Shown: positions 1 to 64,000 of the stretch, in pieces
Numbering within the stretch: the stretch's first letter is position 1
How the letters are laid out: each line of letters opens with the position of its first letter
Program-made: the position numbers and the translations under genes
The notes under the pieces: model-generated
The model's input: only the letters and a program-made list of their open reading frames with translations
What the model was told of the DNA's origin: nothing
The model's database searches: none
Assembly: GCA_017547845.1 (NCBI GenBank)
Contig: JAFYNZ010000061.1
Location: 1 to 64,000, forward strand
Direction: 5' to 3'
DNA: 64,000 bases
Source of the DNA: Muribaculaceae bacterium
Lineage (GTDB): Bacteria; Bacteroidota; Bacteroidia; Bacteroidales; Muribaculaceae

Positions 1-498
1 TCCCGAGTATTTATGTCCTCTGCTCTTGCTACCTCCACGAGCAGAATATTCCCACTCTGCTTCAGTAGGAAGACGGAATACCATACCACTCGGTCTACTA
101 TCTTTTGTCAGACTATTCAGTTTCTCTACAAACTTTTGACAGTCATTCCATGACACATTTTCCACCGGTAAATTATCACCCTTAAATTTAGATGGATTAC
201 TACCCATCACAGCCTGCCATAGTTTCTGATTGACTTCTACCTGTCCAATATAATAATCACTTAAAGTCACACTATGTTCCGGCATTTCATCTTCCTCAGC
301 ATCAACAATCTGCTCTAAGGTTGCACCCATAATGAAAGTTCCACCCTTGATCGGAATCATCTTAAACGACGCACCTCCGACCCAAAACTCTTTAACATTT
401 GGATTTGGTTCCGGTGCTATATAGTCATCACACGAAAAGATAGTTAGCGATAAAACTAACGTAACTATATATAAATATATTCTACTAATTGTTTTCAT
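1..498 (-). CDS. SUMF1/FGE-fold lipoprotein, C-terminus cut by window edge
   Basis: The first 166 codons are present; the rest lies beyond the left edge. The protein begins MKTISRIYLY and has a signal peptide ending in an IFSC-like lipobox (Cys about residue 23), so it is probably a lipoprotein. From about residue 46 it reads as a SUMF1/formylglycine-generating-enzyme fold: KGGTFIMGAT, LPVENVSWNDCQKF and FRLPTEAEWEYSARGG are landmark motifs. The C-terminal part that carries the catalytic cysteines in true FGEs is missing, so activity cannot be judged. It starts 10 bases after the stop of the PEGA/barrel gene and is probably the distal gene of the same operon. Unlike its three neighbours it has no PEGA scaffold. 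The fold is well supported; the role is unknown. Confidence 0.85.
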   Translation of the reverse strand, partial: MKTISRIYLYIVTLVLSLTIFSCDDYIAPEPNPNVKEFWVGGASFKMIPIKGGTFIMGATLEQIVDAEEDEMPEHSVTLSDYYIGQVEVNQKLWQAVMGSNPSKFKGDNLPVENVSWNDCQKFVEKLNSLTKDSRPSGMVFRLPTEAEWEYSARGGSKSRGHKYSG

Positions 499-508
499 AA
501 TGCGATAT

Positions 509-2359
509 TTAGAATTCTAAACCTAAACGGAAATTGATAGCACCTACACTTACTTTGCTATAAGTATCACCTTCAAAATTATAGGATAGCTTTGTGGATA
601 GCAGTTCATAGCCTACACTGATCAAACATCCCGCACGTTTGCCTCCTACCCTCACGCCAAGAGATGGATTAAAATAGAGACCTTTGAGATTTAGAAGCGA
701 ATAACCTACCCTAACATCTGCAAATGGCGAAAATTTAGTATTTTTTATTGGCAATGAAGCTTTAACATCTGCATAAACAGGAATGTTTATTATATTGTAG
801 TTGCATTTAAAATTTACTCCGACACCGGCACCAACAAACAGATACTTGTTTATGGCGCAACCATGTGTGGTCGAAACACCTATATTGTCATGAGGAACGA
901 CTCCGGCTGCCAATCCATAACTGAAATCGATTATGCCCTTATAATGTACTTTGTTTTTATTGTCAACATAATTTAAAACACCGCCTTTATCCGAATTACT
1001 TCCATATTCCGAGCGTTTATCGTTTCCTCGATATGAGTGGTGCAACTCTTCTGAAGTATTATCCGAAGACTTTAAGCTATCATTTGAGATATTAGCCTCT
1101 ATTAAGCTATGATTGTTTTCCGTAATAGTTACATGCTTTGTCACTGTTTGACACCCCTTCTTACTGAGTACGACTTCGTAATCACCAACAAGCATTTCAT
1201 CTACACTTAAAGGTGTATCGCCATAGCTCTTTCCATTGATGGTTACATTAGCAAACATCGGCTCGGAGAGAATATCAAGTGATCCATAGATAGGTGTCGG
1301 CTCTAAGCTAATGATTTGCGGTTCTTTTGCAACTACCTCTATCTGACGAGTGGCACTCCTATGACTGTCAAGCGACACTTCAATGTCATAGATACCCTCT
1401 GCAAGATCTTCTTTATAGTTGCCCTTGCCCATAACCAGACCATTAATTGTGATTGTCGCTTCCGGCAATGTATTAATCACTACCTCTGCAAATCGAGCAT
1501 CAAGTGTAGCCACTAATTCTGTCTGCTGACCATCTAAAATTTCGACTTCTCGAGTAAACAATGCAAATCCTGATGCTATTACGCTGACTTTATGATGACC
1601 TGATGGTATATCATATATCGTACACGGAGTAATATATGTGCGAGTATCATCTGCAATCGTCACCTTTGCTCCGGACGGAACGCTTTCAACCTTGAGCGAG
1701 CCAAATGCAGGACGCATCACAACTTTCTGCATTAATCTACTACTATCAATGACAGCCACACCCACCTCATCATGATAAAGCGATTTCTTTACACGATAGT
1801 TATATGTGCCATATGAAAGTTTCTTCTGTGTCGGAGTGATACCTACATAGTTCTCAACTCCGTGTTCGGTAATATAGACATCAGCCCCCTGCGGATCACT
1901 ATCAATAATAAAGTAACCGGTCTTTACTCGTTCTTCCTCTACCACTACGGTCACCTTGCCTGTTGTCAACTCCATACGATAGCAAGCGGCTTCTTTAAGT
2001 GGTGATGGGAAATAATAGAAACCATCTTCGGAGTCCTTGAGCTGACCAAGCACGGGGTGCATAATCTTTAGTTTCATAGTTTTAGCCGGAAGATATACCC
2101 ACCACTCCGACAACTCCGGCTTATGGATCGCCTTGGTCACACCAAGCTGACCATTGTCAAACGAAAAGTCGTTCTCCGTGGTTACAACTTTGACCAACGC
2201 ACATTTCTGTCCGTTTTGATCGATCACCGGATAATTAACTCGTGCATCAAGGTCTTGCGTCAACTCTTTAAACGACTTGACACTGATGCCACTTTGTGCA
2301 CTCGCAATCGATACGCAACACAAAGCCACCAACAACACTATAAATCTTAATCTATGCAT
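509..2359 (-). CDS. PEGA-repeat protein with C-terminal outer-membrane-like beta-barrel
   Basis: 616 aa. The signal peptide ends at about residue 22 (SIASAQ). A head of about 125 residues is shared with the next two genes upstream. Four PEGA-type beta repeats follow (about 147-218, 219-290, 291-357, 358-425), with typical phrases such as VPSGAKVTI and EGIYDIEVSL. After a polar Ser/Asn linker (about 426-470) comes a 140-residue stretch of alternating hydrophobic strands ending GAINFRLGLEF, as in small outer-membrane barrels. PEGA domains are generally extracytoplasmic and thought to bind surfaces or polysaccharide. The barrel could anchor the scaffold in the outer membrane; this is inference. 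It lies 17 bases after the two-SUMF1 paralogue and 10 bases before the SUMF1 lipoprotein, so co-transcription is likely. No enzymatic motif was seen. Confidence 0.85.
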   Translation of the reverse strand: MHRLRFIVLLVALCCVSIASAQSGISVKSFKELTQDLDARVNYPVIDQNGQKCALVKVVTTENDFSFDNGQLGVTKAIHKPELSEWWVYLPAKTMKLKIMHPVLGQLKDSEDGFYYFPSPLKEAACYRMELTTGKVTVVVEEERVKTGYFIIDSDPQGADVYITEHGVENYVGITPTQKKLSYGTYNYRVKKSLYHDEVGVAVIDSSRLMQKVVMRPAFGSLKVESVPSGAKVTIADDTRTYITPCTIYDIPSGHHKVSVIASGFALFTREVEILDGQQTELVATLDARFAEVVINTLPEATITINGLVMGKGNYKEDLAEGIYDIEVSLDSHRSATRQIEVVAKEPQIISLEPTPIYGSLDILSEPMFANVTINGKSYGDTPLSVDEMLVGDYEVVLSKKGCQTVTKHVTITENNHSLIEANISNDSLKSSDNTSEELHHSYRGNDKRSEYGSNSDKGGVLNYVDNKNKVHYKGIIDFSYGLAAGVVPHDNIGVSTTHGCAINKYLFVGAGVGVNFKCNYNIINIPVYADVKASLPIKNTKFSPFADVRVGYSLLNLKGLYFNPSLGVRVGGKRAGCLISVGYELLSTKLSYNFEGDTYSKVSVGAINFRLGLEF

Positions 2360-2376
2360 ATATCTTTCAAATCATT

Positions 2377-5232
2377 TTATTCCACACTCATTGCTAACCG
2401 CAAACCTAAACTATAACTAGTAAAATAAGGCATGTCGTTATGACGAAATGAAACTCTACAATACCTTGCATGGCTACTCATACTTCCACCACGGAAAATG
2501 CGATTATATCCAGATGAGGGACCATTAGGATTTATTTGTAAACTATTGCTGTATTCACCATACCAATCGTCACACCACTCATATACGTTGCCACTCATAT
2601 CATAGATTCCTAATTCATTAGGCAACTTAGATGCAACCACATGTGTTTGTGATGATGAATTACTATCATGCCACGCTACGCTGCCGACGTCGTTACTTCC
2701 AGAATATTTATATCCTTTACTCATATTGCCTCCTCGTGCAGCATATTCCCACTCGGCTTCAGTAAGGAGTCTAAAGTTCTGTCCAGTTAGAGAATTTAGT
2801 TTCTTTATAAACTCCTGACAATCATGCCATGACACTCGTTCTACAGGTAACTTATTTCCCTTGAAATAAGATGGATTCATTCCCATCACTACTTGCCACA
2901 ATTCTTGCGTCACTTCAGTTTCACCTATCATATAGTCACCAATTGTCACCTGATGCGTATTTTTTTCGTCAGCACCTACATCAAGACCTTGTTCGGATGT
3001 TGCACCCATTATAAATGTACCACCATTAACTTTAACCATCTCAAATGATACACCCTTGACGGTAAAAATAGTTTTATTCAGAGTATCTAATTGGGTTAGT
3101 TGATCTGGTGTCACTGATTCTACTCCGTTATCTGAGACAAGACGTAAACCTAAGGTGTCTAGTCTTCGATTTGGGACGCAGAAAATACGAAGTGACACCC
3201 GGCAACCACTCGTACGGTCAGACAAACAGCCTCCACGAATCACTCTAACAGAGCCCGAAGATGGTCCTATTGGATTAGTCTGCGAGACACTGCTGTAATC
3301 GCCATACCAATCACTACACCATTCAAAAACATTACCGCTCATATCATATAGACCTAACTCATTAGGCAACTTAGCAGCAACAGCGTGTATCTTCGATGAT
3401 GAATTATCCATATACCAAGCTACGCTACCGATATCGTTGCTTCCAGAGTACTTACAACCTCGGTTCTTTTTACCTCCTCGTGCTGCATACTCCCATTCTG
3501 CTTCGGTAGGAAGTCGGAAATTCAAGCCCGTAAGAGAATTTAGCTTCTTTATAAACTCCTGACAGTCATCCCATGACACATTCTCTACAGGCAAATAATT
3601 ACCCTTAAAATGCGACGGATTTCTACCCATCACTGCCACCCATAATTCTTGCGTGACCTCAGTTTTACCCATAAAATAGTCGCTAAGCGTCACTTTATGC
3701 GCAGGCTTTTCATCACTTCCAGCATCATCACCCTGCTCCAAGGTGGCTCCCATTGTGAACGTACCTCCTTCAATATTGACCATGCTATCTATCAGCTTTT
3801 GCAAGACTTCTTTCTGTGATGCTGTGACATTAGAACTCCAACGTGGCATCAAACCCGAAGCAAGATTTGTAGTCGATGGCGTATCGCCATACATAGCCCT
3901 ATCGTCTAAAACACCATTGCCAGAAGCATCACTGCGTATCGTCATTTCGCGACCTTGTGGCAGAGTTGCCTCTATGGTTGAGAGATTTTTTTCTGTAATA
4001 GTTACTCGCTTAGTCACTGTGGCACAACCCTCCTTACTGAGTACAACTTCGTAATCACCAACGAGTAAATTGTCTATACTCATAGGAGTATCGCCATAAC
4101 TTTTACCGTTGATAGTAACGTTGGCAAACATTGGCTGGGACTCGACATTCAATGAGCCATAGATTGGCGTTGGCTCAAGAGTAAGTTTTTGCGATTGCTT
4201 TGCCACAACCTCTATCTGTCGCGTTATGCTGCGATGATTAGCAAGCGACACTTCAATGTCATATATACCTTCTCCGAGTTCCAAACTACAGCTACCTTTA
4301 CCCTTAACCTGACCATTGACAGTGATTGTAGCTCCGGACAATGTATTGATAATTACCTCTGCAAATCGAGCATCAAGCACGACATCCAACGTTGATAGCT
4401 TTTCATCCTTTATCTCTATTTCTTTAGTAACTGATGCGTATCGTGGTGCAACAATATTGAGTTTATATCTTCCCGATGCTAATTGTTCAATCGTACATGG
4501 AGTCTTAAACTCACGCGAATCATTAAAAATGGTCACTGTTGCTCCCGGAGGATTTGACAACACTTTTAATGAACCAAATGCAGGACGTAATGAAATATCT
4601 TGAATGACACGCGATTGGTCTATAACTGCCACACCGACCTCATCATGATAAAGCGATTTCATGATGCGATAGCTGTATTTACCATAGGTCAAGTTCTTAT
4701 AGAAAGGTGTATTGCCGACATAATTCTCGACACCATCTTCATTTAAATATACATGTGCACCTTCCGGCTTGCTATTAATAACCAAATAACCAGTCTTTTT
4801 ACGTTCTTCTTCGATGGTAACAATCACCTTGCCAGTTGTCAACTCCATTCGATAGCAAGTAGACTCCTTTAGTGGAGCAGGAAAATAGTAATAACCATCT
4901 TCAGAATCCTTATACTGACCAAGTACAGGATGCATAATCTTTAGCTTCATAGTCTTAGCCGGCAGATAGATCCACCACTCTGATAGTTCCGGCTTGTGAA
5001 TAACCTTGGTAACACCAAGCAAACCGTTATCAAACGAAAAGTTGCTCTCTGTAGTAACAATCTTAACCAACGCACATTTCTGACCATTTTGGTCAGTCAC
5101 CGGATAACTGACGCGTGCATCAAGGTCTTGCGTCAACTCCATAAACGACTTGACACTGATGCCACTTTGTGCGCTCGCAATCGACACGCAGCACAAGGCC
5201 ACCAACAATACTATAAATCTAATCTTATGCAT
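2377..5232 (-). CDS. PEGA-repeat protein with two SUMF1/FGE-fold domains
   Basis: 951 aa. Signal peptide, head and four PEGA repeats (to about residue 430) are strikingly similar to the flanking paralogues. Two complete SUMF1-fold domains follow (about 483-705 and 735-951). Each has the GGTFxMGAT start, LPVExVSWxDCQEF, a PTEAEWEYAARGG-type core (LTEAEWEYAARGG in the second) and YDMSGNVxEWCxDWYG. In true FGEs two cysteines four residues apart follow RGGSY and bind copper. Here the matching segments read RGGCLSDRTSGC and RGGSMSSHARYC, so only the second cysteine is kept in each and formylglycine formation is unlikely. The domains may serve in binding or structure, as in other SUMF1-fold proteins of this phylum (GldK/GldJ type). 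Gaps to neighbours are 17 bases on both sides, consistent with one operon. Confidence 0.88.
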   Translation of the reverse strand: MHKIRFIVLLVALCCVSIASAQSGISVKSFMELTQDLDARVSYPVTDQNGQKCALVKIVTTESNFSFDNGLLGVTKVIHKPELSEWWIYLPAKTMKLKIMHPVLGQYKDSEDGYYYFPAPLKESTCYRMELTTGKVIVTIEEERKKTGYLVINSKPEGAHVYLNEDGVENYVGNTPFYKNLTYGKYSYRIMKSLYHDEVGVAVIDQSRVIQDISLRPAFGSLKVLSNPPGATVTIFNDSREFKTPCTIEQLASGRYKLNIVAPRYASVTKEIEIKDEKLSTLDVVLDARFAEVIINTLSGATITVNGQVKGKGSCSLELGEGIYDIEVSLANHRSITRQIEVVAKQSQKLTLEPTPIYGSLNVESQPMFANVTINGKSYGDTPMSIDNLLVGDYEVVLSKEGCATVTKRVTITEKNLSTIEATLPQGREMTIRSDASGNGVLDDRAMYGDTPSTTNLASGLMPRWSSNVTASQKEVLQKLIDSMVNIEGGTFTMGATLEQGDDAGSDEKPAHKVTLSDYFMGKTEVTQELWVAVMGRNPSHFKGNYLPVENVSWDDCQEFIKKLNSLTGLNFRLPTEAEWEYAARGGKKNRGCKYSGSNDIGSVAWYMDNSSSKIHAVAAKLPNELGLYDMSGNVFEWCSDWYGDYSSVSQTNPIGPSSGSVRVIRGGCLSDRTSGCRVSLRIFCVPNRRLDTLGLRLVSDNGVESVTPDQLTQLDTLNKTIFTVKGVSFEMVKVNGGTFIMGATSEQGLDVGADEKNTHQVTIGDYMIGETEVTQELWQVVMGMNPSYFKGNKLPVERVSWHDCQEFIKKLNSLTGQNFRLLTEAEWEYAARGGNMSKGYKYSGSNDVGSVAWHDSNSSSQTHVVASKLPNELGIYDMSGNVYEWCDDWYGEYSNSLQINPNGPSSGYNRIFRGGSMSSHARYCRVSFRHNDMPYFTSYSLGLRLAMSVE

Positions 5233-5249
5233 ACATCTTTCTATTCCTT

Positions 5250-7325
5250 TTATTTCACACTAATAGCCAAACGAAAACCGAGGTTATAGTTACTATTATT
5301 AGGTATGTATAAGTAGCGATCTGATATTCTACAATACCTTGCTTTAAAACTCCAACTACCCCCTCTAATCACGCGATGAGATCCACTTGAAGGTCCTTGG
5401 GGATTTACTTGAGAATTACTGGTATAGTCACCATACCAATCACTACACCATTCATATACATTGCCACTCATATCGTATAGACCTAACTCATTAGAAGACT
5501 TAGATGCAACAGTATGCGTCCTTGATGATGAGTTGCCAAAGTAATAAGCCACATTTTCAATCACATTGCTTCCAGAGAATTTATATCCCTTACTTTTATT
5601 GCCTCCTCGTGCAGCATATTCCCACTCTGCTTCTGTAGGAAGTCGGAAATTTAAACCAGTAAGATAGTTTAATTTCTTTATAAACTCTTGGCAATCATCC
5701 CATGATACACTTTCTACCGGTAAATCTTCACCTCTGAAACGAGACGGATTGCTTCCCATTACAGCGTCCCACAATTCTTGCGTCACCTCCGTATTCGCAA
5801 TCATAAAATCGCTAATAGTAACCTTATGCGATGGTATTTCATTAGAAAACACGTCACCATCTTGCTCTGTAGTTGCACCCATAGTAAACCTTCCGCCTTT
5901 AATATATACCATATTATTACAAAGTTTTTGTAATATTGAACGCTGAACATTTGTTATAGATGAATTCCATAATGGTTGTAATCCATTAATTTTATCAGAT
6001 TTACTATCATCTTCAATCATATTAGCATCAGATGGTATAGTGTTACCTTGCGACAAATTTGCTTCTATAATAGACAATGTATTCTCAGTTATACTTACAT
6101 GCCTGGTCTCCATGACATAACCCTGTTTAGAAAGAACAACTTCGTAATCACCTACAAGCAAATTTTCAATACTTAATGGAGTATCTCCATAATTCTGTCC
6201 GTTGATAATCACATTAGCAAACATTGGCTGAGATTCTATATCAAGCGAACCACTAATAGGAATCGGCTCAAGCGTAAGGGTTTGCGGTTGATTTGACACC
6301 ACTTCTATCTGTCGAGTTACGGTACGATGCTTATCAAGCGAAACTTCTATGTCATATATACCTTCGCCAAGTTCTTCACTATAATTGCCTTTACCCTTAA
6401 CTTGACCATTAATCGTAATTATTGCTTCGGGTAGTGTATTGATTGACACTATTGCAAATCTCGCGTCAAGAGTAGCTACCAATTCGGTCTGCTGACCATC
6501 CTTAATCTCAATTTCGCGAGAAAATGAAGTATATCTCGATGAAACAATATTTACTCTGTGAGTTCCAGAAGGAAGTTGATCGATAACACAAGGAGTCGTA
6601 AATTCACGTAAGTCGTTCTCAATAGTTACAGTTGCACCCGATGGACTACTTGTAACGCTAAGAGAACCAAAGGCAGGCTGTAATGCAAGGTCATGAATTA
6701 TGCGAGTATTATTTATAACAGCCACACCAACATTATCGTGATATAAAGATTTTTTTACGCGATAATTATATGTTCCATATGGCATTTTCTTATAAAAAGG
6801 AGTAGTACCCGCATAATTTTCGATTCCACCCTCTGTAATATATACATGTGCATGCTCAGGTACACTATTGATTACCAGGTAACCCGTTTTTACTCTCTCT
6901 TCTTCAACAGTCACCCTAACCTTACCGGTTGTCAACTCCATGCGATAGCAAGTTGCCTCCTTAAGTGGCGTTGGAAAATAATAGAAACCATCTTCAGAGT
7001 CTTTAAGCTGACCAAGCACAGGGTGCATAATCTTTAGTTTCATAGTTTTTGCCGGTAGATATACCCACCATTCCGATAATTCCGGATTGTGAATAGCCTT
7101 GGTAACGCCAAGCTGACCATTGTCAAACGAGAAATCGCTCTCTGTGGTTACAACTTTAACCAAAGCACATTTCTGGCCATTTTGATCCGTCTCGGGATAA
7201 TTAACACGAGCGTCAAGATCTTGCGTCAACTCTGAGAACACTTTGACACTGATGCCACTCTGTGCTCCCGCAATCAATACGCAACACAAAGCTACCAACA
7301 ATACTATAAATCTAATCTTATGCAT
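5250..7325 (-). CDS. PEGA-repeat protein with one SUMF1/FGE-fold domain
   Basis: 691 aa and the first of the three scaffold paralogues in transcription order. The signal peptide ends AGAQ at about residue 22, followed by the shared head and four PEGA repeats (about 147-425), a short linker and one SUMF1-fold domain (about 475-691). Motifs are GGRFTMGATTEQ, LPVESVSWDDCQEF, FRLPTEAEWEYAARGG and YDMSGNVYEWCSDWYG. The active-site region reads RGGSWSFKARYC: the first catalytic cysteine of FGE is replaced by Phe and the second is kept, so this is probably not a formylglycine enzyme. The gene starts 40 bases after the 611-aa exported protein and sits 17 bases before the next paralogue. The DNA looks more AT-rich than the housekeeping genes. 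Probably cell-surface; function unknown. Confidence 0.87.
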   Translation of the reverse strand: MHKIRFIVLLVALCCVLIAGAQSGISVKVFSELTQDLDARVNYPETDQNGQKCALVKVVTTESDFSFDNGQLGVTKAIHNPELSEWWVYLPAKTMKLKIMHPVLGQLKDSEDGFYYFPTPLKEATCYRMELTTGKVRVTVEEERVKTGYLVINSVPEHAHVYITEGGIENYAGTTPFYKKMPYGTYNYRVKKSLYHDNVGVAVINNTRIIHDLALQPAFGSLSVTSSPSGATVTIENDLREFTTPCVIDQLPSGTHRVNIVSSRYTSFSREIEIKDGQQTELVATLDARFAIVSINTLPEAIITINGQVKGKGNYSEELGEGIYDIEVSLDKHRTVTRQIEVVSNQPQTLTLEPIPISGSLDIESQPMFANVIINGQNYGDTPLSIENLLVGDYEVVLSKQGYVMETRHVSITENTLSIIEANLSQGNTIPSDANMIEDDSKSDKINGLQPLWNSSITNVQRSILQKLCNNMVYIKGGRFTMGATTEQDGDVFSNEIPSHKVTISDFMIANTEVTQELWDAVMGSNPSRFRGEDLPVESVSWDDCQEFIKKLNYLTGLNFRLPTEAEWEYAARGGNKSKGYKFSGSNVIENVAYYFGNSSSRTHTVASKSSNELGLYDMSGNVYEWCSDWYGDYTSNSQVNPQGPSSGSHRVIRGGSWSFKARYCRISDRYLYIPNNSNYNLGFRLAISVK

Positions 7326-7365
7326 ATATATCTATTTATAATCAACCACGAAGCTAAATCTGAAA

Positions 7366-9201
7366 TTAAAAATGTTCAGGTCCGATAATACCCCAAGATG
7401 GATCTGGTTGCTCTTGCCAAGCACGAACGTGGATAATAGGCTTATCTGGGTCATTTACATCAACTAAAAGGAATAGATAGCCCGTGTCACCATAATTAGC
7501 AGAGAAGTAATCTTGCTTAATCTGTACTGCGTAAACCTCTCCGCCTTTTCCCATCTTTTTGACATCATTATTAGCAAATTTAATATTGATGAATTCATTA
7601 TATCTGAATATATCTTTTAGTCGATTTATATATTCCGACTTATTGTATTTTGTCAATTTGACGTAGCGATTATTACGATAGCCTGTTTCAACGTTACCAA
7701 CGAGTTGCTGAACTACCTTTCCCGAAATAATCAATGCATCTTCCGAGAATATAGATTCCAAATAGTCAAGACGCTCAAGAGCATAGGCTGTTTTATAATT
7801 TTCAAGGAATGATTGCAACACTCCCTTAGCCTCACTACTCCAATCAACATTATGGTTGGTAAATATATCATCTTGAGCAACTTCACTCAACCCAAATGAA
7901 ATATTATCAATTTTACCTGATCCTTCAAATACAAATACTACATTCTCAACAAAACTTCTATTACCGGAAAAAGCAAATCTCATCGGAATACTTCTGCAAT
8001 ATACATATCCGGCAAGTTCTGTAAATTCAAGAGCCATATCGTTGCCTATGATACGAGCCTTGCCATAGTTTATTAGCTTTGTAAAAATATCATAACCATC
8101 AGCCGTAAAATAAGATTGTACTGATGCATATGACCTTGATTTAATAGCTTGCACTATCTTATCCATTGTGCCAACAAGAGGCATCAACGCTTCTTGAGAC
8201 AATTTATTTGAAACCTCTTCTACATCATTAGATGATGTGGCATTTTCTGCAGACTGTGAACTTGCTAAATTTCCTTCAATATTCACTTCATCTGATAATA
8301 CTTTTTCTGTTACCGGAATACTGATTTTAGCTTGTGGATACACTATCTGTTTGACAGTTTCAAGCACCTGATTGACTTCCTTATCACATTGAGACTCATT
8401 AAAATACATACACTCATATTTGAGAATAAGTTGATCAACGGTAATACCTGGTTTTAGCTCTACCAGACCTTTTCCATCGCGAGCTGTATTCACATGACTC
8501 CAGTCATTGCCTACCCAATAGGTATAATCAATGCTTGCAACAGGCGTACCTTTATATGAAAACTCAACCTCGTATACATTGCCATCACTTTGTTTGCCTT
8601 TGAAATTAGCCTTAAGATTGGAAAATATTTCGTCAAGTTGATTCTTGATGAGCAACGATGCACTCATTTCCTTACCTGCAAATTTAACCTTTACATCTTC
8701 TCCAGGGCGAAGACTATTAAGCAACATATTGGCCCAATAGTAGTATCTAATAGCATCATCTATCTGCTTTATCTCTAAAGCTGTAGATGCCACATTTATC
8801 ATCTCTTTAATTTTGTCCTTACGAGCCTCAAAAATCTTATCTAATTCATTCTTCTTAATGTAACGAAACACCTTAGCAGTAGGTTCGTCTGAAAGCACAA
8901 GTCGTTCAGTATTAGTCAACGTAGCAGAAGAATATGTACGCATCTTTTGTTCAAAACTCACTTGTGATTTCACATTTTGTCCTTTTTGCTCGTTTGATAT
9001 AGTAGTAGACTTCTCACCACTGACATGAACTGCAATCTGACTTATTAAATCTACCAGAGCTTGATCGTCAGCAAGTCGCAGAGTCTCACCTTCTCCTTCA
9101 CCCCACAAATATTCAGGTGAAGACTTGATTTCTGAATATGACTGAGCATTGGACACAAAAGCCAATGACACTAACAAAAAAATAGAGATAAACCTATACA
9201 T
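7366..9201 (-). CDS. Exported protein, LPP20-like N-terminus and repeated C-terminal domains
   Basis: 611 aa with a signal peptide (MYRFISIFLLVSLAFVSNAQ). Residues about 21-125 (GEGEGETLRLADDQALVDLI and following) resemble the LPP20/FlgP-like fold of secreted proteins, as does the 224-aa protein upstream. A helical stretch (about 130-170, TALEIKQIDDAIRYYYWANM) and a beta-rich middle follow. Two C-terminal segments (about 340-450 and 460-600) look like related NTF2/cystatin-type folds; the last contains GYLFLLVDVNDPDKPIIHVR, a phrase I associate with exported Bacteroidales proteins of unknown function. No catalytic motif was seen. It lies 40 bases before the first PEGA/SUMF1 gene and probably belongs to the same transcription unit. 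Domain names are inference from pattern; function unknown. Confidence 0.75.
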   Translation of the reverse strand: MYRFISIFLLVSLAFVSNAQSYSEIKSSPEYLWGEGEGETLRLADDQALVDLISQIAVHVSGEKSTTISNEQKGQNVKSQVSFEQKMRTYSSATLTNTERLVLSDEPTAKVFRYIKKNELDKIFEARKDKIKEMINVASTALEIKQIDDAIRYYYWANMLLNSLRPGEDVKVKFAGKEMSASLLIKNQLDEIFSNLKANFKGKQSDGNVYEVEFSYKGTPVASIDYTYWVGNDWSHVNTARDGKGLVELKPGITVDQLILKYECMYFNESQCDKEVNQVLETVKQIVYPQAKISIPVTEKVLSDEVNIEGNLASSQSAENATSSNDVEEVSNKLSQEALMPLVGTMDKIVQAIKSRSYASVQSYFTADGYDIFTKLINYGKARIIGNDMALEFTELAGYVYCRSIPMRFAFSGNRSFVENVVFVFEGSGKIDNISFGLSEVAQDDIFTNHNVDWSSEAKGVLQSFLENYKTAYALERLDYLESIFSEDALIISGKVVQQLVGNVETGYRNNRYVKLTKYNKSEYINRLKDIFRYNEFINIKFANNDVKKMGKGGEVYAVQIKQDYFSANYGDTGYLFLLVDVNDPDKPIIHVRAWQEQPDPSWGIIGPEHF

Positions 9202-9224
9202 AGTAATTAATTTATATTAGTAGG

Positions 9225-9263
9225 TTGTCACAGCACCCACTATTATAGTGAGTACTGTGACAA
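9225..9263 (-). terminator. Long inverted repeat between the 224-aa and 611-aa genes
   Basis: Nine-base arms TTGTCACAG/CTGTGACAA (9225-9233, 9255-9263) enclose a second paired block CACT/AGTG (238-241, 247-250 of this thousand). It fills about half of the 85-base gap. No U-run follows on the minus strand, so it may be an attenuator or an RNA-processing or stability hairpin that sets different levels of the two genes rather than a full terminator. Confidence 0.5.
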
Positions 9264-9286
9264 ATATTTAGATATTATGCGCTAGA

Positions 9287-9961
9287 TTACCAACCTAAAA
9301 CTTCATCAAGCTGATCATGAAGTTTATTTCCCTTCTCTTCCAAATCTTTGCGAATAATTTTCTTTGCTGCTTCCATAGCCATATTATGATTATATGCTAT
9401 GCGAACAAGAACTTCCTTATTCTTATTAGGAAGATCACGATAGAGTTCCACAACCGGAATAACTCGACCAATGCTTTGCGAAATTAAATTCTTGCTTGCC
9501 AAAACAGTTTCCGCAATAGAAGCAGCTTCTTCTTCAGCAAGTTGCTTATTTGCAACAGTATTTTCTACCAACGCAGTAATCTCGGTCTGTATCTGACCTG
9601 CAAGATTCTGCTTTGCCAACTCAAGAGCTTGCATCTTAGCAGCATCGTAAGTTTCGCCGATACTCATTGCCTCACCCATAATATACAGAGGATAACCTGA
9701 TTGGTCGACATCCATCTGCATCATCATTGAGCGATCAAGCTGCTTTTCTAGCGTAAGTGTTCCCGGAGTTGTTTGCCAACCTTCTTTCTTAAATTTCTTT
9801 GCTTCTTTACGAGCATCTTTTGACGCTTTGCTATTAAGAGCCTTGCGCTGCTGAGACACCTGTTCTTTACGTTGCTTCTGCTGATCTTTTGTCAACTGAG
9901 CTTCCATTGGTGCGACTGCAAAAAGACCGAACACCAAAACTGACAATAATAATTTTTTCAT
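9287..9961 (-). CDS. Exported LPP20-like protein with basic N-terminal segment
   Basis: 224 aa. Signal peptide of about 21 residues (ends APMEAQ), then a very basic, Gln/Lys-rich helical stretch (about 22-60, KDQQKQRKEQVSQQRKALNS), then a domain from about residue 70 (GYPLYIMGEAMSIGETYDAA, ALELAKQNLAGQIQTEI) resembling the LPP20 family of secreted proteins. A helical tail ends LDEVLGW. Its own promoter is visible at 10090-10119. It precedes the 611-aa protein and PEGA/SUMF1 run with an 85-base gap holding a large hairpin, so it may be the first, more strongly expressed member of that group. It has no lipobox. Function unknown; the LPP20 assignment is by pattern only. Confidence 0.78.
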   Translation of the reverse strand: MKKLLLSVLVFGLFAVAPMEAQLTKDQQKQRKEQVSQQRKALNSKASKDARKEAKKFKKEGWQTTPGTLTLEKQLDRSMMMQMDVDQSGYPLYIMGEAMSIGETYDAAKMQALELAKQNLAGQIQTEITALVENTVANKQLAEEEAASIAETVLASKNLISQSIGRVIPVVELYRDLPNKNKEVLVRIAYNHNMAMEAAKKIIRKDLEEKGNKLHDQLDEVLGW

Positions 9962-10089
9962 AAAATAATTATTTGGGTTAATATTGATAGTTAATTATTT
10001 ACTTAAAATCAAACAACACTAATCCCTTTAAATTCAAACGATTGCAAGTGATATATAAAACCAAAATTTAGTGTTTAAAAAGTTTTTTA

Positions 10090-10119
10090 CAAAATTAGTC
10101 AAAAATTAAGGTTTTCCAA
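10090..10119 (-). promoter_or_regulatory. Bacteroidetes-type promoter for the 224-aa exported protein
   Basis: On the minus strand, -7 box TAATTTTG (10090-10097) and -33 TTG (10117-10119) are separated by 19 bases. This predicts a 5' leader of roughly 125 nt. It is the only clear promoter upstream of the PEGA/SUMF1 run. Confidence 0.55.
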
Positions 10120-10267
10120 TATTTACACTGTTAATAAATGTTAATACTAAATATTAAACAAAAAATCATATAAGCTAGAGTAGAAACCAATTTGCAAGCA
10201 GAAAATGAGTATGAATTGTTATTAAAGTCCTCTTCTCAAAGTGACACATTTAAAGGGGGGAATAGAT

Positions 10268-10296
10268 AAGGTCGAACGTACGGGACATTCGACCTT
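10268..10296 (-). terminator. Hairpin downstream of the OmpP1/FadL gene
   Basis: Nine-base perfect arms AAGGTCGAA/TTCGACCTT with an 11-base loop, 65 bases past the stop of the OmpP1-type gene. No clear U-run follows. Confidence 0.5.
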
Positions 10297-10360
10297 GATA
10301 CTTTCAGGATTTTACAAAATTTGAATACAAAGATTAACTACTGATATAAATGTGTGCTAA

Positions 10361-11992
10361 TTAGAAGCGGAAGCCCATTGAGAGCGCGATTTGATGGTTT
10401 TCTGATGTCACCTTCGCCTGTGGACTTTTCACTGAAGGTGTTTCAGGGTCAGGAGTAAATGCATGCCATTCGCTTGATCTGTTTCTATAGACGTAAGCAA
10501 GGTCGCAATAGAAGCCTTTTGAACGGAAACCAACACCACAAGTCACATAGTTGGTCGTATTATCCAATGCGTATGATGGATTAGTGCCGGCTGTGTACAT
10601 TGTCATAGCATTGTCTCTAACTTCTTGCTTCACAGGCGATGACACATTAGCATATCCTGCACGCAAACTAACTTCCGGAAGCACACGATATTCAGCACCA
10701 AGTCTCACTGTATTTGTCGCTTGATAATAGTTGTCTATGTCTTGATTTTCGTAATAAAAGTCCGGCAATATATCGCTATTAAAACCCCAACCGAATTCGT
10801 TGTAACTTGATAGGTTCATATCTTGATAGTTTGACCATTCGTAGTCACCGCTAATGATAAATTTCGAGCCGATTACACCTGCTGCGCTGGCTATAATCTT
10901 CCATGGAGTGCGATACTTGTAGTCGTTATAACCCCAGTATCCGTCATTAGTCATTGCTGAACCGGGACGTATGTCGGTGTTAGGATAGTCATACTCTGTA
11001 GATGCGATGTATTCCTCTTCAAGGGCGTACCAAGTAGGGGTATGGAACGCGAAACCGAGGCGAAGTTCTTGGATTGGTTTAACGATGAAACCAAGCTTAT
11101 AGTTGAAACCTGTGCCTCTGACCATATAGCGATTGTGAATATTCCAATTTGCTTCAGTCACAACGGTAGACCCATCAGGATTAGAAATGTTTGCTCCATT
11201 AAGTTTTTCACCCCATAAGACTGACTGATTGAAGGCAATAGATGTGATACCAAAGTCCATACCCCAGAACACTACGTTCTTGATATTACCTCCGAAACTG
11301 ATGTTGTACTCATCGATGCCTCCTGTTTCCAATACACTAAATCGTCCAACGCCTGTCGTATTGTTGCCCCACAAACCATTCCAGTGAGTATTAGCGTCTC
11401 GACCGATTGGATTTACAAGATAGGAGTCATAGCCAAGAATAGAAATCCATGGTGAAACATAACCGCCATCATTAGGATTGTATGGGTCATAATGATCGGT
11501 AGTCGTAACATCGCCGACCGTAAGATTATTAGCATTAGACACTCCGGCAATATAGTTACTCATAGAGTTTGACAACGAGATAGCTCCGTCATATTTACGA
11601 TTGAATGAAGCTGCTTTATTGTAGGTGAAACCCCAATTGAAATAAGGCATTACCGAATTGTTGAGATTTACTGAGCCGATATATCCGACATTATTGAGCA
11701 AAAACTTGAAGTCGCTACCTTTCATAGTGATATCGGAATTTGTGGTATAATTCTGGATATCAAAATTGACAGTTACACCGATTTCTGACGAACGATAGAC
11801 GCCAAGACCACCGGGATTCTGCGACAATGTAGTCATATCACCACCTAACGCACCGAAAGCACCACCCATCGACATAAATCGAGATGTACCTTTAAGGTCT
11901 GCTTGATTAAATTGATATGCATCTAATGCGCTTTGTGCATTTGCACCTAATGCGGCGAGTACGAGACCGCAACCTAAGAATATTTTCTTCAT
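10361..11992 (-). CDS. OmpP1/FadL-family outer membrane protein
   Basis: 543 aa. The signal peptide (MKKIFLGCGLVLAALGANAQ) is followed by the conserved N-terminus of this family in Bacteroidales: TSRFMSMGGAFGALGGD and LSQNPGGLGVYRSSEIG. The rest alternates hydrophobic strands with Asn/Tyr-rich loops and ends HQIALSMGFRF with a terminal Phe, as expected for a beta-barrel inserted by BAM. FadL homologues carry hydrophobic compounds across the outer membrane; Bacteroides members are often labelled hemin receptor, but neither substrate can be read from the sequence. It lies 75 bases after the Tyr/His/Gly-rich gene with a 12-bp hairpin in the gap, so the two may be separate units. Confidence 0.88.
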   Translation of the reverse strand: MKKIFLGCGLVLAALGANAQSALDAYQFNQADLKGTSRFMSMGGAFGALGGDMTTLSQNPGGLGVYRSSEIGVTVNFDIQNYTTNSDITMKGSDFKFLLNNVGYIGSVNLNNSVMPYFNWGFTYNKAASFNRKYDGAISLSNSMSNYIAGVSNANNLTVGDVTTTDHYDPYNPNDGGYVSPWISILGYDSYLVNPIGRDANTHWNGLWGNNTTGVGRFSVLETGGIDEYNISFGGNIKNVVFWGMDFGITSIAFNQSVLWGEKLNGANISNPDGSTVVTEANWNIHNRYMVRGTGFNYKLGFIVKPIQELRLGFAFHTPTWYALEEEYIASTEYDYPNTDIRPGSAMTNDGYWGYNDYKYRTPWKIIASAAGVIGSKFIISGDYEWSNYQDMNLSSYNEFGWGFNSDILPDFYYENQDIDNYYQATNTVRLGAEYRVLPEVSLRAGYANVSSPVKQEVRDNAMTMYTAGTNPSYALDNTTNYVTCGVGFRSKGFYCDLAYVYRNRSSEWHAFTPDPETPSVKSPQAKVTSENHQIALSMGFRF

Positions 11993-12022
11993 ATCTGTGT
12001 GATTTATTTTCTAAATATGGAT

Positions 12023-12055
12023 ATAGTCTCAAACAGATAATCCGTTTGAGACTAT
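12023..12055 (-). terminator. Perfect 12-bp hairpin between the Tyr/His/Gly-rich gene and the OmpP1 gene
   Basis: Arms ATAGTCTCAAAC/GTTTGAGACTAT with a 9-base loop, starting about 12 bases past the stop codon of the upstream minus-strand gene. It is preceded on the minus strand by a T-run but not followed by one. Probably a terminator or 3'-end stabiliser. Confidence 0.6.
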
Positions 12056-12067
12056 TAAAAAATACAT

Positions 12068-13135
12068 TTATCTATGTCTGCCTCCGCCACGGTTTCCACT
12101 ACCGCCACGACTGCCACCTCTGCTCGAGCCGGAGCTACCAGAACTACTACGGTTTGTTCGACTACCGGAATTAAATCCGCTATTATTTCGTGTAGTGTTG
12201 CTACTACGTTGAATGTTGCTGCTACTACGATTCGACTGACGGTTAGCACCTTGAGTCACACCTGTCTTTTTTCCTGAGTTGGAATTTGATGCACCGACTC
12301 TATCATTCGTACGACCTCCTCTGTTGTTATTTTCCTTGCCTACAGATTCAGAAGCGCGATGATCAGCATTATCTCTGAATCCATTGCTATTTACTCTATA
12401 GCCCTTGCCTGTGCCTCCGGTGTATCTGTGTCCATCATTAGAATGACCTCCTCCACGATGACCGCTCACACTACCCTGATGACGATGACTATCAGGGCGA
12501 GTATTGCCAGCCCAACCATCATTGTGATGATTTGTGTGGTGACCACCATGACCTGCGTGGTGGTGATGATGCCCCGGTCCTACAGGGTGATGTGGGTGAT
12601 GTGGATAAGATGGCCCCCAACCAGGATACCATGGATCATACCATGGATCATACCATGCCCAAGTCGGACCCCAAGCCCAACTATACCAATAACTATATGG
12701 CGAATAATAATAGTAAGGCGAATAGTAATATGGAGAGTAGTAGACCGAATAATACGGGCTGTACCATGTAGCAAGCGATGGAACACCATAATTGTAGACA
12801 ATCTCTACGTTGCCATAAGAACTATTGATAACCTCATCAAATACTTCAGCATTATCAACCACAATCGTCGGATTGTAGTACTTCTGAATTTGCTTAGTAT
12901 AGACAAAGTCCTCACCATTGCTTATCACAGAGCCAATGGTATCAATCTCGCTTTCGTAGTAGCCACCAAATCTATTATACTCGTCGACATCTCTGCCATT
13001 CACGACTTCGGTATTTTCATTTACCACAACCTCACTTTTCTTATTGGGATTGAAGTAAATATCATCATATTCGTCAGCAATCACACAAAGAGAGCCGACA
13101 AACATCATTGATAAAATAAAAAAACATCTTTTCAT
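12068..13135 (-). CDS. Secreted low-complexity Tyr/Trp-, His- and Arg-Gly-rich protein
   Basis: 355 aa with a signal peptide ending near residue 20 (CVIADEYDD). A short acidic N-terminal part (about 21-125) is followed by a Tyr/Pro/Trp repeat block (about 130-180, YSPYYYSPYYYYSPY then WYDPWYDPWYPGWG), a His block (HHPHHPVGPGHHHHH), and a long Ser/Asn/Arg/Gly tail ending SGNRGGGRHR. The WYDPWYDPWY phrase comes from a 12-base tandem repeat near 12637-12657. The composition suggests an extended, disordered secreted or surface protein that could bind metal through the His block. No enzyme domain was recognised. The long reading frame on the opposite strand is an effect of this biased composition. 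Confidence 0.8.
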   Translation of the reverse strand: MKRCFFILSMMFVGSLCVIADEYDDIYFNPNKKSEVVVNENTEVVNGRDVDEYNRFGGYYESEIDTIGSVISNGEDFVYTKQIQKYYNPTIVVDNAEVFDEVINSSYGNVEIVYNYGVPSLATWYSPYYSVYYSPYYYSPYYYYSPYSYWYSWAWGPTWAWYDPWYDPWYPGWGPSYPHHPHHPVGPGHHHHHAGHGGHHTNHHNDGWAGNTRPDSHRHQGSVSGHRGGGHSNDGHRYTGGTGKGYRVNSNGFRDNADHRASESVGKENNNRGGRTNDRVGASNSNSGKKTGVTQGANRQSNRSSSNIQRSSNTTRNNSGFNSGSRTNRSSSGSSGSSRGGSRGGSGNRGGGRHR

Positions 13136-13239
13136 ATCTCAATTCAGTATTTACATTATTGACATCAAAATTACTAATTGGTTTAAATCTCACTGATTAT
13201 TTGATTATTGCCAATCTATTACAACTCTTCGGGATTCAT

Positions 13240-13947
13240 TTAGAACTTCAAGTAAAAATCCTTAGTCAACTCTCGATATTGCGCTGTAGCTTCACCACGC
13301 TGATACTCAAGGATCAAATCCGACTCATCCAACGGAAATTTATCTCTTCCAAACTCCAAAAGAAGACGCTTTATCGGAGCATCTGCATTTCCTTTAACTC
13401 GAGTCAGACGCTGAAACGATAACCCACTCCGGTCTGCAATCATTCTTAAGCGTTCGAGCCACAACGGAGGACATATCATTGACACCTTGCCATGTTCTGA
13501 CAGCATTTTGCTCGCCATAGAGAGCAGAGTTGACGGCGACAATCCATCTTCCATTGCATGACGAGCCTGCATGCGACTATCGTCTACTACCTGCACTCCG
13601 TCATCGAAATAGGGAGGATTGGATACTATCAAATCCCACTGACCTTGCATCGACATAAAATCTTTATTCGAAATTATCACTCTGTCACACCACTGGGAAT
13701 CATTTACATTCCGTTGAGCTTCTTCGACAGAAGCCTCATCGATATCAACACCTTCAATCAATGATTGGTCGGCACGCTGAGCAAGCATGAGTGTAATAAC
13801 TCCGCAACCACAACCTACATCTAAAATCTTCTGAGCATTCGACACATCAGTCCACGCACCGAGCAACACAGCATCAGCGCCGACTTTCATGGCACTGAGC
13901 TGATGATAGACACCAAATTGCTTGAACTTAAAATATCGTTCTCTCAT
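13240..13947 (-). CDS. trmN6: tRNA1(Val) (adenine(37)-N6)-methyltransferase
   Basis: 235 aa from the ATG at 13947. A longer in-frame start would lie inside the promoter at 13965-13995, so the shorter start MRERYFKFKQF is preferred; that opening is typical of the YfiC/TrmN6 family. The SAM-binding motif ILDVGCGCGVITLMLAQR (about 45-62) and the catalytic NPPY motif of N6-adenine methyltransferases (IVSNPPYFDD, about 110) are both present. It methylates A37 of tRNA1(Val) in E. coli. It is a single-gene unit, divergent from the FtsX-type permease. The assignment is strong for the family and probable for the exact substrate. Confidence 0.88.
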   Translation of the reverse strand: MRERYFKFKQFGVYHQLSAMKVGADAVLLGAWTDVSNAQKILDVGCGCGVITLMLAQRADQSLIEGVDIDEASVEEAQRNVNDSQWCDRVIISNKDFMSMQGQWDLIVSNPPYFDDGVQVVDDSRMQARHAMEDGLSPSTLLSMASKMLSEHGKVSMICPPLWLERLRMIADRSGLSFQRLTRVKGNADAPIKRLLLEFGRDKFPLDESDLILEYQRGEATAQYRELTKDFYLKF

Positions 13948-13964
13948 AGAATAGTAATTTAGCA

Positions 13965-13995
13965 CAAATATAGACAAAGAAATCCATTCCCACAA
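13965..13995 (-). promoter_or_regulatory. Promoter of trmN6
   Basis: Minus strand: -7 box TATATTTG (13965-13972) and -33 TTG (13993-13995), spacing 20. It places the RNA start just upstream of the ATG at 13947 and rules out the longer reading frame. Confidence 0.6.
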
Positions 13996-14037
13996 TATTA
14001 ATTGCAGAATAGAAGATGATATTAACGTTTTTTGTTG

Positions 14038-14045
14038 TAACTTTG
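14038..14045 (+). promoter_or_regulatory. -7 box of the FtsX-type permease gene
   Basis: TAACTTTG, 24 bases before the ATG at 14070. No good -33 partner was seen. Its position argues against the upstream in-frame start at 14016. Confidence 0.5.
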
Positions 14046-14069
14046 CAAAGATATATCAATTATACATAC

Positions 14070-15317
14070 ATGAAAGGTTATACGTGGTTCATATCCCAAC
14101 GAATGAATTTGTCCTCGTCTGGCAAAGGCAGTTCGCCTACAATCAAAGTAGCAGTCATAGCTGTCGCTTTGTCTATTGCTATAATGATACTTGCCATTGC
14201 TATTGTCAACGGATTCAAAACACAAATCACAGATAAGGTCACAGGCTTTAACTCCGAGATAATACTATATCCGACTTATGCGTCAGAAAAAATCGACGAC
14301 AACCTTGTCGAGCTGACCAAACCACTCAGAGAAATCTTAGACAATGAAAATTATATCAAAAGCTATAGTCTCATATCATCATTGCCGGCCATACTAAAGA
14401 CGGAAACCGATTTCAAAGGGATATATCTTCGTGGTGTGCCTAATGACTACGATTTTTCTTTCATAGAAAACAATCTGATAGACGGCAAGATAGCCGATTA
14501 TTCTCAAAAAGAAAACAGCAACCACGTTCTAATTTCCACACAAATAGCCAATGAGTTAGGTCTCAAAGTAAATGATGACATCAATGCATATTTCATCAGC
14601 CAAGACATCCGCGTAAGAAAGCTGAAAATCGTCGGTCTATTCAACACCCACTTCGAAGACTACGACAACAACTTCATATTCGGCGACATTGGCTTGATAC
14701 AAGACTTATGTGGATTCACATCTACGCAAGGCTCAGCTATTGAGATTAATACCTATGACATCGACAGAGTGAATGACGATACCGCATCATTATTTGGCAC
14801 TCTTAACACTGCAATCGCTGAAGGCAAATTACAAGCGACCTATAACTTAAACAATGTCAAAAACACCGGGTCAAGCTATTTCGGATGGCTTTCGCTACTT
14901 GATACTAATGTAGTGGTGATTCTGACCTTGATGATAGTAGTTGCCTGCTTCTCGCTTGTCGCTGCAATGCTGATTCTTATACTCGAAAAGATCCAACTCA
15001 TCGGTATTCTCAAGACACTTGGATCGTCAAACGATCATATCAGCAAAATTTTCATACAATTGTCCATAAAGATTGGCGTCATCGGCTTGGCTATCGGCAA
15101 CTTTATTGCAATTACACTCTTATACATTCAAGACAAATATCACCTCATTCAACTTGACCCTCAATCATACTACATTGATTTTGTGCCTGTCGAGATAAAT
15201 TATACCAGCATAATTGTTACTAATATATTAACGATTGTAGTCATGTGGTTGATACTCATCATTCCGTCGCGCATGGTGAGCAAAATATCGCCTTCAGAAA
15301 CAATCAAATACGAATAA
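14070..15317 (+). CDS. FtsX/LolC-type ABC transporter permease
   Basis: 415 aa from the ATG at 14070, which follows a TAACTTTG promoter box. The N-terminal half has one membrane segment (about 30-52, VAVIAVALSIAIMILAIAIV), then a large extracytoplasmic domain (about 60-260). The C-terminal half has three membrane segments typical of the FtsX domain (VVVILTLMIVVACFSLVAAM, IGVIGLAIGNFIAITLLYI, IIVTNILTIVVMWLILIIP). This is the LolC/LolE and MacB-like permease layout, usually for lipoprotein release or efflux with a separate ATPase. No ATPase gene is adjacent, so its partner must be elsewhere. The zupT-like gene follows after 7 bases and is probably co-transcribed. Confidence 0.85.
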   Translation: MKGYTWFISQRMNLSSSGKGSSPTIKVAVIAVALSIAIMILAIAIVNGFKTQITDKVTGFNSEIILYPTYASEKIDDNLVELTKPLREILDNENYIKSYSLISSLPAILKTETDFKGIYLRGVPNDYDFSFIENNLIDGKIADYSQKENSNHVLISTQIANELGLKVNDDINAYFISQDIRVRKLKIVGLFNTHFEDYDNNFIFGDIGLIQDLCGFTSTQGSAIEINTYDIDRVNDDTASLFGTLNTAIAEGKLQATYNLNNVKNTGSSYFGWLSLLDTNVVVILTLMIVVACFSLVAAMLILILEKIQLIGILKTLGSSNDHISKIFIQLSIKIGVIGLAIGNFIAITLLYIQDKYHLIQLDPQSYYIDFVPVEINYTSIIVTNILTIVVMWLILIIPSRMVSKISPSETIKYE

Positions 15318-15324
15318 CACGACT

Positions 15325-16107
15325 ATGTCATCAGAAATACTACAAATCATTATGATTCCCCTATTGGGAACAATAGTTGGCTCTGCATTCGTCTTTTTCA
15401 TTAAAGAGCGAATACCTGATTTGTTGCAGAAACTGCTGCTGGGATTCGCCGGTGGAGTCATGGTAGCAGCATCCGTGTGGTCATTGCTTATCCCAAGCAT
15501 GGACATGTGTGATGCAATGGGCAAGCTTGCGGTAATGCCTGCTGCGGTCGGATTATTGTTAGGCTTTGGCTTTCTGCACTTAATAGACCATTTCACTCCA
15601 CACCTTCATGCTGACGCAATGACAGCAGAGGGTCTACCAAGCCAGTTATCCAAGACATGGAAGCTTGCACTCGCTGTCACCATCCACAACCTTCCCGAGG
15701 GTATGGCTGTCGGGGTAGTCATTGCATCAGCATTACAAGGCAACTCTGAAATTTCATTAGCAGCAGCGTCAGCCGTGGCTGTCGGAATGGCAATACAAAA
15801 CATACCTGAAGGCGCAATTGTCGCTATGCCTATGCGCACAACCGGCAACTCACGAAAGAAATCGTTTACAATAGGCGCACTTAGTGGCATCGTAGAGCCA
15901 ATCGGAGCCATAATTACGATTGTTCTCGCCTCATTCATCACCCCGGCACTACCCTACCTCTTGGCGTTCGCTGCAGGAGCAATGTTATATGTAGTGGTCG
16001 AAGAACTCATCCCTGAAGCATCTACCGGCAAACACTCCAATATGGCGACAGTGGGCTTTGCATTTGGTTTTGCACTTATGATGATTCTCGATGTAGTGCT
16101 ATCGTAG
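15325..16107 (+). CDS. ZIP-family divalent metal transporter
   Basis: 260 aa inner-membrane protein with about eight hydrophobic segments. Membrane segments 4 and 5 carry the metal-binding signatures HNLPEGMAVGV and NIPEGAIVAMPMR, diagnostic of the ZIP/ZupT family that imports zinc and other divalent cations. Segment 3 contains HLIDHFTPHLHAD, a His-rich loop. The length is normal for bacterial ZupT-type proteins. It begins 7 bases after the FtsX-type permease, so probably the same message. The metal preference cannot be read from the sequence. Confidence 0.9.
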   Translation: MSSEILQIIMIPLLGTIVGSAFVFFIKERIPDLLQKLLLGFAGGVMVAASVWSLLIPSMDMCDAMGKLAVMPAAVGLLLGFGFLHLIDHFTPHLHADAMTAEGLPSQLSKTWKLALAVTIHNLPEGMAVGVVIASALQGNSEISLAAASAVAVGMAIQNIPEGAIVAMPMRTTGNSRKKSFTIGALSGIVEPIGAIITIVLASFITPALPYLLAFAAGAMLYVVVEELIPEASTGKHSNMATVGFAFGFALMMILDVVLS

Positions 16108-16157
16108 GTAAACATCAACAACCGAATTTTGTTATCATATTATCAAAATTGAGAAGT

Positions 16158-17546
16158 ATGATAACAAAGCAGAAATTAACCGGAATTATAAAGAAAATAG
16201 TAGCTAACTTCGACCTTCGTGCTGACTTATTGGCTCAAGAGAATGCTGAGGAGGAAATACGAAGTGGAGTATCATTTAGAGGGTCGCAACTGCTGGTCTT
16301 GATATTTGCTATAATCATCGCATCAGTCGGACTTAACACCAATAGTATTCCTGTAATTATCGGAGCGATGCTCATTTCTCCACTCATGGGCCCAATCATC
16401 GGTATAGGCTTAAGCATAGGCATACAAGACTTTTCTCTCTTAAAGCAAAGTCTCAAAAACATAACTCTTGCAATCTTAGGGTCCATCGTAGCATCTGCTC
16501 TATATTTCTCTGTATCACCGATTTACGAGGGTAGTAGTCAACTATTAGCACGCACCACGCCCTCTATCTACGACGTAATAGTGGCACTATTTGGCGGAGC
16601 TGCGGGCATCATAAGCATAGCTTGTAAAAACAAAGGGAATGTGTTGCCCGGAGTAGCAATAGCCACATCACTCATGCCTCCATTATGCACAGCCGGATAT
16701 GGTCTTGCCACACATCAATCCCAATTCTTCTTTGGTGCACTATATCTATTCCTAATCAATGCCATATTCATCTTCTTCTCATCTTGGATTGTCATCAAAC
16801 TTATAGGCTATAAACACACCTTAACTATTGACTCAAAACGCTCGAAATGGATACAGATTATCGTCTATTCATTGGTATCGACTACAATCCTTGTCAGTTC
16901 CTATCTTACATTCAACTTGATTCAGAAAAACAACTTCATTAATTCAGCTCAGGCATTTGTCAAGGATCAGATGATATTTCCTAATACTCAAGTGCTTAGC
17001 CATAACGAATATATCAAGCAAGGAGTGCGACATATCGACGTGACTCTCATCGGCGAATCACTACCCAAGGACTCGCTACAAGTGGCAATGATAGCCAAAC
17101 TTGACTCAATCGGTTTGGGAGGCACAGTGCTAAATATCAAACAAGGTTTCACAATGAGCAACTACACCTTTGACCAAGAGAAATCATTTCATCAATTCTA
17201 CAGCTATATGCAAAAGCAGATAGACACTCAAACCCACATAATCGACTCGTTAAAGCAGATTACTACTTCCTATGACCGATCACAAGAACTACTCTATGAA
17301 ATCTCACCGGAAATACAAGTTCTTTTCCCATCGATTGAGCGACTTGCATTAGCCAAAACGCATATCGACAATGTCGGTACTGACACAAACAACGTCGATA
17401 CTCTCAACATCATTTTCATTCAAGCTCCAGAAGGAATCAGCAACGATCAAGTCAACAAATTAAAAGAATATATCCCTCTAAGAATGAAATACCAAAATCC
17501 TCACATAATCATCAATCCCAAGGACTTCCCTTGGCAAAAAAACTAA
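16158..17546 (+). CDS. DUF389 family membrane protein
   Basis: 462 aa from the ATG at 16158 (a TTG at 16149 is in frame but less likely). Residues about 25-260 match the DUF389 pattern: RGSQLLVLIFAIIIASVGLN, IIGAMLISPLMGPIIGIG and GGAAGIISIACKNKGNVLPG, with five to six membrane segments. The C-terminal half (about 260-462) is soluble, with a helical region at about 350-400. DUF389 proteins are widespread and their transport or sensing role is not established. It lies 50 bases after the ZIP gene and may be read through from it. Confidence 0.85.
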   Translation: MITKQKLTGIIKKIVANFDLRADLLAQENAEEEIRSGVSFRGSQLLVLIFAIIIASVGLNTNSIPVIIGAMLISPLMGPIIGIGLSIGIQDFSLLKQSLKNITLAILGSIVASALYFSVSPIYEGSSQLLARTTPSIYDVIVALFGGAAGIISIACKNKGNVLPGVAIATSLMPPLCTAGYGLATHQSQFFFGALYLFLINAIFIFFSSWIVIKLIGYKHTLTIDSKRSKWIQIIVYSLVSTTILVSSYLTFNLIQKNNFINSAQAFVKDQMIFPNTQVLSHNEYIKQGVRHIDVTLIGESLPKDSLQVAMIAKLDSIGLGGTVLNIKQGFTMSNYTFDQEKSFHQFYSYMQKQIDTQTHIIDSLKQITTSYDRSQELLYEISPEIQVLFPSIERLALAKTHIDNVGTDTNNVDTLNIIFIQAPEGISNDQVNKLKEYIPLRMKYQNPHIIINPKDFPWQKN

Positions 17547-17568
17547 AGAACATTATAGCAAATTTCTG

Positions 17569-17598
17569 TTGTTATTTGAATCTATTGGGATAAATTTG
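17569..17598 (+). promoter_or_regulatory. Candidate clpB promoter
   Basis: -33 TTG (17569-17571) and -7 TAAATTTG (17591-17598) with 19-base spacing, giving a leader of about 90 nt before the ATG at 17693. No recognisable heat-shock (CIRCE) repeat was seen. Confidence 0.4.
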
Positions 17599-17692
17599 GG
17601 TAATGATGTTAAAGTGAACTGAGGGTAGGTGCAACTAAATGGCACGCGATTTGTTATAAGGTCATAAAATCTTTTTTAATACTCTATTGACT

Positions 17693-20281
17693 ATGAACTT
17701 TAATAACTTTACAATCAAGTCACAAGAAATCGTTCAAAAGGCTATCGAACTGACTCGAAACGGAGGACAGCAACAAATTACTCCTTTGCACCTGCTAAAG
17801 GCTCTATGCATAGAAAGTGAGTCAATCATCAATTTCATACTTCAAAAGTGTGGAGCAACCATTTCTACCATTTCTGCTCAAATTGATCATCAACTCGCCA
17901 TGCTACCCAAAGTGAGTGGTGGAGAAGTCTTCCTAAGCAAAGAGAGCAACGATGCTCTACAAAAAAGTGTCGAATGCTCCAAGAAACAAGGTGATGAATA
18001 TGTCTCAGCAGAAATGCTGCTAATGGGTATATTTCTTTCATCATCGGCTGCTGCCCAAATTCTCAAGGATAAAGGTGTCACTATCAAGATGATAGAAGCT
18101 GCTATCTTAGAACTACGACAAGGCAACAAGGTCACTGCTCAAAGTGCAGAAGAGACATATCAAGCTCTCAGCAAATATGCTGTAAACCTTAACGATAGTG
18201 CTCGTAATGGCAAACTCGACCCGGTCATCGGCCGTGATGACGAAATCAGACGAGTACTCCAAATTCTAAGTCGACGCACCAAAAATAATCCAATGCTTGT
18301 CGGAGAGCCGGGCACAGGTAAAACGGCTATTGCCGAAGGTCTCGCTCATCGCATTATCCGTGGTGATGTGCCAGAGAATCTGAAGACGAAACAAATATAT
18401 TCATTGGATATGGGAGCATTGATTGCCGGTGCAAAATACAAAGGTGAGTTTGAAGAACGCCTAAAAGCAGTGGTGAACGAAGTGACCAAAAGCAATGGTG
18501 AGATTATTCTCTTCATTGACGAGATTCACACACTCGTCGGAGCCGGCAAAAGCGATGGCGCAATGGACGCAGCCAATATCCTCAAGCCTGCACTTGCTCG
18601 TGGCGAATTGCGTTCGATCGGTGCAACGACATTGGACGAGTATCAGAAATATTTTGAGAAGGACAAAGCATTGGAACGTCGTTTTCAAAAGGTGATGGTC
18701 GATGAGCCCGATGAAGCAGCTTCCATCTCGATACTCCGTGGTCTGAAAGAGCGTTACGAAAACCATCATAAAGTGAGAATTAAAGATGAGGCAATCATCT
18801 CTGCAGTGCAATTGTCCGAACGATATATTACAGATAGATTCTTGCCAGACAAGGCTATCGACCTCATTGACGAAGCGGCATCGAAGTTGCGCTTGGAAAT
18901 GGACTCAATGCCTCAAGTAATTGATGAGACTTCGCGTAAAATAGCACAACTTGAAATCGAACGCGAAGCAATCAAACGTGAGGGTGACAATCAGACATTA
19001 CACAAAATAGACAAGGAACTTGCCGAGCTTCAAGAGTCAAAAAATTCGTTGATGGCCAAGTGGAAAGCTGAGAAACAAGAAATCAATAAGATTCAGCAGA
19101 ATAAGATTGATATAGAGCAACTCAACTACGAAGCCACACGAGCAGAACGCGAAGGAGACTATGCCAAGGTGGCAGAAATCAGATACTCCAAAATCCGACA
19201 AAAAGAGAACGAGAATGAAGTAATTCAAGAGCGCCTCAAGGACTTGCAAGGTGATGGAGGACTGATTAAAGAGGAGGTTAATGCTGAAGACATTGCCGAA
19301 ATTGTATCTCGATGGACCGGCATACCTGTTCAGAAGATGGCTCAATCTGAGCGACACAAACTGCTCCACCTTGAAGAAGAACTGCACAAGAGAGTCGTAG
19401 GTCAAGACGATGCCATACAAGCGGTGTCAGATGCTGTCAGAAGATCACGCGCAGGACTCAATGATCCGCGCAAACCTATCGGATCGTTTATCTTCCTCGG
19501 CACAACAGGTGTAGGCAAAACCGAACTTGCCAAAGCGTTGGCAGAATATCTTTTTGACAACGACGATATGCTCACTCGAATTGACATGAGCGAGTATCAA
19601 GAGAAGCATTCGGTGTCTCGACTCGTCGGTGCTCCTCCGGGATATATCGGTTACGAAGAAGGTGGACAACTGACTGAAGCAGTCAGACGCAAGCCCTATA
19701 GCGTCGTTCTTTTTGACGAAATCGAGAAAGCACACCCCGATGTGTTCAATATCTTGCTTCAGGTGCTCGATGATGGTCGACTGACCGACAACAAAGGTCG
19801 CTTTGTCAACTTCAAAAACACCATCATCATCTTGACATCCAACATGGGTTCGCACTTGATACGCGAAAACTTCGCTCGCCTCAACGATGAAAACCACGAC
19901 GAAGTAGTCGAAACGACCAAAAACGATGTATTGGAATTGCTAAAAGAAAATGTGCGTCCCGAATTTCTCAATCGAATTGACGAGGTGATAATGTTCACAC
20001 CTCTAAATAAAGATGAGATAAGAAGCATCATCGGTCTTCAACTCGACAATATCAAACGAATGTTGGCTGCAAACGACATGAGCATGAGAGTCACCGACAA
20101 AGCTGTCGACTACATCTGCGATAAAGGATATGACACCGAATTCGGTGCTCGCCCGGTGAAACGCACCATCCACCGATTGATACTCAATCAGCTCTCAAAA
20201 GAGATTATCGCGCAAAACATCGACAAAAACAGTCCGATAATAATCGATGCAGATGAAAACGGTCTAAAATTCAGCAACTAA
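17693..20281 (+). CDS. clpB: ATP-dependent chaperone ClpB
   Basis: 862 aa from the ATG at 17693 ([15 protein letters not shown]). It is the cytoplasmic disaggregase that works with DnaK. The order is complete: N-terminal Clp repeat domain (about 1-145), first AAA+ module with Walker A GEPGTGKT (about 205-212) and Walker [12 protein letters not shown], coiled-coil middle domain (about 400-530, rich in Glu/Lys), second AAA+ module with [10 protein letters not shown] and [14 protein letters not shown], and the C-terminal substrate domain. The SRWTGIPV linker motif is present. Length and motifs are normal for the family. It stands alone, with a strong terminator after it at 20307-20344. Confidence 0.97.
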
Positions 20282-20306
20282 AATAGAGTATCTATTTCAC
20301 TCATAA

Positions 20307-20344
20307 AGGCGATAGGCGGCAATGGCTTATCGCCTCATTTTTTG
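20307..20344 (+). terminator. clpB terminator
   Basis: Arms AGGCGATA/TATCGCCT followed by CATTTTTTG: a classical intrinsic terminator. Confidence 0.85.
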
Positions 20345-20364
20345 CGACAAATCAATTTATTACA

Positions 20365-20396
20365 TTTGCATTTTAGTGAATATTGCACTAACTTTG
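20365..20396 (+). promoter_or_regulatory. Promoter of the Crp/Fnr-family gene
   Basis: -33 TTTG (20365-20368) and -7 TAACTTTG (20389-20396), spacing 20, about 45 bases before the ATG. One of the best consensus promoters in the window. Confidence 0.7.
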
Positions 20397-20441
20397 CAGT
20401 AAATTTATAGGACATAAAAGACAAGCATAAAGACAGATACG

Positions 20442-21143
20442 ATGGCTACAATGTACGAAACTATAATGAGTCTCCCGCTGTTCAAAGGAATCAGCAGACA
20501 ACAAGTGTCGACTTTTTTAGAGAAGACGCACGTGCAATTCATAAATTACAATCCGGGAGAACGCATCGTTTCGGTCGGTGATGCTTGTACTCATATCAGA
20601 TATATCATATCGGGTGAAGTCGGTGTGACAAGCAACAATTATTCTGGCAACTTAGTAATAGAGGAAAAACGCTCGACAGGCACGGTGTTGGCTCCCGAAT
20701 ATTTGTTTGGCATGGATAGAAGCTACCCGTTTGATGTAGTTGCAGCCGGAAATGTGAGCGTAATGCAATTTAGCAAAGAGCAATACCTCGCGCTTCTACA
20801 GTCGGACTCTATCTACATGATTAACTATCTGAACTATCTCTCCTATCACTCTCAGCGTCCTATCAATGCCATCAAGCTCATGGGCGACGGCTCGTTTGAA
20901 TCTCAATTAGCATTGTGGGTAATGTCGCTCACCGACGCACGAAGCCAAAGCATACGTATCAAATGTACTCGCGACAATCTGCTACAGATGACTCACGTCA
21001 AACTTGACGAACTATTGACATCACTTGCAGAAATGAAATCTCAGCAACTAATCGACTTCACCGACGATGAGATCAATATCCAGTCACGACACATGCTGCT
21101 TGATTATGTGACAAACAAATTGGAGCAAAACATCGACAATTAA
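20442..21143 (+). CDS. Crp/Fnr-family transcriptional regulator
   Basis: 233 aa. The N-terminal cyclic-nucleotide-binding-type beta-roll (about 10-125) begins LFKGISRQQVSTFLEKTHV and includes the GERIVSVGDACTHIRYIISGEVGV turn. A dimerisation helix (about 130-150) follows, then a C-terminal winged-helix region (about 165-225). The residues that bind cAMP phosphate in Crp are not evident, and there is no cysteine cluster for an Fnr-type Fe-S centre, so the signal is unknown. It has its own promoter and is monocistronic. A TTAGGTCG/CGACCTAA inverted repeat lies 58 bases after the stop, before the next promoter. Confidence 0.82.
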   Translation: MATMYETIMSLPLFKGISRQQVSTFLEKTHVQFINYNPGERIVSVGDACTHIRYIISGEVGVTSNNYSGNLVIEEKRSTGTVLAPEYLFGMDRSYPFDVVAAGNVSVMQFSKEQYLALLQSDSIYMINYLNYLSYHSQRPINAIKLMGDGSFESQLALWVMSLTDARSQSIRIKCTRDNLLQMTHVKLDELLTSLAEMKSQQLIDFTDDEINIQSRHMLLDYVTNKLEQNIDN

Positions 21144-21201
21144 TACTACACCCCATCTTGCACTTGGCAAACGCAGAGGATAACCATTATTGAAATGCTA
21201 A

Positions 21202-21231
21202 TTAGGTCGGTGTGAATTTTTTTCGACCTAA
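21202..21231. repeat. TTAGGTCG inverted repeat abutting the -33 box of the YrdC gene
   Basis: Eight-base arms TTAGGTCG (21202-21209) and CGACCTAA (21224-21231) separated by 14 bases that include a T-run. It lies just upstream of the -33 TTTG of the next gene. It could end the Crp/Fnr transcript or be a protein-binding site; the T-run in the loop argues against a standard terminator. Confidence 0.45.
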
Positions 21232-21232
21232 A

Positions 21233-21264
21233 TTTGTAATTGTCAATCAATTAGTGTAACTTTG
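21233..21264 (+). promoter_or_regulatory. Promoter of the YrdC/Sua5-type gene
   Basis: -33 TTTG (21233-21236) and -7 TAACTTTG (21257-21264), spacing 20; the ATG at 21285 follows about 20 bases later. Confidence 0.65.
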
Positions 21265-21284
21265 CCATAAATAACTGATTAGTG

Positions 21285-21887
21285 ATGAAGATAATAAAGG
21301 TCTGGAACGACAATCCTTCGGATCGTCAACTACAAGAGATAGTAAACGAATTGGAGATGGGATCCATTATGATTTATCCCACCGACACCCTCTATGCCAT
21401 CGGATGTGATGCTCTCAATGTCAAAGCGATTGATCGCATTTGCAAGCTGAAAGGAATTAACCCGGACAAGACCAATCTCTCTATCATCTGCTCTGACCTA
21501 TCGCAAGTGTCAGAATATGCTCGTTACGACAATCAGTCGTTTCGCTTACTTAAAGACAACACACCCGGACCATTTACTTTCCTATTGAAGTCAACATCTT
21601 CGCTACCGAAAGCGTTTAAAGGACGCAAGATAGTCGGAGTGCGAATTCCCGATTGTGCAACAATCCGTGCAATCGTTGATTTGCTGGGACGTCCTATTCT
21701 CACCACAACGATTGAGTATACAGATGATGACTACGCAATCAATGTGGATCTGATAGCTGAAGCATACGACAACAAAGTCGACTTCATAATCGATGGAGGA
21801 GATGGTGACACCGAGCCTTCGACAGTGATAGATTGCACCCTTGATGACCCAGAAATTGTCAGAGAAGGCAAAGGAAAATTAAAATAA
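21285..21887 (+). CDS. L-threonylcarbamoyladenylate synthase (Sua5/YciO/YrdC family)
   Basis: 200 aa from the ATG at 21285 (a GTG directly before it is also in frame). The YrdC-type fold is shown by MIYPTDTLYAIGCDALN (about 25-45), the KLKGINPDKTNLSIIC nucleotide-binding segment, TPGPFTFLLKS, and VGVRIPDCATIRAIVDLLGRP. These enzymes make threonylcarbamoyl-AMP from threonine, bicarbonate and ATP for the t6A modification at tRNA position 37. The protein lacks the extra C-terminal Sua5 domain, so it is TsaC/YciO-sized. YciO-like paralogues have weaker activity and cannot be excluded. The gene has its own promoter. Confidence 0.85.
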   Translation: MKIIKVWNDNPSDRQLQEIVNELEMGSIMIYPTDTLYAIGCDALNVKAIDRICKLKGINPDKTNLSIICSDLSQVSEYARYDNQSFRLLKDNTPGPFTFLLKSTSSLPKAFKGRKIVGVRIPDCATIRAIVDLLGRPILTTTIEYTDDDYAINVDLIAEAYDNKVDFIIDGGDGDTEPSTVIDCTLDDPEIVREGKGKLK

Positions 21888-21925
21888 TCAATCGTTGGAA
21901 ATAAAATCTTAGAAATAATAGTAGG

Positions 21926-21947
21926 ATTATGGATTTTTTTCTGTAAT
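21926..21947. promoter_or_regulatory. Inverted-repeat motif over the mdh -7 box, shared with fabD
   Basis: 22-base element: arm ATTATGG, then A and seven T, then arm CTGTAAT. It matches the fabD upstream element (49583-49604) at 20 of 22 positions; the two differences fall at symmetric positions in the arms. It overlaps the mdh -7 TAATTTTG. A regulator-binding site is possible; no factor is known. Confidence 0.4.
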
Positions 21948-21951
21948 TTTG
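21944..21951 (+). promoter_or_regulatory. -7 box of mdh
   Basis: TAATTTTG, 39 bases before the ATG. No clear -33 box. The box is partly covered by the inverted-repeat motif. Confidence 0.5.
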
Positions 21952-21990
21952 CCAAACGAATAAAACCATTTTAAATTTAATCATAAGAAT

Positions 21991-22920
21991 ATGTCAAAAG
22001 TAACAGTTGTAGGCGCAGGTAATGTAGGCGCAACAGCAGCAAACGTACTCGCATTGCGCGAAGTTGCTGATGAAGTAGTAATGATCGACATCAAAGAAGG
22101 TGTATCTGAAGGTAAGGCTATGGATATGATGCAAACTGCTAACCTTCTCGATATGAACACTCGCATTATCGGTGTAACAAACAATTACGAAGCAACAGCT
22201 AATAGCGACGTTGTTATCATCACTTCTGGTATTCCACGTAAGCCGGGTATGACTCGCGAAGAACTTATCGGTGTAAATGCAGGTATCGTTAAGCAAGTGA
22301 CTGAAAGCGTTCTTAAGCACAGCCCTAACGCTATCATCGTGTGTGTATCAAACCCAATGGACACAATGACATACCTCATCCACAAAATCGCAGGTATCGC
22401 AAAGAATCGTATCATCGGTATGGGTGGCGCACTCGACAGCAGCCGTTTCAAATACTATCTCAGCCAAGCACTCGATGTTAATCCTAACGAAGTTGAAGGT
22501 TTCGTAATCGGTGGTCACGGCGACACTACAATGATTCCAATGAAGCGTTTCGCTTCTTATCGTGGTATCCCAGTATCTTCACTTCTTGATGCTGAAACAC
22601 TCGACAAGGTAGTAGCTGACACAATGGTCGGTGGTGCTACATTGACTAAGCACCTCGGCACTTCTGCTTGGTACGCTCCAGGTGCTGCAGCAGCTGAAGT
22701 AGCAGAAGCTATCATCCACGACCAAAAGTGCATGATTCCTTGCTCTTGCCTCCTCGAAGGTGAATACGGCGAAAAGGATCTCTGCATCGGTGTTCCATGT
22801 ATCCTCGGCAAGAACGGTATCGAAAGAATCATCGAACTTGACCTCAACGAAGAAGAAAAAGAACTCTTCGCTAAGAGTGCAGCAGCTGTTCACGGCACAA
22901 ACGCAGCTCTCCCTTGCTAA
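21991..22920 (+). CDS. mdh: Malate dehydrogenase
   Basis: 309 aa, cytoplasmic. Rossmann NAD-binding start VTVVGAGNVGATAANVLA, acidic residue after the second strand (VVMIDIKEG) typical of NAD preference, substrate-binding arginines in SGIPRKPGMTREELIGVN, catalytic Asp in the middle helix, and catalytic His in FVIGGHGDTTMIP. It interconverts malate and oxaloacetate and in anaerobic Bacteroidales usually works in the reductive branch to succinate. The length fits the LDH-like bacterial MDH group. Codon use is strongly biased (GGT, CGT, CTC), suggesting high expression. A clear terminator follows. Confidence 0.95.
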   Translation: MSKVTVVGAGNVGATAANVLALREVADEVVMIDIKEGVSEGKAMDMMQTANLLDMNTRIIGVTNNYEATANSDVVIITSGIPRKPGMTREELIGVNAGIVKQVTESVLKHSPNAIIVCVSNPMDTMTYLIHKIAGIAKNRIIGMGGALDSSRFKYYLSQALDVNPNEVEGFVIGGHGDTTMIPMKRFASYRGIPVSSLLDAETLDKVVADTMVGGATLTKHLGTSAWYAPGAAAAEVAEAIIHDQKCMIPCSCLLEGEYGEKDLCIGVPCILGKNGIERIIELDLNEEEKELFAKSAAAVHGTNAALPC

Positions 22921-22948
22921 TTAAAGCAACACTTTAACAACTAAATAT

Positions 22949-22983
22949 AACCCGGTGGGTCACAGATGTCCTACCGGGTTTTA
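22949..22983 (+). terminator. mdh terminator
   Basis: Arms AACCCGGT/ACCGGGTT followed by TTATAT; it separates mdh from the thioredoxin-mtnN-luxS cluster. Confidence 0.8.
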
Positions 22984-22997
22984 TATAAAATAGCAAT

Positions 22998-23426
22998 ATG
23001 AAGAAAATTATTCTTGCAATTCTATCGCTTGTAGTATTGGTGGCATGCAACAACAAGCAATCGGAATCCACACAAGCAGCAACAGAGACTAAGACTATCG
23101 AAACAGCCCAGGTAGAAGCCGGTCTTCCTACTGTGCTCGATTTTTCGGCTACATGGTGTCCTCCATGCCAACAATTTAAGCCTATCTTCGAAGAAGTTAA
23201 AGAGAAATACGATGGTCAAGTAGATATGAAAACTATCGATGTCGATCAGAATCGCGAACTTGCAGAAAAGTACAACATATCATCAATTCCTGCCATCATC
23301 TTCCTTGATGCTGACGGAAAAGAGATCGACAGAAATGTTGGATTTATGGATAAAGAAACCCTTGAAGAATCTATCCATATCAACTTTAATATCAAAAAGA
23401 TAGAAGACAACAATCAACCACAATAA
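22998..23426 (+). CDS. Thioredoxin-fold lipoprotein
   Basis: 142 aa. A type II signal peptide with lipobox VLVAC (Cys 17), a Thr/Glu-rich linker (about 18-40), then a thioredoxin domain with active site WCPPC (Cys 54 and 57), the SSIPAIIFLDADGKE cis-Pro region and a typical C-terminal helix. It probably sits on the periplasmic side of a membrane as a thiol-disulfide oxidoreductase. It begins 15 bases after the mdh terminator and 4 bases separate it from mtnN, so it leads a four-gene operon with mtnN, luxS and a transporter. No separate promoter box was found after the mdh terminator, so partial read-through is possible. Confidence 0.9.
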   Translation: MKKIILAILSLVVLVACNNKQSESTQAATETKTIETAQVEAGLPTVLDFSATWCPPCQQFKPIFEEVKEKYDGQVDMKTIDVDQNRELAEKYNISSIPAIIFLDADGKEIDRNVGFMDKETLEESIHINFNIKKIEDNNQPQ

Positions 23427-23430
23427 AAAT

Positions 23431-24114
23431 ATGAAAATCGGCATAATCGTTGCAATGGAGAAAGAGCTGAAATTGCTCTTGCCCCTCATCTCCGACAAGA
23501 AAGAAGAGTGTCACAATAATTTTGCATTCACATCTGGACAAATAGGTCAGCATGACATCATAGCGATGCAGTGTGGTATCGGCAAAGTCAATTCTGCAAT
23601 CGGCACACTCACAATGCTTGACAACTATCATCCTGAAATCGTAATTAACACGGGGGTTGCCGGAGGTGCAGACGCTTCAATGCATGTGCTCGATCTTCTC
23701 ATCTCGACAGGTATCTCCTACCACGATGTGTGGTGTGGTCCAGGCACTGAATATGGCGCAGCCTATGGGTTTCCGGCAGAACTACCTGTCGACAAGAGAA
23801 TTGTCGAAATCGCAAAACAGACTGTGACAGGCGAAAATGTGAAATACGGACTAATTTGCTCAGGCGATAAATTCATCACAACCGAAGCTGAAATCTCAGA
23901 AATAAAATCCCATTTCCCATCAGCACTTGCTGTCGATATGGAATCTGCCTCTATCGCACAAGTGTGCCACATGAGAAACACTCCGGTCAATATCATCAGA
24001 GTCATCAGCGACACTCCGGGACAAGAGGAAAACATCTCACAATACGAGAACTTCTGGACAGATGCCCCTGCTGAAACATTTAAGGCTCTTACAGAAATCC
24101 TAAAAGCACTATAA
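23431..24114 (+). CDS. mtnN: 5'-methylthioadenosine/S-adenosylhomocysteine nucleosidase
   Basis: 227 aa. It cleaves the glycosidic bond of SAH and MTA, giving S-ribosylhomocysteine for LuxS. The N-terminus MKIGIIVAMEKELKLL carries the catalytic Glu 12, and VDMESASIAQV (about 170-180) with VISDTPG (Asp about 195) carry the ribose- and base-binding residues of the Pfs family. Length is normal. It is followed after 2 bases by luxS, making the two-step SAH recycling route contiguous. Confidence 0.95.
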   Translation: MKIGIIVAMEKELKLLLPLISDKKEECHNNFAFTSGQIGQHDIIAMQCGIGKVNSAIGTLTMLDNYHPEIVINTGVAGGADASMHVLDLLISTGISYHDVWCGPGTEYGAAYGFPAELPVDKRIVEIAKQTVTGENVKYGLICSGDKFITTEAEISEIKSHFPSALAVDMESASIAQVCHMRNTPVNIIRVISDTPGQEENISQYENFWTDAPAETFKALTEILKAL

Positions 24115-24116
24115 TC

Positions 24117-24593
24117 ATGAAGAAAATTCCAAGCTTTACCATTGATCACCTCCGCCTCTTTCCAGGCATCTATGTCAGCCGTAAAGATGTGACACCTTCG
24201 GGCGATGTATTGACAACGTTTGACGTCAGAATGACTGCTCCAAATAGAGAGCCTGCGTTATCAGTATCAGCACTTCACACTATCGAACACCTTGCGGCAA
24301 CATTCCTACGCAACAATGAGCAATGGAAAGAACGAGTAGTCTATTGGGGTCCAATGGGCTGTTGCACAGGCAACTATCTCATTCTCCAAGGAGACCTTGA
24401 AAGCACAGAGATACATCAATTGATCATCGACACATTCGAATTTGTAAGTGAATACGAAGGAGAAGTGCCTGGAGCAAACGCCAAAGATTGTGGCAACTAT
24501 CTATTGATGAATCTTCCTGAAGCACGATATGTGGCTCAGAGATATCTATCTGTGTTGAAAAGCGATGAATGTCGCTTCGTTTATCCAGACTGA
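24117..24593 (+). CDS. luxS: S-ribosylhomocysteine lyase LuxS
   Basis: 158 aa. Converts S-ribosylhomocysteine to homocysteine and DPD, the precursor of autoinducer AI-2. The metal ligands and base are visible: His 54, Glu 57 and His 58 in HTIEHL, and Cys 125 in DCGNY. The catalytic cysteine is in PMGC (Cys 82). The residue after it, often Arg or Gln in other LuxS proteins, is Cys here (GCCTG). Length is normal. It overlaps neither neighbour but sits 2 bases after mtnN and 9 bases before a BASS-type transporter. Confidence 0.95.
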   Translation: MKKIPSFTIDHLRLFPGIYVSRKDVTPSGDVLTTFDVRMTAPNREPALSVSALHTIEHLAATFLRNNEQWKERVVYWGPMGCCTGNYLILQGDLESTEIHQLIIDTFEFVSEYEGEVPGANAKDCGNYLLMNLPEARYVAQRYLSVLKSDECRFVYPD

Positions 24594-24602
24594 TTTTCTG
24601 AT

Positions 24603-25493
24603 ATGCGTCAACGAATCAAGAGCTTAATGCTCCCGATAGCGATATTAGGTGGGGTGGTCTTTCACAAATGGATTGACTATCTCACTCCCCTATCTATGTG
24701 CTTAATCTTTTGTATGTTGACGATTACCTATTGCCGCATCAAGCCGTCAGATTTACGACTCAAAAAATATCATTGGATTCTGCTTGGTGTGCAACTTCTG
24801 TTATCTGCAATCACTTACTTTGCAATATTACCATTCAACCCAATAGTTGCAAGCGGAGTATTTATCTGCGTATTTATCCCGACAGCTACTGCCGCACCGG
24901 TAGTTACGCGTATGCTGGGCGGAGATGTGACTGCAGTCGCTATTTACTCGCTTCTATGCAACATTGTTGTCGCATTGATAGCTCCGATAATACTTGCAGC
25001 CATCGGCGAACACCCTGAAATGAACTTTCTTGAGTCGCTTCTCTATATATGCAAGAAAGTCATTCCTCTATTAATTTGTCCTATGCTCATTGCATTCGTG
25101 ATGCGTAAACTGACACCTAAAACCCACAACTTCCTTGCCAATCACCAATCGGCCTCATTCTATTTGTGGGCAATTGCATTGTTTATCGTCATTGGCAGTT
25201 CAGTAAGCTTTGTCATCAAACGCTTCACATGGGAAATTGCGCCGATTCTCATCGGTCTGACGATTGGTTCGCTTGTCGTATGCGTAATCCAATTTTATAT
25301 AGGTAAAAAATTGGGCAAAAAATATGGAGAACCGATATCAGGTGCACAAAGTTTTGCACAAAAAAACACCATCCTTGCGATTTGGATGTGTCTGACTTAT
25401 CTTAATCCTCTTAGTTCAATCGGACCTGCCACCTACATGGCATGGCACAATCTTTTCAACTCCTGGCAGATAATGCGTCAAAAGCAAAATTAA
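24603..25493 (+). CDS. Bile acid:sodium symporter-superfamily (BASS-like) transporter
   Basis: 296 aa with about nine to ten hydrophobic segments and no signal peptide. FIPTATAAPVVTRMLGGDVTAVAIYSL contains the paired, broken-helix pattern of the BASS fold, and SAQSFAQKNTILAIWMC is a second crossing region. BASS members carry organic anions with sodium. The substrate is unknown. Its position 9 bases after luxS suggests a link with the methyl cycle, for example moving homocysteine, methionine-like compounds or DPD, but this is inference from neighbourhood only. It is the last gene of the operon; no strong terminator follows. Confidence 0.8.
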   Translation: MRQRIKSLMLPIAILGGVVFHKWIDYLTPLSMCLIFCMLTITYCRIKPSDLRLKKYHWILLGVQLLLSAITYFAILPFNPIVASGVFICVFIPTATAAPVVTRMLGGDVTAVAIYSLLCNIVVALIAPIILAAIGEHPEMNFLESLLYICKKVIPLLICPMLIAFVMRKLTPKTHNFLANHQSASFYLWAIALFIVIGSSVSFVIKRFTWEIAPILIGLTIGSLVVCVIQFYIGKKLGKKYGEPISGAQSFAQKNTILAIWMCLTYLNPLSSIGPATYMAWHNLFNSWQIMRQKQN

Positions 25494-25534
25494 CTTTTAA
25501 CGCGTTCCGATTAGGATTTTTAAGACTTTTTTAC

Positions 25535-25542
25535 TAATTTTG
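25535..25542 (+). promoter_or_regulatory. -7 box of the SusC/SusD unit
   Basis: TAATTTTG, 82 bases before the susC ATG. No clear -33 partner, as often seen at activator-dependent nutrient loci. Confidence 0.5.
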
Positions 25543-25553
25543 CAGTCATAAAT

Positions 25554-25582
25554 GGTTTAGTGTCATCATTTTACACTAAATC
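25554..25582 (+). promoter_or_regulatory. Leader hairpin upstream of susC
   Basis: Arms TTTAGTGT (25556-25563) and ACACTAAA (25573-25580), extended by two more pairs, with a 9-base loop. It forms near the 5' end of the predicted transcript, about 42 bases before the ATG. A T-run is absent, so it may affect RNA stability or regulation rather than termination. Confidence 0.5.
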
Positions 25583-25623
25583 AAGAGTTCTTTACATGCT
25601 TTATTAATTTAATTAACCTATTC

Positions 25624-28584
25624 ATGGAAAAAAACAATTTTTACCGTACAATGTTGAAGACATTGTTATTGGTATCATTGTTCTGTTTCTTGCCATTAAG
25701 TGCATTCGCACAAGCATGGACAACAACAGGTACAGTGATCGATGAAAGTGGCGAGCCGATTATCGGTGCTACAGTAATGGAACAGGGTACTACCAACGGC
25801 GTTCAGACCGACTTCGATGGTAAATACTCTATCAAAGTAAAACCAAACGCTAAGTTGATGTTCTCTTACGTTGGTTGCGTAACAAAGACACTTGACGCAC
25901 TCAACGGCAAACTCGACGTGACATTGACAACAGACGCAAAGATCCTCGACGATGTTGTTGTGATTGGTTATGGTACAGTTAAGAAACAAGATGCTACAGG
26001 CTCAGTAGTGGCAATCAAGCCGGACGAATTCAACAAGGGTAACCGTGTGACTGCTCAAGATGCTCTTGTAGGTCAAATGCCTGGTGTGAACGTAGTGCCT
26101 GGTTCGGGTGCTCCTGGTTCGGGTGCAACAATCCGTATCCGTAGCGGTGCTTCATTGTCAGCAAGCAACGACCCATTGATTGTAATTGATGGTGTGCCTG
26201 TGGATAACTCGGAAATCAATGGTTCGTCTAACATCATCAGTACATTGAACCCTGATGACATCGAAACATTCACAGTGCTCAAAGATGCTTCTGCAACAGC
26301 TATCTATGGTTCGCGCGCATCAAATGGTGTGATCGTTATCACAACTAAGAAGGGTACAGATCGCCTCACAGTAGAATACAATGGTACTTTTTCATTGTCA
26401 ACAGTAGCAAACAAGCTTGACGTATTGACTGGCGACGAATTCCGTGCATTTGTTCCTACAGTGACCGGTGTTCCTGCTGATGTCGTTTACGGCACACACA
26501 ACACTGACTGGCAAGATGAAATCTACCAAACAGCATTCAGCACTGATGACAACATCTCTGTTTCAGGTAAAATCAAATCTATCAAGAGTCCTTGGCGCGT
26601 TTCTGCCGGATATACAAACCAAGATGGTATCATCCGTGAAAGCAACTATGAACGCGTTAGCCTCGGTGGTAGCATTGCTCCAAGCCTCTTCGACGATCAC
26701 TTGACAGCAAACCTCAACATCAAGTTCTCATACGAGGACAACAACATGGTTGACAACAGCGTAGTCAACAATGCTCTTCGCTATGACCCAACTCGTCCTG
26801 TTCACACAGACGACGTTAATGGTCCTGGTCTCGGCTACTTCATCTGGAAGAATGGTAACTCTCCAATGGCTATCCAAACTGATAACCCGGTAGCTCAAAT
26901 CGAATTGTCTGACAACGAAAACAATGTAATTCGCTCAATCGGTAGCGCTGCTATCTCTTACAAGATTCATGGTCTTGAAGACTTGAAGGTTAACCTCAAC
27001 CTCGGTTACGACGTTCTCGATAGCAAGTACAACAAATTCGTTCCTGAAATGGCAGGTATGATGTATACAAGCAACATGAAGGATGGTACAGGTCTTGACT
27101 ACAAGTCAACTCAAAAGAAGCGCAACTACCTCTTGGACTTCTATCTCAACTATGATAAATTGTTCAACGAAGTTCACCAATTTGGTGTGATGGCAGGTTA
27201 CGGTTGGCAACACTTCTGGAAGAAGTTGGACTCAACTACACAAGACCCTAAGGGCAACGAATTGTTCTCACCATACCACATGGAAACAGAAAACTATCTC
27301 GTGTCATTCTATGGTCGTGCCAACTACTCTTTCGACAACCGCTATCTCTTGACAGCGACATTGCGTGCCGATGCTTCTTCACGCTTCGCTAAGGACAACC
27401 GTTGGGGTCTCTTCCCATCTGTTGCATTCGCATGGCGTCTTATCGGCGAAAACTTCTTGATGGATCAAGATGTACTCTCTGACCTCAAGCTTCGCCTCGG
27501 TTATGGTGTGACTGGTCAACAAGATATCCTCAACGACTATCCTTATATGACTACATTCAGCGTATCTTATCCTGAATCATCTTACTTCTTCGGCGACACT
27601 TGGTATCAGACTATCCGTCCTAACGGCTACGACAACGACATCAAGTGGGAAACTACTACTACCTACAACGTAGGTCTTGACTATGGTTTCCTCAACAACC
27701 GCATCTTCGGTTCTATCGACTACTATCAACGCTACACTAAGAACCTTCTTAATACTATCAACGTAATCTCAGGTACAAACTTCTCTTCTGTGATCACAAC
27801 CAACATTGGTAAGATGGAAAACCGTGGTCTTGAATTTGCAATCAACACAGTGCCTGTGCTTACTAAGGATTGGGAATGGACTCTTGGCTTCAACTACACT
27901 TGGAACGACTCTAAGATCACTAAGCTCAACACTATCGACAAGGAAGACTACTATGTTGAGACAGGTGCTATCTCAGGTACAGGTAAATTCGTTCAATGCT
28001 TCATGGTTAACGAACGTCCTTACACTTACTACCTTGCAGAACAAGCATACGACGATAATGGCAAGCCACTCGAAGGCCAATACATCCAAAAAGATGGCAC
28101 AGTCGGTACAACTGAATATCGTAAGGCTACAGGCAAGAGCGCTCTCCCAACTCACTACATCGGCCTCAACACTCGCCTCTCTTATAAGAATTGGGACTTC
28201 GCTATCAGCGGCCACGGTTCATTCGGTCACTACATCTACAACTACGTGAAGGCTGACCAATACGTTCAATCAGTATATAGCGACCAAGGCAACTTCTCTA
28301 ACATTCTTGAAAGCACTCGTGAGACAGGTTTCGAAACACAACAACTCTATTCAGACATTTGGCTTGAAAAGGGCGACTTCTTCCGTATCGACAACATCAC
28401 ACTTGGCTATACATTCGATAAACTTTGGGACTCTACAAGCTCACTTCGCTTGACATTGGGCGTTTCAAACGTGTTTACATTCACAGGCTACGATGGTCTT
28501 GATCCTGACCTCAGCTATGGTATCGACCGTGAAGTATACCCACGTCCTCGCACATATACATTCGGTCTTAACCTCAAATTCTAA
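25624..28584 (+). CDS. SusC/RagA-family TonB-dependent outer membrane transporter
   Basis: 986 aa. Signal peptide, then an N-terminal carboxypeptidase-like domain (TGTVIDESGEPIIGATVMEQ, about 38-115), a TonB box region (DDVVVIGYGTVKKQDATGSV), plug domain (PGVNVVPGSGAPGSGATIRI, GVPVDNSEI, LKDASATAIYGSRASNGVI) and a beta-barrel ending RTYTFGLNLKF. SusC proteins take up oligomers captured by a partner SusD lipoprotein. Codon use is strongly biased, suggesting high expression. susD follows after 23 bases. No glycoside hydrolase is present; the only enzyme nearby is a histidine phosphatase, pointing to a phosphorylated substrate rather than a plain glycan (inference). Confidence 0.95.
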   Translation: MEKNNFYRTMLKTLLLVSLFCFLPLSAFAQAWTTTGTVIDESGEPIIGATVMEQGTTNGVQTDFDGKYSIKVKPNAKLMFSYVGCVTKTLDALNGKLDVTLTTDAKILDDVVVIGYGTVKKQDATGSVVAIKPDEFNKGNRVTAQDALVGQMPGVNVVPGSGAPGSGATIRIRSGASLSASNDPLIVIDGVPVDNSEINGSSNIISTLNPDDIETFTVLKDASATAIYGSRASNGVIVITTKKGTDRLTVEYNGTFSLSTVANKLDVLTGDEFRAFVPTVTGVPADVVYGTHNTDWQDEIYQTAFSTDDNISVSGKIKSIKSPWRVSAGYTNQDGIIRESNYERVSLGGSIAPSLFDDHLTANLNIKFSYEDNNMVDNSVVNNALRYDPTRPVHTDDVNGPGLGYFIWKNGNSPMAIQTDNPVAQIELSDNENNVIRSIGSAAISYKIHGLEDLKVNLNLGYDVLDSKYNKFVPEMAGMMYTSNMKDGTGLDYKSTQKKRNYLLDFYLNYDKLFNEVHQFGVMAGYGWQHFWKKLDSTTQDPKGNELFSPYHMETENYLVSFYGRANYSFDNRYLLTATLRADASSRFAKDNRWGLFPSVAFAWRLIGENFLMDQDVLSDLKLRLGYGVTGQQDILNDYPYMTTFSVSYPESSYFFGDTWYQTIRPNGYDNDIKWETTTTYNVGLDYGFLNNRIFGSIDYYQRYTKNLLNTINVISGTNFSSVITTNIGKMENRGLEFAINTVPVLTKDWEWTLGFNYTWNDSKITKLNTIDKEDYYVETGAISGTGKFVQCFMVNERPYTYYLAEQAYDDNGKPLEGQYIQKDGTVGTTEYRKATGKSALPTHYIGLNTRLSYKNWDFAISGHGSFGHYIYNYVKADQYVQSVYSDQGNFSNILESTRETGFETQQLYSDIWLEKGDFFRIDNITLGYTFDKLWDSTSSLRLTLGVSNVFTFTGYDGLDPDLSYGIDREVYPRPRTYTFGLNLKF

Positions 28585-28607
28585 TCAATCATTAAAAACT
28601 AACGACA

Positions 28608-30308
28608 ATGAAAAAATATATTATATCATTATGTCTTTTGTTTAGCCTTTGCTTCACTTCATGCTTAGGCGACTTGGACACACTGCCACTTGACGAAAAC
28701 TCTCTCGTGTCAGAACAAGTGTATAGCACAGAAGAAGGCTACATGGGCGTTCTCGCTAAGTGCTACGGTTCGTTGATTCTCACCGGCCAACAAGGTGGCG
28801 ATGGTGGTATGGGCGACCTTGAAGGTGCTAACGAAGGTTATTCAGGTTATGTTCGTCTTTTGTTCTACTTGGAAGAACAACCTACCGACAACTTCCTCAT
28901 GCCTTCATCATCTAACGGTCTTCGCAAGATGCTCAACTTGCAATGGGACGCAAGTAATGCTGCTGTAATCAAGTGGACTTACCAACGTCTTTATATGTCA
29001 ATCGCATATTGCAACGAGTTCCTTCGTGAATGCACAGAGTCTAAACTTAAAGAACGTGGTCTCTGGGAAAAACTTGGTGATGACTACCTCGCTTATCGTG
29101 CTGAAGCTCGTTTCATCCGTGCTTATGCTTATTCTCAACTCTGCAACTACTTTGGCAATGTGTCATTGATCGATGAAAACACAGGCGTTAAAGATATTCC
29201 TGCTCAAAACTCTCGCAAAGAAGTGTTTGAATTTGCAGAACAAGAACTTAAGGCTGTTGCAGGCGAAGTAGCAGGCAACAATGAAGTGCTTTGTGACCCA
29301 AAGACTGCTCTCTATGGTCATGTCGACAAGGTAGCAGCATGGTTCTTGCTTTCAAGAATGTATCTCAATGCTGAGACATGGATTGGCACAGACCGCTATG
29401 CTGATTGCTACGCATACGCTAAGCGTATCATCACAAGCAACACCTATCCATTGGCTTCAGACTACCGTCACATCTTCCTTGCAGACAATGAAACTTGCCC
29501 TGAAATCATCTGGCCTCTCGTTCAAGATGGTCAAATGGCTCAAAGCTCTGCCGGCACAAACTTCTATGTAAAAGCATTCGTCAATGGTCCTATGGATGAA
29601 CTTTACAAGACTGGTGTAGGCTCACGCGGTTGGGGTAACGTTCGTGCTAAGATGACATTCGTAGATGCTTTCGATCCTGCCGACGTACCATTCGACAAGG
29701 AAGACACTTGGGGTAACAACAAGATGGACAAGCGTGCTCAATTCATGACTGCTCTCGACAACCAACAAAAAGAAACTTGGGATGCCGACATGAATATGAC
29801 AAGCACATTCACTTGCGGTTATGGCTACATCAAATGGCGTAACGTGACTAAGGACAACAATAATGCTCCTCAAGGTGACGCATACGTTTCAATTGACTAT
29901 CCATTGTTCCGCACAGCTGATGCTTACCTCATGGCAGCTGAAGCTATCCTCCGTGGCGGTGGTGGCAACCGTGCAGAAGCTCTTGACTATGTCAACGAAA
30001 TTCGCGAACGTGCTTACATGAGTGGCAAGTATGCTGTAGATGGTGTTCGTTCAGATGTATCAGGTAAGATTACAGATGCAGAACTTAACCTCGACTTCAT
30101 CCTTGCAGAACGTCAACGCGAGCTTGCTTCTGAGCTTGTTCGTCGCACTGACCTTGTTCGCTTCGGCAAGTTCACAAGTGGCAAGAACTGGGAATGGAAA
30201 GATGGTGTACGCCTCGGCCAAGATGTAGATGCTAAGTACAACATGTTCCCTATCCCTGATAGCGAAATCACCAACAATCCTGATCTTAAACAAAACGATG
30301 GCTATTAA
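28608..30308 (+). CDS. SusD/RagB-family substrate-binding lipoprotein
   Basis: 566 aa. Lipoprotein signal with FTSC lipobox (Cys about 19), the SusD N-terminal helical pairs (YSTEEGYMGVLAKCYGSLIL, AYCNEFLRECTE, ARFIRAYAYSQLCNYFGNV) and C-terminal family motifs (YLMAAEAILRGGGGN, FILAERQRELASELVRRTDLVRFGKF). The C-terminus NMFPIPDSEITNNPDLKQNDGY is typical. It forms the lid on the SusC barrel at the cell surface and binds the nutrient. It lies directly after susC and shares its codon bias. A 12-bp hairpin separates it from the phosphatase gene. Confidence 0.95.
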   Translation: MKKYIISLCLLFSLCFTSCLGDLDTLPLDENSLVSEQVYSTEEGYMGVLAKCYGSLILTGQQGGDGGMGDLEGANEGYSGYVRLLFYLEEQPTDNFLMPSSSNGLRKMLNLQWDASNAAVIKWTYQRLYMSIAYCNEFLRECTESKLKERGLWEKLGDDYLAYRAEARFIRAYAYSQLCNYFGNVSLIDENTGVKDIPAQNSRKEVFEFAEQELKAVAGEVAGNNEVLCDPKTALYGHVDKVAAWFLLSRMYLNAETWIGTDRYADCYAYAKRIITSNTYPLASDYRHIFLADNETCPEIIWPLVQDGQMAQSSAGTNFYVKAFVNGPMDELYKTGVGSRGWGNVRAKMTFVDAFDPADVPFDKEDTWGNNKMDKRAQFMTALDNQQKETWDADMNMTSTFTCGYGYIKWRNVTKDNNNAPQGDAYVSIDYPLFRTADAYLMAAEAILRGGGGNRAEALDYVNEIRERAYMSGKYAVDGVRSDVSGKITDAELNLDFILAERQRELASELVRRTDLVRFGKFTSGKNWEWKDGVRLGQDVDAKYNMFPIPDSEITNNPDLKQNDGY

Positions 30309-30340
30309 TCGTCTGTTTTGATTTAAGATAATAACTCACC

Positions 30341-30385
30341 TTTGCGCCACGATGGTAGTCAACACGATTACTCTCGTGGCGCAAA
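30341..30385 (+). promoter_or_regulatory. Perfect 12-bp intercistronic hairpin between susD and the phosphatase gene
   Basis: Arms TTTGCGCCACGA (30341-30352) and TCGTGGCGCAAA (30374-30385) with a 21-base loop. No U-run follows, so it is more likely an mRNA-processing or stabilising hairpin, or a partial attenuator, than a full terminator. An in-frame upstream ATG for the phosphatase falls inside it and is rejected as the start. Confidence 0.65.
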
Positions 30386-30401
30386 CATAAATCTCAACTG
30401 C

Positions 30402-31670
30402 ATGAAACGTTTCATTCTTTCACTTGCCGCATTTTCGCTCTGTCTTAGCATCAATGCACAGACAGCAAAGGAAGAGGTGTTTGACAACGTAGCCAAGTCA
30501 GGTGGTGTCTACTATGCATACCCTGTAACCGAGTCTGCCAACACTCCTGCGCCTAAAGGCTATGAACCTTTCTACATCAGCCACTATGGTCGTCACGGTT
30601 CTCGCTACTTAATAGCAGATGAAGACTACACTACGGTGCTCGACCTTCTCCATGTCGCACAATCTCATAATGCCCTCACCCCATTGGGTATTGATGTAAT
30701 GCAACGCATTGACTCGCTGCTACTCGAAGTAGAAGGCCATGGTGGAGCATTGTCACCACTTGGTGTGCGTCAGCAACGAGCAATTGCAGAGCGTATGTAT
30801 AAGGCATATCCTCAAGTATTCAAGGACTACACTCCTATCTCTGCTCGTTCGACTGTGGTGCCTCGATGCATTCTCAGTATGGATGCACTCTGCGAACGCC
30901 TAAAAGAGTTCAACCCTACCCTTGTCACCACAAGAGAGTCGAGCGGTAAATACATGAGATATCTCAACTATCACAGCGACGAGTCCAACAGATTTACTTC
31001 ACAAGACTCACACTGGCGCGAACAATATCGCAAATTCGATCTTGCCCACACTAATCCCGATCGACTTATGACGTCACTCTTCAACAGTCAGGAATTTGTC
31101 GAAAAATTTGTCAATCCGTATAAGACAATGTGGAGTCTCTACTGGATAGCTGTCGGCATGCAAAACGTTGAAACACAAATCTCCTTCTTCGATATATTTA
31201 CTAAGCAGGAGCTTTTTGACCTTTGGCAATCAGTCAACTATCGCACCTATGTCTGCGACTCCAACTATCCTGCCAGCAATGGTCTGCTACTTGATAACGT
31301 GAAGCCTCTATTGCGCAATATCCTTGATTCTGCCCAAGAAGCAATCGATTCGGGCAAGACTGCTGTCACATTGCGTTTTGGCCACGATGGCAACTTGATT
31401 CCTCTGACAGGCATACTTCGACTCAAAGGCTGCTACAACTCTGTCGACGAGCCCGATGCAATCTGTGATGCATTCCAGACCTACAACGTGGCCCCAATGG
31501 CAGGAAATGTGCAAATCATATTCTTCCGTCACAAGAAAAACGCTGATGATATTATTGTAAAATTCATGCTTCATGAGCAAGAAACATCTATCCCTGTCGA
31601 AACAGACATCTACCCTTTCTATCACTGGGAGGATGTTAAAGCCTTCTACCAAAACATACTCAACGATTAA
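30402..31670 (+). CDS. Histidine phosphatase (branch 2), MINPP-like
   Basis: 422 aa from the ATG at 30402, which gives a clean signal peptide (MKRFILSLAAFSLCLSINAQ). The catalytic motif RHGSR is at residues 64-68 in FYISHYGRHGSRYL, the setting seen in Bacteroides multiple-inositol-polyphosphate phosphatases. The proton-donor region reads FGHDGN (His 328, Asp 329). MINPP enzymes usually show HAE there, while other branch-2 phosphatases show HD, so phytate/inositol phosphate is likely but not certain as substrate. No lipobox; probably periplasmic or exported. It follows the SusC/SusD pair and would release phosphate from the captured compound. It ends before a terminator at 31693. Confidence 0.87.
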   Translation: MKRFILSLAAFSLCLSINAQTAKEEVFDNVAKSGGVYYAYPVTESANTPAPKGYEPFYISHYGRHGSRYLIADEDYTTVLDLLHVAQSHNALTPLGIDVMQRIDSLLLEVEGHGGALSPLGVRQQRAIAERMYKAYPQVFKDYTPISARSTVVPRCILSMDALCERLKEFNPTLVTTRESSGKYMRYLNYHSDESNRFTSQDSHWREQYRKFDLAHTNPDRLMTSLFNSQEFVEKFVNPYKTMWSLYWIAVGMQNVETQISFFDIFTKQELFDLWQSVNYRTYVCDSNYPASNGLLLDNVKPLLRNILDSAQEAIDSGKTAVTLRFGHDGNLIPLTGILRLKGCYNSVDEPDAICDAFQTYNVAPMAGNVQIIFFRHKKNADDIIVKFMLHEQETSIPVETDIYPFYHWEDVKAFYQNILND

Positions 31671-31692
31671 AAACACACTCAATAGATTATAT

Positions 31693-31728
31693 AGTGCCTC
31701 GTATCATTGCATATGAGGCACTTATTTT
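31693..31728 (+). terminator. Terminator of the SusC/SusD-phosphatase unit
   Basis: Arms AGTGCCTC/GAGGCACT followed by TATTTTG. Confidence 0.8.
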
Positions 31729-31754
31729 GTCATGAATGTAGATAATTGCTAATG

Positions 31755-31785
31755 TTGCAAAATCGCTAAAATTGTAGTAACTTTG
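31755..31785 (+). promoter_or_regulatory. Promoter of the aspartokinase gene
   Basis: -33 TTG (31755-31757) and -7 TAACTTTG (31778-31785), spacing 20, 42 bases before the ATG. Confidence 0.65.
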
Positions 31786-31827
31786 CAAACTGAATTATAA
31801 TAAGGCAGAAGTAATAAGGTAAATTAG

Positions 31828-33207
31828 ATGAAAGTACTAAAATTCGGTGGCACATCGGTGGGCACTATCGAGAGCCTCAGCCATGTGAAAAGGATTGTAG
31901 AAGGTCTGTCAGAACAGGCTATTGTGGTGGTATCTGCATTGGGTGGAATCACCGACAAACTTATTTATACCGGACAATTGGCTTGCAAAGGCGACCAGCA
32001 ATTTGTAGAAGAAAGCCAGTTGATAGTCAAACGTCATCATGATGTTATCAATGGCATCGTACCGGCAAATCGCCAACAAGAAGTGCTCGACATCGTCAAT
32101 CCTCTTCTTGACGAGCTTCTCACAATATACAAAGGTGTCTCTCTCATCAGAGAATTATCACAACGCACGCTCGACGTCATCGTCAGCTATGGCGAACGCA
32201 TGTCGTCGGTCATCGTAAGTCGCATTATAGATAGTGCTTGCCACTTTGACTCTCGCGAAATCATCAAGACCGAAAAATGGTTTAACAAAAATATTGCAGC
32301 TACCGAACTCACCAACGAACTTATCCATGCTACGTTTGATAATATGGAGTCGAAAGTGGCTGTAATCGGTGGATTTATCTCTACGGACAAGGATAGTGGC
32401 GAAATCACCAATCTTGGACGTGGTGGCAGCGACTATACTGCAGCTATCATTGCTGCTGCACTAGATTCCAATGTCCTAGAAATCTGGACAGATGTCGATG
32501 GTTTTATGACTGCTGACCCACGTATTATCAAAGATGCATATGTATTGAGTCACCTTACTTTCATCGAGAGCATGGAGCTTTGCAACTTCGGTGCAAAGGT
32601 GATTTATCCACCTACGATTTACCCTGTATTCCACAAAAATATTCCTATAAGAATCCGCAATACATTTAATTCTGAGACAGAAGGCACATGGATCACCGAT
32701 GAGCATCGCAACCATGGTGTGCTACTAAAGGGTGTAACATCTATTGCCGACACATCACTTATCAGAGTAAAAATTGAAGACACTCTAGACATCAACAACA
32801 TAAGTTCACGCGTCTATAATGCGCTTTCTAAGAATGGTGTGAGCGTAATCCTCAGTTCTCAGAAACACACAGAAAATGAAGTTGCGTTTGCGGTGAGAAA
32901 CAACGAAGAAAAGCGTGCAATCGAATTGCTCAACGAAGAATTCATCACCGAGATTAACTCAATGACACTTCACTCTATCACTGCCAATGCAGAGATGTCG
33001 ACTGTCGCAATCGTAGGAGAAAGCATCACTACTATTGTTGGCATTGAAGGAAGACTGCTCAACACTTTGGGAATCAATGGTGTAAATGTAGAAGCATATG
33101 CTTCGGGTGCATCGAAGACATACTTGGCATTCATTGTTGCATCTGATAAGATGAAAGATGCACTACACATTATCCACGACACATTCCTAAGCAAGAAAAA
33201 CGCTTAA
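31828..33207 (+). CDS. Aspartokinase (monofunctional)
   Basis: 459 aa, cytoplasmic. First step of the aspartate pathway to lysine, methionine and threonine. The kinase domain starts MKVLKFGGTSVGT and includes the amino-acid-binding Ser/Thr and GRGGSDYTAAIIAAAL segment. Two C-terminal ACT-type domains follow (about 310-455, with STVAIVGESI and GRLLNTLGINGVNVEAYAS). The length and lack of a homoserine dehydrogenase domain suggest a LysC/AKIII-type enzyme. It stands alone under its own promoter; the next enzyme of the pathway, asd, is 20 kb away in this window, so the two are not an operon here. Confidence 0.92.
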   Translation: MKVLKFGGTSVGTIESLSHVKRIVEGLSEQAIVVVSALGGITDKLIYTGQLACKGDQQFVEESQLIVKRHHDVINGIVPANRQQEVLDIVNPLLDELLTIYKGVSLIRELSQRTLDVIVSYGERMSSVIVSRIIDSACHFDSREIIKTEKWFNKNIAATELTNELIHATFDNMESKVAVIGGFISTDKDSGEITNLGRGGSDYTAAIIAAALDSNVLEIWTDVDGFMTADPRIIKDAYVLSHLTFIESMELCNFGAKVIYPPTIYPVFHKNIPIRIRNTFNSETEGTWITDEHRNHGVLLKGVTSIADTSLIRVKIEDTLDINNISSRVYNALSKNGVSVILSSQKHTENEVAFAVRNNEEKRAIELLNEEFITEINSMTLHSITANAEMSTVAIVGESITTIVGIEGRLLNTLGINGVNVEAYASGASKTYLAFIVASDKMKDALHIIHDTFLSKKNA

Positions 33208-33232
33208 AATTAATAATTTTTCTTTACACAGA

Positions 33233-33262
33233 TTGGTATTTAAGATTTATTGATTAACTTTG
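33233..33262 (+). promoter_or_regulatory. Promoter of the T9SS-tailed protein gene
   Basis: -33 TTG (33233-33235) and -7 TAACTTTG (33255-33262), spacing 19, 41 bases before the ATG. Confidence 0.65.
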
Positions 33263-33303
33263 CAGTGTACAAAGTAATTAACTAAATCTCAATATTACAT
33301 CAC

Positions 33304-34677
33304 ATGAAGAAAAATTTACTTCTAACTGCTGTTTTAGCATGCGGTATTGGTCTTTCTGCATCAGCAGAAAATACCATTACAGTTTTCAACACTTATTTTG
33401 ATGAATCTACTCAATCAAACGAACTTTTGACTGGTAGCTTCTACTCTGTATCTCCTAACGGTAAGTTTGCTGTAGGTTTCGACGAAGGTACTATGGACTA
33501 TGTGACATATATCTGGTCAGCTGAAACAGGCAAAGTTGAAGTACACCGTTGTAAAAACTTTATGTACTTCTACGATGTTGCAAACGACGGCACTTGTGTT
33601 GGTTCATTCCCTGTAGAAGGTGCTGGTGAAAACGGCCACCGTCCGGGTTATTTCAAAGATGGTGAATGGCACGCTCTTCCACAACACCACACAGTAGCAA
33701 GTGTAAGCCACTACTCAAACAAGGCTTTCGCCATCTCTCCTGATGGTAAATATATCGGTGGCACACAATTCTGCGAACATGCTGATGGCGGCAATGCTCG
33801 CACATATCCATGTCTTTGGGTAAAAGAGGGTGATGAGTATGTTCTTCACATGTACAACGATATGGAACTTCCGGATCACCAAGGTTTCTTCCCTGTGAAG
33901 ATGTCTGACGACGGCACTTACATGGTAGGTAAGATGTTCTCATGGGCTGGCTCAACTCTTCTTGCATACGTAAAAAATGGTGAACTCCGTCACTTCTACG
34001 AACTCGAAACCCGCATGGAAGAATGGTTGGATGGCAACTACTATGAAGAATCATACATCAATGGTGTACACGACAACGGTTACACAAGCGAAGCAGAATT
34101 CTTCGACGTTGACAACAACGGCAACATGATCGGTTACTACACATTCCTTGAAGAAGGCAAAGACCCATATTCTTGCGCAGTAATGTTTAACGAAAATGAA
34201 AACGATGGCAACCTTCAAGAACTTGACTACCAAATCGGTACTACAATCGCAAACAGAGATCAGTTCTTTGTAGTTGCAGGCTCGGGTGGTTACTTCACTC
34301 CTTACTACGTAGAAAATGGCGTTCAACGCACACTTCAAGATGCATTCGCTCTCGACCACTCTTGCTCTATCATCAACGACCTTTCAGCTGATGGTCGCGT
34401 AATCGTAGGTGCAGGCGTTGAATCATTCGAAGGTGGAGGTTACAATGTGCCGGTTCTTATCCAACTTGACGGAGAAATTGTTTCTGCACAAACTATCCAC
34501 AACGACAACGTTCGCATCAGAACAAGCAATGGTCAAATCGCTGTAGAAGGTGCTGAAAATGTAGCTATCTATTCTGTGAATGGCGCACTCGTAAGCACTA
34601 CTGCAAACGCTACACTTCCTGCCGGCATCTATATTGTAAAGGCCGACAACAAAGCTAGCAAGGTTATCGTAAAATAA
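33304..34677 (+). CDS. Secreted protein with HAF-like repeats and T9SS C-terminal sorting domain
   Basis: 457 aa. Signal peptide MKKNLLLTAVLACGIGLSASA. The body has several phrases such as SVSPNGKFAVGF, AISPDGKYIGGTQ and LSADGRVIVGAGV, suggesting a beta-propeller-like repeat fold. The last ~75 residues (VRIRTSNGQIAVEGAENVAIYSVNG to the final KASKVIVK) match the type A sorting domain of T9SS cargo, which is cut on export with the protein attached to the surface or released. The SprA translocon is encoded 3.5 kb downstream. Strong codon bias suggests high expression. The function of the body is unknown. A strong terminator follows. Confidence 0.85.
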   Translation: MKKNLLLTAVLACGIGLSASAENTITVFNTYFDESTQSNELLTGSFYSVSPNGKFAVGFDEGTMDYVTYIWSAETGKVEVHRCKNFMYFYDVANDGTCVGSFPVEGAGENGHRPGYFKDGEWHALPQHHTVASVSHYSNKAFAISPDGKYIGGTQFCEHADGGNARTYPCLWVKEGDEYVLHMYNDMELPDHQGFFPVKMSDDGTYMVGKMFSWAGSTLLAYVKNGELRHFYELETRMEEWLDGNYYEESYINGVHDNGYTSEAEFFDVDNNGNMIGYYTFLEEGKDPYSCAVMFNENENDGNLQELDYQIGTTIANRDQFFVVAGSGGYFTPYYVENGVQRTLQDAFALDHSCSIINDLSADGRVIVGAGVESFEGGGYNVPVLIQLDGEIVSAQTIHNDNVRIRTSNGQIAVEGAENVAIYSVNGALVSTTANATLPAGIYIVKADNKASKVIVK

Positions 34678-34700
34678 TCAACAAAGAGTCATAATTTCTC

Positions 34701-34739
34701 AGGCAGAGTAGAGTCCGAAGGCTTTACTCTGTCTTTTTT
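34701..34739 (+). terminator. Terminator of the T9SS-tailed protein gene
   Basis: Ten-pair stem starting AGGCAGAGTA and closing with TACTCTGTCT, then a run of T: a strong intrinsic terminator. Confidence 0.88.
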
Positions 34740-34793
34740 ATGCACCGATGGCAAATTTACCCTCTCTGATGTGATAAGCTCTGAAAAAATCAC

Positions 34794-34801
34794 TAATTTT
34801 G
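34794..34801 (+). promoter_or_regulatory. -7 box of the threonine aldolase gene
   Basis: TAATTTTG, 24 bases before the ATG at 34825; it lies inside the longer reading frame and supports the shorter start. Confidence 0.55.
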
Positions 34802-34824
34802 CAGTAAATAAAAAGATAGACCAG

Positions 34825-35868
34825 ATGATACGATTTGACAACGATTATATGGCCGGTTGCCACCCCAAAATATTGGAGCAACTCTCACTCACTAATCTCG
34901 AAGAGACTCCCGGGTATGGTCACGACCACTATTGCAAAGAAGCATCAGAATTGATACGCAAGGAGTGTGGAAATCCTGATGCAGAAGTGTGGTTTATGAA
35001 CGGAGGTACACAGACCAACTCCACTGTGCTTAATGCCCTACTCCGTCGCCACGAAGGTGTTATAGCGACAGATTCCGGACACATCGCAGTTCATGAAGCC
35101 GGTGCTGTAGAAGCGTGGGGCCACAAAGTAATCGAATTACCATCGACTGATGGTAAACTATACGCAAGCGCGATCGACAGATATATCACTGATTTCTACG
35201 CAGATGCCACCTATCCTCACATGGTTTTCCCGGGTGCAGTATATATATCATTTCCGACAGAATTAGGTACACTCTACTCATTAAAGGAGCTGACCGACAT
35301 TAGCGAGGTGTGTCACAAGCACAACATTCCCCTATTTATAGACGGAGCACGACTCGGCTATGGACTTATGGCAGAATCGTGTGATGTTACCATAAAAGAT
35401 ATAGCCCGTCTCAGCGACGTATTTTATATTGGTGGCACTAAAGTAGGCTTACTCTTTGGAGAAGCGGTAGTGGCTAAGTCATCGAAACTTCTGCCCCACT
35501 TCTTCACTACAATCAAGCAACATGGTGCGCTGCTTGCTAAAAGTCGACTCTTGGGAATCCAGTTCAAAACGCTATTCACCGATGGATTGTACTATGAAGT
35601 ATCGCAACACGCTATCCACCAAGCAAATAGAATACGAGAAGCATTCACACAAAACGGCTATAAAATAGCATTTGACTCCCCTACCAACCAGCAATTTTTC
35701 ACACTGCCCAACGAAGCAATGGACCGACTTGCGAAGAATGTTTCATTTGAAGTCTGGGGCAGGCGAGGAGAAACAGAAACGACAGTGAGATTTGTCACAT
35801 CATGGTCGACAAAGACCGAAGACGTGGACTGCTTAATCCAACAAATTAACAAACTAAACAACAAGTAA
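34825..35868 (+). CDS. Low-specificity L-threonine aldolase (PLP-dependent)
   Basis: 347 aa from the ATG at 34825 (MIRFDNDYMAGCHPKIL). PLP fold type I: substrate and cofactor segments include ETPGYGHDHYCKEA, WFMNGGTQTNSTVLNALLR, PLFIDGARLGYGLM and the lysine-containing segment FYIGGTKVGLLFGEAVV, where the PLP lysine is expected. It cleaves threonine or allo-threonine to glycine and acetaldehyde; related beta-eliminating lyases are hard to exclude. Length is normal. The B3/B4-domain gene begins 3 bases later, so the two are co-transcribed. Confidence 0.88.
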   Translation: MIRFDNDYMAGCHPKILEQLSLTNLEETPGYGHDHYCKEASELIRKECGNPDAEVWFMNGGTQTNSTVLNALLRRHEGVIATDSGHIAVHEAGAVEAWGHKVIELPSTDGKLYASAIDRYITDFYADATYPHMVFPGAVYISFPTELGTLYSLKELTDISEVCHKHNIPLFIDGARLGYGLMAESCDVTIKDIARLSDVFYIGGTKVGLLFGEAVVAKSSKLLPHFFTTIKQHGALLAKSRLLGIQFKTLFTDGLYYEVSQHAIHQANRIREAFTQNGYKIAFDSPTNQQFFTLPNEAMDRLAKNVSFEVWGRRGETETTVRFVTSWSTKTEDVDCLIQQINKLNNK

Positions 35869-35871
35869 TAT

Positions 35872-36543
35872 ATGAACGTAAGTTTTGACAACAAGATAAC
35901 AGAAGCTTTTCCCAACTTTATAATGATTAAAGTCGAAGCTGATGTCGAAAACTGTGAGACAAGCGAAGAATTGTGGAACGAGCTTCTCGCTGAGGGCGAA
36001 CGCATTAAGTCACTCTATCCGATGGAAATGGTCAATAAGCGACCGGGCATTATGGCTACACGACAAGCCTACAAGACTCTCGGCAAAGAGCCTAATCGTT
36101 ATCGTCCATCATCCGAAGCATTGTGCCGACGAGTTGTAAAAGGAATGGAACTCTATCGCATTAATGCACTTGTCGACCTTATCAACATCATTTCTATGCG
36201 TAGCGGCTACAGCATCGGTGGCTTCGACCTCGACAAAGTGGAAGGAGACTGCATTACACTTGGCGTCGGAGCACATGAAGAGCCATTTGAGGCTATCGGC
36301 CGTGGTCCTCTTAATATCGAATTCTTACCCGTCTATCGCGACAATGTCGGAGGCATAGGGACACCTACAAGCGACAACGAACGCACTAAGATTTCCATTG
36401 ACACCAAGCGTCTTCTCATGACTATCAATATCTACGGCGAGGAGATGCCATGCGACGAATGCATCGAATATACTACACAACTAATTACTAAGCATGCAAA
36501 TGCTCGAAATATCCAAATTTCAGTGCATAAAACGACGGAATAA
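35872..36543 (+). CDS. B3/B4 domain protein (PheRS-beta editing-domain homologue)
   Basis: 223 aa with no signal peptide. It contains the stand-alone B3/B4 domain otherwise found in phenylalanyl-tRNA synthetase beta chain: GIMATRQAYKTLGKEPNRYR, ALCRRVVKGMELYRINALVD and SIGGFDLDKVEGD are recognisable. Such single-domain proteins are thought to edit mischarged tRNA or act on related aminoacyl substrates; the exact role is not established. It lies 3 bases after the threonine aldolase gene and is followed by a strong terminator. Confidence 0.85.
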   Translation: MNVSFDNKITEAFPNFIMIKVEADVENCETSEELWNELLAEGERIKSLYPMEMVNKRPGIMATRQAYKTLGKEPNRYRPSSEALCRRVVKGMELYRINALVDLINIISMRSGYSIGGFDLDKVEGDCITLGVGAHEEPFEAIGRGPLNIEFLPVYRDNVGGIGTPTSDNERTKISIDTKRLLMTINIYGEEMPCDECIEYTTQLITKHANARNIQISVHKTTE

Positions 36544-36587
36544 GTACGATTTATTAAATTTAACACTCCGGTTAACACTTTTAACTA

Positions 36588-36625
36588 TTGGCGCGCTCAC
36601 ATTACTGAGTACGCCAATTTTATAT
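36588..36625 (+). terminator. Terminator of the threonine aldolase/B3-B4 unit
   Basis: Arms TTGGCG/CGCCAA with an inner GCTCA/TGAGT stem, followed by TTTTATATT. Confidence 0.8.
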
Positions 36626-36676
36626 TATAAAACTATGTTATAAAACATGTTTTTACAACCCGCAGAGAGTCTTCGG

Positions 36677-36708
36677 TTTGGTCAAAACGCAGATAATTAG
36701 TAACTTTG
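36677..36708 (+). promoter_or_regulatory. Promoter of the structured leader and thioredoxin-fold gene
   Basis: -33 TTTG (36677-36680) and -7 TAACTTTG (36701-36708), spacing 20: near-perfect match to the Bacteroidetes consensus. Confidence 0.7.
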
Positions 36709-36713
36709 CATCG

Positions 36714-36843
36714 CATTTACGAATAAGAACGGCTTGAAACAGAGGTTTTTGCGACTTATTCTACCACCGAAAATCGGTGGGGACTCAAAGAAAGACTATA
36801 GTCTTCTTGCAGAGTTTTATTTGCAAACTTAAATTGAAGTATA
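36714..36843 (+). ncRNA. Candidate structured 5' leader RNA
   Basis: About 130 nt between a consensus promoter and a GTG start. Visible pairings in order: GAATAAG (36721-36727) with CTTATTC (36755-36761), enclosing a weaker AAAC/GTTT hairpin; CCACCGA-AAA-TCGGTGG (36764-36780); AAGACT/AGTCTT (36792-36797, 36800-36805); TTGCA/TGCAA (36807-36811, 36822-36826). No U-run follows the last stem. It could be a cis-regulatory leader of the next gene or an independent small RNA. I do not recognise a known riboswitch class. Confidence 0.5.
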
Positions 36844-37323
36844 GTGAAATCATGGTCAATTTTATTGGCCGCTGCATTTACGATTTTCTTCACCTCATCT
36901 CAGTTGACTGAGCCATCGGAGGCAAAGATCGGATCGACAGCTCCGGTGTTCAGCATCAAAAACGAGAGTGGCGATTTTTCGCTCAGCGAGATGAGAGGAA
37001 AATATGTTTTGCTATCATTCTGGTCTCTTAATGAACCACAATCGCGTGTCAACAATGCCCAATACGCATCGCTGGCAGATAGCAACAACATTCACTATGT
37101 CTCTATTAACACCGACTCCGACACAATACTTTGGAGCCAAATTGTGGAGATTGATAATCTGAATGCGAGCCGCCAATACTCTTCTCAAGATTCGAAGTCG
37201 AGCGACATTATGGACGACTACCATCTTGCGACAGGAAGTAGAGCTTATCTGATTAATCCTGACGGAATAATCGAAGCCGTTAACCCTTCATTAGACCAAT
37301 TGGTCAAACTAACCCCAATCTGA
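36844..37323 (+). CDS. Thioredoxin-fold (TlpA/redoxin-like) exported protein lacking the CxxC motif
   Basis: 159 aa from a GTG at 36844; the nearby ATG at 36852 is out of frame and quickly stops. The N-terminus (MKSWSILLAAAFTIFFTSSQ) is a signal peptide. Residues about 28-100 follow the redoxin pattern (IGSTAPVFSIKNESGDFSLS, MRGKYVLLSFWSLNEPQSRV), but where redox-active proteins have WCxxC this one has SLNEPQ, with no cysteine in the whole mature chain. It is therefore probably not a disulfide enzyme. It lies downstream of the structured leader and ends before a strong terminator, so it is its own unit upstream of ruvA. Confidence 0.8.
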   Translation: MKSWSILLAAAFTIFFTSSQLTEPSEAKIGSTAPVFSIKNESGDFSLSEMRGKYVLLSFWSLNEPQSRVNNAQYASLADSNNIHYVSINTDSDTILWSQIVEIDNLNASRQYSSQDSKSSDIMDDYHLATGSRAYLINPDGIIEAVNPSLDQLVKLTPI

Positions 37324-37352
37324 AAATTCTGCTCTCTAATTGAGCTTTAGCT

Positions 37353-37387
37353 GAGTCGCCAACTTTGACAGTTGGTCGACTCTTTTT
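37353..37387 (+). terminator. Terminator after the thioredoxin-fold gene
   Basis: Stem of GAGTCG/CGACTC continued by CCAAC/GTTGG, followed by TTTTT: a strong intrinsic terminator. Confidence 0.88.
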
Positions 37388-37505
37388 CGTTAATAGCATT
37401 TCCACCTCCACTCTTTTGATCCCTTCATCACTCCGACATCTATTCATAAATGATTATATCGTGTGAACGTGGATTGTAGTCCATTTAGTATTCTCGCAGT
37501 AACGC

Positions 37506-37536
37506 TTGTATAATTGCGAAGATTGTCTTAATTTTG
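37506..37536 (+). promoter_or_regulatory. Promoter of ruvA
   Basis: -33 TTG (37506-37508) and -7 TAATTTTG (37529-37536), spacing 20, 34 bases before the ATG. Confidence 0.65.
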
Positions 37537-37570
37537 TATCATATTTCATTAGAAAAGCGACTACCATATT

Positions 37571-38152
37571 ATGATAGATTACCTGTCAGGACAATTGACC
37601 GAAATCACACCGACATCAGCTATTGTGGAATGCGGTGGAATCGGCTACGAAGTCAACATTTCGTTGATAGACTTCACATCAATTCAGAACGAAAAAAATG
37701 TAAAGCTATATATCCATGAAGCGATTCGCGAAGATGCCCATTTGCTCTATGGATTCACAAGCAAACGCGGACGTGAATTGTTCCGTCTGTTAATAGGCGT
37801 TAGCGGAGTGGGACCAAACACTGCACGACTCATTTTATCGGCAATTACGGTTACCGACCTTGAGCAGACTATAGCATCAGGCAACGACTCGATACTCAAA
37901 TCGGTCAAAGGCATCGGCGCAAAAACTGCACAACGCATAATTGTTGACCTCAAAGATAAAATAAAAGTGGGTGAGTCTACGTTAATATCAATGTCGTCTA
38001 CATCGTCGGAAAGCTACGATGAAGCATTGTCGGCATTGATTATGCTTGGATTCACATCACAACAGAGTCAAAAAGTGCTCAAAAAACTATTTGCCGACAC
38101 ACCTTCAATCACAGTCGAAAATGCCATAAAGATGGCACTCAAGATGCTGTAG
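37571..38152 (+). CDS. ruvA: Holliday junction branch migration protein RuvA
   Basis: 193 aa. N-terminal OB-fold (MIDYLSGQLTEITPTSAIVE), two helix-hairpin-helix motifs that bind the junction (FRLLIGVSGVGPNTARLIL and ILKSVKGIGAKTAQRIIVDL), and a small C-terminal domain (about 145-193, YDEALSALIMLGFTSQQSQK) that contacts RuvB. Length is normal for RuvA. It acts in recombinational repair with RuvB and RuvC, neither of which is in this window. sprA follows after 48 bases, an arrangement I recall from other Bacteroidetes, and is probably co-transcribed. Confidence 0.95.
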   Translation: MIDYLSGQLTEITPTSAIVECGGIGYEVNISLIDFTSIQNEKNVKLYIHEAIREDAHLLYGFTSKRGRELFRLLIGVSGVGPNTARLILSAITVTDLEQTIASGNDSILKSVKGIGAKTAQRIIVDLKDKIKVGESTLISMSSTSSESYDEALSALIMLGFTSQQSQKVLKKLFADTPSITVENAIKMALKML

Positions 38153-38200
38153 CGACAATGACTGCAATCATTCTCGCAAGAGAGATTGCGCATTGATGAT

Positions 38201-41200
38201 ATGAAGGAAGTAAAGAACCATAAGATACGATTTGGAACGTGGGTGGTGATCGCTATTGCATCACTGCTCGCTACTGCTATATCCTATGGCCAATACATTA
38301 AGTCCGAACTTCCTCCCCCACCACCTCCTCCGGAAAACTCTCTGACAGAAAATGTTGACACAACTCACTCCACTATCTATGAAGTGAGTCCGACTATACC
38401 CGTAAATTATGAAGATTTCGAGGGAGGAGAGTATCCTGTAGACCTCCGTGACCCTTCCAACATAAAGACCGAGGCTGAATACGACCCTCAGACAGGCATG
38501 TATGTCATTCGCACAAAGGTGGGTGACTACGAAATCATCACACCATATCAGATGGGTGCTGACCAATACAATAAGATATCGGTGCGCAATGATATGATGG
38601 ACTATTATCGTCAACGCAATGCCGAGACTTTTGAACAGAAGGACAAAGAACCTTTCAATATCTTTGATATGAACTTTGCCCTTGGGCCACTTGAAAAAGT
38701 GTTTGGTCCCGGTGGCGTGAGATTGACCACTCAAGGATCAATCCAATTGTCGATGGGTGTTAAGAGCAACAAGACCGACAACCCTGCTCTATCACTCAAC
38801 TCTCGACGTAAGACATATTTCGACTTCGACCAGAAAATTCAAGCGACCATCAATGCATCGGTAGGCGACAAGATGAAATTCGATATGACCTACAACACCG
38901 ATGCGACTTTCGACTTTGACTCTCAAAAGCTTAAGTTGGCATACGAAGGCAAGGAAGATGAAATCATCAAAAACATCGAAGCGGGTAATGTCAGCATGAC
39001 CACAGGGTCGAGTCTTATCCGTGGTAGTACCGCCCTATTCGGCTTTAAGACCAAATTGCAATTTGGCAAACTCACACTCACTGGATTGTTGTCACAACAA
39101 AACAGTGAGTCGCAGACTATTAGCACCACCGGCGGCGTGCAATCGACCAAATTCTCTGTCAAAGCAGACGAATATGATGCCAACCGTCACTTCTTCCTCG
39201 GTCACTTCTTCTTCGATAATTACGACAACTTTGCATCAAAGTTGCCATACGTTTCATCAGGTGTCAACATCACACGCATCGAGGTGTGGGTAACCAATAA
39301 GACCGGCAACTACAACGAGTCACGCAACTTCGTGGCATTCATGGACCTTGGTGAAAATGAACGATTGGCCAACAACTATTGGGTACCCAATGGCAGTAGC
39401 ATGACACCATCCAACCAGTCGAACGATCTTCTTAATGTCATTAAGAATGAGTATCCTAATGCTCGCAACATCAATCAAGTGACACAAGCATTGGAACCTC
39501 TTGGCGCATACGGCATCCTGGGTGGTCAAGACTACGAGAAGGTGGAAAGCGCTCGACTCCTCAAAGAAAGCGAGTATACTCTCAATTCCACACTCGGATA
39601 TATCTCTCTTAAATCAGCACTATCCACCGACGAAGTGCTTGCGGTAGCTTATGAGTATACCTATATGGGTAAGGTTTACCAAGTCGGTGAATTTTCAAGC
39701 GACGTAACCAACACCGAGCAATCTCTTTACCTTAAAATGCTCCGTGGCACAACCGTATCGCCTAAATTACCGATGTGGAAATTGATGATGAAAAACGTCT
39801 ATTCGCTTGGAGCATACCAACTTCAAAACAAGAATTTCAAGCTCAACATCAAATACCTTAGCGATACGACCGGTACAGAAATCGTTTACCTTCCGGTCGG
39901 CAACATCTCCAACCAGCCATTGCTGCAGGTGATGAATCTCGACCGTATAGACTCCAATCAAGAATCCAATTCCGACGGTTTCTTTGACTATATAGAGGGC
40001 TACACTGTCCTATCTTCATCAGGCAAGATTATATTCCCTGTCGCAGAGCCATTTGGTTCGAACCTTGAGAAAAAGATCGGCGATCCACGCTTGGCAGAAC
40101 CGTATGTCTACAAGGAACTCTACGACTCTACGCTGACGGTAGCAAAACAGTTTGCCGACAAAAACAAATTCACCATCACCGGTGAATACCAAGCTTCCAA
40201 CGGTGCACAGATTCGTCTTAATGCGATGAACGTGCCACGAGGATCGGTTGTCGTAACGGCCGGTGGTGTGACTCTTGTGGAAAATAGCGACTATACCGTC
40301 GACTACAATATGGGTATTGTCACTATCACCAATCAAAGCATCATCGACTCCGGCACAAATGTCAGCGTAAGCCTTGAAAATCAGTCGACTTTCAGCATGC
40401 AACGCAAGACCTTGCTCGGACTTGATGCACAATACAAATTCAGCAAAGATTTCACTCTCGGTGCTACATTGCTTCACTTCTCAGAAAAGGCTCTGACTGA
40501 AAAGGTAAACATTGGTGATGAGGTGATTAATAATACAATGTGGGGAGCCAACCTCTCATTCAATAAGAAATTCATGTGGTTGACCAATCTTCTTAACAAG
40601 ATTCCGACCATCAATGCCGTAGCACCATCATCAATCAACCTTACGGCTGAATTTGCACAACTCGTGCCACACCAGCAGAAAAGCGGGTCAAATCAGGGCT
40701 CAAGCTACATCGATGACTTTGAGACTACTCAGACAGGCATCGACCTACGCTCGCCGTATTCATGGTTTCTCGCACCTACGCCCTACGACACAAGTGCCGA
40801 TGCTCTCTTCCCTGAAGCGACTTTGACCAATAATGTCGACTACGGTAAAAATCGTGCACTCCTCTCATGGTACTATATCGATAGACTTTTCACACAGAAA
40901 AACTCATCAATGGCTCCGGGTTATATCAAGAATGACCTCGACCAATTGTCAAATCCTTATGTCAGAGAAGTCACATCACGAGAAATCTTCCCTAATCGCG
41001 AGTTAAGCTACGGTGAGTCTTCGACCATTCAGACTCTCAACCTCTCGTTCTACCCTAATGAACGCGGTCCTTACAACCTTGATGCAACCAACATTGACAG
41101 CGAAGGCAACCTTTTGTATCCTGAAAAACGTTGGGGTGGTATCATGCGCAAAATGGATAACTCTAATTTTGAAAACTCCAACATTGAGTATGTGCAATTC

Positions 41201-44200
41201 TGGATGATGGACCCATTCTTGGATACCGAGAACGACAACCTTGAGGGTGGTGACCTTTATTTCAACTTTGGTGAAATCAGCGAAGATATCCTCAAAGATG
41301 GTATGAAGAGTTACGAAAATGGTCTGCCTGTCGATGGCGACAACTCTTTCATTTCTGAGACCAATTGGGGTAAGGTTTCACGCCAAAACTCACTCACTTA
41401 CGCTTTCGAAAACACCGATAACGCACGACTTCTCCAAGACGTCGGTTTAGATGGTTTGTCAAATGATGACGAGTTCAATTTTGGTTCGTATAAATCGTTC
41501 CTTGACGAACTTCGCATTAAGCTATCATCGACCGCAATTGCAGAAATGCAAGAGATTCCATACTCTGTGATGAACGACCCTGCTAGCGACAACTATCATT
41601 TCTATCGTAGCACATGGTACGACGAGCAGAAAGCATCTATCTTGCAACGCTACAAGCACTATAACGGTGTCGAAGGCAACTCGTTGTCGCCTGACCAGTC
41701 TGACAACACTCAATATCAGTCATCTCGCAGCGTGCCTGATGTCGAAGATATCAACCAAGACAATACCCTAAACGAATACGAACGCTACTTCCAATATAAG
41801 GTCTCAATTCGTCCTGAAGACCTTGAAGTGGGCAAAAACTACATCACCGACAAGCAAGTATCCATGGTCCGCACTCGCAACGGCGAAGACCAGCAAGTCG
41901 TGTGGTATCAATTTAAAATTCCATTGAGTGCTCCCGATAAAATCGTGGGTTCAATCAGCGACTTCTCTACCATCCGTTTCGCTCGTATCTTCATGACGGG
42001 CTTTAAGAAGGAAACTCACCTTCGTTTTGCTACCCTCGAACTTGTCAGAGGCGAATGGCGCGACTATGAATTCAATCTCAACAGTCGCAACGATGCTCCG
42101 GCTGAGGGAAGTCTCGACCTTTCGATTGTCAATATCGAAGAAAATGCAGGACGCACTCCTGTCAACTATGTGCTTCCTCCGGGTGTAACACGTATCCAGG
42201 ACCCTGGTCAGACTCAAGCCACACAACTTAACGAGCAGTCTATGTCGATGAAACTCACCGACCTCCAAGCCGGTGATGCTCGTGGCGTCTACAAAAACAC
42301 TCAACTCGACTTGCGTATCTACAAGCGTTTGCAGATGTGGGTGCACGCCGAAGCCCTCGTTGACGACTTGACCGACCTCAAAGACGGAGACCTTGCACTC
42401 TTCGTCAGAATCGGTTCGGACGTTAAGAACAACTATTACGAATACGAAATTCCACTCGAAATCACACCTCCGGGTAAATATAGCAACTTCAGTTCGACCG
42501 ACAGAAAGATTGTCTGGCCGGAAAGCAACTACCTCAATATCCCGCTGGAAGTTTTCACCGACCTCAAGACTCAACGTAATCGCGAAAAAGGCATAGAAGG
42601 AAGCGGCGTCGGCTATACTACTCTTTACTCAATGCGTGACCCGGAAAACAACAACAATACAGTCACAGTGATTGGTAACCCTTCATTGAGCGACATCAGA
42701 ATGATGCTTATCGGTGTCAGGAATAAGTCAAACACCGTAAAAGATGGTACAGTCTGGGTTAACGAAATGAAAGTGACCGACTTCAACCAAGATGGCGGTT
42801 GGGCTGCAAAAGCCAATATGAACCTTTCCATCAGTGACATCGCTACTGTCAATGTCGGTGCACACGTCGAAACTGCCGGATTCGGTGGGGTCGACCAAGG
42901 TCTTGCGTCTCGTCGTCTTGACAACTATGAGCAATACAATGTAGCTGTCCAATCCGACCTCGGAAAGCTAATCCCCGAAAAGGCTAAACTGAACGCACCT
43001 ATCTACTACTCTATCTCACAAGAGAGCACCACGCCTAAATACAATCCTCTCGACCAAGATATCCTCTTGAAAGATGCTCTTGATGCCGCAGCAGACAAGC
43101 ATGAACGCGACTCTATCAGCTCATATGCAGTAACCAAGAAAACTGTAGAAAGTTTCTCTCTTTCCGGACTCAAGTTTAACGTACAAAGCAAAAATCCGAT
43201 GCCTTGGGACCCTGCCAACTTCCAAGTCAGCTTCTCATTCAATCGTCAGAAGAATGCCGACCCGACAACTGAGTATGAGAACACGAGCGACTATCGTGGT
43301 AGCTTCCAATACACCTACAATCCATTCATAAAGGGTTGGAAACCATTCAACTGGATTAAGAGCAAGAGCAAGCACCTTAAATTCTTCAAAGACTGGGAAC
43401 TCAACTGGATGTTCAACTCCCTGACATTCTACACAAATATTTCAAGATACTACTACGAACAGCAGACTCGAAGCGAAGTTGATACATACTTCCAGCTTCC
43501 TGTGCAAGTGAGTAAGAACTTCAACTGGGATCGCCAGTTGTCATTGACATGGAATTTTACCAAGTCGCTCAATATGTCGTTCAGTAGCAACACGACTGCT
43601 CGTATCGAAGAAAGCATCGGTGCTGTCAATAGAAAACTATTCCCGGATAAATACAAGGAATGGCGCGACACTGTGTGGAACTCTATCAAGGGTTTTGGTA
43701 CGCCATGGAACTACAATCAGACATTCACAGCATCTTACAAAGCTCCACTTAGCAAGATTCCGGTGCTTGACTACATCACTGCATCTATATCCTACAATGC
43801 GACCTATAAGTGGGATCGCGGTGCATCTATCGATGGTATCAGTATGGGTAACTCTATCCAAAACCAAGCGACATGGAACGGTGATGCCCGCATTAACTTC
43901 GAGACACTCTTCAATAAGAGCAAATACCTCCAAAGCGTCAACAAGCGCTTCTCATCATCTAAAAGCACAAGAAACACCAATAGCAAGAAAGAACGTCCAA
44001 AACGATTTGAGCGTTCGATTACGCTATCGCCTGATACGTCTACAATGATTAAGCACAATTTGAAAACAAAGAGTGTCAAGGTTGTGGCACGTAGTGGACC
44101 TAATGTCATCAAACTTCAGACAAAAGTGGTCGACGAAAACACTATCGAAGTACTCGATCGTGGCAAGCAAAGCATGAAAGTGACGATTACGGAAGTGAAG

Positions 44201-45649
44201 AAAGAGGAGAAAAATCTCTGGAAAGAGATTGCCGACCACTCTGTAAGATTTCTTTTGATGCCACGCAACGTGAGCTTCCGTTATCGCAATTCTCACTCAA
44301 TGTCGTTGCCGTTGTTCGGACCTGAAGTCGGAGACATCTTCGGCCAGAGCAACAACTATGGACCGATGTCGCCTGGGCTTGACTTTGCTTTCGGTTTTAT
44401 CGATGAATCTTATGTCGACAAGGCTCTTGCTCGTAATTGGTTGATGGTAGACGGCACTCAGACATCGCCTGCTATCTGGAATGAGACCGAAGAATTTAAT
44501 TTCGAGCTCAACCTTGAGCCAATCAGAGGCCTCAAGATTTTGCTCACGTCAAATCATACCGACAACCGCACCCAACAAGTGCAATTCATGTATGCCGATA
44601 TGCCGACAACTCGCAGCGGTTCATTCACAAAGACTCACTGGGCAATTTCTACTGCACTCAGCGAGTCAAACGCAGCCGATGGTTATGCAAGCAAGGCGTT
44701 CAACGATTTCCTTAATAATATTCCTATCGTTGCAGATCGTATTCAGTCGCAGTACATCGGCACGACATACCCATCTACAGGATTCCTCGAAGGCTCAACA
44801 TTAGGTGGAACAACCTATAATCCAAATGTCGGCAAAGTCAATAGTTCAAGTAGCGATGTATTGATACCTGCATTCTTGGCTGCATACTCGGGACTTGATG
44901 TCAACACTATCAGTCTCTCTGCATTCCCGGGATTGAGCGCGATGCGTCCAAACTGGCGTATCACCTACGATGGACTGGTGCAAATTGGCAACCTCAAAAA
45001 TATTTTCAAGACTTTCACTATTTCTCACGCTTACCAATGTACCTACTCTGTGGGTTCGTTCACAAGCTATCTCAATTGGATTGGTATCGATGGTGAAATG
45101 GGCTTCACTATGGACGAAATGACTCAACAGCCAATTCCGTCTTCGCCTTACAACATCTCTTCTGTAGCGATCACTGAGAAATTCGCACCACTCATCGGCT
45201 TCAATGCAACGATGAAGAACGACCTCACGCTTAACGCAGAGTATCGTGACAGTCGTACGTTGACACTTAACTCAAGTGCAGGACAGATAGTGGAAGCGAC
45301 AAGCAAGCAAATCACTGTCGGTGCCGGCTACAAAATTGCCAACTTCAACACAATCCTCAAGATTGGTTCAAAGCAAGGCGGCGTAAGCAACGACCTTTCG
45401 TTAAATCTTGACTTCTCATTCTCCAACAATAAGTCGTTGATTCGAAAGATTGAGACAGCATTCACACAAGCCACAAATGGCACACAGACAATGGCAATCA
45501 ACTTCACTGCAAGCTATGTTTTGAGTAAACGTATCACACTATCGGCATTCTTTGACCACCAGGTCAATACGCCACTTGTGTCGAATTCGTCCTACCCTAC
45601 ATCGAACTCAAACTATGGTATATCCATAAATATGTCGCTCGCAAGATAA
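38201..45649 (+). CDS. sprA: T9SS translocon protein SprA (Sov)
   Basis: 2482 aa from the ATG at 38201 (an in-frame TTG lies 15 bases upstream). N-terminal hydrophobic export signal (FGTWVVIAIASLLATAISYG), a Pro-rich stretch (PPPPPPPENS), then many beta-strand-rich segments such as GSIQLSMGVKSNKTDNP and LRLSTDEVLAVAYEYTYMGK-like repeats, as expected for the giant outer-membrane barrel of the type IX secretion system. The C-terminus ends in barrel strands (YGISINMSLAR). SprA/Sov is the channel through which sorting-domain proteins cross the outer membrane; also needed for gliding in some species. The length matches family members. Other T9SS parts are not in the window. Confidence 0.93.
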   Translation: MKEVKNHKIRFGTWVVIAIASLLATAISYGQYIKSELPPPPPPPENSLTENVDTTHSTIYEVSPTIPVNYEDFEGGEYPVDLRDPSNIKTEAEYDPQTGMYVIRTKVGDYEIITPYQMGADQYNKISVRNDMMDYYRQRNAETFEQKDKEPFNIFDMNFALGPLEKVFGPGGVRLTTQGSIQLSMGVKSNKTDNPALSLNSRRKTYFDFDQKIQATINASVGDKMKFDMTYNTDATFDFDSQKLKLAYEGKEDEIIKNIEAGNVSMTTGSSLIRGSTALFGFKTKLQFGKLTLTGLLSQQNSESQTISTTGGVQSTKFSVKADEYDANRHFFLGHFFFDNYDNFASKLPYVSSGVNITRIEVWVTNKTGNYNESRNFVAFMDLGENERLANNYWVPNGSSMTPSNQSNDLLNVIKNEYPNARNINQVTQALEPLGAYGILGGQDYEKVESARLLKESEYTLNSTLGYISLKSALSTDEVLAVAYEYTYMGKVYQVGEFSSDVTNTEQSLYLKMLRGTTVSPKLPMWKLMMKNVYSLGAYQLQNKNFKLNIKYLSDTTGTEIVYLPVGNISNQPLLQVMNLDRIDSNQESNSDGFFDYIEGYTVLSSSGKIIFPVAEPFGSNLEKKIGDPRLAEPYVYKELYDSTLTVAKQFADKNKFTITGEYQASNGAQIRLNAMNVPRGSVVVTAGGVTLVENSDYTVDYNMGIVTITNQSIIDSGTNVSVSLENQSTFSMQRKTLLGLDAQYKFSKDFTLGATLLHFSEKALTEKVNIGDEVINNTMWGANLSFNKKFMWLTNLLNKIPTINAVAPSSINLTAEFAQLVPHQQKSGSNQGSSYIDDFETTQTGIDLRSPYSWFLAPTPYDTSADALFPEATLTNNVDYGKNRALLSWYYIDRLFTQKNSSMAPGYIKNDLDQLSNPYVREVTSREIFPNRELSYGESSTIQTLNLSFYPNERGPYNLDATNIDSEGNLLYPEKRWGGIMRKMDNSNFENSNIEYVQFWMMDPFLDTENDNLEGGDLYFNFGEISEDILKDGMKSYENGLPVDGDNSFISETNWGKVSRQNSLTYAFENTDNARLLQDVGLDGLSNDDEFNFGSYKSFLDELRIKLSSTAIAEMQEIPYSVMNDPASDNYHFYRSTWYDEQKASILQRYKHYNGVEGNSLSPDQSDNTQYQSSRSVPDVEDINQDNTLNEYERYFQYKVSIRPEDLEVGKNYITDKQVSMVRTRNGEDQQVVWYQFKIPLSAPDKIVGSISDFSTIRFARIFMTGFKKETHLRFATLELVRGEWRDYEFNLNSRNDAPAEGSLDLSIVNIEENAGRTPVNYVLPPGVTRIQDPGQTQATQLNEQSMSMKLTDLQAGDARGVYKNTQLDLRIYKRLQMWVHAEALVDDLTDLKDGDLALFVRIGSDVKNNYYEYEIPLEITPPGKYSNFSSTDRKIVWPESNYLNIPLEVFTDLKTQRNREKGIEGSGVGYTTLYSMRDPENNNNTVTVIGNPSLSDIRMMLIGVRNKSNTVKDGTVWVNEMKVTDFNQDGGWAAKANMNLSISDIATVNVGAHVETAGFGGVDQGLASRRLDNYEQYNVAVQSDLGKLIPEKAKLNAPIYYSISQESTTPKYNPLDQDILLKDALDAAADKHERDSISSYAVTKKTVESFSLSGLKFNVQSKNPMPWDPANFQVSFSFNRQKNADPTTEYENTSDYRGSFQYTYNPFIKGWKPFNWIKSKSKHLKFFKDWELNWMFNSLTFYTNISRYYYEQQTRSEVDTYFQLPVQVSKNFNWDRQLSLTWNFTKSLNMSFSSNTTARIEESIGAVNRKLFPDKYKEWRDTVWNSIKGFGTPWNYNQTFTASYKAPLSKIPVLDYITASISYNATYKWDRGASIDGISMGNSIQNQATWNGDARINFETLFNKSKYLQSVNKRFSSSKSTRNTNSKKERPKRFERSITLSPDTSTMIKHNLKTKSVKVVARSGPNVIKLQTKVVDENTIEVLDRGKQSMKVTITEVKKEEKNLWKEIADHSVRFLLMPRNVSFRYRNSHSMSLPLFGPEVGDIFGQSNNYGPMSPGLDFAFGFIDESYVDKALARNWLMVDGTQTSPAIWNETEEFNFELNLEPIRGLKILLTSNHTDNRTQQVQFMYADMPTTRSGSFTKTHWAISTALSESNAADGYASKAFNDFLNNIPIVADRIQSQYIGTTYPSTGFLEGSTLGGTTYNPNVGKVNSSSSDVLIPAFLAAYSGLDVNTISLSAFPGLSAMRPNWRITYDGLVQIGNLKNIFKTFTISHAYQCTYSVGSFTSYLNWIGIDGEMGFTMDEMTQQPIPSSPYNISSVAITEKFAPLIGFNATMKNDLTLNAEYRDSRTLTLNSSAGQIVEATSKQITVGAGYKIANFNTILKIGSKQGGVSNDLSLNLDFSFSNNKSLIRKIETAFTQATNGTQTMAINFTASYVLSKRITLSAFFDHQVNTPLVSNSSYPTSNSNYGISINMSLAR

Positions 45650-45676
45650 TATTTTGACAAAACATTGTCAGACAGA

Positions 45677-45707
45677 TTGCTAATTGCGTAATTTTTAATT
45701 AACTTTG
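45677..45707 (+). promoter_or_regulatory. Promoter of aspS
   Basis: -33 TTG (45677-45679) and -7 TAACTTTG (45700-45707), spacing 20. Confidence 0.65.
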
Positions 45708-45769
45708 CATTTCGAAAATTCCAACGTAGGAAATAACATCTTTAACAGACAAAAATAATTTTCAAAAAT

Positions 45770-47527
45770 ATGTATAGAGACAAGACATGTGGTGAACTAC
45801 GCATCGAAGATTGCGGTAAGGAAGTCACCCTCTCAGGTTGGGTGCAACGCACTCGTAAAATGGGTGGTATGACATTTGTCGATATTCGCGACAGATATGG
45901 CATCACTCAAGTTGTTTTCAACAATGAAGTAAACGAAGAGCTTTGCGAAAGTGCCAACAAACTCGGTCGCGAATTTGTGATTCAAGTCAAGGGTACAGTA
46001 GCAGAACGCTCAAGCAAAAACAATAATATCCCTACAGGCGAAATCGAAATCATCGCTTCAGCTCTCACTATCTTGAATAAGAGCGATGTGCCTCCATTCA
46101 CTATCGAAGACAATACCGACGGTGGCGACGACCTTCGTATGAAGTATCGCTACCTCGACCTTCGTCGTCCTGCTGTGCGTAGCAACATCGAATTGCGCCA
46201 CAAGATGGCATTCGAAATCCGCCGTTACCTCGACTCGGAAAATTTCCTCGAAATCGAGACTCCTATCCTTGTGAAGTCTACACCTGAAGGTGCTCGCGAC
46301 TTCATCGTTCCATCTCGTATGAATCCGGGTGAGTTTTATGCTCTTCCACAGTCTCCACAGTTGTTTAAGCAATTGCTCATGGTGAGTGGTTTTGACCGTT
46401 ATTTCCAAATTGCAAAGTGCTTCCGCGACGAAGACCTTCGCGCCGACCGTCAACCTGAGTTTACTCAGATCGACTGTGAAATGAGCTACGTAGAGCAAGA
46501 TGATGTCATCATGATGTTTGAAGGCCTTGTTAAGCACATCTTTAAATATGTAAAGGGCATCGAATTCAACGACAAATTCCAACGCATCACATGGCACGAC
46601 GCTATGAAATACTATGGTAGCGATAAGCCTGATATGCGATTTGACATGAAGTTTGTCGAACTCACTGACCTTGTCAAAGGTAAGGGCTTTGCTGTGATGG
46701 ATGATGCTGAATTGACAGTCGGTATCTGTGCTAAAGGTTGCGCCGGCTACACTCGCAAGCAGACAGACGAACTCACAGACTTTGTGAAGCGTCCACAGAT
46801 TGGCGCAAAGGGTCTCGTATGGGTTAAGATTGACGAGCAAGGTGGCATCAAGAGCTCAGTAGGCAAATTCTTCACTGATGAGCAAATCAAAGAATGGGCA
46901 GACAGAATGGGTGCTGAAAATGGCGACCTTCTTCTCATCATGAGTGGCGACGCAATGAAGACACGCAAGATGCTCTGTGAACTTCGTCTTGAAATGGGTA
47001 ACCGTATGGGTCTCCGCGACAAGAATGTGTTTGCTCCTCTTTGGGTTGTCGACTTCCCTCTATTCGAATGGGACGAAGAGACACAACGCTACTATGCAAT
47101 GCACCACCCATTCACATCTCCAAACCCAGAAGACATCCCATTGTTGACTACCGATCCGGGCAAGGTGCGTGCGACAGCCTACGACATCGTTGTCAACGGT
47201 ACAGAACTCGGTGGTGGTTCTATCCGTATCCACGACTCAGAACTTCAAGACCAAATGTTTGAAATCCTCGGATTTACAAAAGAAAAGGCACAAGAGCAAT
47301 TTGGCTTCTTGATGAGTGCATTCCGCTATGGTGCACCTCCTCACGGTGGTTTGGCATTAGGTTTCGACCGATTTGTGTCAATCCTTGCAGGACTTGACTC
47401 TATCCGTGACGTAATTGCATTCCCTAAGAACAATAGTGGTCGCGACGTGATGAATGAGTCACCATCACCAATCGATCCTGCTCAAATTGACGAGCTCAAC
47501 CTCGCTATAACACTTCCTCAAGAATAA
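45770..47527 (+). CDS. aspS: Aspartyl-tRNA synthetase
   Basis: 585 aa, class II. N-terminal OB-fold anticodon-binding domain ([21 protein letters not shown]), motif 1 and 2 region ([42 protein letters not shown]), a bacterial insertion (GAD) domain at about 290-410, and motif 3 ([15 protein letters not shown]). Length is normal for a bacterial enzyme. Whether it also charges tRNA(Asn) cannot be told here. It has its own promoter and a terminator after it; codon use is strongly biased. Confidence 0.96.
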
Positions 47528-47547
47528 ACCATCACTTAATAATCCCT

Positions 47548-47583
47548 ACTGCGCAATGCCACACTCGACATTGCGCAGTTGTT
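47548..47583 (+). terminator. aspS terminator
   Basis: Eleven-base perfect arms ACTGCGCAATG/CATTGCGCAGT followed by TGTTT. Confidence 0.75.
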
Positions 47584-47601
47584 TAGTTAAGATAGTTCAC
47601 T

Positions 47602-48387
47602 ATGCCGACAGTTAAAGAGATAGCTAAAGCAATCGAAGACTTTGCTCCACGACATCTTCAAGAAGACTTTGACAATGCAGGACTCCAAGTCGGAGACCCT
47701 GATATGGAAGTCAAAGAGATACTCGTCTGCCTTGACGTGACAGAAGAAATACTCGATGAAGCCATCGCTAAGCAATGCAACCTCATTGTCACACACCATC
47801 CACTCATATTTGGTGGCATTAAAGAGATAACGGGTCGCAACCTTACACAAAAGATTGTCATCAAAGCAATCAAAAACGACATCGCTATCTACTCTGCACA
47901 CACCAACCTTGACAACGTATGGGATGGTGTCAGCCATCAGATGGCCCATGAGTTGCGCCTAAGCAACATCACAACATTAGAGCCTAAAGATGGACATGAC
48001 AATGTGGGACTGGGCGTAATCGGCGACGTCACCCCTACCCCGGCTCTTGAATTCTTGCGAAATGTCAAAGTCACTTTTAATGTCAAAGCTCTTAAATGCA
48101 ACACCGACCTTCCCAAGGTGGTAGTCCGCAAGGTGGCTGTGTGCGGAGGATCGGGTGCATCACTCATCAAGAGCGCAATCAAAGCCGAGGCCGACATTAT
48201 CATCACAGGCGATGTCAAATACCACGACTTCACAACATATGCCAACGACATTATCATCGCTGACATAGGGCACTACGAAAGTGAACTTTGCACAAAAAAG
48301 ATTTTTAAGCGTATTATTAGCGAAAAATTTGTTAACTTTGTAGTCTATTTGTCGGAAAAAGAAAAAAATCCGATAAAACACATATAA
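47602..48387 (+). CDS. NIF3-family dinuclear metal-centre protein
   Basis: 261 aa. The metal-ligand motifs of the NIF3/YbgI family are visible: IVTHHPLIFGG (about 58-68), YSAHTNLDNVWDGV (about 95-108) and, near the end, DIGHYESEL. Members form hexameric rings with two metal ions per subunit; a GTP cyclohydrolase I type 2 label is common but activity is not established. The version here lacks the long middle insertion seen in some relatives. A zinc-ribbon gene follows after 43 bases, a pairing I recall in other Bacteroidales. Confidence 0.9.
   Translation: MPTVKEIAKAIEDFAPRHLQEDFDNAGLQVGDPDMEVKEILVCLDVTEEILDEAIAKQCNLIVTHHPLIFGGIKEITGRNLTQKIVIKAIKNDIAIYSAHTNLDNVWDGVSHQMAHELRLSNITTLEPKDGHDNVGLGVIGDVTPTPALEFLRNVKVTFNVKALKCNTDLPKVVVRKVAVCGGSGASLIKSAIKAEADIIITGDVKYHDFTTYANDIIIADIGHYESELCTKKIFKRIISEKFVNFVVYLSEKEKNPIKHI
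48333..48340 (+). promoter_or_regulatory. Possible internal promoter for the zinc-ribbon gene
   Basis: TAACTTTG inside the 3' end of the NIF3-family gene, 90 bases before the next ATG. No -33 box was seen; a chance match is possible. Confidence 0.3.
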
Positions 48388-48430
48388 AAACTATATTTAT
48401 TAAGAATCCAACAAACTATATATAAAATAT

Positions 48431-49231
48431 ATGGCTACAGATAAAAAAGTCGAAAAAGAACGCAGCGTAGAAGAACGTCTCAAAGCACTCTTCCAATTGC
48501 AAACACTCCTTTCAGAAATCGATCGTATCAAAACTCTTCGTGGCGAACTTCCTAACGAAGTAAAGGACCTTGAAGACGAAATCATTCGCTTCCAAACTCG
48601 TATCCAAAAACACAAAGACGAGATTGCAGAACTTAAGCAAATGGTCGCTCAAAAAGGTATCGAAATCAAGGAACGCGAAGCAAAGATTGCAAGGTATCAA
48701 AGTCAACAAGACAATGTTCGCAACAACCGCGAATATGACTTCTTGAACAAAGAAATCGAATTCGAAGGCCTTGAAATCGAATTGGCTGAAAAGAACATCC
48801 GCGACTACAATAAAGCTCAGGATCAGAAAACAGCTGAAATCGCAAAGGCAGAAGAGGAACTTGCCGACAACGAGCACATTCTCGCAGAAAAGCGCTCAGA
48901 GCTTGATGAAATCGTTTCTGAAACAAAGCAAGAAGAAGAAAACATTCGCGAAAAGGCTCAAGCACTCGAACCTGTTATTGATGCTTACACTCTTGCAGCA
49001 TTCAAGCGTATCCGCAAAAACGCGCGCAATGGTCTTGGTATCGTGACTGTACAAAGAAACGCTTGCGGCGGTTGCTTCAACCGTATCCCACCTCAACGCC
49101 AACTTGAAATCAAGATGCACAAGAAAATCATCGTATGCGAATATTGTGGTCGCATCATGATTGATGCAGCTCTTGCCGGCGTAGAAGAAGTTAAGCCTAC
49201 AGTTACTACAAAGAAAAGATCACGCTCATAA
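48431..49231 (+). CDS. Coiled-coil protein with C4 zinc ribbon (DUF164/CT398 type)
   Basis: 266 aa, cytoplasmic. Residues about 10-185 form a long charged coiled coil (for example ELPNEVKDLEDEIIRFQTRI and EEELADNEHILAEKRSELDE). The C-terminus holds a four-cysteine zinc ribbon, CGGCFNRIPPQ (about 215-225) and CEYCGRIMID (about 237-246), then a basic tail TKKRSRS. Proteins of this layout are suspected to bind nucleic acid but have no settled function. Codon bias is strong. It follows the NIF3-family gene by 43 bases. Confidence 0.9.
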   Translation: MATDKKVEKERSVEERLKALFQLQTLLSEIDRIKTLRGELPNEVKDLEDEIIRFQTRIQKHKDEIAELKQMVAQKGIEIKEREAKIARYQSQQDNVRNNREYDFLNKEIEFEGLEIELAEKNIRDYNKAQDQKTAEIAKAEEELADNEHILAEKRSELDEIVSETKQEEENIREKAQALEPVIDAYTLAAFKRIRKNARNGLGIVTVQRNACGGCFNRIPPQRQLEIKMHKKIIVCEYCGRIMIDAALAGVEEVKPTVTTKKRSRS

Positions 49232-49285
49232 TAGCGTAAGCAGATTGCTTCGGTTGCCTGAAGCCGTAGATACTGCAATACACAA

Positions 49286-49390
49286 TATGTTTGTTAGAAT
49301 GCTTTGAGATTTAGCAGACTGCTACATTCGGCATAAAGCATAAACGAACTCGGGGAGAGACACTTGTTCTCTTACCCGAGTTTGTTGTGT
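49286..49390 (+). ncRNA. Candidate small RNA or structured 3' UTR
   Basis: A -7-like box TATGTTTG (49286-49293) is followed by stem 1, ATGCTTT (49299-49305) with AAAGCAT (49335-49341) enclosing AGCA/TGCT, and stem 2, CGAACTCGGG (49345-49354) with CCCGAGTTTG (49375-49384) continued by GAGAGA/TCTCTT. Stem 2 could terminate either an independent RNA of about 90 nt or the upstream zinc-ribbon message. No -33 box, and only a weak T-run. Confidence 0.35.
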
Positions 49391-49582
49391 ACATACCAAT
49401 TGGTATCGCTTCGATTGGCACAATAATAATGCTGACATTGACAGCGATGTTACGACACAAAGGCAAAGGCATATCAATGTGGGAAAGACTATCTTAACAC
49501 ACTGATATACAAAACCATACACTAGAGCAAAAGCTCTATCGAAACATATATCTCAACATAAATAGAGAACAATCGAAATGCA

Positions 49583-49604
49583 ATTACGGATTTTTTTCCG
49601 TAAT
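49583..49604. promoter_or_regulatory. Perfect inverted repeat upstream of fabD, shared with mdh
   Basis: Arm ATTACGG, then A and seven T, then arm CCGTAAT; arms are perfectly complementary and extend by one more pair. It ends 14 bases before the fabD -7 box, covering the expected -33 region, and matches the mdh element (21926-21947) at 20 of 22 positions. Candidate binding site for a shared regulator. Confidence 0.45.
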
Positions 49605-49618
49605 TCAAAAAAAATGAC

Positions 49619-49626
49619 TACCTTTG
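49619..49626 (+). promoter_or_regulatory. -7 box of fabD
   Basis: TACCTTTG, 45 bases before the ATG; the -33 region is occupied by the inverted repeat. Confidence 0.55.
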
Positions 49627-49671
49627 CACTCGATTTGAAATAAAGAAACTAATTTACACTAATATAATAAG

Positions 49672-50550
49672 ATGAAAGCATTCGTATTTCCAGGTCAAGG
49701 TGCTCAATTCGTAGGAATGGGTAAAGACCTCTACGACAACAATGAGACAGCAAGAGAAATGTTTGAAAAAGCAAACGAAATTCTCGGCTTCAGAATCACA
49801 GATTTGATGTTCAACGGCACAGAGGAAGACCTTAAGCAAACTAAGGTTACTCAGCCAGCTATATTCCTTCACTCAGTAATCTTGGCAAAGACTATGGGCG
49901 AAGAATTCCGTCCTGACATGGTAGCAGGTCACTCTTTGGGTGAATTCTCTGCTCTCGTAGCTGCAGGCGCATTGTCATTTGAAGAAGGTCTTAAGCTCGT
50001 GTTTGCTCGTGCTCAAGCAATGCAAAAGGCTTGCGAACTCCGTCCTTCTACAATGGCTGCTGTTCTTGCATTGGCAGACGAAAAGGTGGAAGAAATCTGT
50101 GCAACTATTGATGATGTGGTAGCTCCTGCCAACTACAACTGCCCTGGTCAAGTTGTAATCTCAGGTACAGAAGAAGGTATCGATGCTGCTTGTGCTAAAC
50201 TTTTGGAAGCAGGCGCTAAGCGTGCAATGAAGCTCAAAGTGGGTGGTGCATTCCACTCTCCACTCATGCAACCGGCTCAAGATGAATTGGCTGCTGCTAT
50301 CGAAGTAGCTAAGTTTGAGACTCCTATCTGCCCTATCTACCAAAACGTAGACGGCAAGCCTCACACTGACCCTGTAGAAATCAAGGAAAACCTCATCAAG
50401 CAATTGACAGCTCCTGTACGTTGGACATACGACGTACAAGCTATGATTGCAGATGGCGCTAAGGAATTCATCGAACTCGGTCCTGGTGCAGTACTCCAAG
50501 GCCTTGTCAAGAAGATTGACCGCGCAATGACTGTTTCAGGTCGTCAATAA
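49672..50550 (+). CDS. fabD: Malonyl-CoA:ACP transacylase
   Basis: 292 aa, cytoplasmic. Starts FVFPGQGAQFVGMGKDLY, has the nucleophile elbow GHSLGE (Ser 88) and the catalytic His in GGAFHSPLM (about 198), plus the Arg-containing malonyl-binding region near 113. It loads malonate onto acyl carrier protein for fatty-acid synthesis. Length is normal. Codon bias suggests high expression. It is a single-gene unit: other fab genes are not in the window, and a strong terminator follows. Confidence 0.96.
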   Translation: MKAFVFPGQGAQFVGMGKDLYDNNETAREMFEKANEILGFRITDLMFNGTEEDLKQTKVTQPAIFLHSVILAKTMGEEFRPDMVAGHSLGEFSALVAAGALSFEEGLKLVFARAQAMQKACELRPSTMAAVLALADEKVEEICATIDDVVAPANYNCPGQVVISGTEEGIDAACAKLLEAGAKRAMKLKVGGAFHSPLMQPAQDELAAAIEVAKFETPICPIYQNVDGKPHTDPVEIKENLIKQLTAPVRWTYDVQAMIADGAKEFIELGPGAVLQGLVKKIDRAMTVSGRQ

Positions 50551-50571
50551 TTTAATTGCACTAATATATCA

Positions 50572-50608
50572 CAATAAAGCCGGGCCACAAAGCTCGGCTT
50601 TATTGTTG
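50572..50608. terminator. Bidirectional terminator after fabD
   Basis: Thirteen-pair stem (CAATAAAGCCGGG with CTCGGCTTTATTG, one wobble) with T-rich flank; positioned to end fabD and possibly the convergent minus-strand gene. Confidence 0.85.
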
Positions 50609-50737
50609 TTATGCGCTAATCGTAGAGTATGATAGCACAATAGCCACGCTACGAAGCCCAACTATTGTGTTTAATGTTAAAAATGAACAGATGCCGAATG
50701 GATATCACTACGACATCTGCATTGCGAGAACCTGTAA

Positions 50738-52630
50738 TTAGAGTACTGCTTTTACAACGCAAGTTTCATTGCCTTGACGTACCTTTACGATAGCAAAGCC
50801 ACTGAGATGGTTGAGATCAATCTGGGTATTATCTGATGGAATATTACTCATAGACTCAAGCACACGACCATCTATAGAGACAACCTCTACTGAATATGGA
50901 GCATCAGCATCAGCAAGAGACACCTTGCATAGACCATTCGCGACATAAGCATTAAGAGAAGAATCCTTCACATCTGCTACACACTCAATAGAGGTGGTAG
51001 CATCTGAAAGATCAATTTTAGCCGCATTAAGTATTTCCGCAGTCTTCGTATTCATAACATACACCACTACCGAGATATTGTCTCTATCAATAACATTGTC
51101 TGATATAGCCAACTCGTAGTCGAATGAATAACTATCACCATTAGAAATGGTCGAACCAAAACTTGACACGCCCGTTTTAGAAAGAGAGCCTTCTCGTGAC
51201 ACATTTTCATAATACATCATGCTTGCAGGCACTGTCGATGGCATGTAATAAAACTCTCCGCTGAGCGTATTAAAGTTACAGTTGTTTACCTGATTATATC
51301 CGGTATTGTTTGCATTATACACTTTATTTTCATAGATAGCATAGCACATACGATAAATATCGTCGGCATTGTTGTAATCCTTTGCAAACTCGACATCAGC
51401 ATGAATCTTCACCATATCACCATCTTTCTCTGCTGAAGCATTAAGACCGACATATGTAGGACGCTTAGCAATCTCATAGAACGGTTCATAATTGAATTTA
51501 CCAGACTTCTTAAACTCTGTTGCACCCATGACGCCATCATCGTCAATACGATTGATAATAATCAATGGCACTTGTGTTAACCAACGAGCGACACCATGCT
51601 GATAGTTGCATTCAAGTACGTCACGAATATGAACGCTGACATAAATCAACTCATCTTTGTATCTGTTTTTAAGGAAATGAGCATACACTGTACCATCAGG
51701 ACAACTATTACACCATGTACCTGTACCCTTCTCTACAAGCATTGTACGCTTGAAATATGAGCAGATGACGTAGTCGGAAACAAAATCAACGAGCGTACCA
51801 TCTTCTAATTCGCCGGAGATAGTGTATTCAGTATTCTTTCCGACCTCTACAGGCACATCGAAACTATACTCTATCCTATCGTTGATAGCAAATACTTCAT
51901 CGACTGCTGATCGGAGTGTCTGCTCACCGGTACCATCATCAAATTTCACAGTAGCAACGATATTTTTGAAATCGTATGTCTTACCGGCATTAATGACCGA
52001 ACCATTGACATTTACTGTGCCGACATTGCCACAGAAACGCTCTGTCTTATCATCGACAAGAAGTTTCTCGTCATTTATTTCTCCAATTGCAATATTATCT
52101 ACTGCAAGAATGAATTTGTTGGTGCTATTGCATACGAAAGCGACATAGATAGTCTGACCATTATATGCTGCAAGAGATTCAAGATGAGTGTTCCATACAT
52201 CAGACTCAGCATTAATGGTAGCAATCTCGGTGAACGATTCTACATTTGTGTCAGTCGTTGAAACCATCACTTTATAAGACTCCTTCATGTGTTTATATAT
52301 AGAAACAGCGTCCCAACGCAAATAAGCATTCGCAGACTTAATTTCCACGCCTTCGGTAATCAACCAATTGTCTTGCGCTGTTTCATCGCCGGTCTGCGAC
52401 ATACTGAGAGCGGAGTAACCGTTTTCGTGTGTTCTACCAACAATCCAACCATCTGTGCCTGATACATTTTTGTAGCACTCGGCAAGGAGTGTTGTTCCGT
52501 CATTGTCATAAGTCTTAAAGGTCTTAGGCATACCTTTGTCAAAATCCTGGCTCCAAAAATCTGAAGCACAAACATTAGCCACGCCTATGAGCGAAGTCAA
52601 TGCAATAATAGATAACTGTTTGATATTCAT
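50738..52630 (-). CDS. Secreted protein with jelly-roll, Omp28/thioredoxin-like region and T9SS-like tail
   Basis: 630 aa from the ATG at 52630 (MNIKQLSIIALTSLIGVANV, signal peptide). A longer frame would begin inside the promoter at 52666-52697. Residues about 22-180 look like a choice-of-anchor/jelly-roll domain (FWSQDFDKGMPKTF, DNWLITEGVEI, VAFVCNSTNKFILAVDNIAI). A thioredoxin-like Omp28 region follows (about 300-400) with TGTWCNSCPDG, i.e. a CxxC site. The last ~80 residues (LNAYVANGLCKVSLADADAP, VEVVSIDGRVLESM) resemble a T9SS sorting domain. It is probably exported through SprA. Role unknown; a surface thiol-disulfide function is a guess from the CxxC. Confidence 0.82.
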   Translation of the reverse strand: MNIKQLSIIALTSLIGVANVCASDFWSQDFDKGMPKTFKTYDNDGTTLLAECYKNVSGTDGWIVGRTHENGYSALSMSQTGDETAQDNWLITEGVEIKSANAYLRWDAVSIYKHMKESYKVMVSTTDTNVESFTEIATINAESDVWNTHLESLAAYNGQTIYVAFVCNSTNKFILAVDNIAIGEINDEKLLVDDKTERFCGNVGTVNVNGSVINAGKTYDFKNIVATVKFDDGTGEQTLRSAVDEVFAINDRIEYSFDVPVEVGKNTEYTISGELEDGTLVDFVSDYVICSYFKRTMLVEKGTGTWCNSCPDGTVYAHFLKNRYKDELIYVSVHIRDVLECNYQHGVARWLTQVPLIIINRIDDDGVMGATEFKKSGKFNYEPFYEIAKRPTYVGLNASAEKDGDMVKIHADVEFAKDYNNADDIYRMCYAIYENKVYNANNTGYNQVNNCNFNTLSGEFYYMPSTVPASMMYYENVSREGSLSKTGVSSFGSTISNGDSYSFDYELAISDNVIDRDNISVVVYVMNTKTAEILNAAKIDLSDATTSIECVADVKDSSLNAYVANGLCKVSLADADAPYSVEVVSIDGRVLESMSNIPSDNTQIDLNHLSGFAIVKVRQGNETCVVKAVL

Positions 52631-52665
52631 TGTTTTGGTTTTATATAATCGTGTCTTAATCACCA

Positions 52666-52697
52666 CAAAATTAATGATTTAAATTAATACTTGCAAA
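52666..52697 (-). promoter_or_regulatory. Promoter of the Omp28-like secreted protein gene
   Basis: Minus strand: -7 TAATTTTG (52666-52673) and -33 TTTG (52694-52697), spacing 20. Confidence 0.7.
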
Positions 52698-52792
52698 CAT
52701 AGCACTGCTTCACAAGGGAGCGTCAAGAAACACAAAATAGTTAAAAACATCAAATATCTAAGCAATAAGATTATTAATCGGACAAAAATGCG

Positions 52793-52800
52793 TATCTTTG
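52793..52800 (+). promoter_or_regulatory. -7 box of asd
   Basis: TATCTTTG, 46 bases before the ATG at 52846; it excludes the longer reading frame starting near 52798. Confidence 0.5.
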
Positions 52801-52845
52801 TACTCGAATTTTAACACAACTATAACATTAAATTTTTTAGTCTAT

Positions 52846-53859
52846 ATGAAAATAGCAATAGTTGGCGCAAGTGGTGCTGTCGGACAAGAGTTCCTCCGAG
52901 TGCTCGATGAGCAGAATTTCCCTATCGACGAACTACTTCTTTTCGGTTCAAGTCGAAGCGCAGGTAAAGAATACGAATTCCGTGGAAAGAAATATACAGT
53001 CAAAGAGTTGAAGCATAATGACGACTTCAAAGGCGTCGACATCGCATTCACCTCTGCAGGTGGCGACACATCTAAAGAGTTTGCTGAGACTATCACAAAG
53101 CATGGCGCAATCATGATTGACAACTCTTCAGCCTTCCGCATGGATGCAGATGTGCCTTTGGTAGTGCCTGAAGTCAATGGTGAAGATGCCCTCACTCGTC
53201 CTCGCAACATCATTGGCAACCCTAACTGCACGACTATTCAGATGGTGGTGGCTCTGAATCCAATCCACAAATTATCCCCTATCCGTCGCGTACACGTAGC
53301 GACTTATCAGGCTGCAAGTGGTGCCGGTGCAAGTGCTATGGCTGAGTTGGCTAAGCAATACGAGCAGATTATCAACGGCGAAGAGCCTACAGTAGAAAAG
53401 TTCTCAGCTCAATTGGCCTACAACCTCATCCCTCAAGTAGATGTATTTATGGACAACGGCTACACAAAGGAAGAGATGAAGATGTTTAACGAAACCAAGA
53501 AGATTATGCATTCCGACGACATCGCAGTATCGTCAATGTGTGTCAGAGTTCCTGTGCTTCGTGCCCATAGCGAAGCTATCTGGGTAGAAACAGAGAGCCC
53601 TATCAGCATAGAAGATGCTCGCAAAGCATTTGAGCAAGCTCCGGGTCTGGTCGTGATGGATAATCCGGCTGAAAAGGAATACCCTATGCCTCTTGATATA
53701 GCAGGCAAAGACCCTGTATATGTCGGTCGTCTTCGCAAGGACCTTTGCAACGAACGTGGATTGACATTCTGGGTGGTCGGTGACCAAATCAAGAAGGGGG
53801 CAGCCTTGAACGCCGTACAGATTGCTCAGTATCTTCTCAAACACGAATTCAACCGATAA
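52846..53859 (+). CDS. asd: Aspartate-semialdehyde dehydrogenase
   Basis: 337 aa from the ATG at 52846 ([24 protein letters not shown]-binding motif). The catalytic cysteine is in [14 protein letters not shown] (about 128) and the catalytic His in [15 protein letters not shown]. It reduces aspartyl phosphate to the semialdehyde, the second step of the lysine/threonine/methionine pathway that begins with the aspartokinase at 31828. Length is normal. It has its own promoter and terminator and is not linked with other pathway genes here. Confidence 0.95.
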
Positions 53860-53890
53860 TATAAAGCCTTATCAAAGGACCATAAACGAT

Positions 53891-53929
53891 AAATCACTCT
53901 ATGTCGCTCAAGATATGGAGTGATTTTTT
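53891..53929 (+). terminator. asd terminator
   Basis: Arms AAATCACTC/GAGTGATTT followed by T-run. Confidence 0.85.
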
Positions 53930-53996
53930 AGCAAACACACAAAAGCATAGAAGAAAAGCACGCAAACATTGGTTTAAAGCGTTCCAATATAAGAAC

Positions 53997-54026
53997 AGAG
54001 GATGCCTCGCCTTTGAGACATCCTCT
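53997..54026 (-). terminator. Hairpin downstream of the TonB-dependent barrel gene
   Basis: Arms AGAGGATG/CATCCTCT with an inner CTC/GAG pair, 30 bases past the minus-strand stop codon. The flanking T-run is weak. Confidence 0.6.
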
Positions 54027-54055
54027 AATATTGTGTTATGAATCAAGCAGATACA

Positions 54056-56509
54056 TTATTGCATACCTTCGAATTCTGAATCATTCATCATCTCTTGTTG
54101 CATCATTTGTGGCTTTGGTTGCTTTGGTTTCATATTACCAAATGAGTATTTGATAGTGAAACGTACGTTTGTTCCTCCATGCCAACGCTGAGTCTCTTGC
54201 TCATAGTTAGGACCGATAGTTGTGCGGTGCATTTTGCGAGAGTTGAAGATGTCACGACAGTTGATTGCAAACGACCAGTTGCCGAGAGATTTGCGGAGAC
54301 CGGCATCTACGCTCCAACCCGGCTCGCGTGTACCTTGAGCAGAAATCATACGAGAGTTGTAGCGACCTGTCGCTTGGAATGAGATATCCCATGGAAGACG
54401 TACGCTTGCCATGCATCTAACGTCCCAGGCAAGGCTATTTTGCTTCTTACCTGACACAGGGATAATCTGTCCATCATGGTCAAAGTCGATCTTCCAAGCA
54501 TCGAGTTGATAGTAGTAAATATTACCTGTTGTAGTGAGGTCGAGTCGATTGCGGAAGAGAGAGTTCTTGACAACGATTTCTGCACCGGTAGAGAGTGAGT
54601 TGCCGGTGTTGGCAGTAGTTGTATACATAATGCCATCTTTAGCAATGTAGCTGATTCGCTCCATGACGTCTTCGGTAGTGCGAAGGTAACCCGAGAAGCT
54701 AAGCATGTGGGATGTAAAGGTCTTGATATAGTTGAGTTCAAATGCGTTTGAGTATTGTGGTTGAAGCTCTTCGTTACCATATGAGATATTGGTAGGGTCA
54801 GAGATATTTCTGAATGTATTGAGCTGACCACCCCATGGGCGACGGATACGACGTGTAAAGTTTACTTGAAGTTCGTTGTTCTTAGGGAGCGACCATGAAA
54901 CATATGCAGATGGGAAAAGGGCGAAGTCGCTGCGTTTGTAAGGAGTGACATCCTCAGGTTTCTGCTCGTAACCAAGGGATTGAGCTTTAATCTGCCAAGA
55001 CTCTGCACGCAGACCTGCTGAGAATGAGAACGCTTTGACCTTACCGCCAAGCGTTGCGTAAAGGGCTGATATATTATTGTCATATTTAAATCTATTATAT
55101 AGCATAGGATTGATGACCATATCATCGACGTTAGTACCTTCGTAGGTAGTCACAGGTGTATTTTCGTGAGAATAACGACCATCGTAACCGGCTTCAAGTT
55201 TGAGCCAATCTGTAAGATGATTGGTATAGTCAAGCTTAGCTTCCCATGATGATGAGTTCATCTCTTGCTCCTGCTCTTGATAGATATTGACAGTCGAAAG
55301 ATCAGCAAATTCTTGGTCTTGGTCATAACTACTCCAGCGAGGACCATTCCAATTGTTATAGCCTACCATGAGGTCAAGAGTGTGGGTGTCGCTCCATTTG
55401 TGGAGGTAGCCAAACTCACCGTGCAGACCATGCATGTAGTTTTTATTAGACGACTTGTTGACGTTGCTAATCCATTGATTTTCGACGTCAGACGTATAAG
55501 TAGTTGTAGAGCTACCCCATGGGTGACCTCTCATTATGAATGCGTTAGCATAGATATCATCGCTTCCGGTGACGTGATATGTTGCACCAAGTCGAGCGAA
55601 GATATTATTACCATGATTGCGAGAAGTAGATTCCGATTTAAGGAATGTGCCGTCATCGTATTCACGATAAGAAGATGCACCTCCCTTGTTGTGGCGTATT
55701 CTGAAGCCTACACTTGCATAGGTGTCCCATTTATGGTTGTTATAATTGAAGTTAACCCCGGCATTGCCACCACCTTGAGTATTAGCACTGATTTCCGCAC
55801 TACCAAAGTATCCACCGCGACGGTCCTTCTTGAGCACGATATTGATGATACCGGCTGTGCCTTCAGGACTGTATTTAGCTGAAGGATTGGTAATTACTTC
55901 GATACGCTCGATAGTGTCACCCGGAATTTGTTCAAGGATTTGAGCACGGTTGTCGGCTGTCAGACCTGATTCTTTACCATTAATCCAAACTGTCACTGAC
56001 GAATTACCACGGAGTGAAACCTCACCTTCCTGGTCAACCTCTACAGAAGGAATTGATTCGAGCAATTCACTTGCTGAAGCACCTGCAGCGGCGATATTGG
56101 CATCGACTGTAAAGACACGACGATCGAGTTCAAATCGCATCTGCGACTGCATACCGGTCACAACGACTTCCTCGAGCATCTTTGTGTCATCAGCGAGGTG
56201 GACTTCACCGATATTGACAATTCCGTTATTGATAGTGACATCGCGTTCTTGTGGGATATTACCGAGGTTGGAAATACGAACTATGTATTTGCCATTAGGC
56301 ACTTTGGGAAGTGTGAACTGACCATTTTCGTCAGTGTTTGTGCCATAAGTGGTCGGTTTACCTGTGCGAACATCGATAAGTTGCACCATAGCAAAATCGA
56401 TAGCTTCGCCAGACTCTTTATTGCTTACATGTCCTGTGATGGTGCCATCAGCAAAAACTAATGTGGCACCAAATAAAATTGCTGCCACAGAGCTTATGAT
56501 TTTTTTCAT
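54056..56509 (-). CDS. TonB-dependent outer-membrane beta-barrel protein with Met/Gln-rich tail
   Basis: 817 aa. Signal peptide, then a carboxypeptidase-regulatory-like domain (GTITGHVSNKESGEAIDFAM, about 22-110), a plug (LEEVVVTGMQSQMRFELDRR, ASELLESIPSVEVDQEGEVS, TNPSAKYSPEGTAGIINIVL) and a large barrel. This is the barrel family common in Bacteroidales with small loops, different from the SusC group. The barrel strand VRFTIKYSFGN is followed by an unusual 25-residue tail rich in Met, Gln, Lys and Pro, instead of ending in an aromatic residue. Substrate unknown; no SusD partner is adjacent. The DUF975-like gene lies upstream with a 72-base gap. Confidence 0.9.
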   Translation of the reverse strand: MKKIISSVAAILFGATLVFADGTITGHVSNKESGEAIDFAMVQLIDVRTGKPTTYGTNTDENGQFTLPKVPNGKYIVRISNLGNIPQERDVTINNGIVNIGEVHLADDTKMLEEVVVTGMQSQMRFELDRRVFTVDANIAAAGASASELLESIPSVEVDQEGEVSLRGNSSVTVWINGKESGLTADNRAQILEQIPGDTIERIEVITNPSAKYSPEGTAGIINIVLKKDRRGGYFGSAEISANTQGGGNAGVNFNYNNHKWDTYASVGFRIRHNKGGASSYREYDDGTFLKSESTSRNHGNNIFARLGATYHVTGSDDIYANAFIMRGHPWGSSTTTYTSDVENQWISNVNKSSNKNYMHGLHGEFGYLHKWSDTHTLDLMVGYNNWNGPRWSSYDQDQEFADLSTVNIYQEQEQEMNSSSWEAKLDYTNHLTDWLKLEAGYDGRYSHENTPVTTYEGTNVDDMVINPMLYNRFKYDNNISALYATLGGKVKAFSFSAGLRAESWQIKAQSLGYEQKPEDVTPYKRSDFALFPSAYVSWSLPKNNELQVNFTRRIRRPWGGQLNTFRNISDPTNISYGNEELQPQYSNAFELNYIKTFTSHMLSFSGYLRTTEDVMERISYIAKDGIMYTTTANTGNSLSTGAEIVVKNSLFRNRLDLTTTGNIYYYQLDAWKIDFDHDGQIIPVSGKKQNSLAWDVRCMASVRLPWDISFQATGRYNSRMISAQGTREPGWSVDAGLRKSLGNWSFAINCRDIFNSRKMHRTTIGPNYEQETQRWHGGTNVRFTIKYSFGNMKPKQPKPQMMQQEMMNDSEFEGMQ

Positions 56510-56581
56510 TTTAATTTATTGCGTACTTTGTGAGTTTACTCTATCGTAGACCGATAGAAATACAAAAGGTTTAATCGCAGA

Positions 56582-57178
56582 TTATTTTTCTAAAAACACC
56601 GGAGATTGAGGATTAGATGTTGCATCATTAGCACCATTAACCAATGCACGATAGTAATGCCACTTCGCTCTCTCAAAATAAGGATTTACTACAAACGAGG
56701 CAAGTCCGAATGTAAGAACACAAATCAAAAACCAACCAATAAATCTGCAGCAGAAAAGGAAATAATCAGTCTTGTGACCTTTCATCATCTGCCAACTCTT
56801 TTTGAGAGCATCTAAGCCTGAAATATTTGGGTCATCGACCATAATAAAGAATGTCATGCTTAATCCGAGGGCTGCTATGATGCCCGGCACTACAAGCAAG
56901 TAAAATCCTATACAAATGATTAGCAAGTATAGCAAACCAGCTACCATTGTTTCAACAAAGCGATTGAATCCTGAGACCAATGGTTCAAGATCGGTATTTT
57001 CAGTGTCTATTGTCTGACGAATATAGTCGGCATAACCATATGCAAGTGGACCTGTGAATATCAAAAAAGACTGAGTAACAGAGTTGAGTAATGAGTATAA
57101 AAGGGTTGCTACTGACGACATTAGCCACACCTTTGAGAAATTCTGCTTAGCTAAAGCTATAAAGTGCGAGTGGTTCAT
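56582..57178 (-). CDS. DUF975-like integral membrane protein
   Basis: 198 aa with four to five membrane segments (for example VAGLLYLLIICIGFYLLVVP at about 75-95 and FIGWFLICVLTFGLASFVV at about 143-161). The central PGIIAALGLSMTFFIMVDDP followed by GLDALKKSWQMMKGHKTDYF matches the DUF975 pattern, in which an amphipathic helix follows the membrane pair. Function is unknown. It could share a message with the TonB-dependent barrel gene downstream (72-base gap); no promoter box was identified. The divergent OPT transporter starts 207 bases away. Confidence 0.8.
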   Translation of the reverse strand: MNHSHFIALAKQNFSKVWLMSSVATLLYSLLNSVTQSFLIFTGPLAYGYADYIRQTIDTENTDLEPLVSGFNRFVETMVAGLLYLLIICIGFYLLVVPGIIAALGLSMTFFIMVDDPNISGLDALKKSWQMMKGHKTDYFLFCCRFIGWFLICVLTFGLASFVVNPYFERAKWHYYRALVNGANDATSNPQSPVFLEK

Positions 57179-57384
57179 AATAGTGAATATTTAATTAGGG
57201 TGTAAAATTAGTGCTTTTTTCGATATTGTCCAAATATTCAGTTAATAATGTATGCGACTACTAAAATAATTAGGTCGAAATAGCTAAAGTTTAGCAAAAA
57301 TTGCTTAAATTCGCCCTTAAATTCATATTTGAAATTTTTTAGTGTTAAAATAGGAGAATTATTAACTAATCTAAACAATACTGT

Positions 57385-59361
57385 ATGAAAGAAACAGAAG
57401 AAATGCAACAGGGTACAGGATTGCCGGAAAACGCTTTTCGTGAGCTTGGAAAGGACGAGAAGTACACGCCGGTGATGCATCCTGAGAGAGCACAGGAGGA
57501 GGTGACTCCTTATTCTGTGATTACGGGTCTTATTATGGCCATCGTGTTCAGTGCAGCAGCTGCTTACCTCGGTCTTAAGGTGGGTCAAGTGTTTGAAGCT
57601 GCAATTCCTATTGCCATCATCGCAGTCGGTTTGTCCGGTGCGTTGAAGAAAAAGAATCCACTCGGACAGAACATCATCATTCAATCAATCGGTGCATGTT
57701 CGGGCGTGATTGTAGCAGGTGCTATCTTTACACTTCCTGCTTTGTACATCTTAGAGGCTAAGTATCCTGATATTACAGTTCAGTTCTATCAGATTTTCCT
57801 AAGCTCGCTCTTCGGTGGTATTCTTGGTATCTTGTTCTTTATCCCATTCCGTAAGTATTTCGTAAAGGATATGCACGGTAAGTATCCTTTCCCTGAAGCG
57901 ACAGCTACTACTCAGGTGCTTATCAGCTCAGTTGCAAGCGGTAAGGAGAATAGCGGACAAGCTAAGACACTCATCATCGCGTCGCTCATCGGTGGTCTTT
58001 ACGACTACATTGTGGCAACATTCGGATGGTGGGCAGAAACTATCACAACTACTGCAGCATCATGGGGTACTGCGTTGGCAGAAAAGACTAAACTCGTGCT
58101 TAGCTGCAACACAGGCGCTGCATTGCTCGGTCTTGGTTACATCGTCGGCTTGAAATATGCGTTCATCATCTTTGCCGGCTCTATCTTCGTATGGTGGATT
58201 GTAATTCCATTGCTTGGCACTTACGGCTCACCAGAAATCGCATCGCTCAGCTCAGCACAAATTTTTGCTGACCACGCTCGTTTGATTGGTATCGGTGGTA
58301 TCGCAATGGCAGGTGTGATTGGTATCGTTAAGTCATGGCCTATCATCGCGCAAGCAGTAGGTCTTGCAAGCCGTGAGTTGAAGGGCAAAGCATCGGGTGC
58401 AAAAGAAATCCGTTGGCAACTCGACCTCTCAATGAAGTTTGTCGTGACATGCATCATCATCGCATTGGTGGCAGTCTTCATCTTCTTCTACTTCGGTGTA
58501 ATCAACACTCTTTGGCAAGCATTCATCGCATGGCTCGTAGTAACTGTTATCGCATTCTTGTTTACAACAGTAGCAGCTAACGCTATCGCTATCGTGGGCT
58601 CAAACCCTGTGTCAGGCATGACATTGATGACACTCATCATCGCATCAGCTATCTTCGTAGGTATCGGTCTTAGCGGCACATCAGGTATCGTGGCATCGAT
58701 GGTCATCGGTGGTGTAGTATGTACTGCTCTCTCTATGGCAGGTGGCTTCGTGACTGACCTCAAGGTCGGCTACTGGCTCGGTTCTACTCCTAAGAAGCAA
58801 GAGACATGGAAATTCCTCGGTACAATCGCTTCTGCAGCGACAGTGGGTGGTGTAATCCTTGTCCTCAACCAAGTTTATGGTTTCGACCCAAGCAACCCTG
58901 ACGCACTCGTAGCTCCACAAGCTAACGCAATGGCTAAGGTGATTGAGCCTCTCATGATGGGTGGCGACACACCTTGGATTCTCTACATGGTAGGTGCTAT
59001 CCTTGCACTCATTCTCAACTGGCTCGGCGTGCCTGCATTGGCATTCTGCCTTGGTATGTTCATTCCATTGCACCTCAACACTCCAATGCTTGTCGGTGGT
59101 GCTGTCGCTTATTTCGTAGGTAATAGCTCTAAGGACAAGGCGATCAACGATGCTCGTCGCGATCGTGGTACACTCATCGCTTCGGGTCTCATCGCCGGTG
59201 GTGCTTTGTTTGGTGTATTCGCAGCGATTACGAAATTTGCAGGTTTCGAATATGTCAACCCACTCTCAGCAGGCACATCACAAGTGCTTGGTATCGTGGC
59301 TTACGCTCTCTTGATCACATACTTCATGTGGGATTCAAGACGTGCTAAAGCGTTGAAATAA
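57385..59361 (+). CDS. OPT-family oligopeptide/metal-chelate transporter
   Basis: 658 aa with about 14-16 membrane segments. Family landmarks: ENAFRELGKDEKYTPVMHPE at the N-terminus, SVITGLIMAIVFSAAAAYLG, KYPFPEATATTQVLISSVAS and NPVSGMTLMTLIIASAIFVG. It belongs to the bacterial OPT branch (TIGR00728/00733 type), proton-coupled importers of peptides or metal complexes; the substrate is unknown. Codon bias is strong. It is a single-gene unit with a terminator at 59387. Confidence 0.93.
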   Translation: MKETEEMQQGTGLPENAFRELGKDEKYTPVMHPERAQEEVTPYSVITGLIMAIVFSAAAAYLGLKVGQVFEAAIPIAIIAVGLSGALKKKNPLGQNIIIQSIGACSGVIVAGAIFTLPALYILEAKYPDITVQFYQIFLSSLFGGILGILFFIPFRKYFVKDMHGKYPFPEATATTQVLISSVASGKENSGQAKTLIIASLIGGLYDYIVATFGWWAETITTTAASWGTALAEKTKLVLSCNTGAALLGLGYIVGLKYAFIIFAGSIFVWWIVIPLLGTYGSPEIASLSSAQIFADHARLIGIGGIAMAGVIGIVKSWPIIAQAVGLASRELKGKASGAKEIRWQLDLSMKFVVTCIIIALVAVFIFFYFGVINTLWQAFIAWLVVTVIAFLFTTVAANAIAIVGSNPVSGMTLMTLIIASAIFVGIGLSGTSGIVASMVIGGVVCTALSMAGGFVTDLKVGYWLGSTPKKQETWKFLGTIASAATVGGVILVLNQVYGFDPSNPDALVAPQANAMAKVIEPLMMGGDTPWILYMVGAILALILNWLGVPALAFCLGMFIPLHLNTPMLVGGAVAYFVGNSSKDKAINDARRDRGTLIASGLIAGGALFGVFAAITKFAGFEYVNPLSAGTSQVLGIVAYALLITYFMWDSRRAKALK

Positions 59362-59386
59362 TAAGACTTATAGCATTCAATAACTT

Positions 59387-59421
59387 GATGGGCGGTAACA
59401 TGGTTTATCGCCCATCTTCTT
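59387..59421 (+). terminator. Terminator of the OPT transporter gene
   Basis: Arms GATGGGCG/CGCCCATC with further pairs inside, then TTCTTAT. Confidence 0.8.
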
Positions 59422-59738
59422 ATATATACGTCAAAATCGATCCGACAACACGCCTCCGCCATCAAGAAATGGAGGCAATAGCAATTTAGTCGCCGGAGAT
59501 AATTATAGTGCCTATAATAGCAATAGTAATTATAATAGGGGTAGTGATTAGAGCAGTTTTAGAGCGTATCCGGCCAATTATATCTATCGTATCTACAACA
59601 TTGAGAGGAGAAGCAATAAAGAAAATGCCACTCGGCCATTGAGACGGAGTGACACTCTTATCAATTGATTGACTTTATTGTCGAGGTATATTATCTATAA
59701 GTCAGAAAAGATATATTGATATATTTCGCTAAGAACTA
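59422..59738. other. Gene-free stretch with open frames on both strands, possible gene relic
   Basis: With the terminator just before it, this is a 377-base gap. On the plus strand a frame from about 59417 to 59665 is open except for one TAG; on the minus strand a frame from about 59680 to 59490 is open and would encode a hydrophobic segment (TTPIIITIAIIGTIIISGD). Neither has a plausible start codon. It may be a decayed gene or chance; nothing else is recognisable. Confidence 0.3.
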
Positions 59739-61478
59739 TTATTGACGGCGAATGAACGCTCTTTCGAGGTCTTGTGAGATATTAATCATATAGTCGCCCA
59801 TACGCTCAAACTCGTTCATAAGGTCAATGTAGTAGACGCTTGTCTGATAGTTCTTGCTACCATTGTCGATTTCTTCTACAGCAGCTTCGCGGAAGTTGTT
59901 TCGTAGAGTGTTGATGTTAGACTCAGCATTGTAAGCATTTGAAATTTCTTCCAAAGTACCATTGTGAGCGGCACTAAGATTAGCAATCATCACATCATAA
60001 GCATCTGTGACAGCCTTAGCCATTGTATTGAGATTCTTTATAGATTCATCATCGAATTTCTTCTTATGAATGTTCTTTCTTGAGAGAATACGGCTGATAG
60101 ACTCACCTGAGTCACCAAGAGATTCGAGTTCACCGATAATCTTATACATTGCCTTAATCTGCTTTGAAGTTATTTCGCTGATTTCTTCTGATGATACTCC
60201 ATTGAGGAATGATGCAATTTCAAACTCAACACGGTCAGAAATCTCTTCATATTTCACAAGTTTATTGCGAAGTTCTTCAAATTTGTCGGTGTCAGCTTCA
60301 TTGATTGCAGTGCGAGCATACTCTGCACCAGTCTTAGAGATATTTGCAAGGTGAATAATTTCGTTGAATGCTTGTTCTACTGACAATTCAGGTGTAGAAA
60401 GCGGACCGGCAGAGATGTATTGGAGTCTGAAGACTTCCTTTTCTTGATTCTTAGGAGCACGCACAATCCAGCTTACCAATTTACCGATCAATGGTGTGAA
60501 CCATACCAAAATCAACGTATTAGTAAGGTTGAAGAGTGTGTGAAGCATTGACAAACCATAGAGGGCAGAAGTACTTTCAGGAGAATTTGCAGATGTCACA
60601 GCAAAACCTTCTGCTGCAGGGTTTGGCACGCCAAATAAGTTTTCAGTAATCCAACCGACCAATCCAAGGAACGGAGTAAAGAGGATAAGAGCCCAAATCA
60701 CACCAAAGACATTGAAAATAGTGTGCGACATTGCTGCACGTTTAGCTTGTGTATTACCAATCGATGCTGCAATATTGGCAGTGATAGTAGTACCGATATT
60801 TTCACCCAACACCATTGCACATGCCATATGGAAAGGAATCCAACCCATGCTAAGCATAATGAGTGTGATAGCCATTGTAGCCGATGAAGATTGCAGCACA
60901 AGTGTCAAGATTGTACCAAAGACAAGGAAAATCAATACAGAGCCGAAGCCGTGAGATGCCCATGAAGTAACGAAGTTGAGTACTTCCGGCGTCTGACCGA
61001 GGTCAGGAACTGACTCTTTCATAAATGAAAGACCGAGGAAGAGAAGACAGAAGCCTACGATTAACTCACCAATGTTCTTGCGTTGATCTCTCTTAGAATT
61101 GGAAAACAAGAAGCCGAATATCATCAACGGCACTGCAAGCACTGAGATGTCGGATTTAAAGCCAAGCCAAGCGACCATCCATGCAGTCACTGTCGTACCG
61201 ATGTTGGCACCCATGATGACACCGATAGCTTGAGCCAATGTCAGAAGACCGGCATTGACGAAGCTGACCACCATCACAGTTGTTGCCGACGACGACTGGA
61301 TAATAGATGTGATACCGAGACCGGTCAATACACCTTTAAATGGATTAGATGTCATTGCTGACAAGAATCCACGCAATTTTTCACCTGCTGCTTTCTGCAG
61401 ACCGGAGCTCATAAGGTTCATACCATAGAGGAACATACCTAATGCGCCCAACAATGTAAATAGTTGTAAAATACCCAT
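59739..61478 (-). CDS. Na/Pi cotransporter family protein with PhoU-like domain
   Basis: 579 aa. Two Na/Pi-cotransporter repeats in the N-terminal ~330 residues, each with the QSSSATT-type motif (GLGITSIIQSSSATTVMVVS and LTLVLQSSSATMAITLIMLS) that lines the sodium/phosphate site. The C-terminal ~220 residues form a helical PhoU-like domain (DRVEFEIASFLNGVSSEEIS, YYIDLMNEFERMGDYMINIS). This fits the NptA/YjbB-type proteins that move phosphate, perhaps outward. The divergent two-component system starts 176 bases away, so control by it is plausible but unproven. Confidence 0.92.
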   Translation of the reverse strand: MGILQLFTLLGALGMFLYGMNLMSSGLQKAAGEKLRGFLSAMTSNPFKGVLTGLGITSIIQSSSATTVMVVSFVNAGLLTLAQAIGVIMGANIGTTVTAWMVAWLGFKSDISVLAVPLMIFGFLFSNSKRDQRKNIGELIVGFCLLFLGLSFMKESVPDLGQTPEVLNFVTSWASHGFGSVLIFLVFGTILTLVLQSSSATMAITLIMLSMGWIPFHMACAMVLGENIGTTITANIAASIGNTQAKRAAMSHTIFNVFGVIWALILFTPFLGLVGWITENLFGVPNPAAEGFAVTSANSPESTSALYGLSMLHTLFNLTNTLILVWFTPLIGKLVSWIVRAPKNQEKEVFRLQYISAGPLSTPELSVEQAFNEIIHLANISKTGAEYARTAINEADTDKFEELRNKLVKYEEISDRVEFEIASFLNGVSSEEISEITSKQIKAMYKIIGELESLGDSGESISRILSRKNIHKKKFDDESIKNLNTMAKAVTDAYDVMIANLSAAHNGTLEEISNAYNAESNINTLRNNFREAAVEEIDNGSKNYQTSVYYIDLMNEFERMGDYMINISQDLERAFIRRQ

Positions 61479-61579
61479 AATTTATTGTTCAAATTTTTAC
61501 GATGCAAAGTAACTTATTTTATGTTTCAAAAATGTTACAAAATTGTTAGTCTTTAGTGAAATGAGGGTTAAATAGCAAT

Positions 61580-61628
61580 TAAATTTGCAAAGAGGTACTA
61601 TTTAGATGGGATTTTATCCGTATATTTG
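61580..61628 (+). promoter_or_regulatory. Two candidate -7 boxes for the two-component genes
   Basis: TAAATTTG (61580-61587) and TATATTTG (61621-61628) both precede the ATG at 61654; neither has a good -33 box. The second lies inside the longer reading frame and supports the shorter start. Confidence 0.45.
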
Positions 61629-61653
61629 CACTCAAATCTATAAGTATTATATT

Positions 61654-62352
61654 ATGGTGACCGAACGCATTTTAATAGTAGATGACGAAGAAACTCTCTG
61701 CGAAGTGTTGAAGCTAAATCTTGAAAACGAAGGATATGATGTCGATATAGCCTTCAGTGCCGAGCAAGCTTTGACGCTTGATTTGACACGATATTCTCTT
61801 ATACTCCTTGATATTATGATGGGGGAAATAAGCGGTATTAAAATGGCAAAAATGCTCAAATCTGATGTCAAAACAGCCGACATTCCTATCATATTCTGCA
61901 CCGCACGAGACTCGGAAGACGATATGGTCATGGGACTAAACCTTGGTGCCGACGACTATATAATGAAACCTTATACAATCCGTAACGTAGTGGCTCGCGT
62001 CAAAAGTGTGCTACGCCGCACATCAAACTCTAAGGCTACTAATACGGTCGCAGAACCTGCGAATGTGTTGCAAATCGAAGGTCTCAAACTTGACTTGGAA
62101 TTTAAGCGTTGTGTTGTCGATGGAGAAGAGGTGAAACTTGCCCGTAAAGAGTTTGAACTGCTGGCATATCTGCTATCTCATCGTGGTAAGATTTGCTCGC
62201 GCGAGCAGATTCTAAGTAGAGTATGGAGCACTGAGGTAGTGGTCTTAGATCGCACTATCGACGTCAATATCACTCGCCTTCGCAATAAGATAGGTCGCTA
62301 CGGCTCATACATTGTCACACGTTCAGGCTTCGGTTATGGCTTCCGTGATTAG
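61654..62352 (+). CDS. OmpR/PhoB-family response regulator
   Basis: 232 aa from the ATG at 61654 (MVTERILIVDDEETLCEVL). Receiver domain with the acidic pocket in VDDEE, phospho-acceptor Asp 53 in LILLDIMMG and the conserved Lys in IMKPYT. The C-terminal winged helix (about 135-232) has the OmpR pattern: LARKEFELLAYLLSHRGKIC, ILSRVWSTEVVVLDRTIDVN and a final RSGFGYGFRD. It overlaps the kinase gene, so the pair is translationally linked. Target genes are unknown; the divergent Na/Pi transporter is the obvious candidate. Confidence 0.92.
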   Translation: MVTERILIVDDEETLCEVLKLNLENEGYDVDIAFSAEQALTLDLTRYSLILLDIMMGEISGIKMAKMLKSDVKTADIPIIFCTARDSEDDMVMGLNLGADDYIMKPYTIRNVVARVKSVLRRTSNSKATNTVAEPANVLQIEGLKLDLEFKRCVVDGEEVKLARKEFELLAYLLSHRGKICSREQILSRVWSTEVVVLDRTIDVNITRLRNKIGRYGSYIVTRSGFGYGFRD

Positions 62353-63775
62353 AATTTCCTATCATAAGCGACTCTTCTTGATGTTGCTTACCTTTTCACT
62401 AATGATTATCCTATGCTCCATAGGATTTCAATACTTACGCGAAAAGCAATACAAATCCGACATCTTGGATGTTCAGCTACAACGCTACAACAAGAACCTT
62501 ATAGATGTAATCGAAGACGGCATACCGATTGGCAACTATATTGCGTCACACAAGTTGCCATTTGATGACTTGCGAGTTTCGGTAATCGAATTATCGGGTA
62601 TCGTCGTATTCGACAACGAAATTTCACTTGATTCACTTGACAACCACCGTCATCGCCCTGAAGTGCTTGATGCACTTGAGACAGGAGCCGGTCACCACAT
62701 CGGTCGTCAATCTGCTAGTGATGGTCGAGAGTATTTCTACTCAGCAACACGAGGAGACGCCGTCATAGTGCGCACGGCTATCCCCTACTCTTCATCTCTG
62801 ACCGAATTGTTGGCCACTGACTTGGATTTTCTTGGAATTATGATTCTTATCACCTTGGTGGTCAGCGTGCTATCCTACTATGCAACTCGTAGCCTTGGTG
62901 ATAACATCAAGCGATTAAACCGATTTGCAGCGAAGGCCGAAAAGGGGGAAACTTTTGATGAAGAGGAGCCATTCCCTAACGATGAACTCGGCTCTATCTC
63001 CAACCACATTGTGCAACTCTATGCTCAATGGCAACAGACTATCATCGACCGCGATATAGCCCACGAAAATGCCATGAAGGAGGAGCAAGAAAAAATCCGT
63101 ATCAAGCGACAGTTGACCAACAACATCAACCATGAACTGAAAACACCGGTAGCATCGATTCAAGTCTGCTTGGAAACACTTCTCTCCGGCATCAACCTAA
63201 GTGAAGAGAAACGTCAAGAACTTATCGAAAGATGTTATGTCAATAATGAACGACTACGACGTCTGCTTGAGGATGTATCTCTAATTACTCGTATGGAAGA
63301 CGGTAGCGTACTTATAGGCAAAGAGTCAGTGACTCTAAATAATATTATAGACGAAATTAATGACGAACTTGACTTGACAGTCGATAACGAGCGTATGTAT
63401 CTACACACTAATTTTGATGAGCAAGTGATCATTGAGGGCAATCTATCGTTGATCGGATCTATTTTCCGTAACTTGACGGAGAATGCCATAGCTTACTCCG
63501 GTGGTCGCAACATCTATATTTCACTTGTAGAAAACAATGACAAATATTGCAAAATACGTTTTGAAGATGATGGCTGCGGGGTCGAAGAAAAGCAACTCAC
63601 ACGCCTCTTTGAACGCTTCTATCGCATAGACAAGGGACGCTCACGACGCATGGGTGGTACAGGTCTCGGTCTTGCCATTGTCAAGCATGCAGTGCAATTC
63701 CATGGCGGCACAATCATCGCCAGCAACCGTCCCGAAGGAGGTTTGCAATTTGACTTCAACCTCAATAAGAAATAA
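62336..63775 (+). CDS. Sensor histidine kinase
   Basis: 479 aa from the ATG at 62336, overlapping the response regulator by 17 bases; a GTG at 62345 is an alternative. Two membrane segments (about 13-32 and 162-182) flank a periplasmic sensor of about 130 residues with no recognised ligand fold. A HAMP-like linker follows, then the dimerisation domain with His 266 in NINHELKTPVASIQVCLETL, and an ATPase domain with N box (IFRNLTENAIAYS), G1 (EDDGCGV) and G2 (GGTGLGLAIVKHAV). It phosphorylates the adjacent regulator. Sensed signal unknown. Confidence 0.92.
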   Translation: MASVIRISYHKRLFLMLLTFSLMIILCSIGFQYLREKQYKSDILDVQLQRYNKNLIDVIEDGIPIGNYIASHKLPFDDLRVSVIELSGIVVFDNEISLDSLDNHRHRPEVLDALETGAGHHIGRQSASDGREYFYSATRGDAVIVRTAIPYSSSLTELLATDLDFLGIMILITLVVSVLSYYATRSLGDNIKRLNRFAAKAEKGETFDEEEPFPNDELGSISNHIVQLYAQWQQTIIDRDIAHENAMKEEQEKIRIKRQLTNNINHELKTPVASIQVCLETLLSGINLSEEKRQELIERCYVNNERLRRLLEDVSLITRMEDGSVLIGKESVTLNNIIDEINDELDLTVDNERMYLHTNFDEQVIIEGNLSLIGSIFRNLTENAIAYSGGRNIYISLVENNDKYCKIRFEDDGCGVEEKQLTRLFERFYRIDKGRSRRMGGTGLGLAIVKHAVQFHGGTIIASNRPEGGLQFDFNLNKK

Positions 63776-63816
63776 GTCTTACTCATTCACTAACTCAATC
63801 CGTTGATACAAAAGAT

Positions 63817-63865
63817 AATGCGACGCCATATCCTCAAAAGGGAATATAGCGTCGCATTCTATTGT
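63817..63865 (+). terminator. Terminator of the two-component operon
   Basis: Stem starting AATGCGACGCCATATCC (63817-63833) and closing GGAATATAGCGTCGCATT (63841-63858), followed by CTATTGT; long and strong, possibly bidirectional. Confidence 0.8.
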
Positions 63866-63960
63866 AATTGAAAAGTATTTATCCGATAGAAACTTTCTTC
63901 AACCTATCTTGTCGCAGATAGGGCTCGATAAGAGTATACAATTGTTTAGTCTACTGACCA

Positions 63961-64000
63961 TTAACCGATTTTGATACCAGAGAAGCCCATGAATGCCATG
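63961..64000 (-). CDS. Possible C-terminal end of a minus-strand gene
   Basis: A minus-strand frame ending in TAA at 63961 reads MAFMGFSGIKIG at its end and continues out of the window. It is too short to identify; the gap and terminator on its left fit a convergent gene end. Low confidence. Confidence 0.25.
   Translation of the reverse strand, partial: MAFMGFSGIKIG

Follow-up and report, generated by a model that had tools for sequence, protein, structure and literature searches.

The window, the whole stretch of 64,000 nucleotides of Muribaculaceae DNA that was analysed, begins with the end of a gene set on the minus strand (Table 1). Three paralogous proteins share a head domain (HEAD) and four PEGA repeats and end in one SUMF1 domain, two SUMF1 domains or a barrel-like domain; a SUMF1 lipoprotein follows. 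Its gene, the last of the set, is cut by the assembly, because position 1 of the window is the start of its contig (C61). Genes, strand and coordinates were all as the first-pass annotation had given them, and the gaps of 10–17 bases that it had reported measured 17, 17 and 10 bases. The gap between the 691-aa gene and the upstream 611-aa gene is 40 bases.

Table 1. Genes and features at the start of the window
Feature	Positions	Strand	Basis or remark
224-aa secreted protein, possible member of the locus	9287..9961	-	Upstream of the LPP20 gene; best Pfam match E 0.085
611-aa secreted protein, N-terminal LPP20 domain	7366..9201	-	Pfam LPP20 1.6e-6; precedes the three paralogues
HEAD + four PEGA + one SUMF1, 691 aa	5250..7325	-	Type I signal peptide
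HEAD domain, residues 23-146 of the 691-aa protein	6888..7259	-	Alignments A3 and A6 (A6 including relatives)
Variable region, SUMF1 tip of the 691-aa protein	5283..5378	-	Alignment columns 219-251; hypervariable NNY codons, template AAY match
HEAD + four PEGA + two SUMF1, 951 aa	2377..5232	-	ORF, domain matches
HEAD domain of the 951-aa protein	4795..5166	-	Alignment A3
Variable region, first SUMF1 of the 951-aa protein	3154..3249	-	Hypervariable codons, template AAY match
Variable region, second SUMF1 of the 951-aa protein	2410..2505	-	Hypervariable codons, template AAY match
HEAD + four PEGA + barrel-like C-terminus, 616 aa	509..2359	-	ORF, domain matches
HEAD domain of the 616-aa protein	1922..2293	-	Alignment A3
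Probable outer-membrane beta-barrel end, last residue Phe	512..973	-	Weak OMP_b-brl match, E 0.0061
SUMF1 lipoprotein start (Cys then Asp-Asp)	1..498	-	Contig end falls before the variable region

In the window proteins, PEGA matches reached 130.7, 148.4 and 130.1 bits (curated Pfam cut-off 20.8) and SUMF1 (FGE-sulfatase) matches 79, 294.4 and 167.8 bits (Pfam cut-off 23.3); the PEGA proteins also matched CarboxypepD_reg. Judged by eye, the PEGA-SUMF1 proteins carry a type I signal peptide, and a lipobox pattern did not flag them. The N-terminal parts of the three paralogues had been described as almost the same. In ungapped comparisons this was true of the head (85–92% identity) and the signal peptide (82–91%), but the PEGA part was 65–67% identical, so that the description applies to the head and not to the whole stalk. 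Scans of positions 1–12500 gave 40 sigma-70 promoters (41.2 expected) and 6 terminators (6.5 expected), while the Bacteroidetes promoter pattern TTTG/TANNTTTG was absent from this part and occurred five times elsewhere in the window. With these scans at chance and this pattern absent, it is the gaps that argue for an operon. Neither an Rfam scan nor a tRNA scan of the window gave a match.

Among the matches of the three window proteins to Pfam and NCBIfam models at E up to 0.1, none had its best stretch inside the head. Across Muribaculaceae, the head was present in 27 of 198 genomes, and the head genes ended in either a barrel-like or a SUMF1 domain. Of the 26 further genomes of the family that had a head match, 17 carried a homologue of the LPP20-type gene on the same stretch as a head gene, one or two head sites being inspected per genome rather than every match. 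At one locus (L057), a homologue of the 224-aa protein gene adjoins the LPP20 gene. A pattern search of genome contigs with head alignment A3 gave 169 stretches, none of which was upheld by tblastn. What stands of the proposed modular cell-surface assembly is a modular envelope gene set in which one head is shared and the ends are exchangeable, but the nature of its tips, which are of the diversity-generating-retroelement (DGR) type, had been missed.

The small beta-barrel suggested for the end of the 616-aa protein is weakly indicated by its OMP_b-brl match. Of 12 aligned relatives, 4 also matched this family (best 5.9e-4), and single relatives matched other barrel families, the barrel-family matches seen in full all lying below the curated cut-offs. 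A strand-alternation test of this C-terminus was null (7 strands versus a mean of 6.6 in shuffles), as was a PDB search with the barrel-like domain (none at E up to 10).

The nearest solved structure to the SUMF1 tip was TvpA (9.2e-43), in an alignment that runs through the variable region, and the predicted tip fold is of the C-type-lectin type. Judged from sequence, the last ~35 residues of the SUMF1 tips are variable regions of DGR type. We compared them with the template of a DGR in a different genus of Muribaculaceae: its AAY codons fell on hypervariable columns in 14 of 14 cases, as against 2 of 23 for other codons (Fisher 2e-8). At these 14 columns, NNY codons accounted for 188 of 209 in this genome (15 domains) and 688 of 727 in DGR loci (n = 52, a group that may include ORFs running over templates), versus 49 of 98 in seven GldK-like controls (the C25 protein checked against NCBIfam, the other six named from length and motif) and 64 of 98 in a conserved HEAD-SUMF1 form, all counted in domains with at least 12 of the 14 columns after merging identical rows. 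Over all 16 domains of this genome, hypervariable columns were NNY in 208 of 252 cases within the variable region and in 99 of 163 elsewhere in the domain. With synonymous choice only, the NNY excess gave p 4e-4 against all other columns and was not significant against other hypervariable columns (p 0.25), so that part of it comes from amino-acid choice. In the four least-decayed copies, which were chosen after their NNC content was seen, mismatches per codon at positions 1, 2 and 3 were 0.38, 0.34 and 0.19 in the variable region and 0.16, 0.14 and 0.36 upstream of it. The variable regions of the window had third positions at least as diverged as upstream and were distant from all 79 templates with which we compared them (18–22 non-A mismatches at best). 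The nearest foreign template (L128) differed from variable region C23a, on contig C23, at 17 of 33 A and 5 of 57 non-A positions.

SUMF1 domains are also found in GldK/PorK, the type IX secretion ring lipoprotein, and the window proteins might be paralogues of this protein, or SUMF1 enzymes, on PEGA scaffolds. NCBIfam models for GldK, EgtB and PvdO do match them, and their PDB matches include formylglycine-generating enzymes and PorK. However, the NCBIfam scores are under the curated cut-offs (for GldK 53.6, 157.7 and 99 bits versus 350), the true GldK of this genome is a separate protein on C25 (506.3 bits), and the variable-region columns hardly vary in the seven GldK-like proteins (entropy 0.11). 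We find this reading hardly credible.

PEGA-SUMF1 proteins elsewhere are DGR targets. A template-pattern scan gave 90 stretches; among the 80 listed, 66 had a DGR-type RT and 14 showed none, and a PEGA+SUMF1 protein was present at 7. Mismatches between template and target, at A versus non-A positions, numbered 21/31 versus 0/73 (L149), 17/32 versus 1/72 (L124), 16/33 versus 0/71 (L128), 20/34 versus 0/70 (L136) and 12/35 versus 1/69 (L153), and at the PEGA-SUMF1 loci L111 and L137 there were 2 and 8 non-A mismatches (8/72 for L137). These counts cover variable regions that lay inside the examined stretch and had no more than 12 non-A mismatches. Such regions were obtained for 45 of 81 templates; the remaining 36 gave none, many of their stretches being incomplete. 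The gene order in L124 was HEAD-PEGA-SUMF1, HRDC, RT, template and LPP20: here the DGR separates the PEGA-SUMF1 target from an LPP20-type gene, the same type of gene that lies ahead of the window operon. HRDC is likewise the Pfam family of the DGR accessory gene in genome G146. Of the 30 other genomes with a head that were tested, only 1 contained the template pattern, and a narrow version of this pattern gave no match in viral contigs.

The genome under study contains 16 SUMF1 domains (tips). At E up to 1e-30 it gave 15 SUMF1 matches, versus 0–2 in fifteen genomes of the same genus. In a tree of 82 domains (39 DGR, 22 other family, 14 own and 7 HEAD-SUMF1), the 14 own domains that were long enough formed one group with support 0.985, and the nearest outside tips came from L137 and L153, both with a DGR and a PEGA+SUMF1 protein. 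GldK rows were all too short to be included in the tree, which is therefore in effect unrooted, its support value referring to the separation of the own domains from all others. The ends of contigs C61 and C62 share 141 nt, and the cut lipoprotein appears to extend into C62 and to have three SUMF1 domains. By the contig order that we infer, C66 would end this operon.

We also looked for the DGR itself. The assembly, which is 89.8% complete, gave a single RVT_1 match, which was rejected as a DGR RT because its best PADLOC match was AbiP2, a defence RT; there was no match to the DGR RT of G146. BLAST of the assembly with variable region C23a returned the known SUMF1 sites and short weak matches, and exact template patterns found nothing (a template unlike the pattern or C23a would be missed). 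A bAvd search of the assembly gave no match, and neither did its controls. Thus, no DGR is demonstrable as acting here. Behind the last SUMF1 on C66, we found an HRDC stub (33.5 bits, model positions 1–47, one in-frame stop) without an RT match at that place; the sequence that follows the SUMF1 genes of C8 and C23 gave no significant match to either an HRDC or an RT stub.

The tips might still be diversified in trans by a live DGR, located either in the ~10% of the genome that the assembly lacks or on a mobile element. The completeness of the assembly leaves room for it, and it would fit with the four copies on C23 and C66 that keep NNC at 11–14 of 15 sites, as well as with C23a and C23b, in which same-residue codons were identical at 16 of 17 in the variable region versus 32 of 52 upstream. 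We nevertheless consider it rather unlikely, in view of the outcome of the BLAST with one variable region, of the HRDC stub adjoining the last SUMF1 of C66, and of the drift of third positions in the window, C62 and C8 groups. Ordinary positive selection with gene conversion is another way to diversify tips, in which case the DGR-like pattern would be a coincidence. Identical 141-nt tracts in paralogues with different tips do suggest recombination, and the synonymous-only NNY test against other hypervariable columns was not significant. Such a coincidence is very improbable, however, given the 14 of 14 template AAY codons on hypervariable columns, the NNY frequency (0.90 versus 0.50 in the GldK-like controls), the stub on C66 and the nearest tree neighbours, which are DGR targets.

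The explanation that we regard as probable is that the SUMF1 tips are former DGR targets on PEGA stalks, multiplied in a lineage that lost the DGR. The SUMF1 domains would be binding tips of C-type-lectin fold that a DGR had diversified over their last ~35 residues. In this process, a reverse transcriptase would copy a template RNA, making random changes opposite its adenines, and these copies would take the place of the target gene's 3' end, so that AAY codons became random NNY codons. Some tips would be borne on PEGA stalks with one common head and others, by the presumed contig order, on lipoproteins with three or four tips, and the barrel-ended sibling beside them probably anchors in the outer membrane. 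The DGR core would have been lost in this lineage, leaving in the assembly the broken stub of its HRDC accessory gene alone, and the target would have been multiplied by tandem duplication and recombination, with 16 different tips, an inherited set of binding specificities, as the outcome. The gene set, the template-matched hypervariability, the complete DGRs on PEGA-SUMF1 relatives, the stub and the expansion within one clade can all be read from the DNA; that the tips bind ligands at the cell surface, that the barrel protein is the anchor, and that the DGR is truly gone and not merely unassembled are what we presume. As all that the assembly retains of the retroelement is a broken stub, the tips have the appearance of a receptor set that is both multiplied and frozen.

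An outer-membrane anchor with display arms on a common stalk, but without diversification, would account for the recurrence of the head with barrel-like or SUMF1 ends, for the adjacent lipoproteins and for the LPP20-type gene. Taken alone it is improbable, since it leaves the template-matched hypervariability and the HRDC stub unexplained; as a view of the architecture, it is compatible with the explanation by former DGR targets and is absorbed into it. More tentatively, we propose that, in a bacterium deprived of its DGR, the last hypermutation products became an inherited, multiplied repertoire of 16 tips, borne by stalks and by multi-tip lipoproteins. Recombination between the identical constant parts would now reshuffle this repertoire, in a manner reminiscent of germ-line variable gene segments, and its setting would be a conserved envelope locus of Bacteroidales (head-PEGA/LPP20) that receives DGR insertions.

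The first-pass annotation knew of no characterised system with this layout. This does not hold for the tips: as DGR-type hypervariable domains of C-type-lectin fold, with TvpA as the nearest solved structure, they place the display arms in a characterised kind of molecule. Legionella LdtA is reportedly a hypervariable lipoprotein displayed at the cell surface; it differs in being an active DGR target and is not known to have a PEGA stalk. The Treponema denticola variable proteins, including TvpA (PDB 2Y3C), have a SUMF1/FGE-type tip with a C-terminal variable region, and the passages of PMC4891356 describe several targets per genome, many predicted lipoproteins and an HRDC accessory gene. In contrast, the tips described here are either mounted on PEGA stalks that have their head in common or grouped in arrays of two to four. 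Their operon also encodes barrel-ended siblings, and an accessory-gene stub marks the loss of the DGR. Orphan DGR targets are already known, as T. denticola strains without RT and template retain leftover target genes (PMC4891356); relative to these passages, the stalked, multiplied array is what is new. A table in PMC4159848 gives 42 FGE-sulfatase and 5 CarboxypepD_reg domains among human-microbiome DGR targets. Since the window PEGA proteins match CarboxypepD_reg, some of these five could be of the PEGA kind, but the passages of that paper name no PEGA domain, barrel-sibling operon or DGR loss. Those of PMC7159879 mention PEGA and DGR in different systems. In the titles, abstract openings and passages of the literature searched, we recognised no description of PEGA-stalked DGR targets.

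These results would tie an uncharacterised Bacteroidales envelope locus, made of head-PEGA proteins, a barrel-like sibling, a lipoprotein and an LPP20-type gene, to a known form of programmed protein diversification. They may also provide a natural case of the fate of a hypervariable receptor set after the loss of its mutagen. As the scaffold is shared by relatives that have a complete DGR and by others that lack one, two questions become accessible to direct tests: which ligands the tips bind, and whether selection acts on the repertoire after freezing.

The gene set at the operon (source assembly of 2.32 Mb in 69 contigs, 89.8% complete) is listed below. The gaps from the LPP20 gene to the lipoprotein gene were, in order, 40, 17, 17 and 10 bases. 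The short gaps (10-17 bases) that the first-pass annotation had reported between paralogues and lipoprotein were thus measured as 17, 17 and 10, and the ends follow in the order it had given: one SUMF1, two SUMF1, a barrel (here barrel-like), then a SUMF1 lipoprotein. It had also taken the head and PEGA stalk to be nearly identical; this holds for the shared N-terminal domain (HEAD, 85-92% identity among the three paralogues) but not for the PEGA parts (65-67%). Since promoter and terminator scans at the operon gave no signals above chance, it is the gene spacing only that suggests a single message. Elsewhere in the window, a secreted protein of 355 aa with Tyr/Ser/Pro-rich, His-rich and Gly/Arg-rich stretches had zero Pfam or NCBIfam matches (E up to 0.1), and one open frame encodes 2487 aa.

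Positions of the features discussed, in the window and in other stretches
Feature	Stretch	Position	Strand
LPP20-domain protein, secreted, 611 aa	window	7366-9201	-
HEAD-PEGA4-SUMF1	window	5250-7325	-
HEAD-PEGA4-SUMF1-SUMF1	window	2377-5232	-
HEAD-PEGA4-barrel-like	window	509-2359	-
SUMF1 lipoprotein, start of	window	1-498	-
355-aa secreted protein	window	12068-13135	-
2487-aa open frame	window	38186-45649	+
AbiP2-type defence reverse transcriptase	C40 (L007), same genome	8953-10611	+
G146 cassette	L064	58-6090
G149 cassette	L065	400-4338
PEGA+SUMF1 protein	L111	591-2834

In an alignment of 16 SUMF1 domains, conserved and hypervariable columns alternate in the C-terminal stretch. Hypervariable codons were of the form NNY in 208/252 cases in this variable region, as against 99/163 in other hypervariable columns (Fisher 1.2e-6). 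When only residues with a synonymous choice were counted, the contrast was significant against all other columns (p 4e-4) and not against the other hypervariable columns (p 0.25). The variable sites of proteins diversified by diversity-generating retroelements (DGRs) use AAY codons, from which stop codons cannot arise (PMC5006420), and randomising the adenines of such codons leaves NNY.

A search for the pattern with AAY at the variable sites gave matches in 2 of 198 genomes of the family, Muribaculaceae (G146 and G149), both inside DGR cassettes. In the first, the SUMF1 target follows a PP2C phosphatase and a protein kinase and comes with an HRDC accessory gene, a reverse transcriptase (RT) and the template; in the second, the target is a kinase-SUMF1 fusion and the RT is split over two frames. 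When the G146 template was compared with our genome, hypervariable columns coincided with 14/14 of its AAY codons and 2/23 of its other codons (Fisher 2e-8). At these 14 columns, the NNY fraction and mean entropy were 188/209 and 2.85 for our genome, 688/727 and 2.99 for DGR loci, 330/392 and 3.28 for other family SUMF1 domains, 64/98 and 1.13 for the conserved HEAD-SUMF1 form, and 49/98 and 0.11 for GldK-like proteins. The copies on contigs C23 and C66 keep the template-copying pattern, with codon position 3 conserved and positions 1 and 2 varied, while those in the window and on C62 and C8 have drifted from it.

Across a collection covering 84,980 species, a wider template pattern had 90 matching stretches. 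Among the 80 matches listed, 66 had a DGR-type RT and seven a PEGA+SUMF1 protein. In these seven, template and target differed as follows.

Template-target mismatches in stretches with a PEGA+SUMF1 protein
Stretch	At A	Elsewhere
L149	21/31	0/73
L124	17/32	1/72
L128	16/33	0/71
L136	20/34	0/70
L153	12/35	1/69
L137	15/32	8/72
L111	14/29	2/75

The RTs of L124 and L149 passed the RVT_1 Pfam cut-off. HEAD is also present in L124, L149 and L153; in L128, L136 and L137 the sequence is truncated where the stretch begins. The gene order in L124 is HEAD-PEGA-SUMF1, HRDC, RT, template, LPP20, and this DGR sits within the same kind of locus as that of the window. The stretches available for L128, L136, L137, L149 and L153 showed no LPP20 homologue. 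Strong SUMF1 matches numbered 12-15 per genome in one Muribaculaceae genus (G017, G060, G095, G135, G146, G164, G180, G187 and G193), which possibly has a large DGR target repertoire. Microcystis phage records (NC_008562, KF356199 and others) encode SUMF1 proteins annotated as kinases or hypothetical proteins.

HEAD was found in 27/198 family genomes (E up to 1e-3) and, with a wider profile, in 27/295 order genomes (E up to 1e-6). It runs on into barrel-like or SUMF1 ends; six of these proteins had served as seeds for the barrel profile, which is therefore not independent. With one or two places read per genome, an LPP20 homologue lay in the same stretch as HEAD in 17 of 26 other family genomes, several being only about 300 aa long as against 611 aa in the window; it adjoined HEAD in 3/5 order-level loci, the window's excluded. 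The gene beside the barrel form was flagged as a lipoprotein by the lipobox pattern in 8/11 relative loci. A SUMF1 lipoprotein is part of the locus in L055, and a BACON-domain lipoprotein in L057. The exact template pattern occurred in 1 of the 30 other head-bearing genomes examined, so most of them lack this DGR type or carry a template off the strict pattern. A short HEAD-SUMF1 protein (365-381 aa; L220, L221, L222, L227, L228, L229 and L230), with an LPP20 homologue nearby, has little of the hypervariable pattern and is possibly a conserved ancestral form. Two head genes of G048 (L053, L054) each contain an in-frame TAG, at about the same point.

The same 141 bases end both C61 (read on the minus strand), the contig whose first 64,000 bases are the window, and C62. 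C62 and C66 (the latter read on the minus strand) likewise share their first 141 bases; these shared ends and starts overlap by 28 bases. Window positions 1-120 match the end of C62 and, over 28 bases, the contig starts; elsewhere in the genome no match to them exceeds 84%. The simplest path is C61, C62, C66. C62 may instead be a separate circular molecule; C61 would lead to C66 on either path, unless other joins were lost. Along C61, C62, C66, the lipoprotein cut in the window would carry three SUMF1 domains, a second barrel-ended protein and then a second lipoprotein with four SUMF1 domains would come next, and the operon would have ten tips (SUMF1 domains ending in a variable region). C23 adds two, both in an isolated HEAD-PEGA-SUMF1-SUMF1 protein, and C8 four, all in one lipoprotein; the C25 SUMF1 protein is GldK of the type IX secretion ring (506 bits, cut-off 350). 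Because identical 141-base tracts flank different tips, the paralogues appear to have recombined.

No DGR RT and no template were found in the 89.8%-complete assembly, its only RVT_1 match being an AbiP2-type defence RT (3e-162 in PADLOC). On C66, the final SUMF1 variable region is followed by about 47 codons that match the beginning of the HRDC accessory gene of DGRs (33.5 bits), with one in-frame stop; no RT match follows up to the next gene. The SUMF1 copy beside this stub has the shortest tree distance to DGR targets (0.36) of 14 own domains. These 14, those long enough, form one group against 68 others (support 0.985; tree in effect unrooted), and the genome has 15 SUMF1 matches, compared with 0-2 in each of 15 same-genus genomes. 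We read these results as one DGR target that was gained and multiplied and whose DGR was lost. Leftover targets are reported for Treponema denticola strains without RT and template (PMC4891356), and DGR targets with FGE-sulfatase and CarboxypepD_reg domains for human microbiomes (PMC4159848). In the literature searched, we recognised no paper on PEGA-stalked targets, on this head/LPP20 locus or on a multiplied array of orphan targets.

The lipoproteins start with Cys-Asp-Asp, Cys-Asp-Glu or Cys-Asn-Asp, similar but not identical to published acidic export signals (PMC5080379). The PEGA-SUMF1 proteins, judged by eye, have type I signals, so a route to the outside, perhaps together with the barrel sibling, is presumed. 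The tips align through the variable region with TvpA, a T. denticola DGR variable protein and the nearest solved structure. In DGR proteins of known structure the variable residues form a binding site (PMC5006420), and by analogy those of the TvpA-like tips would do the same.
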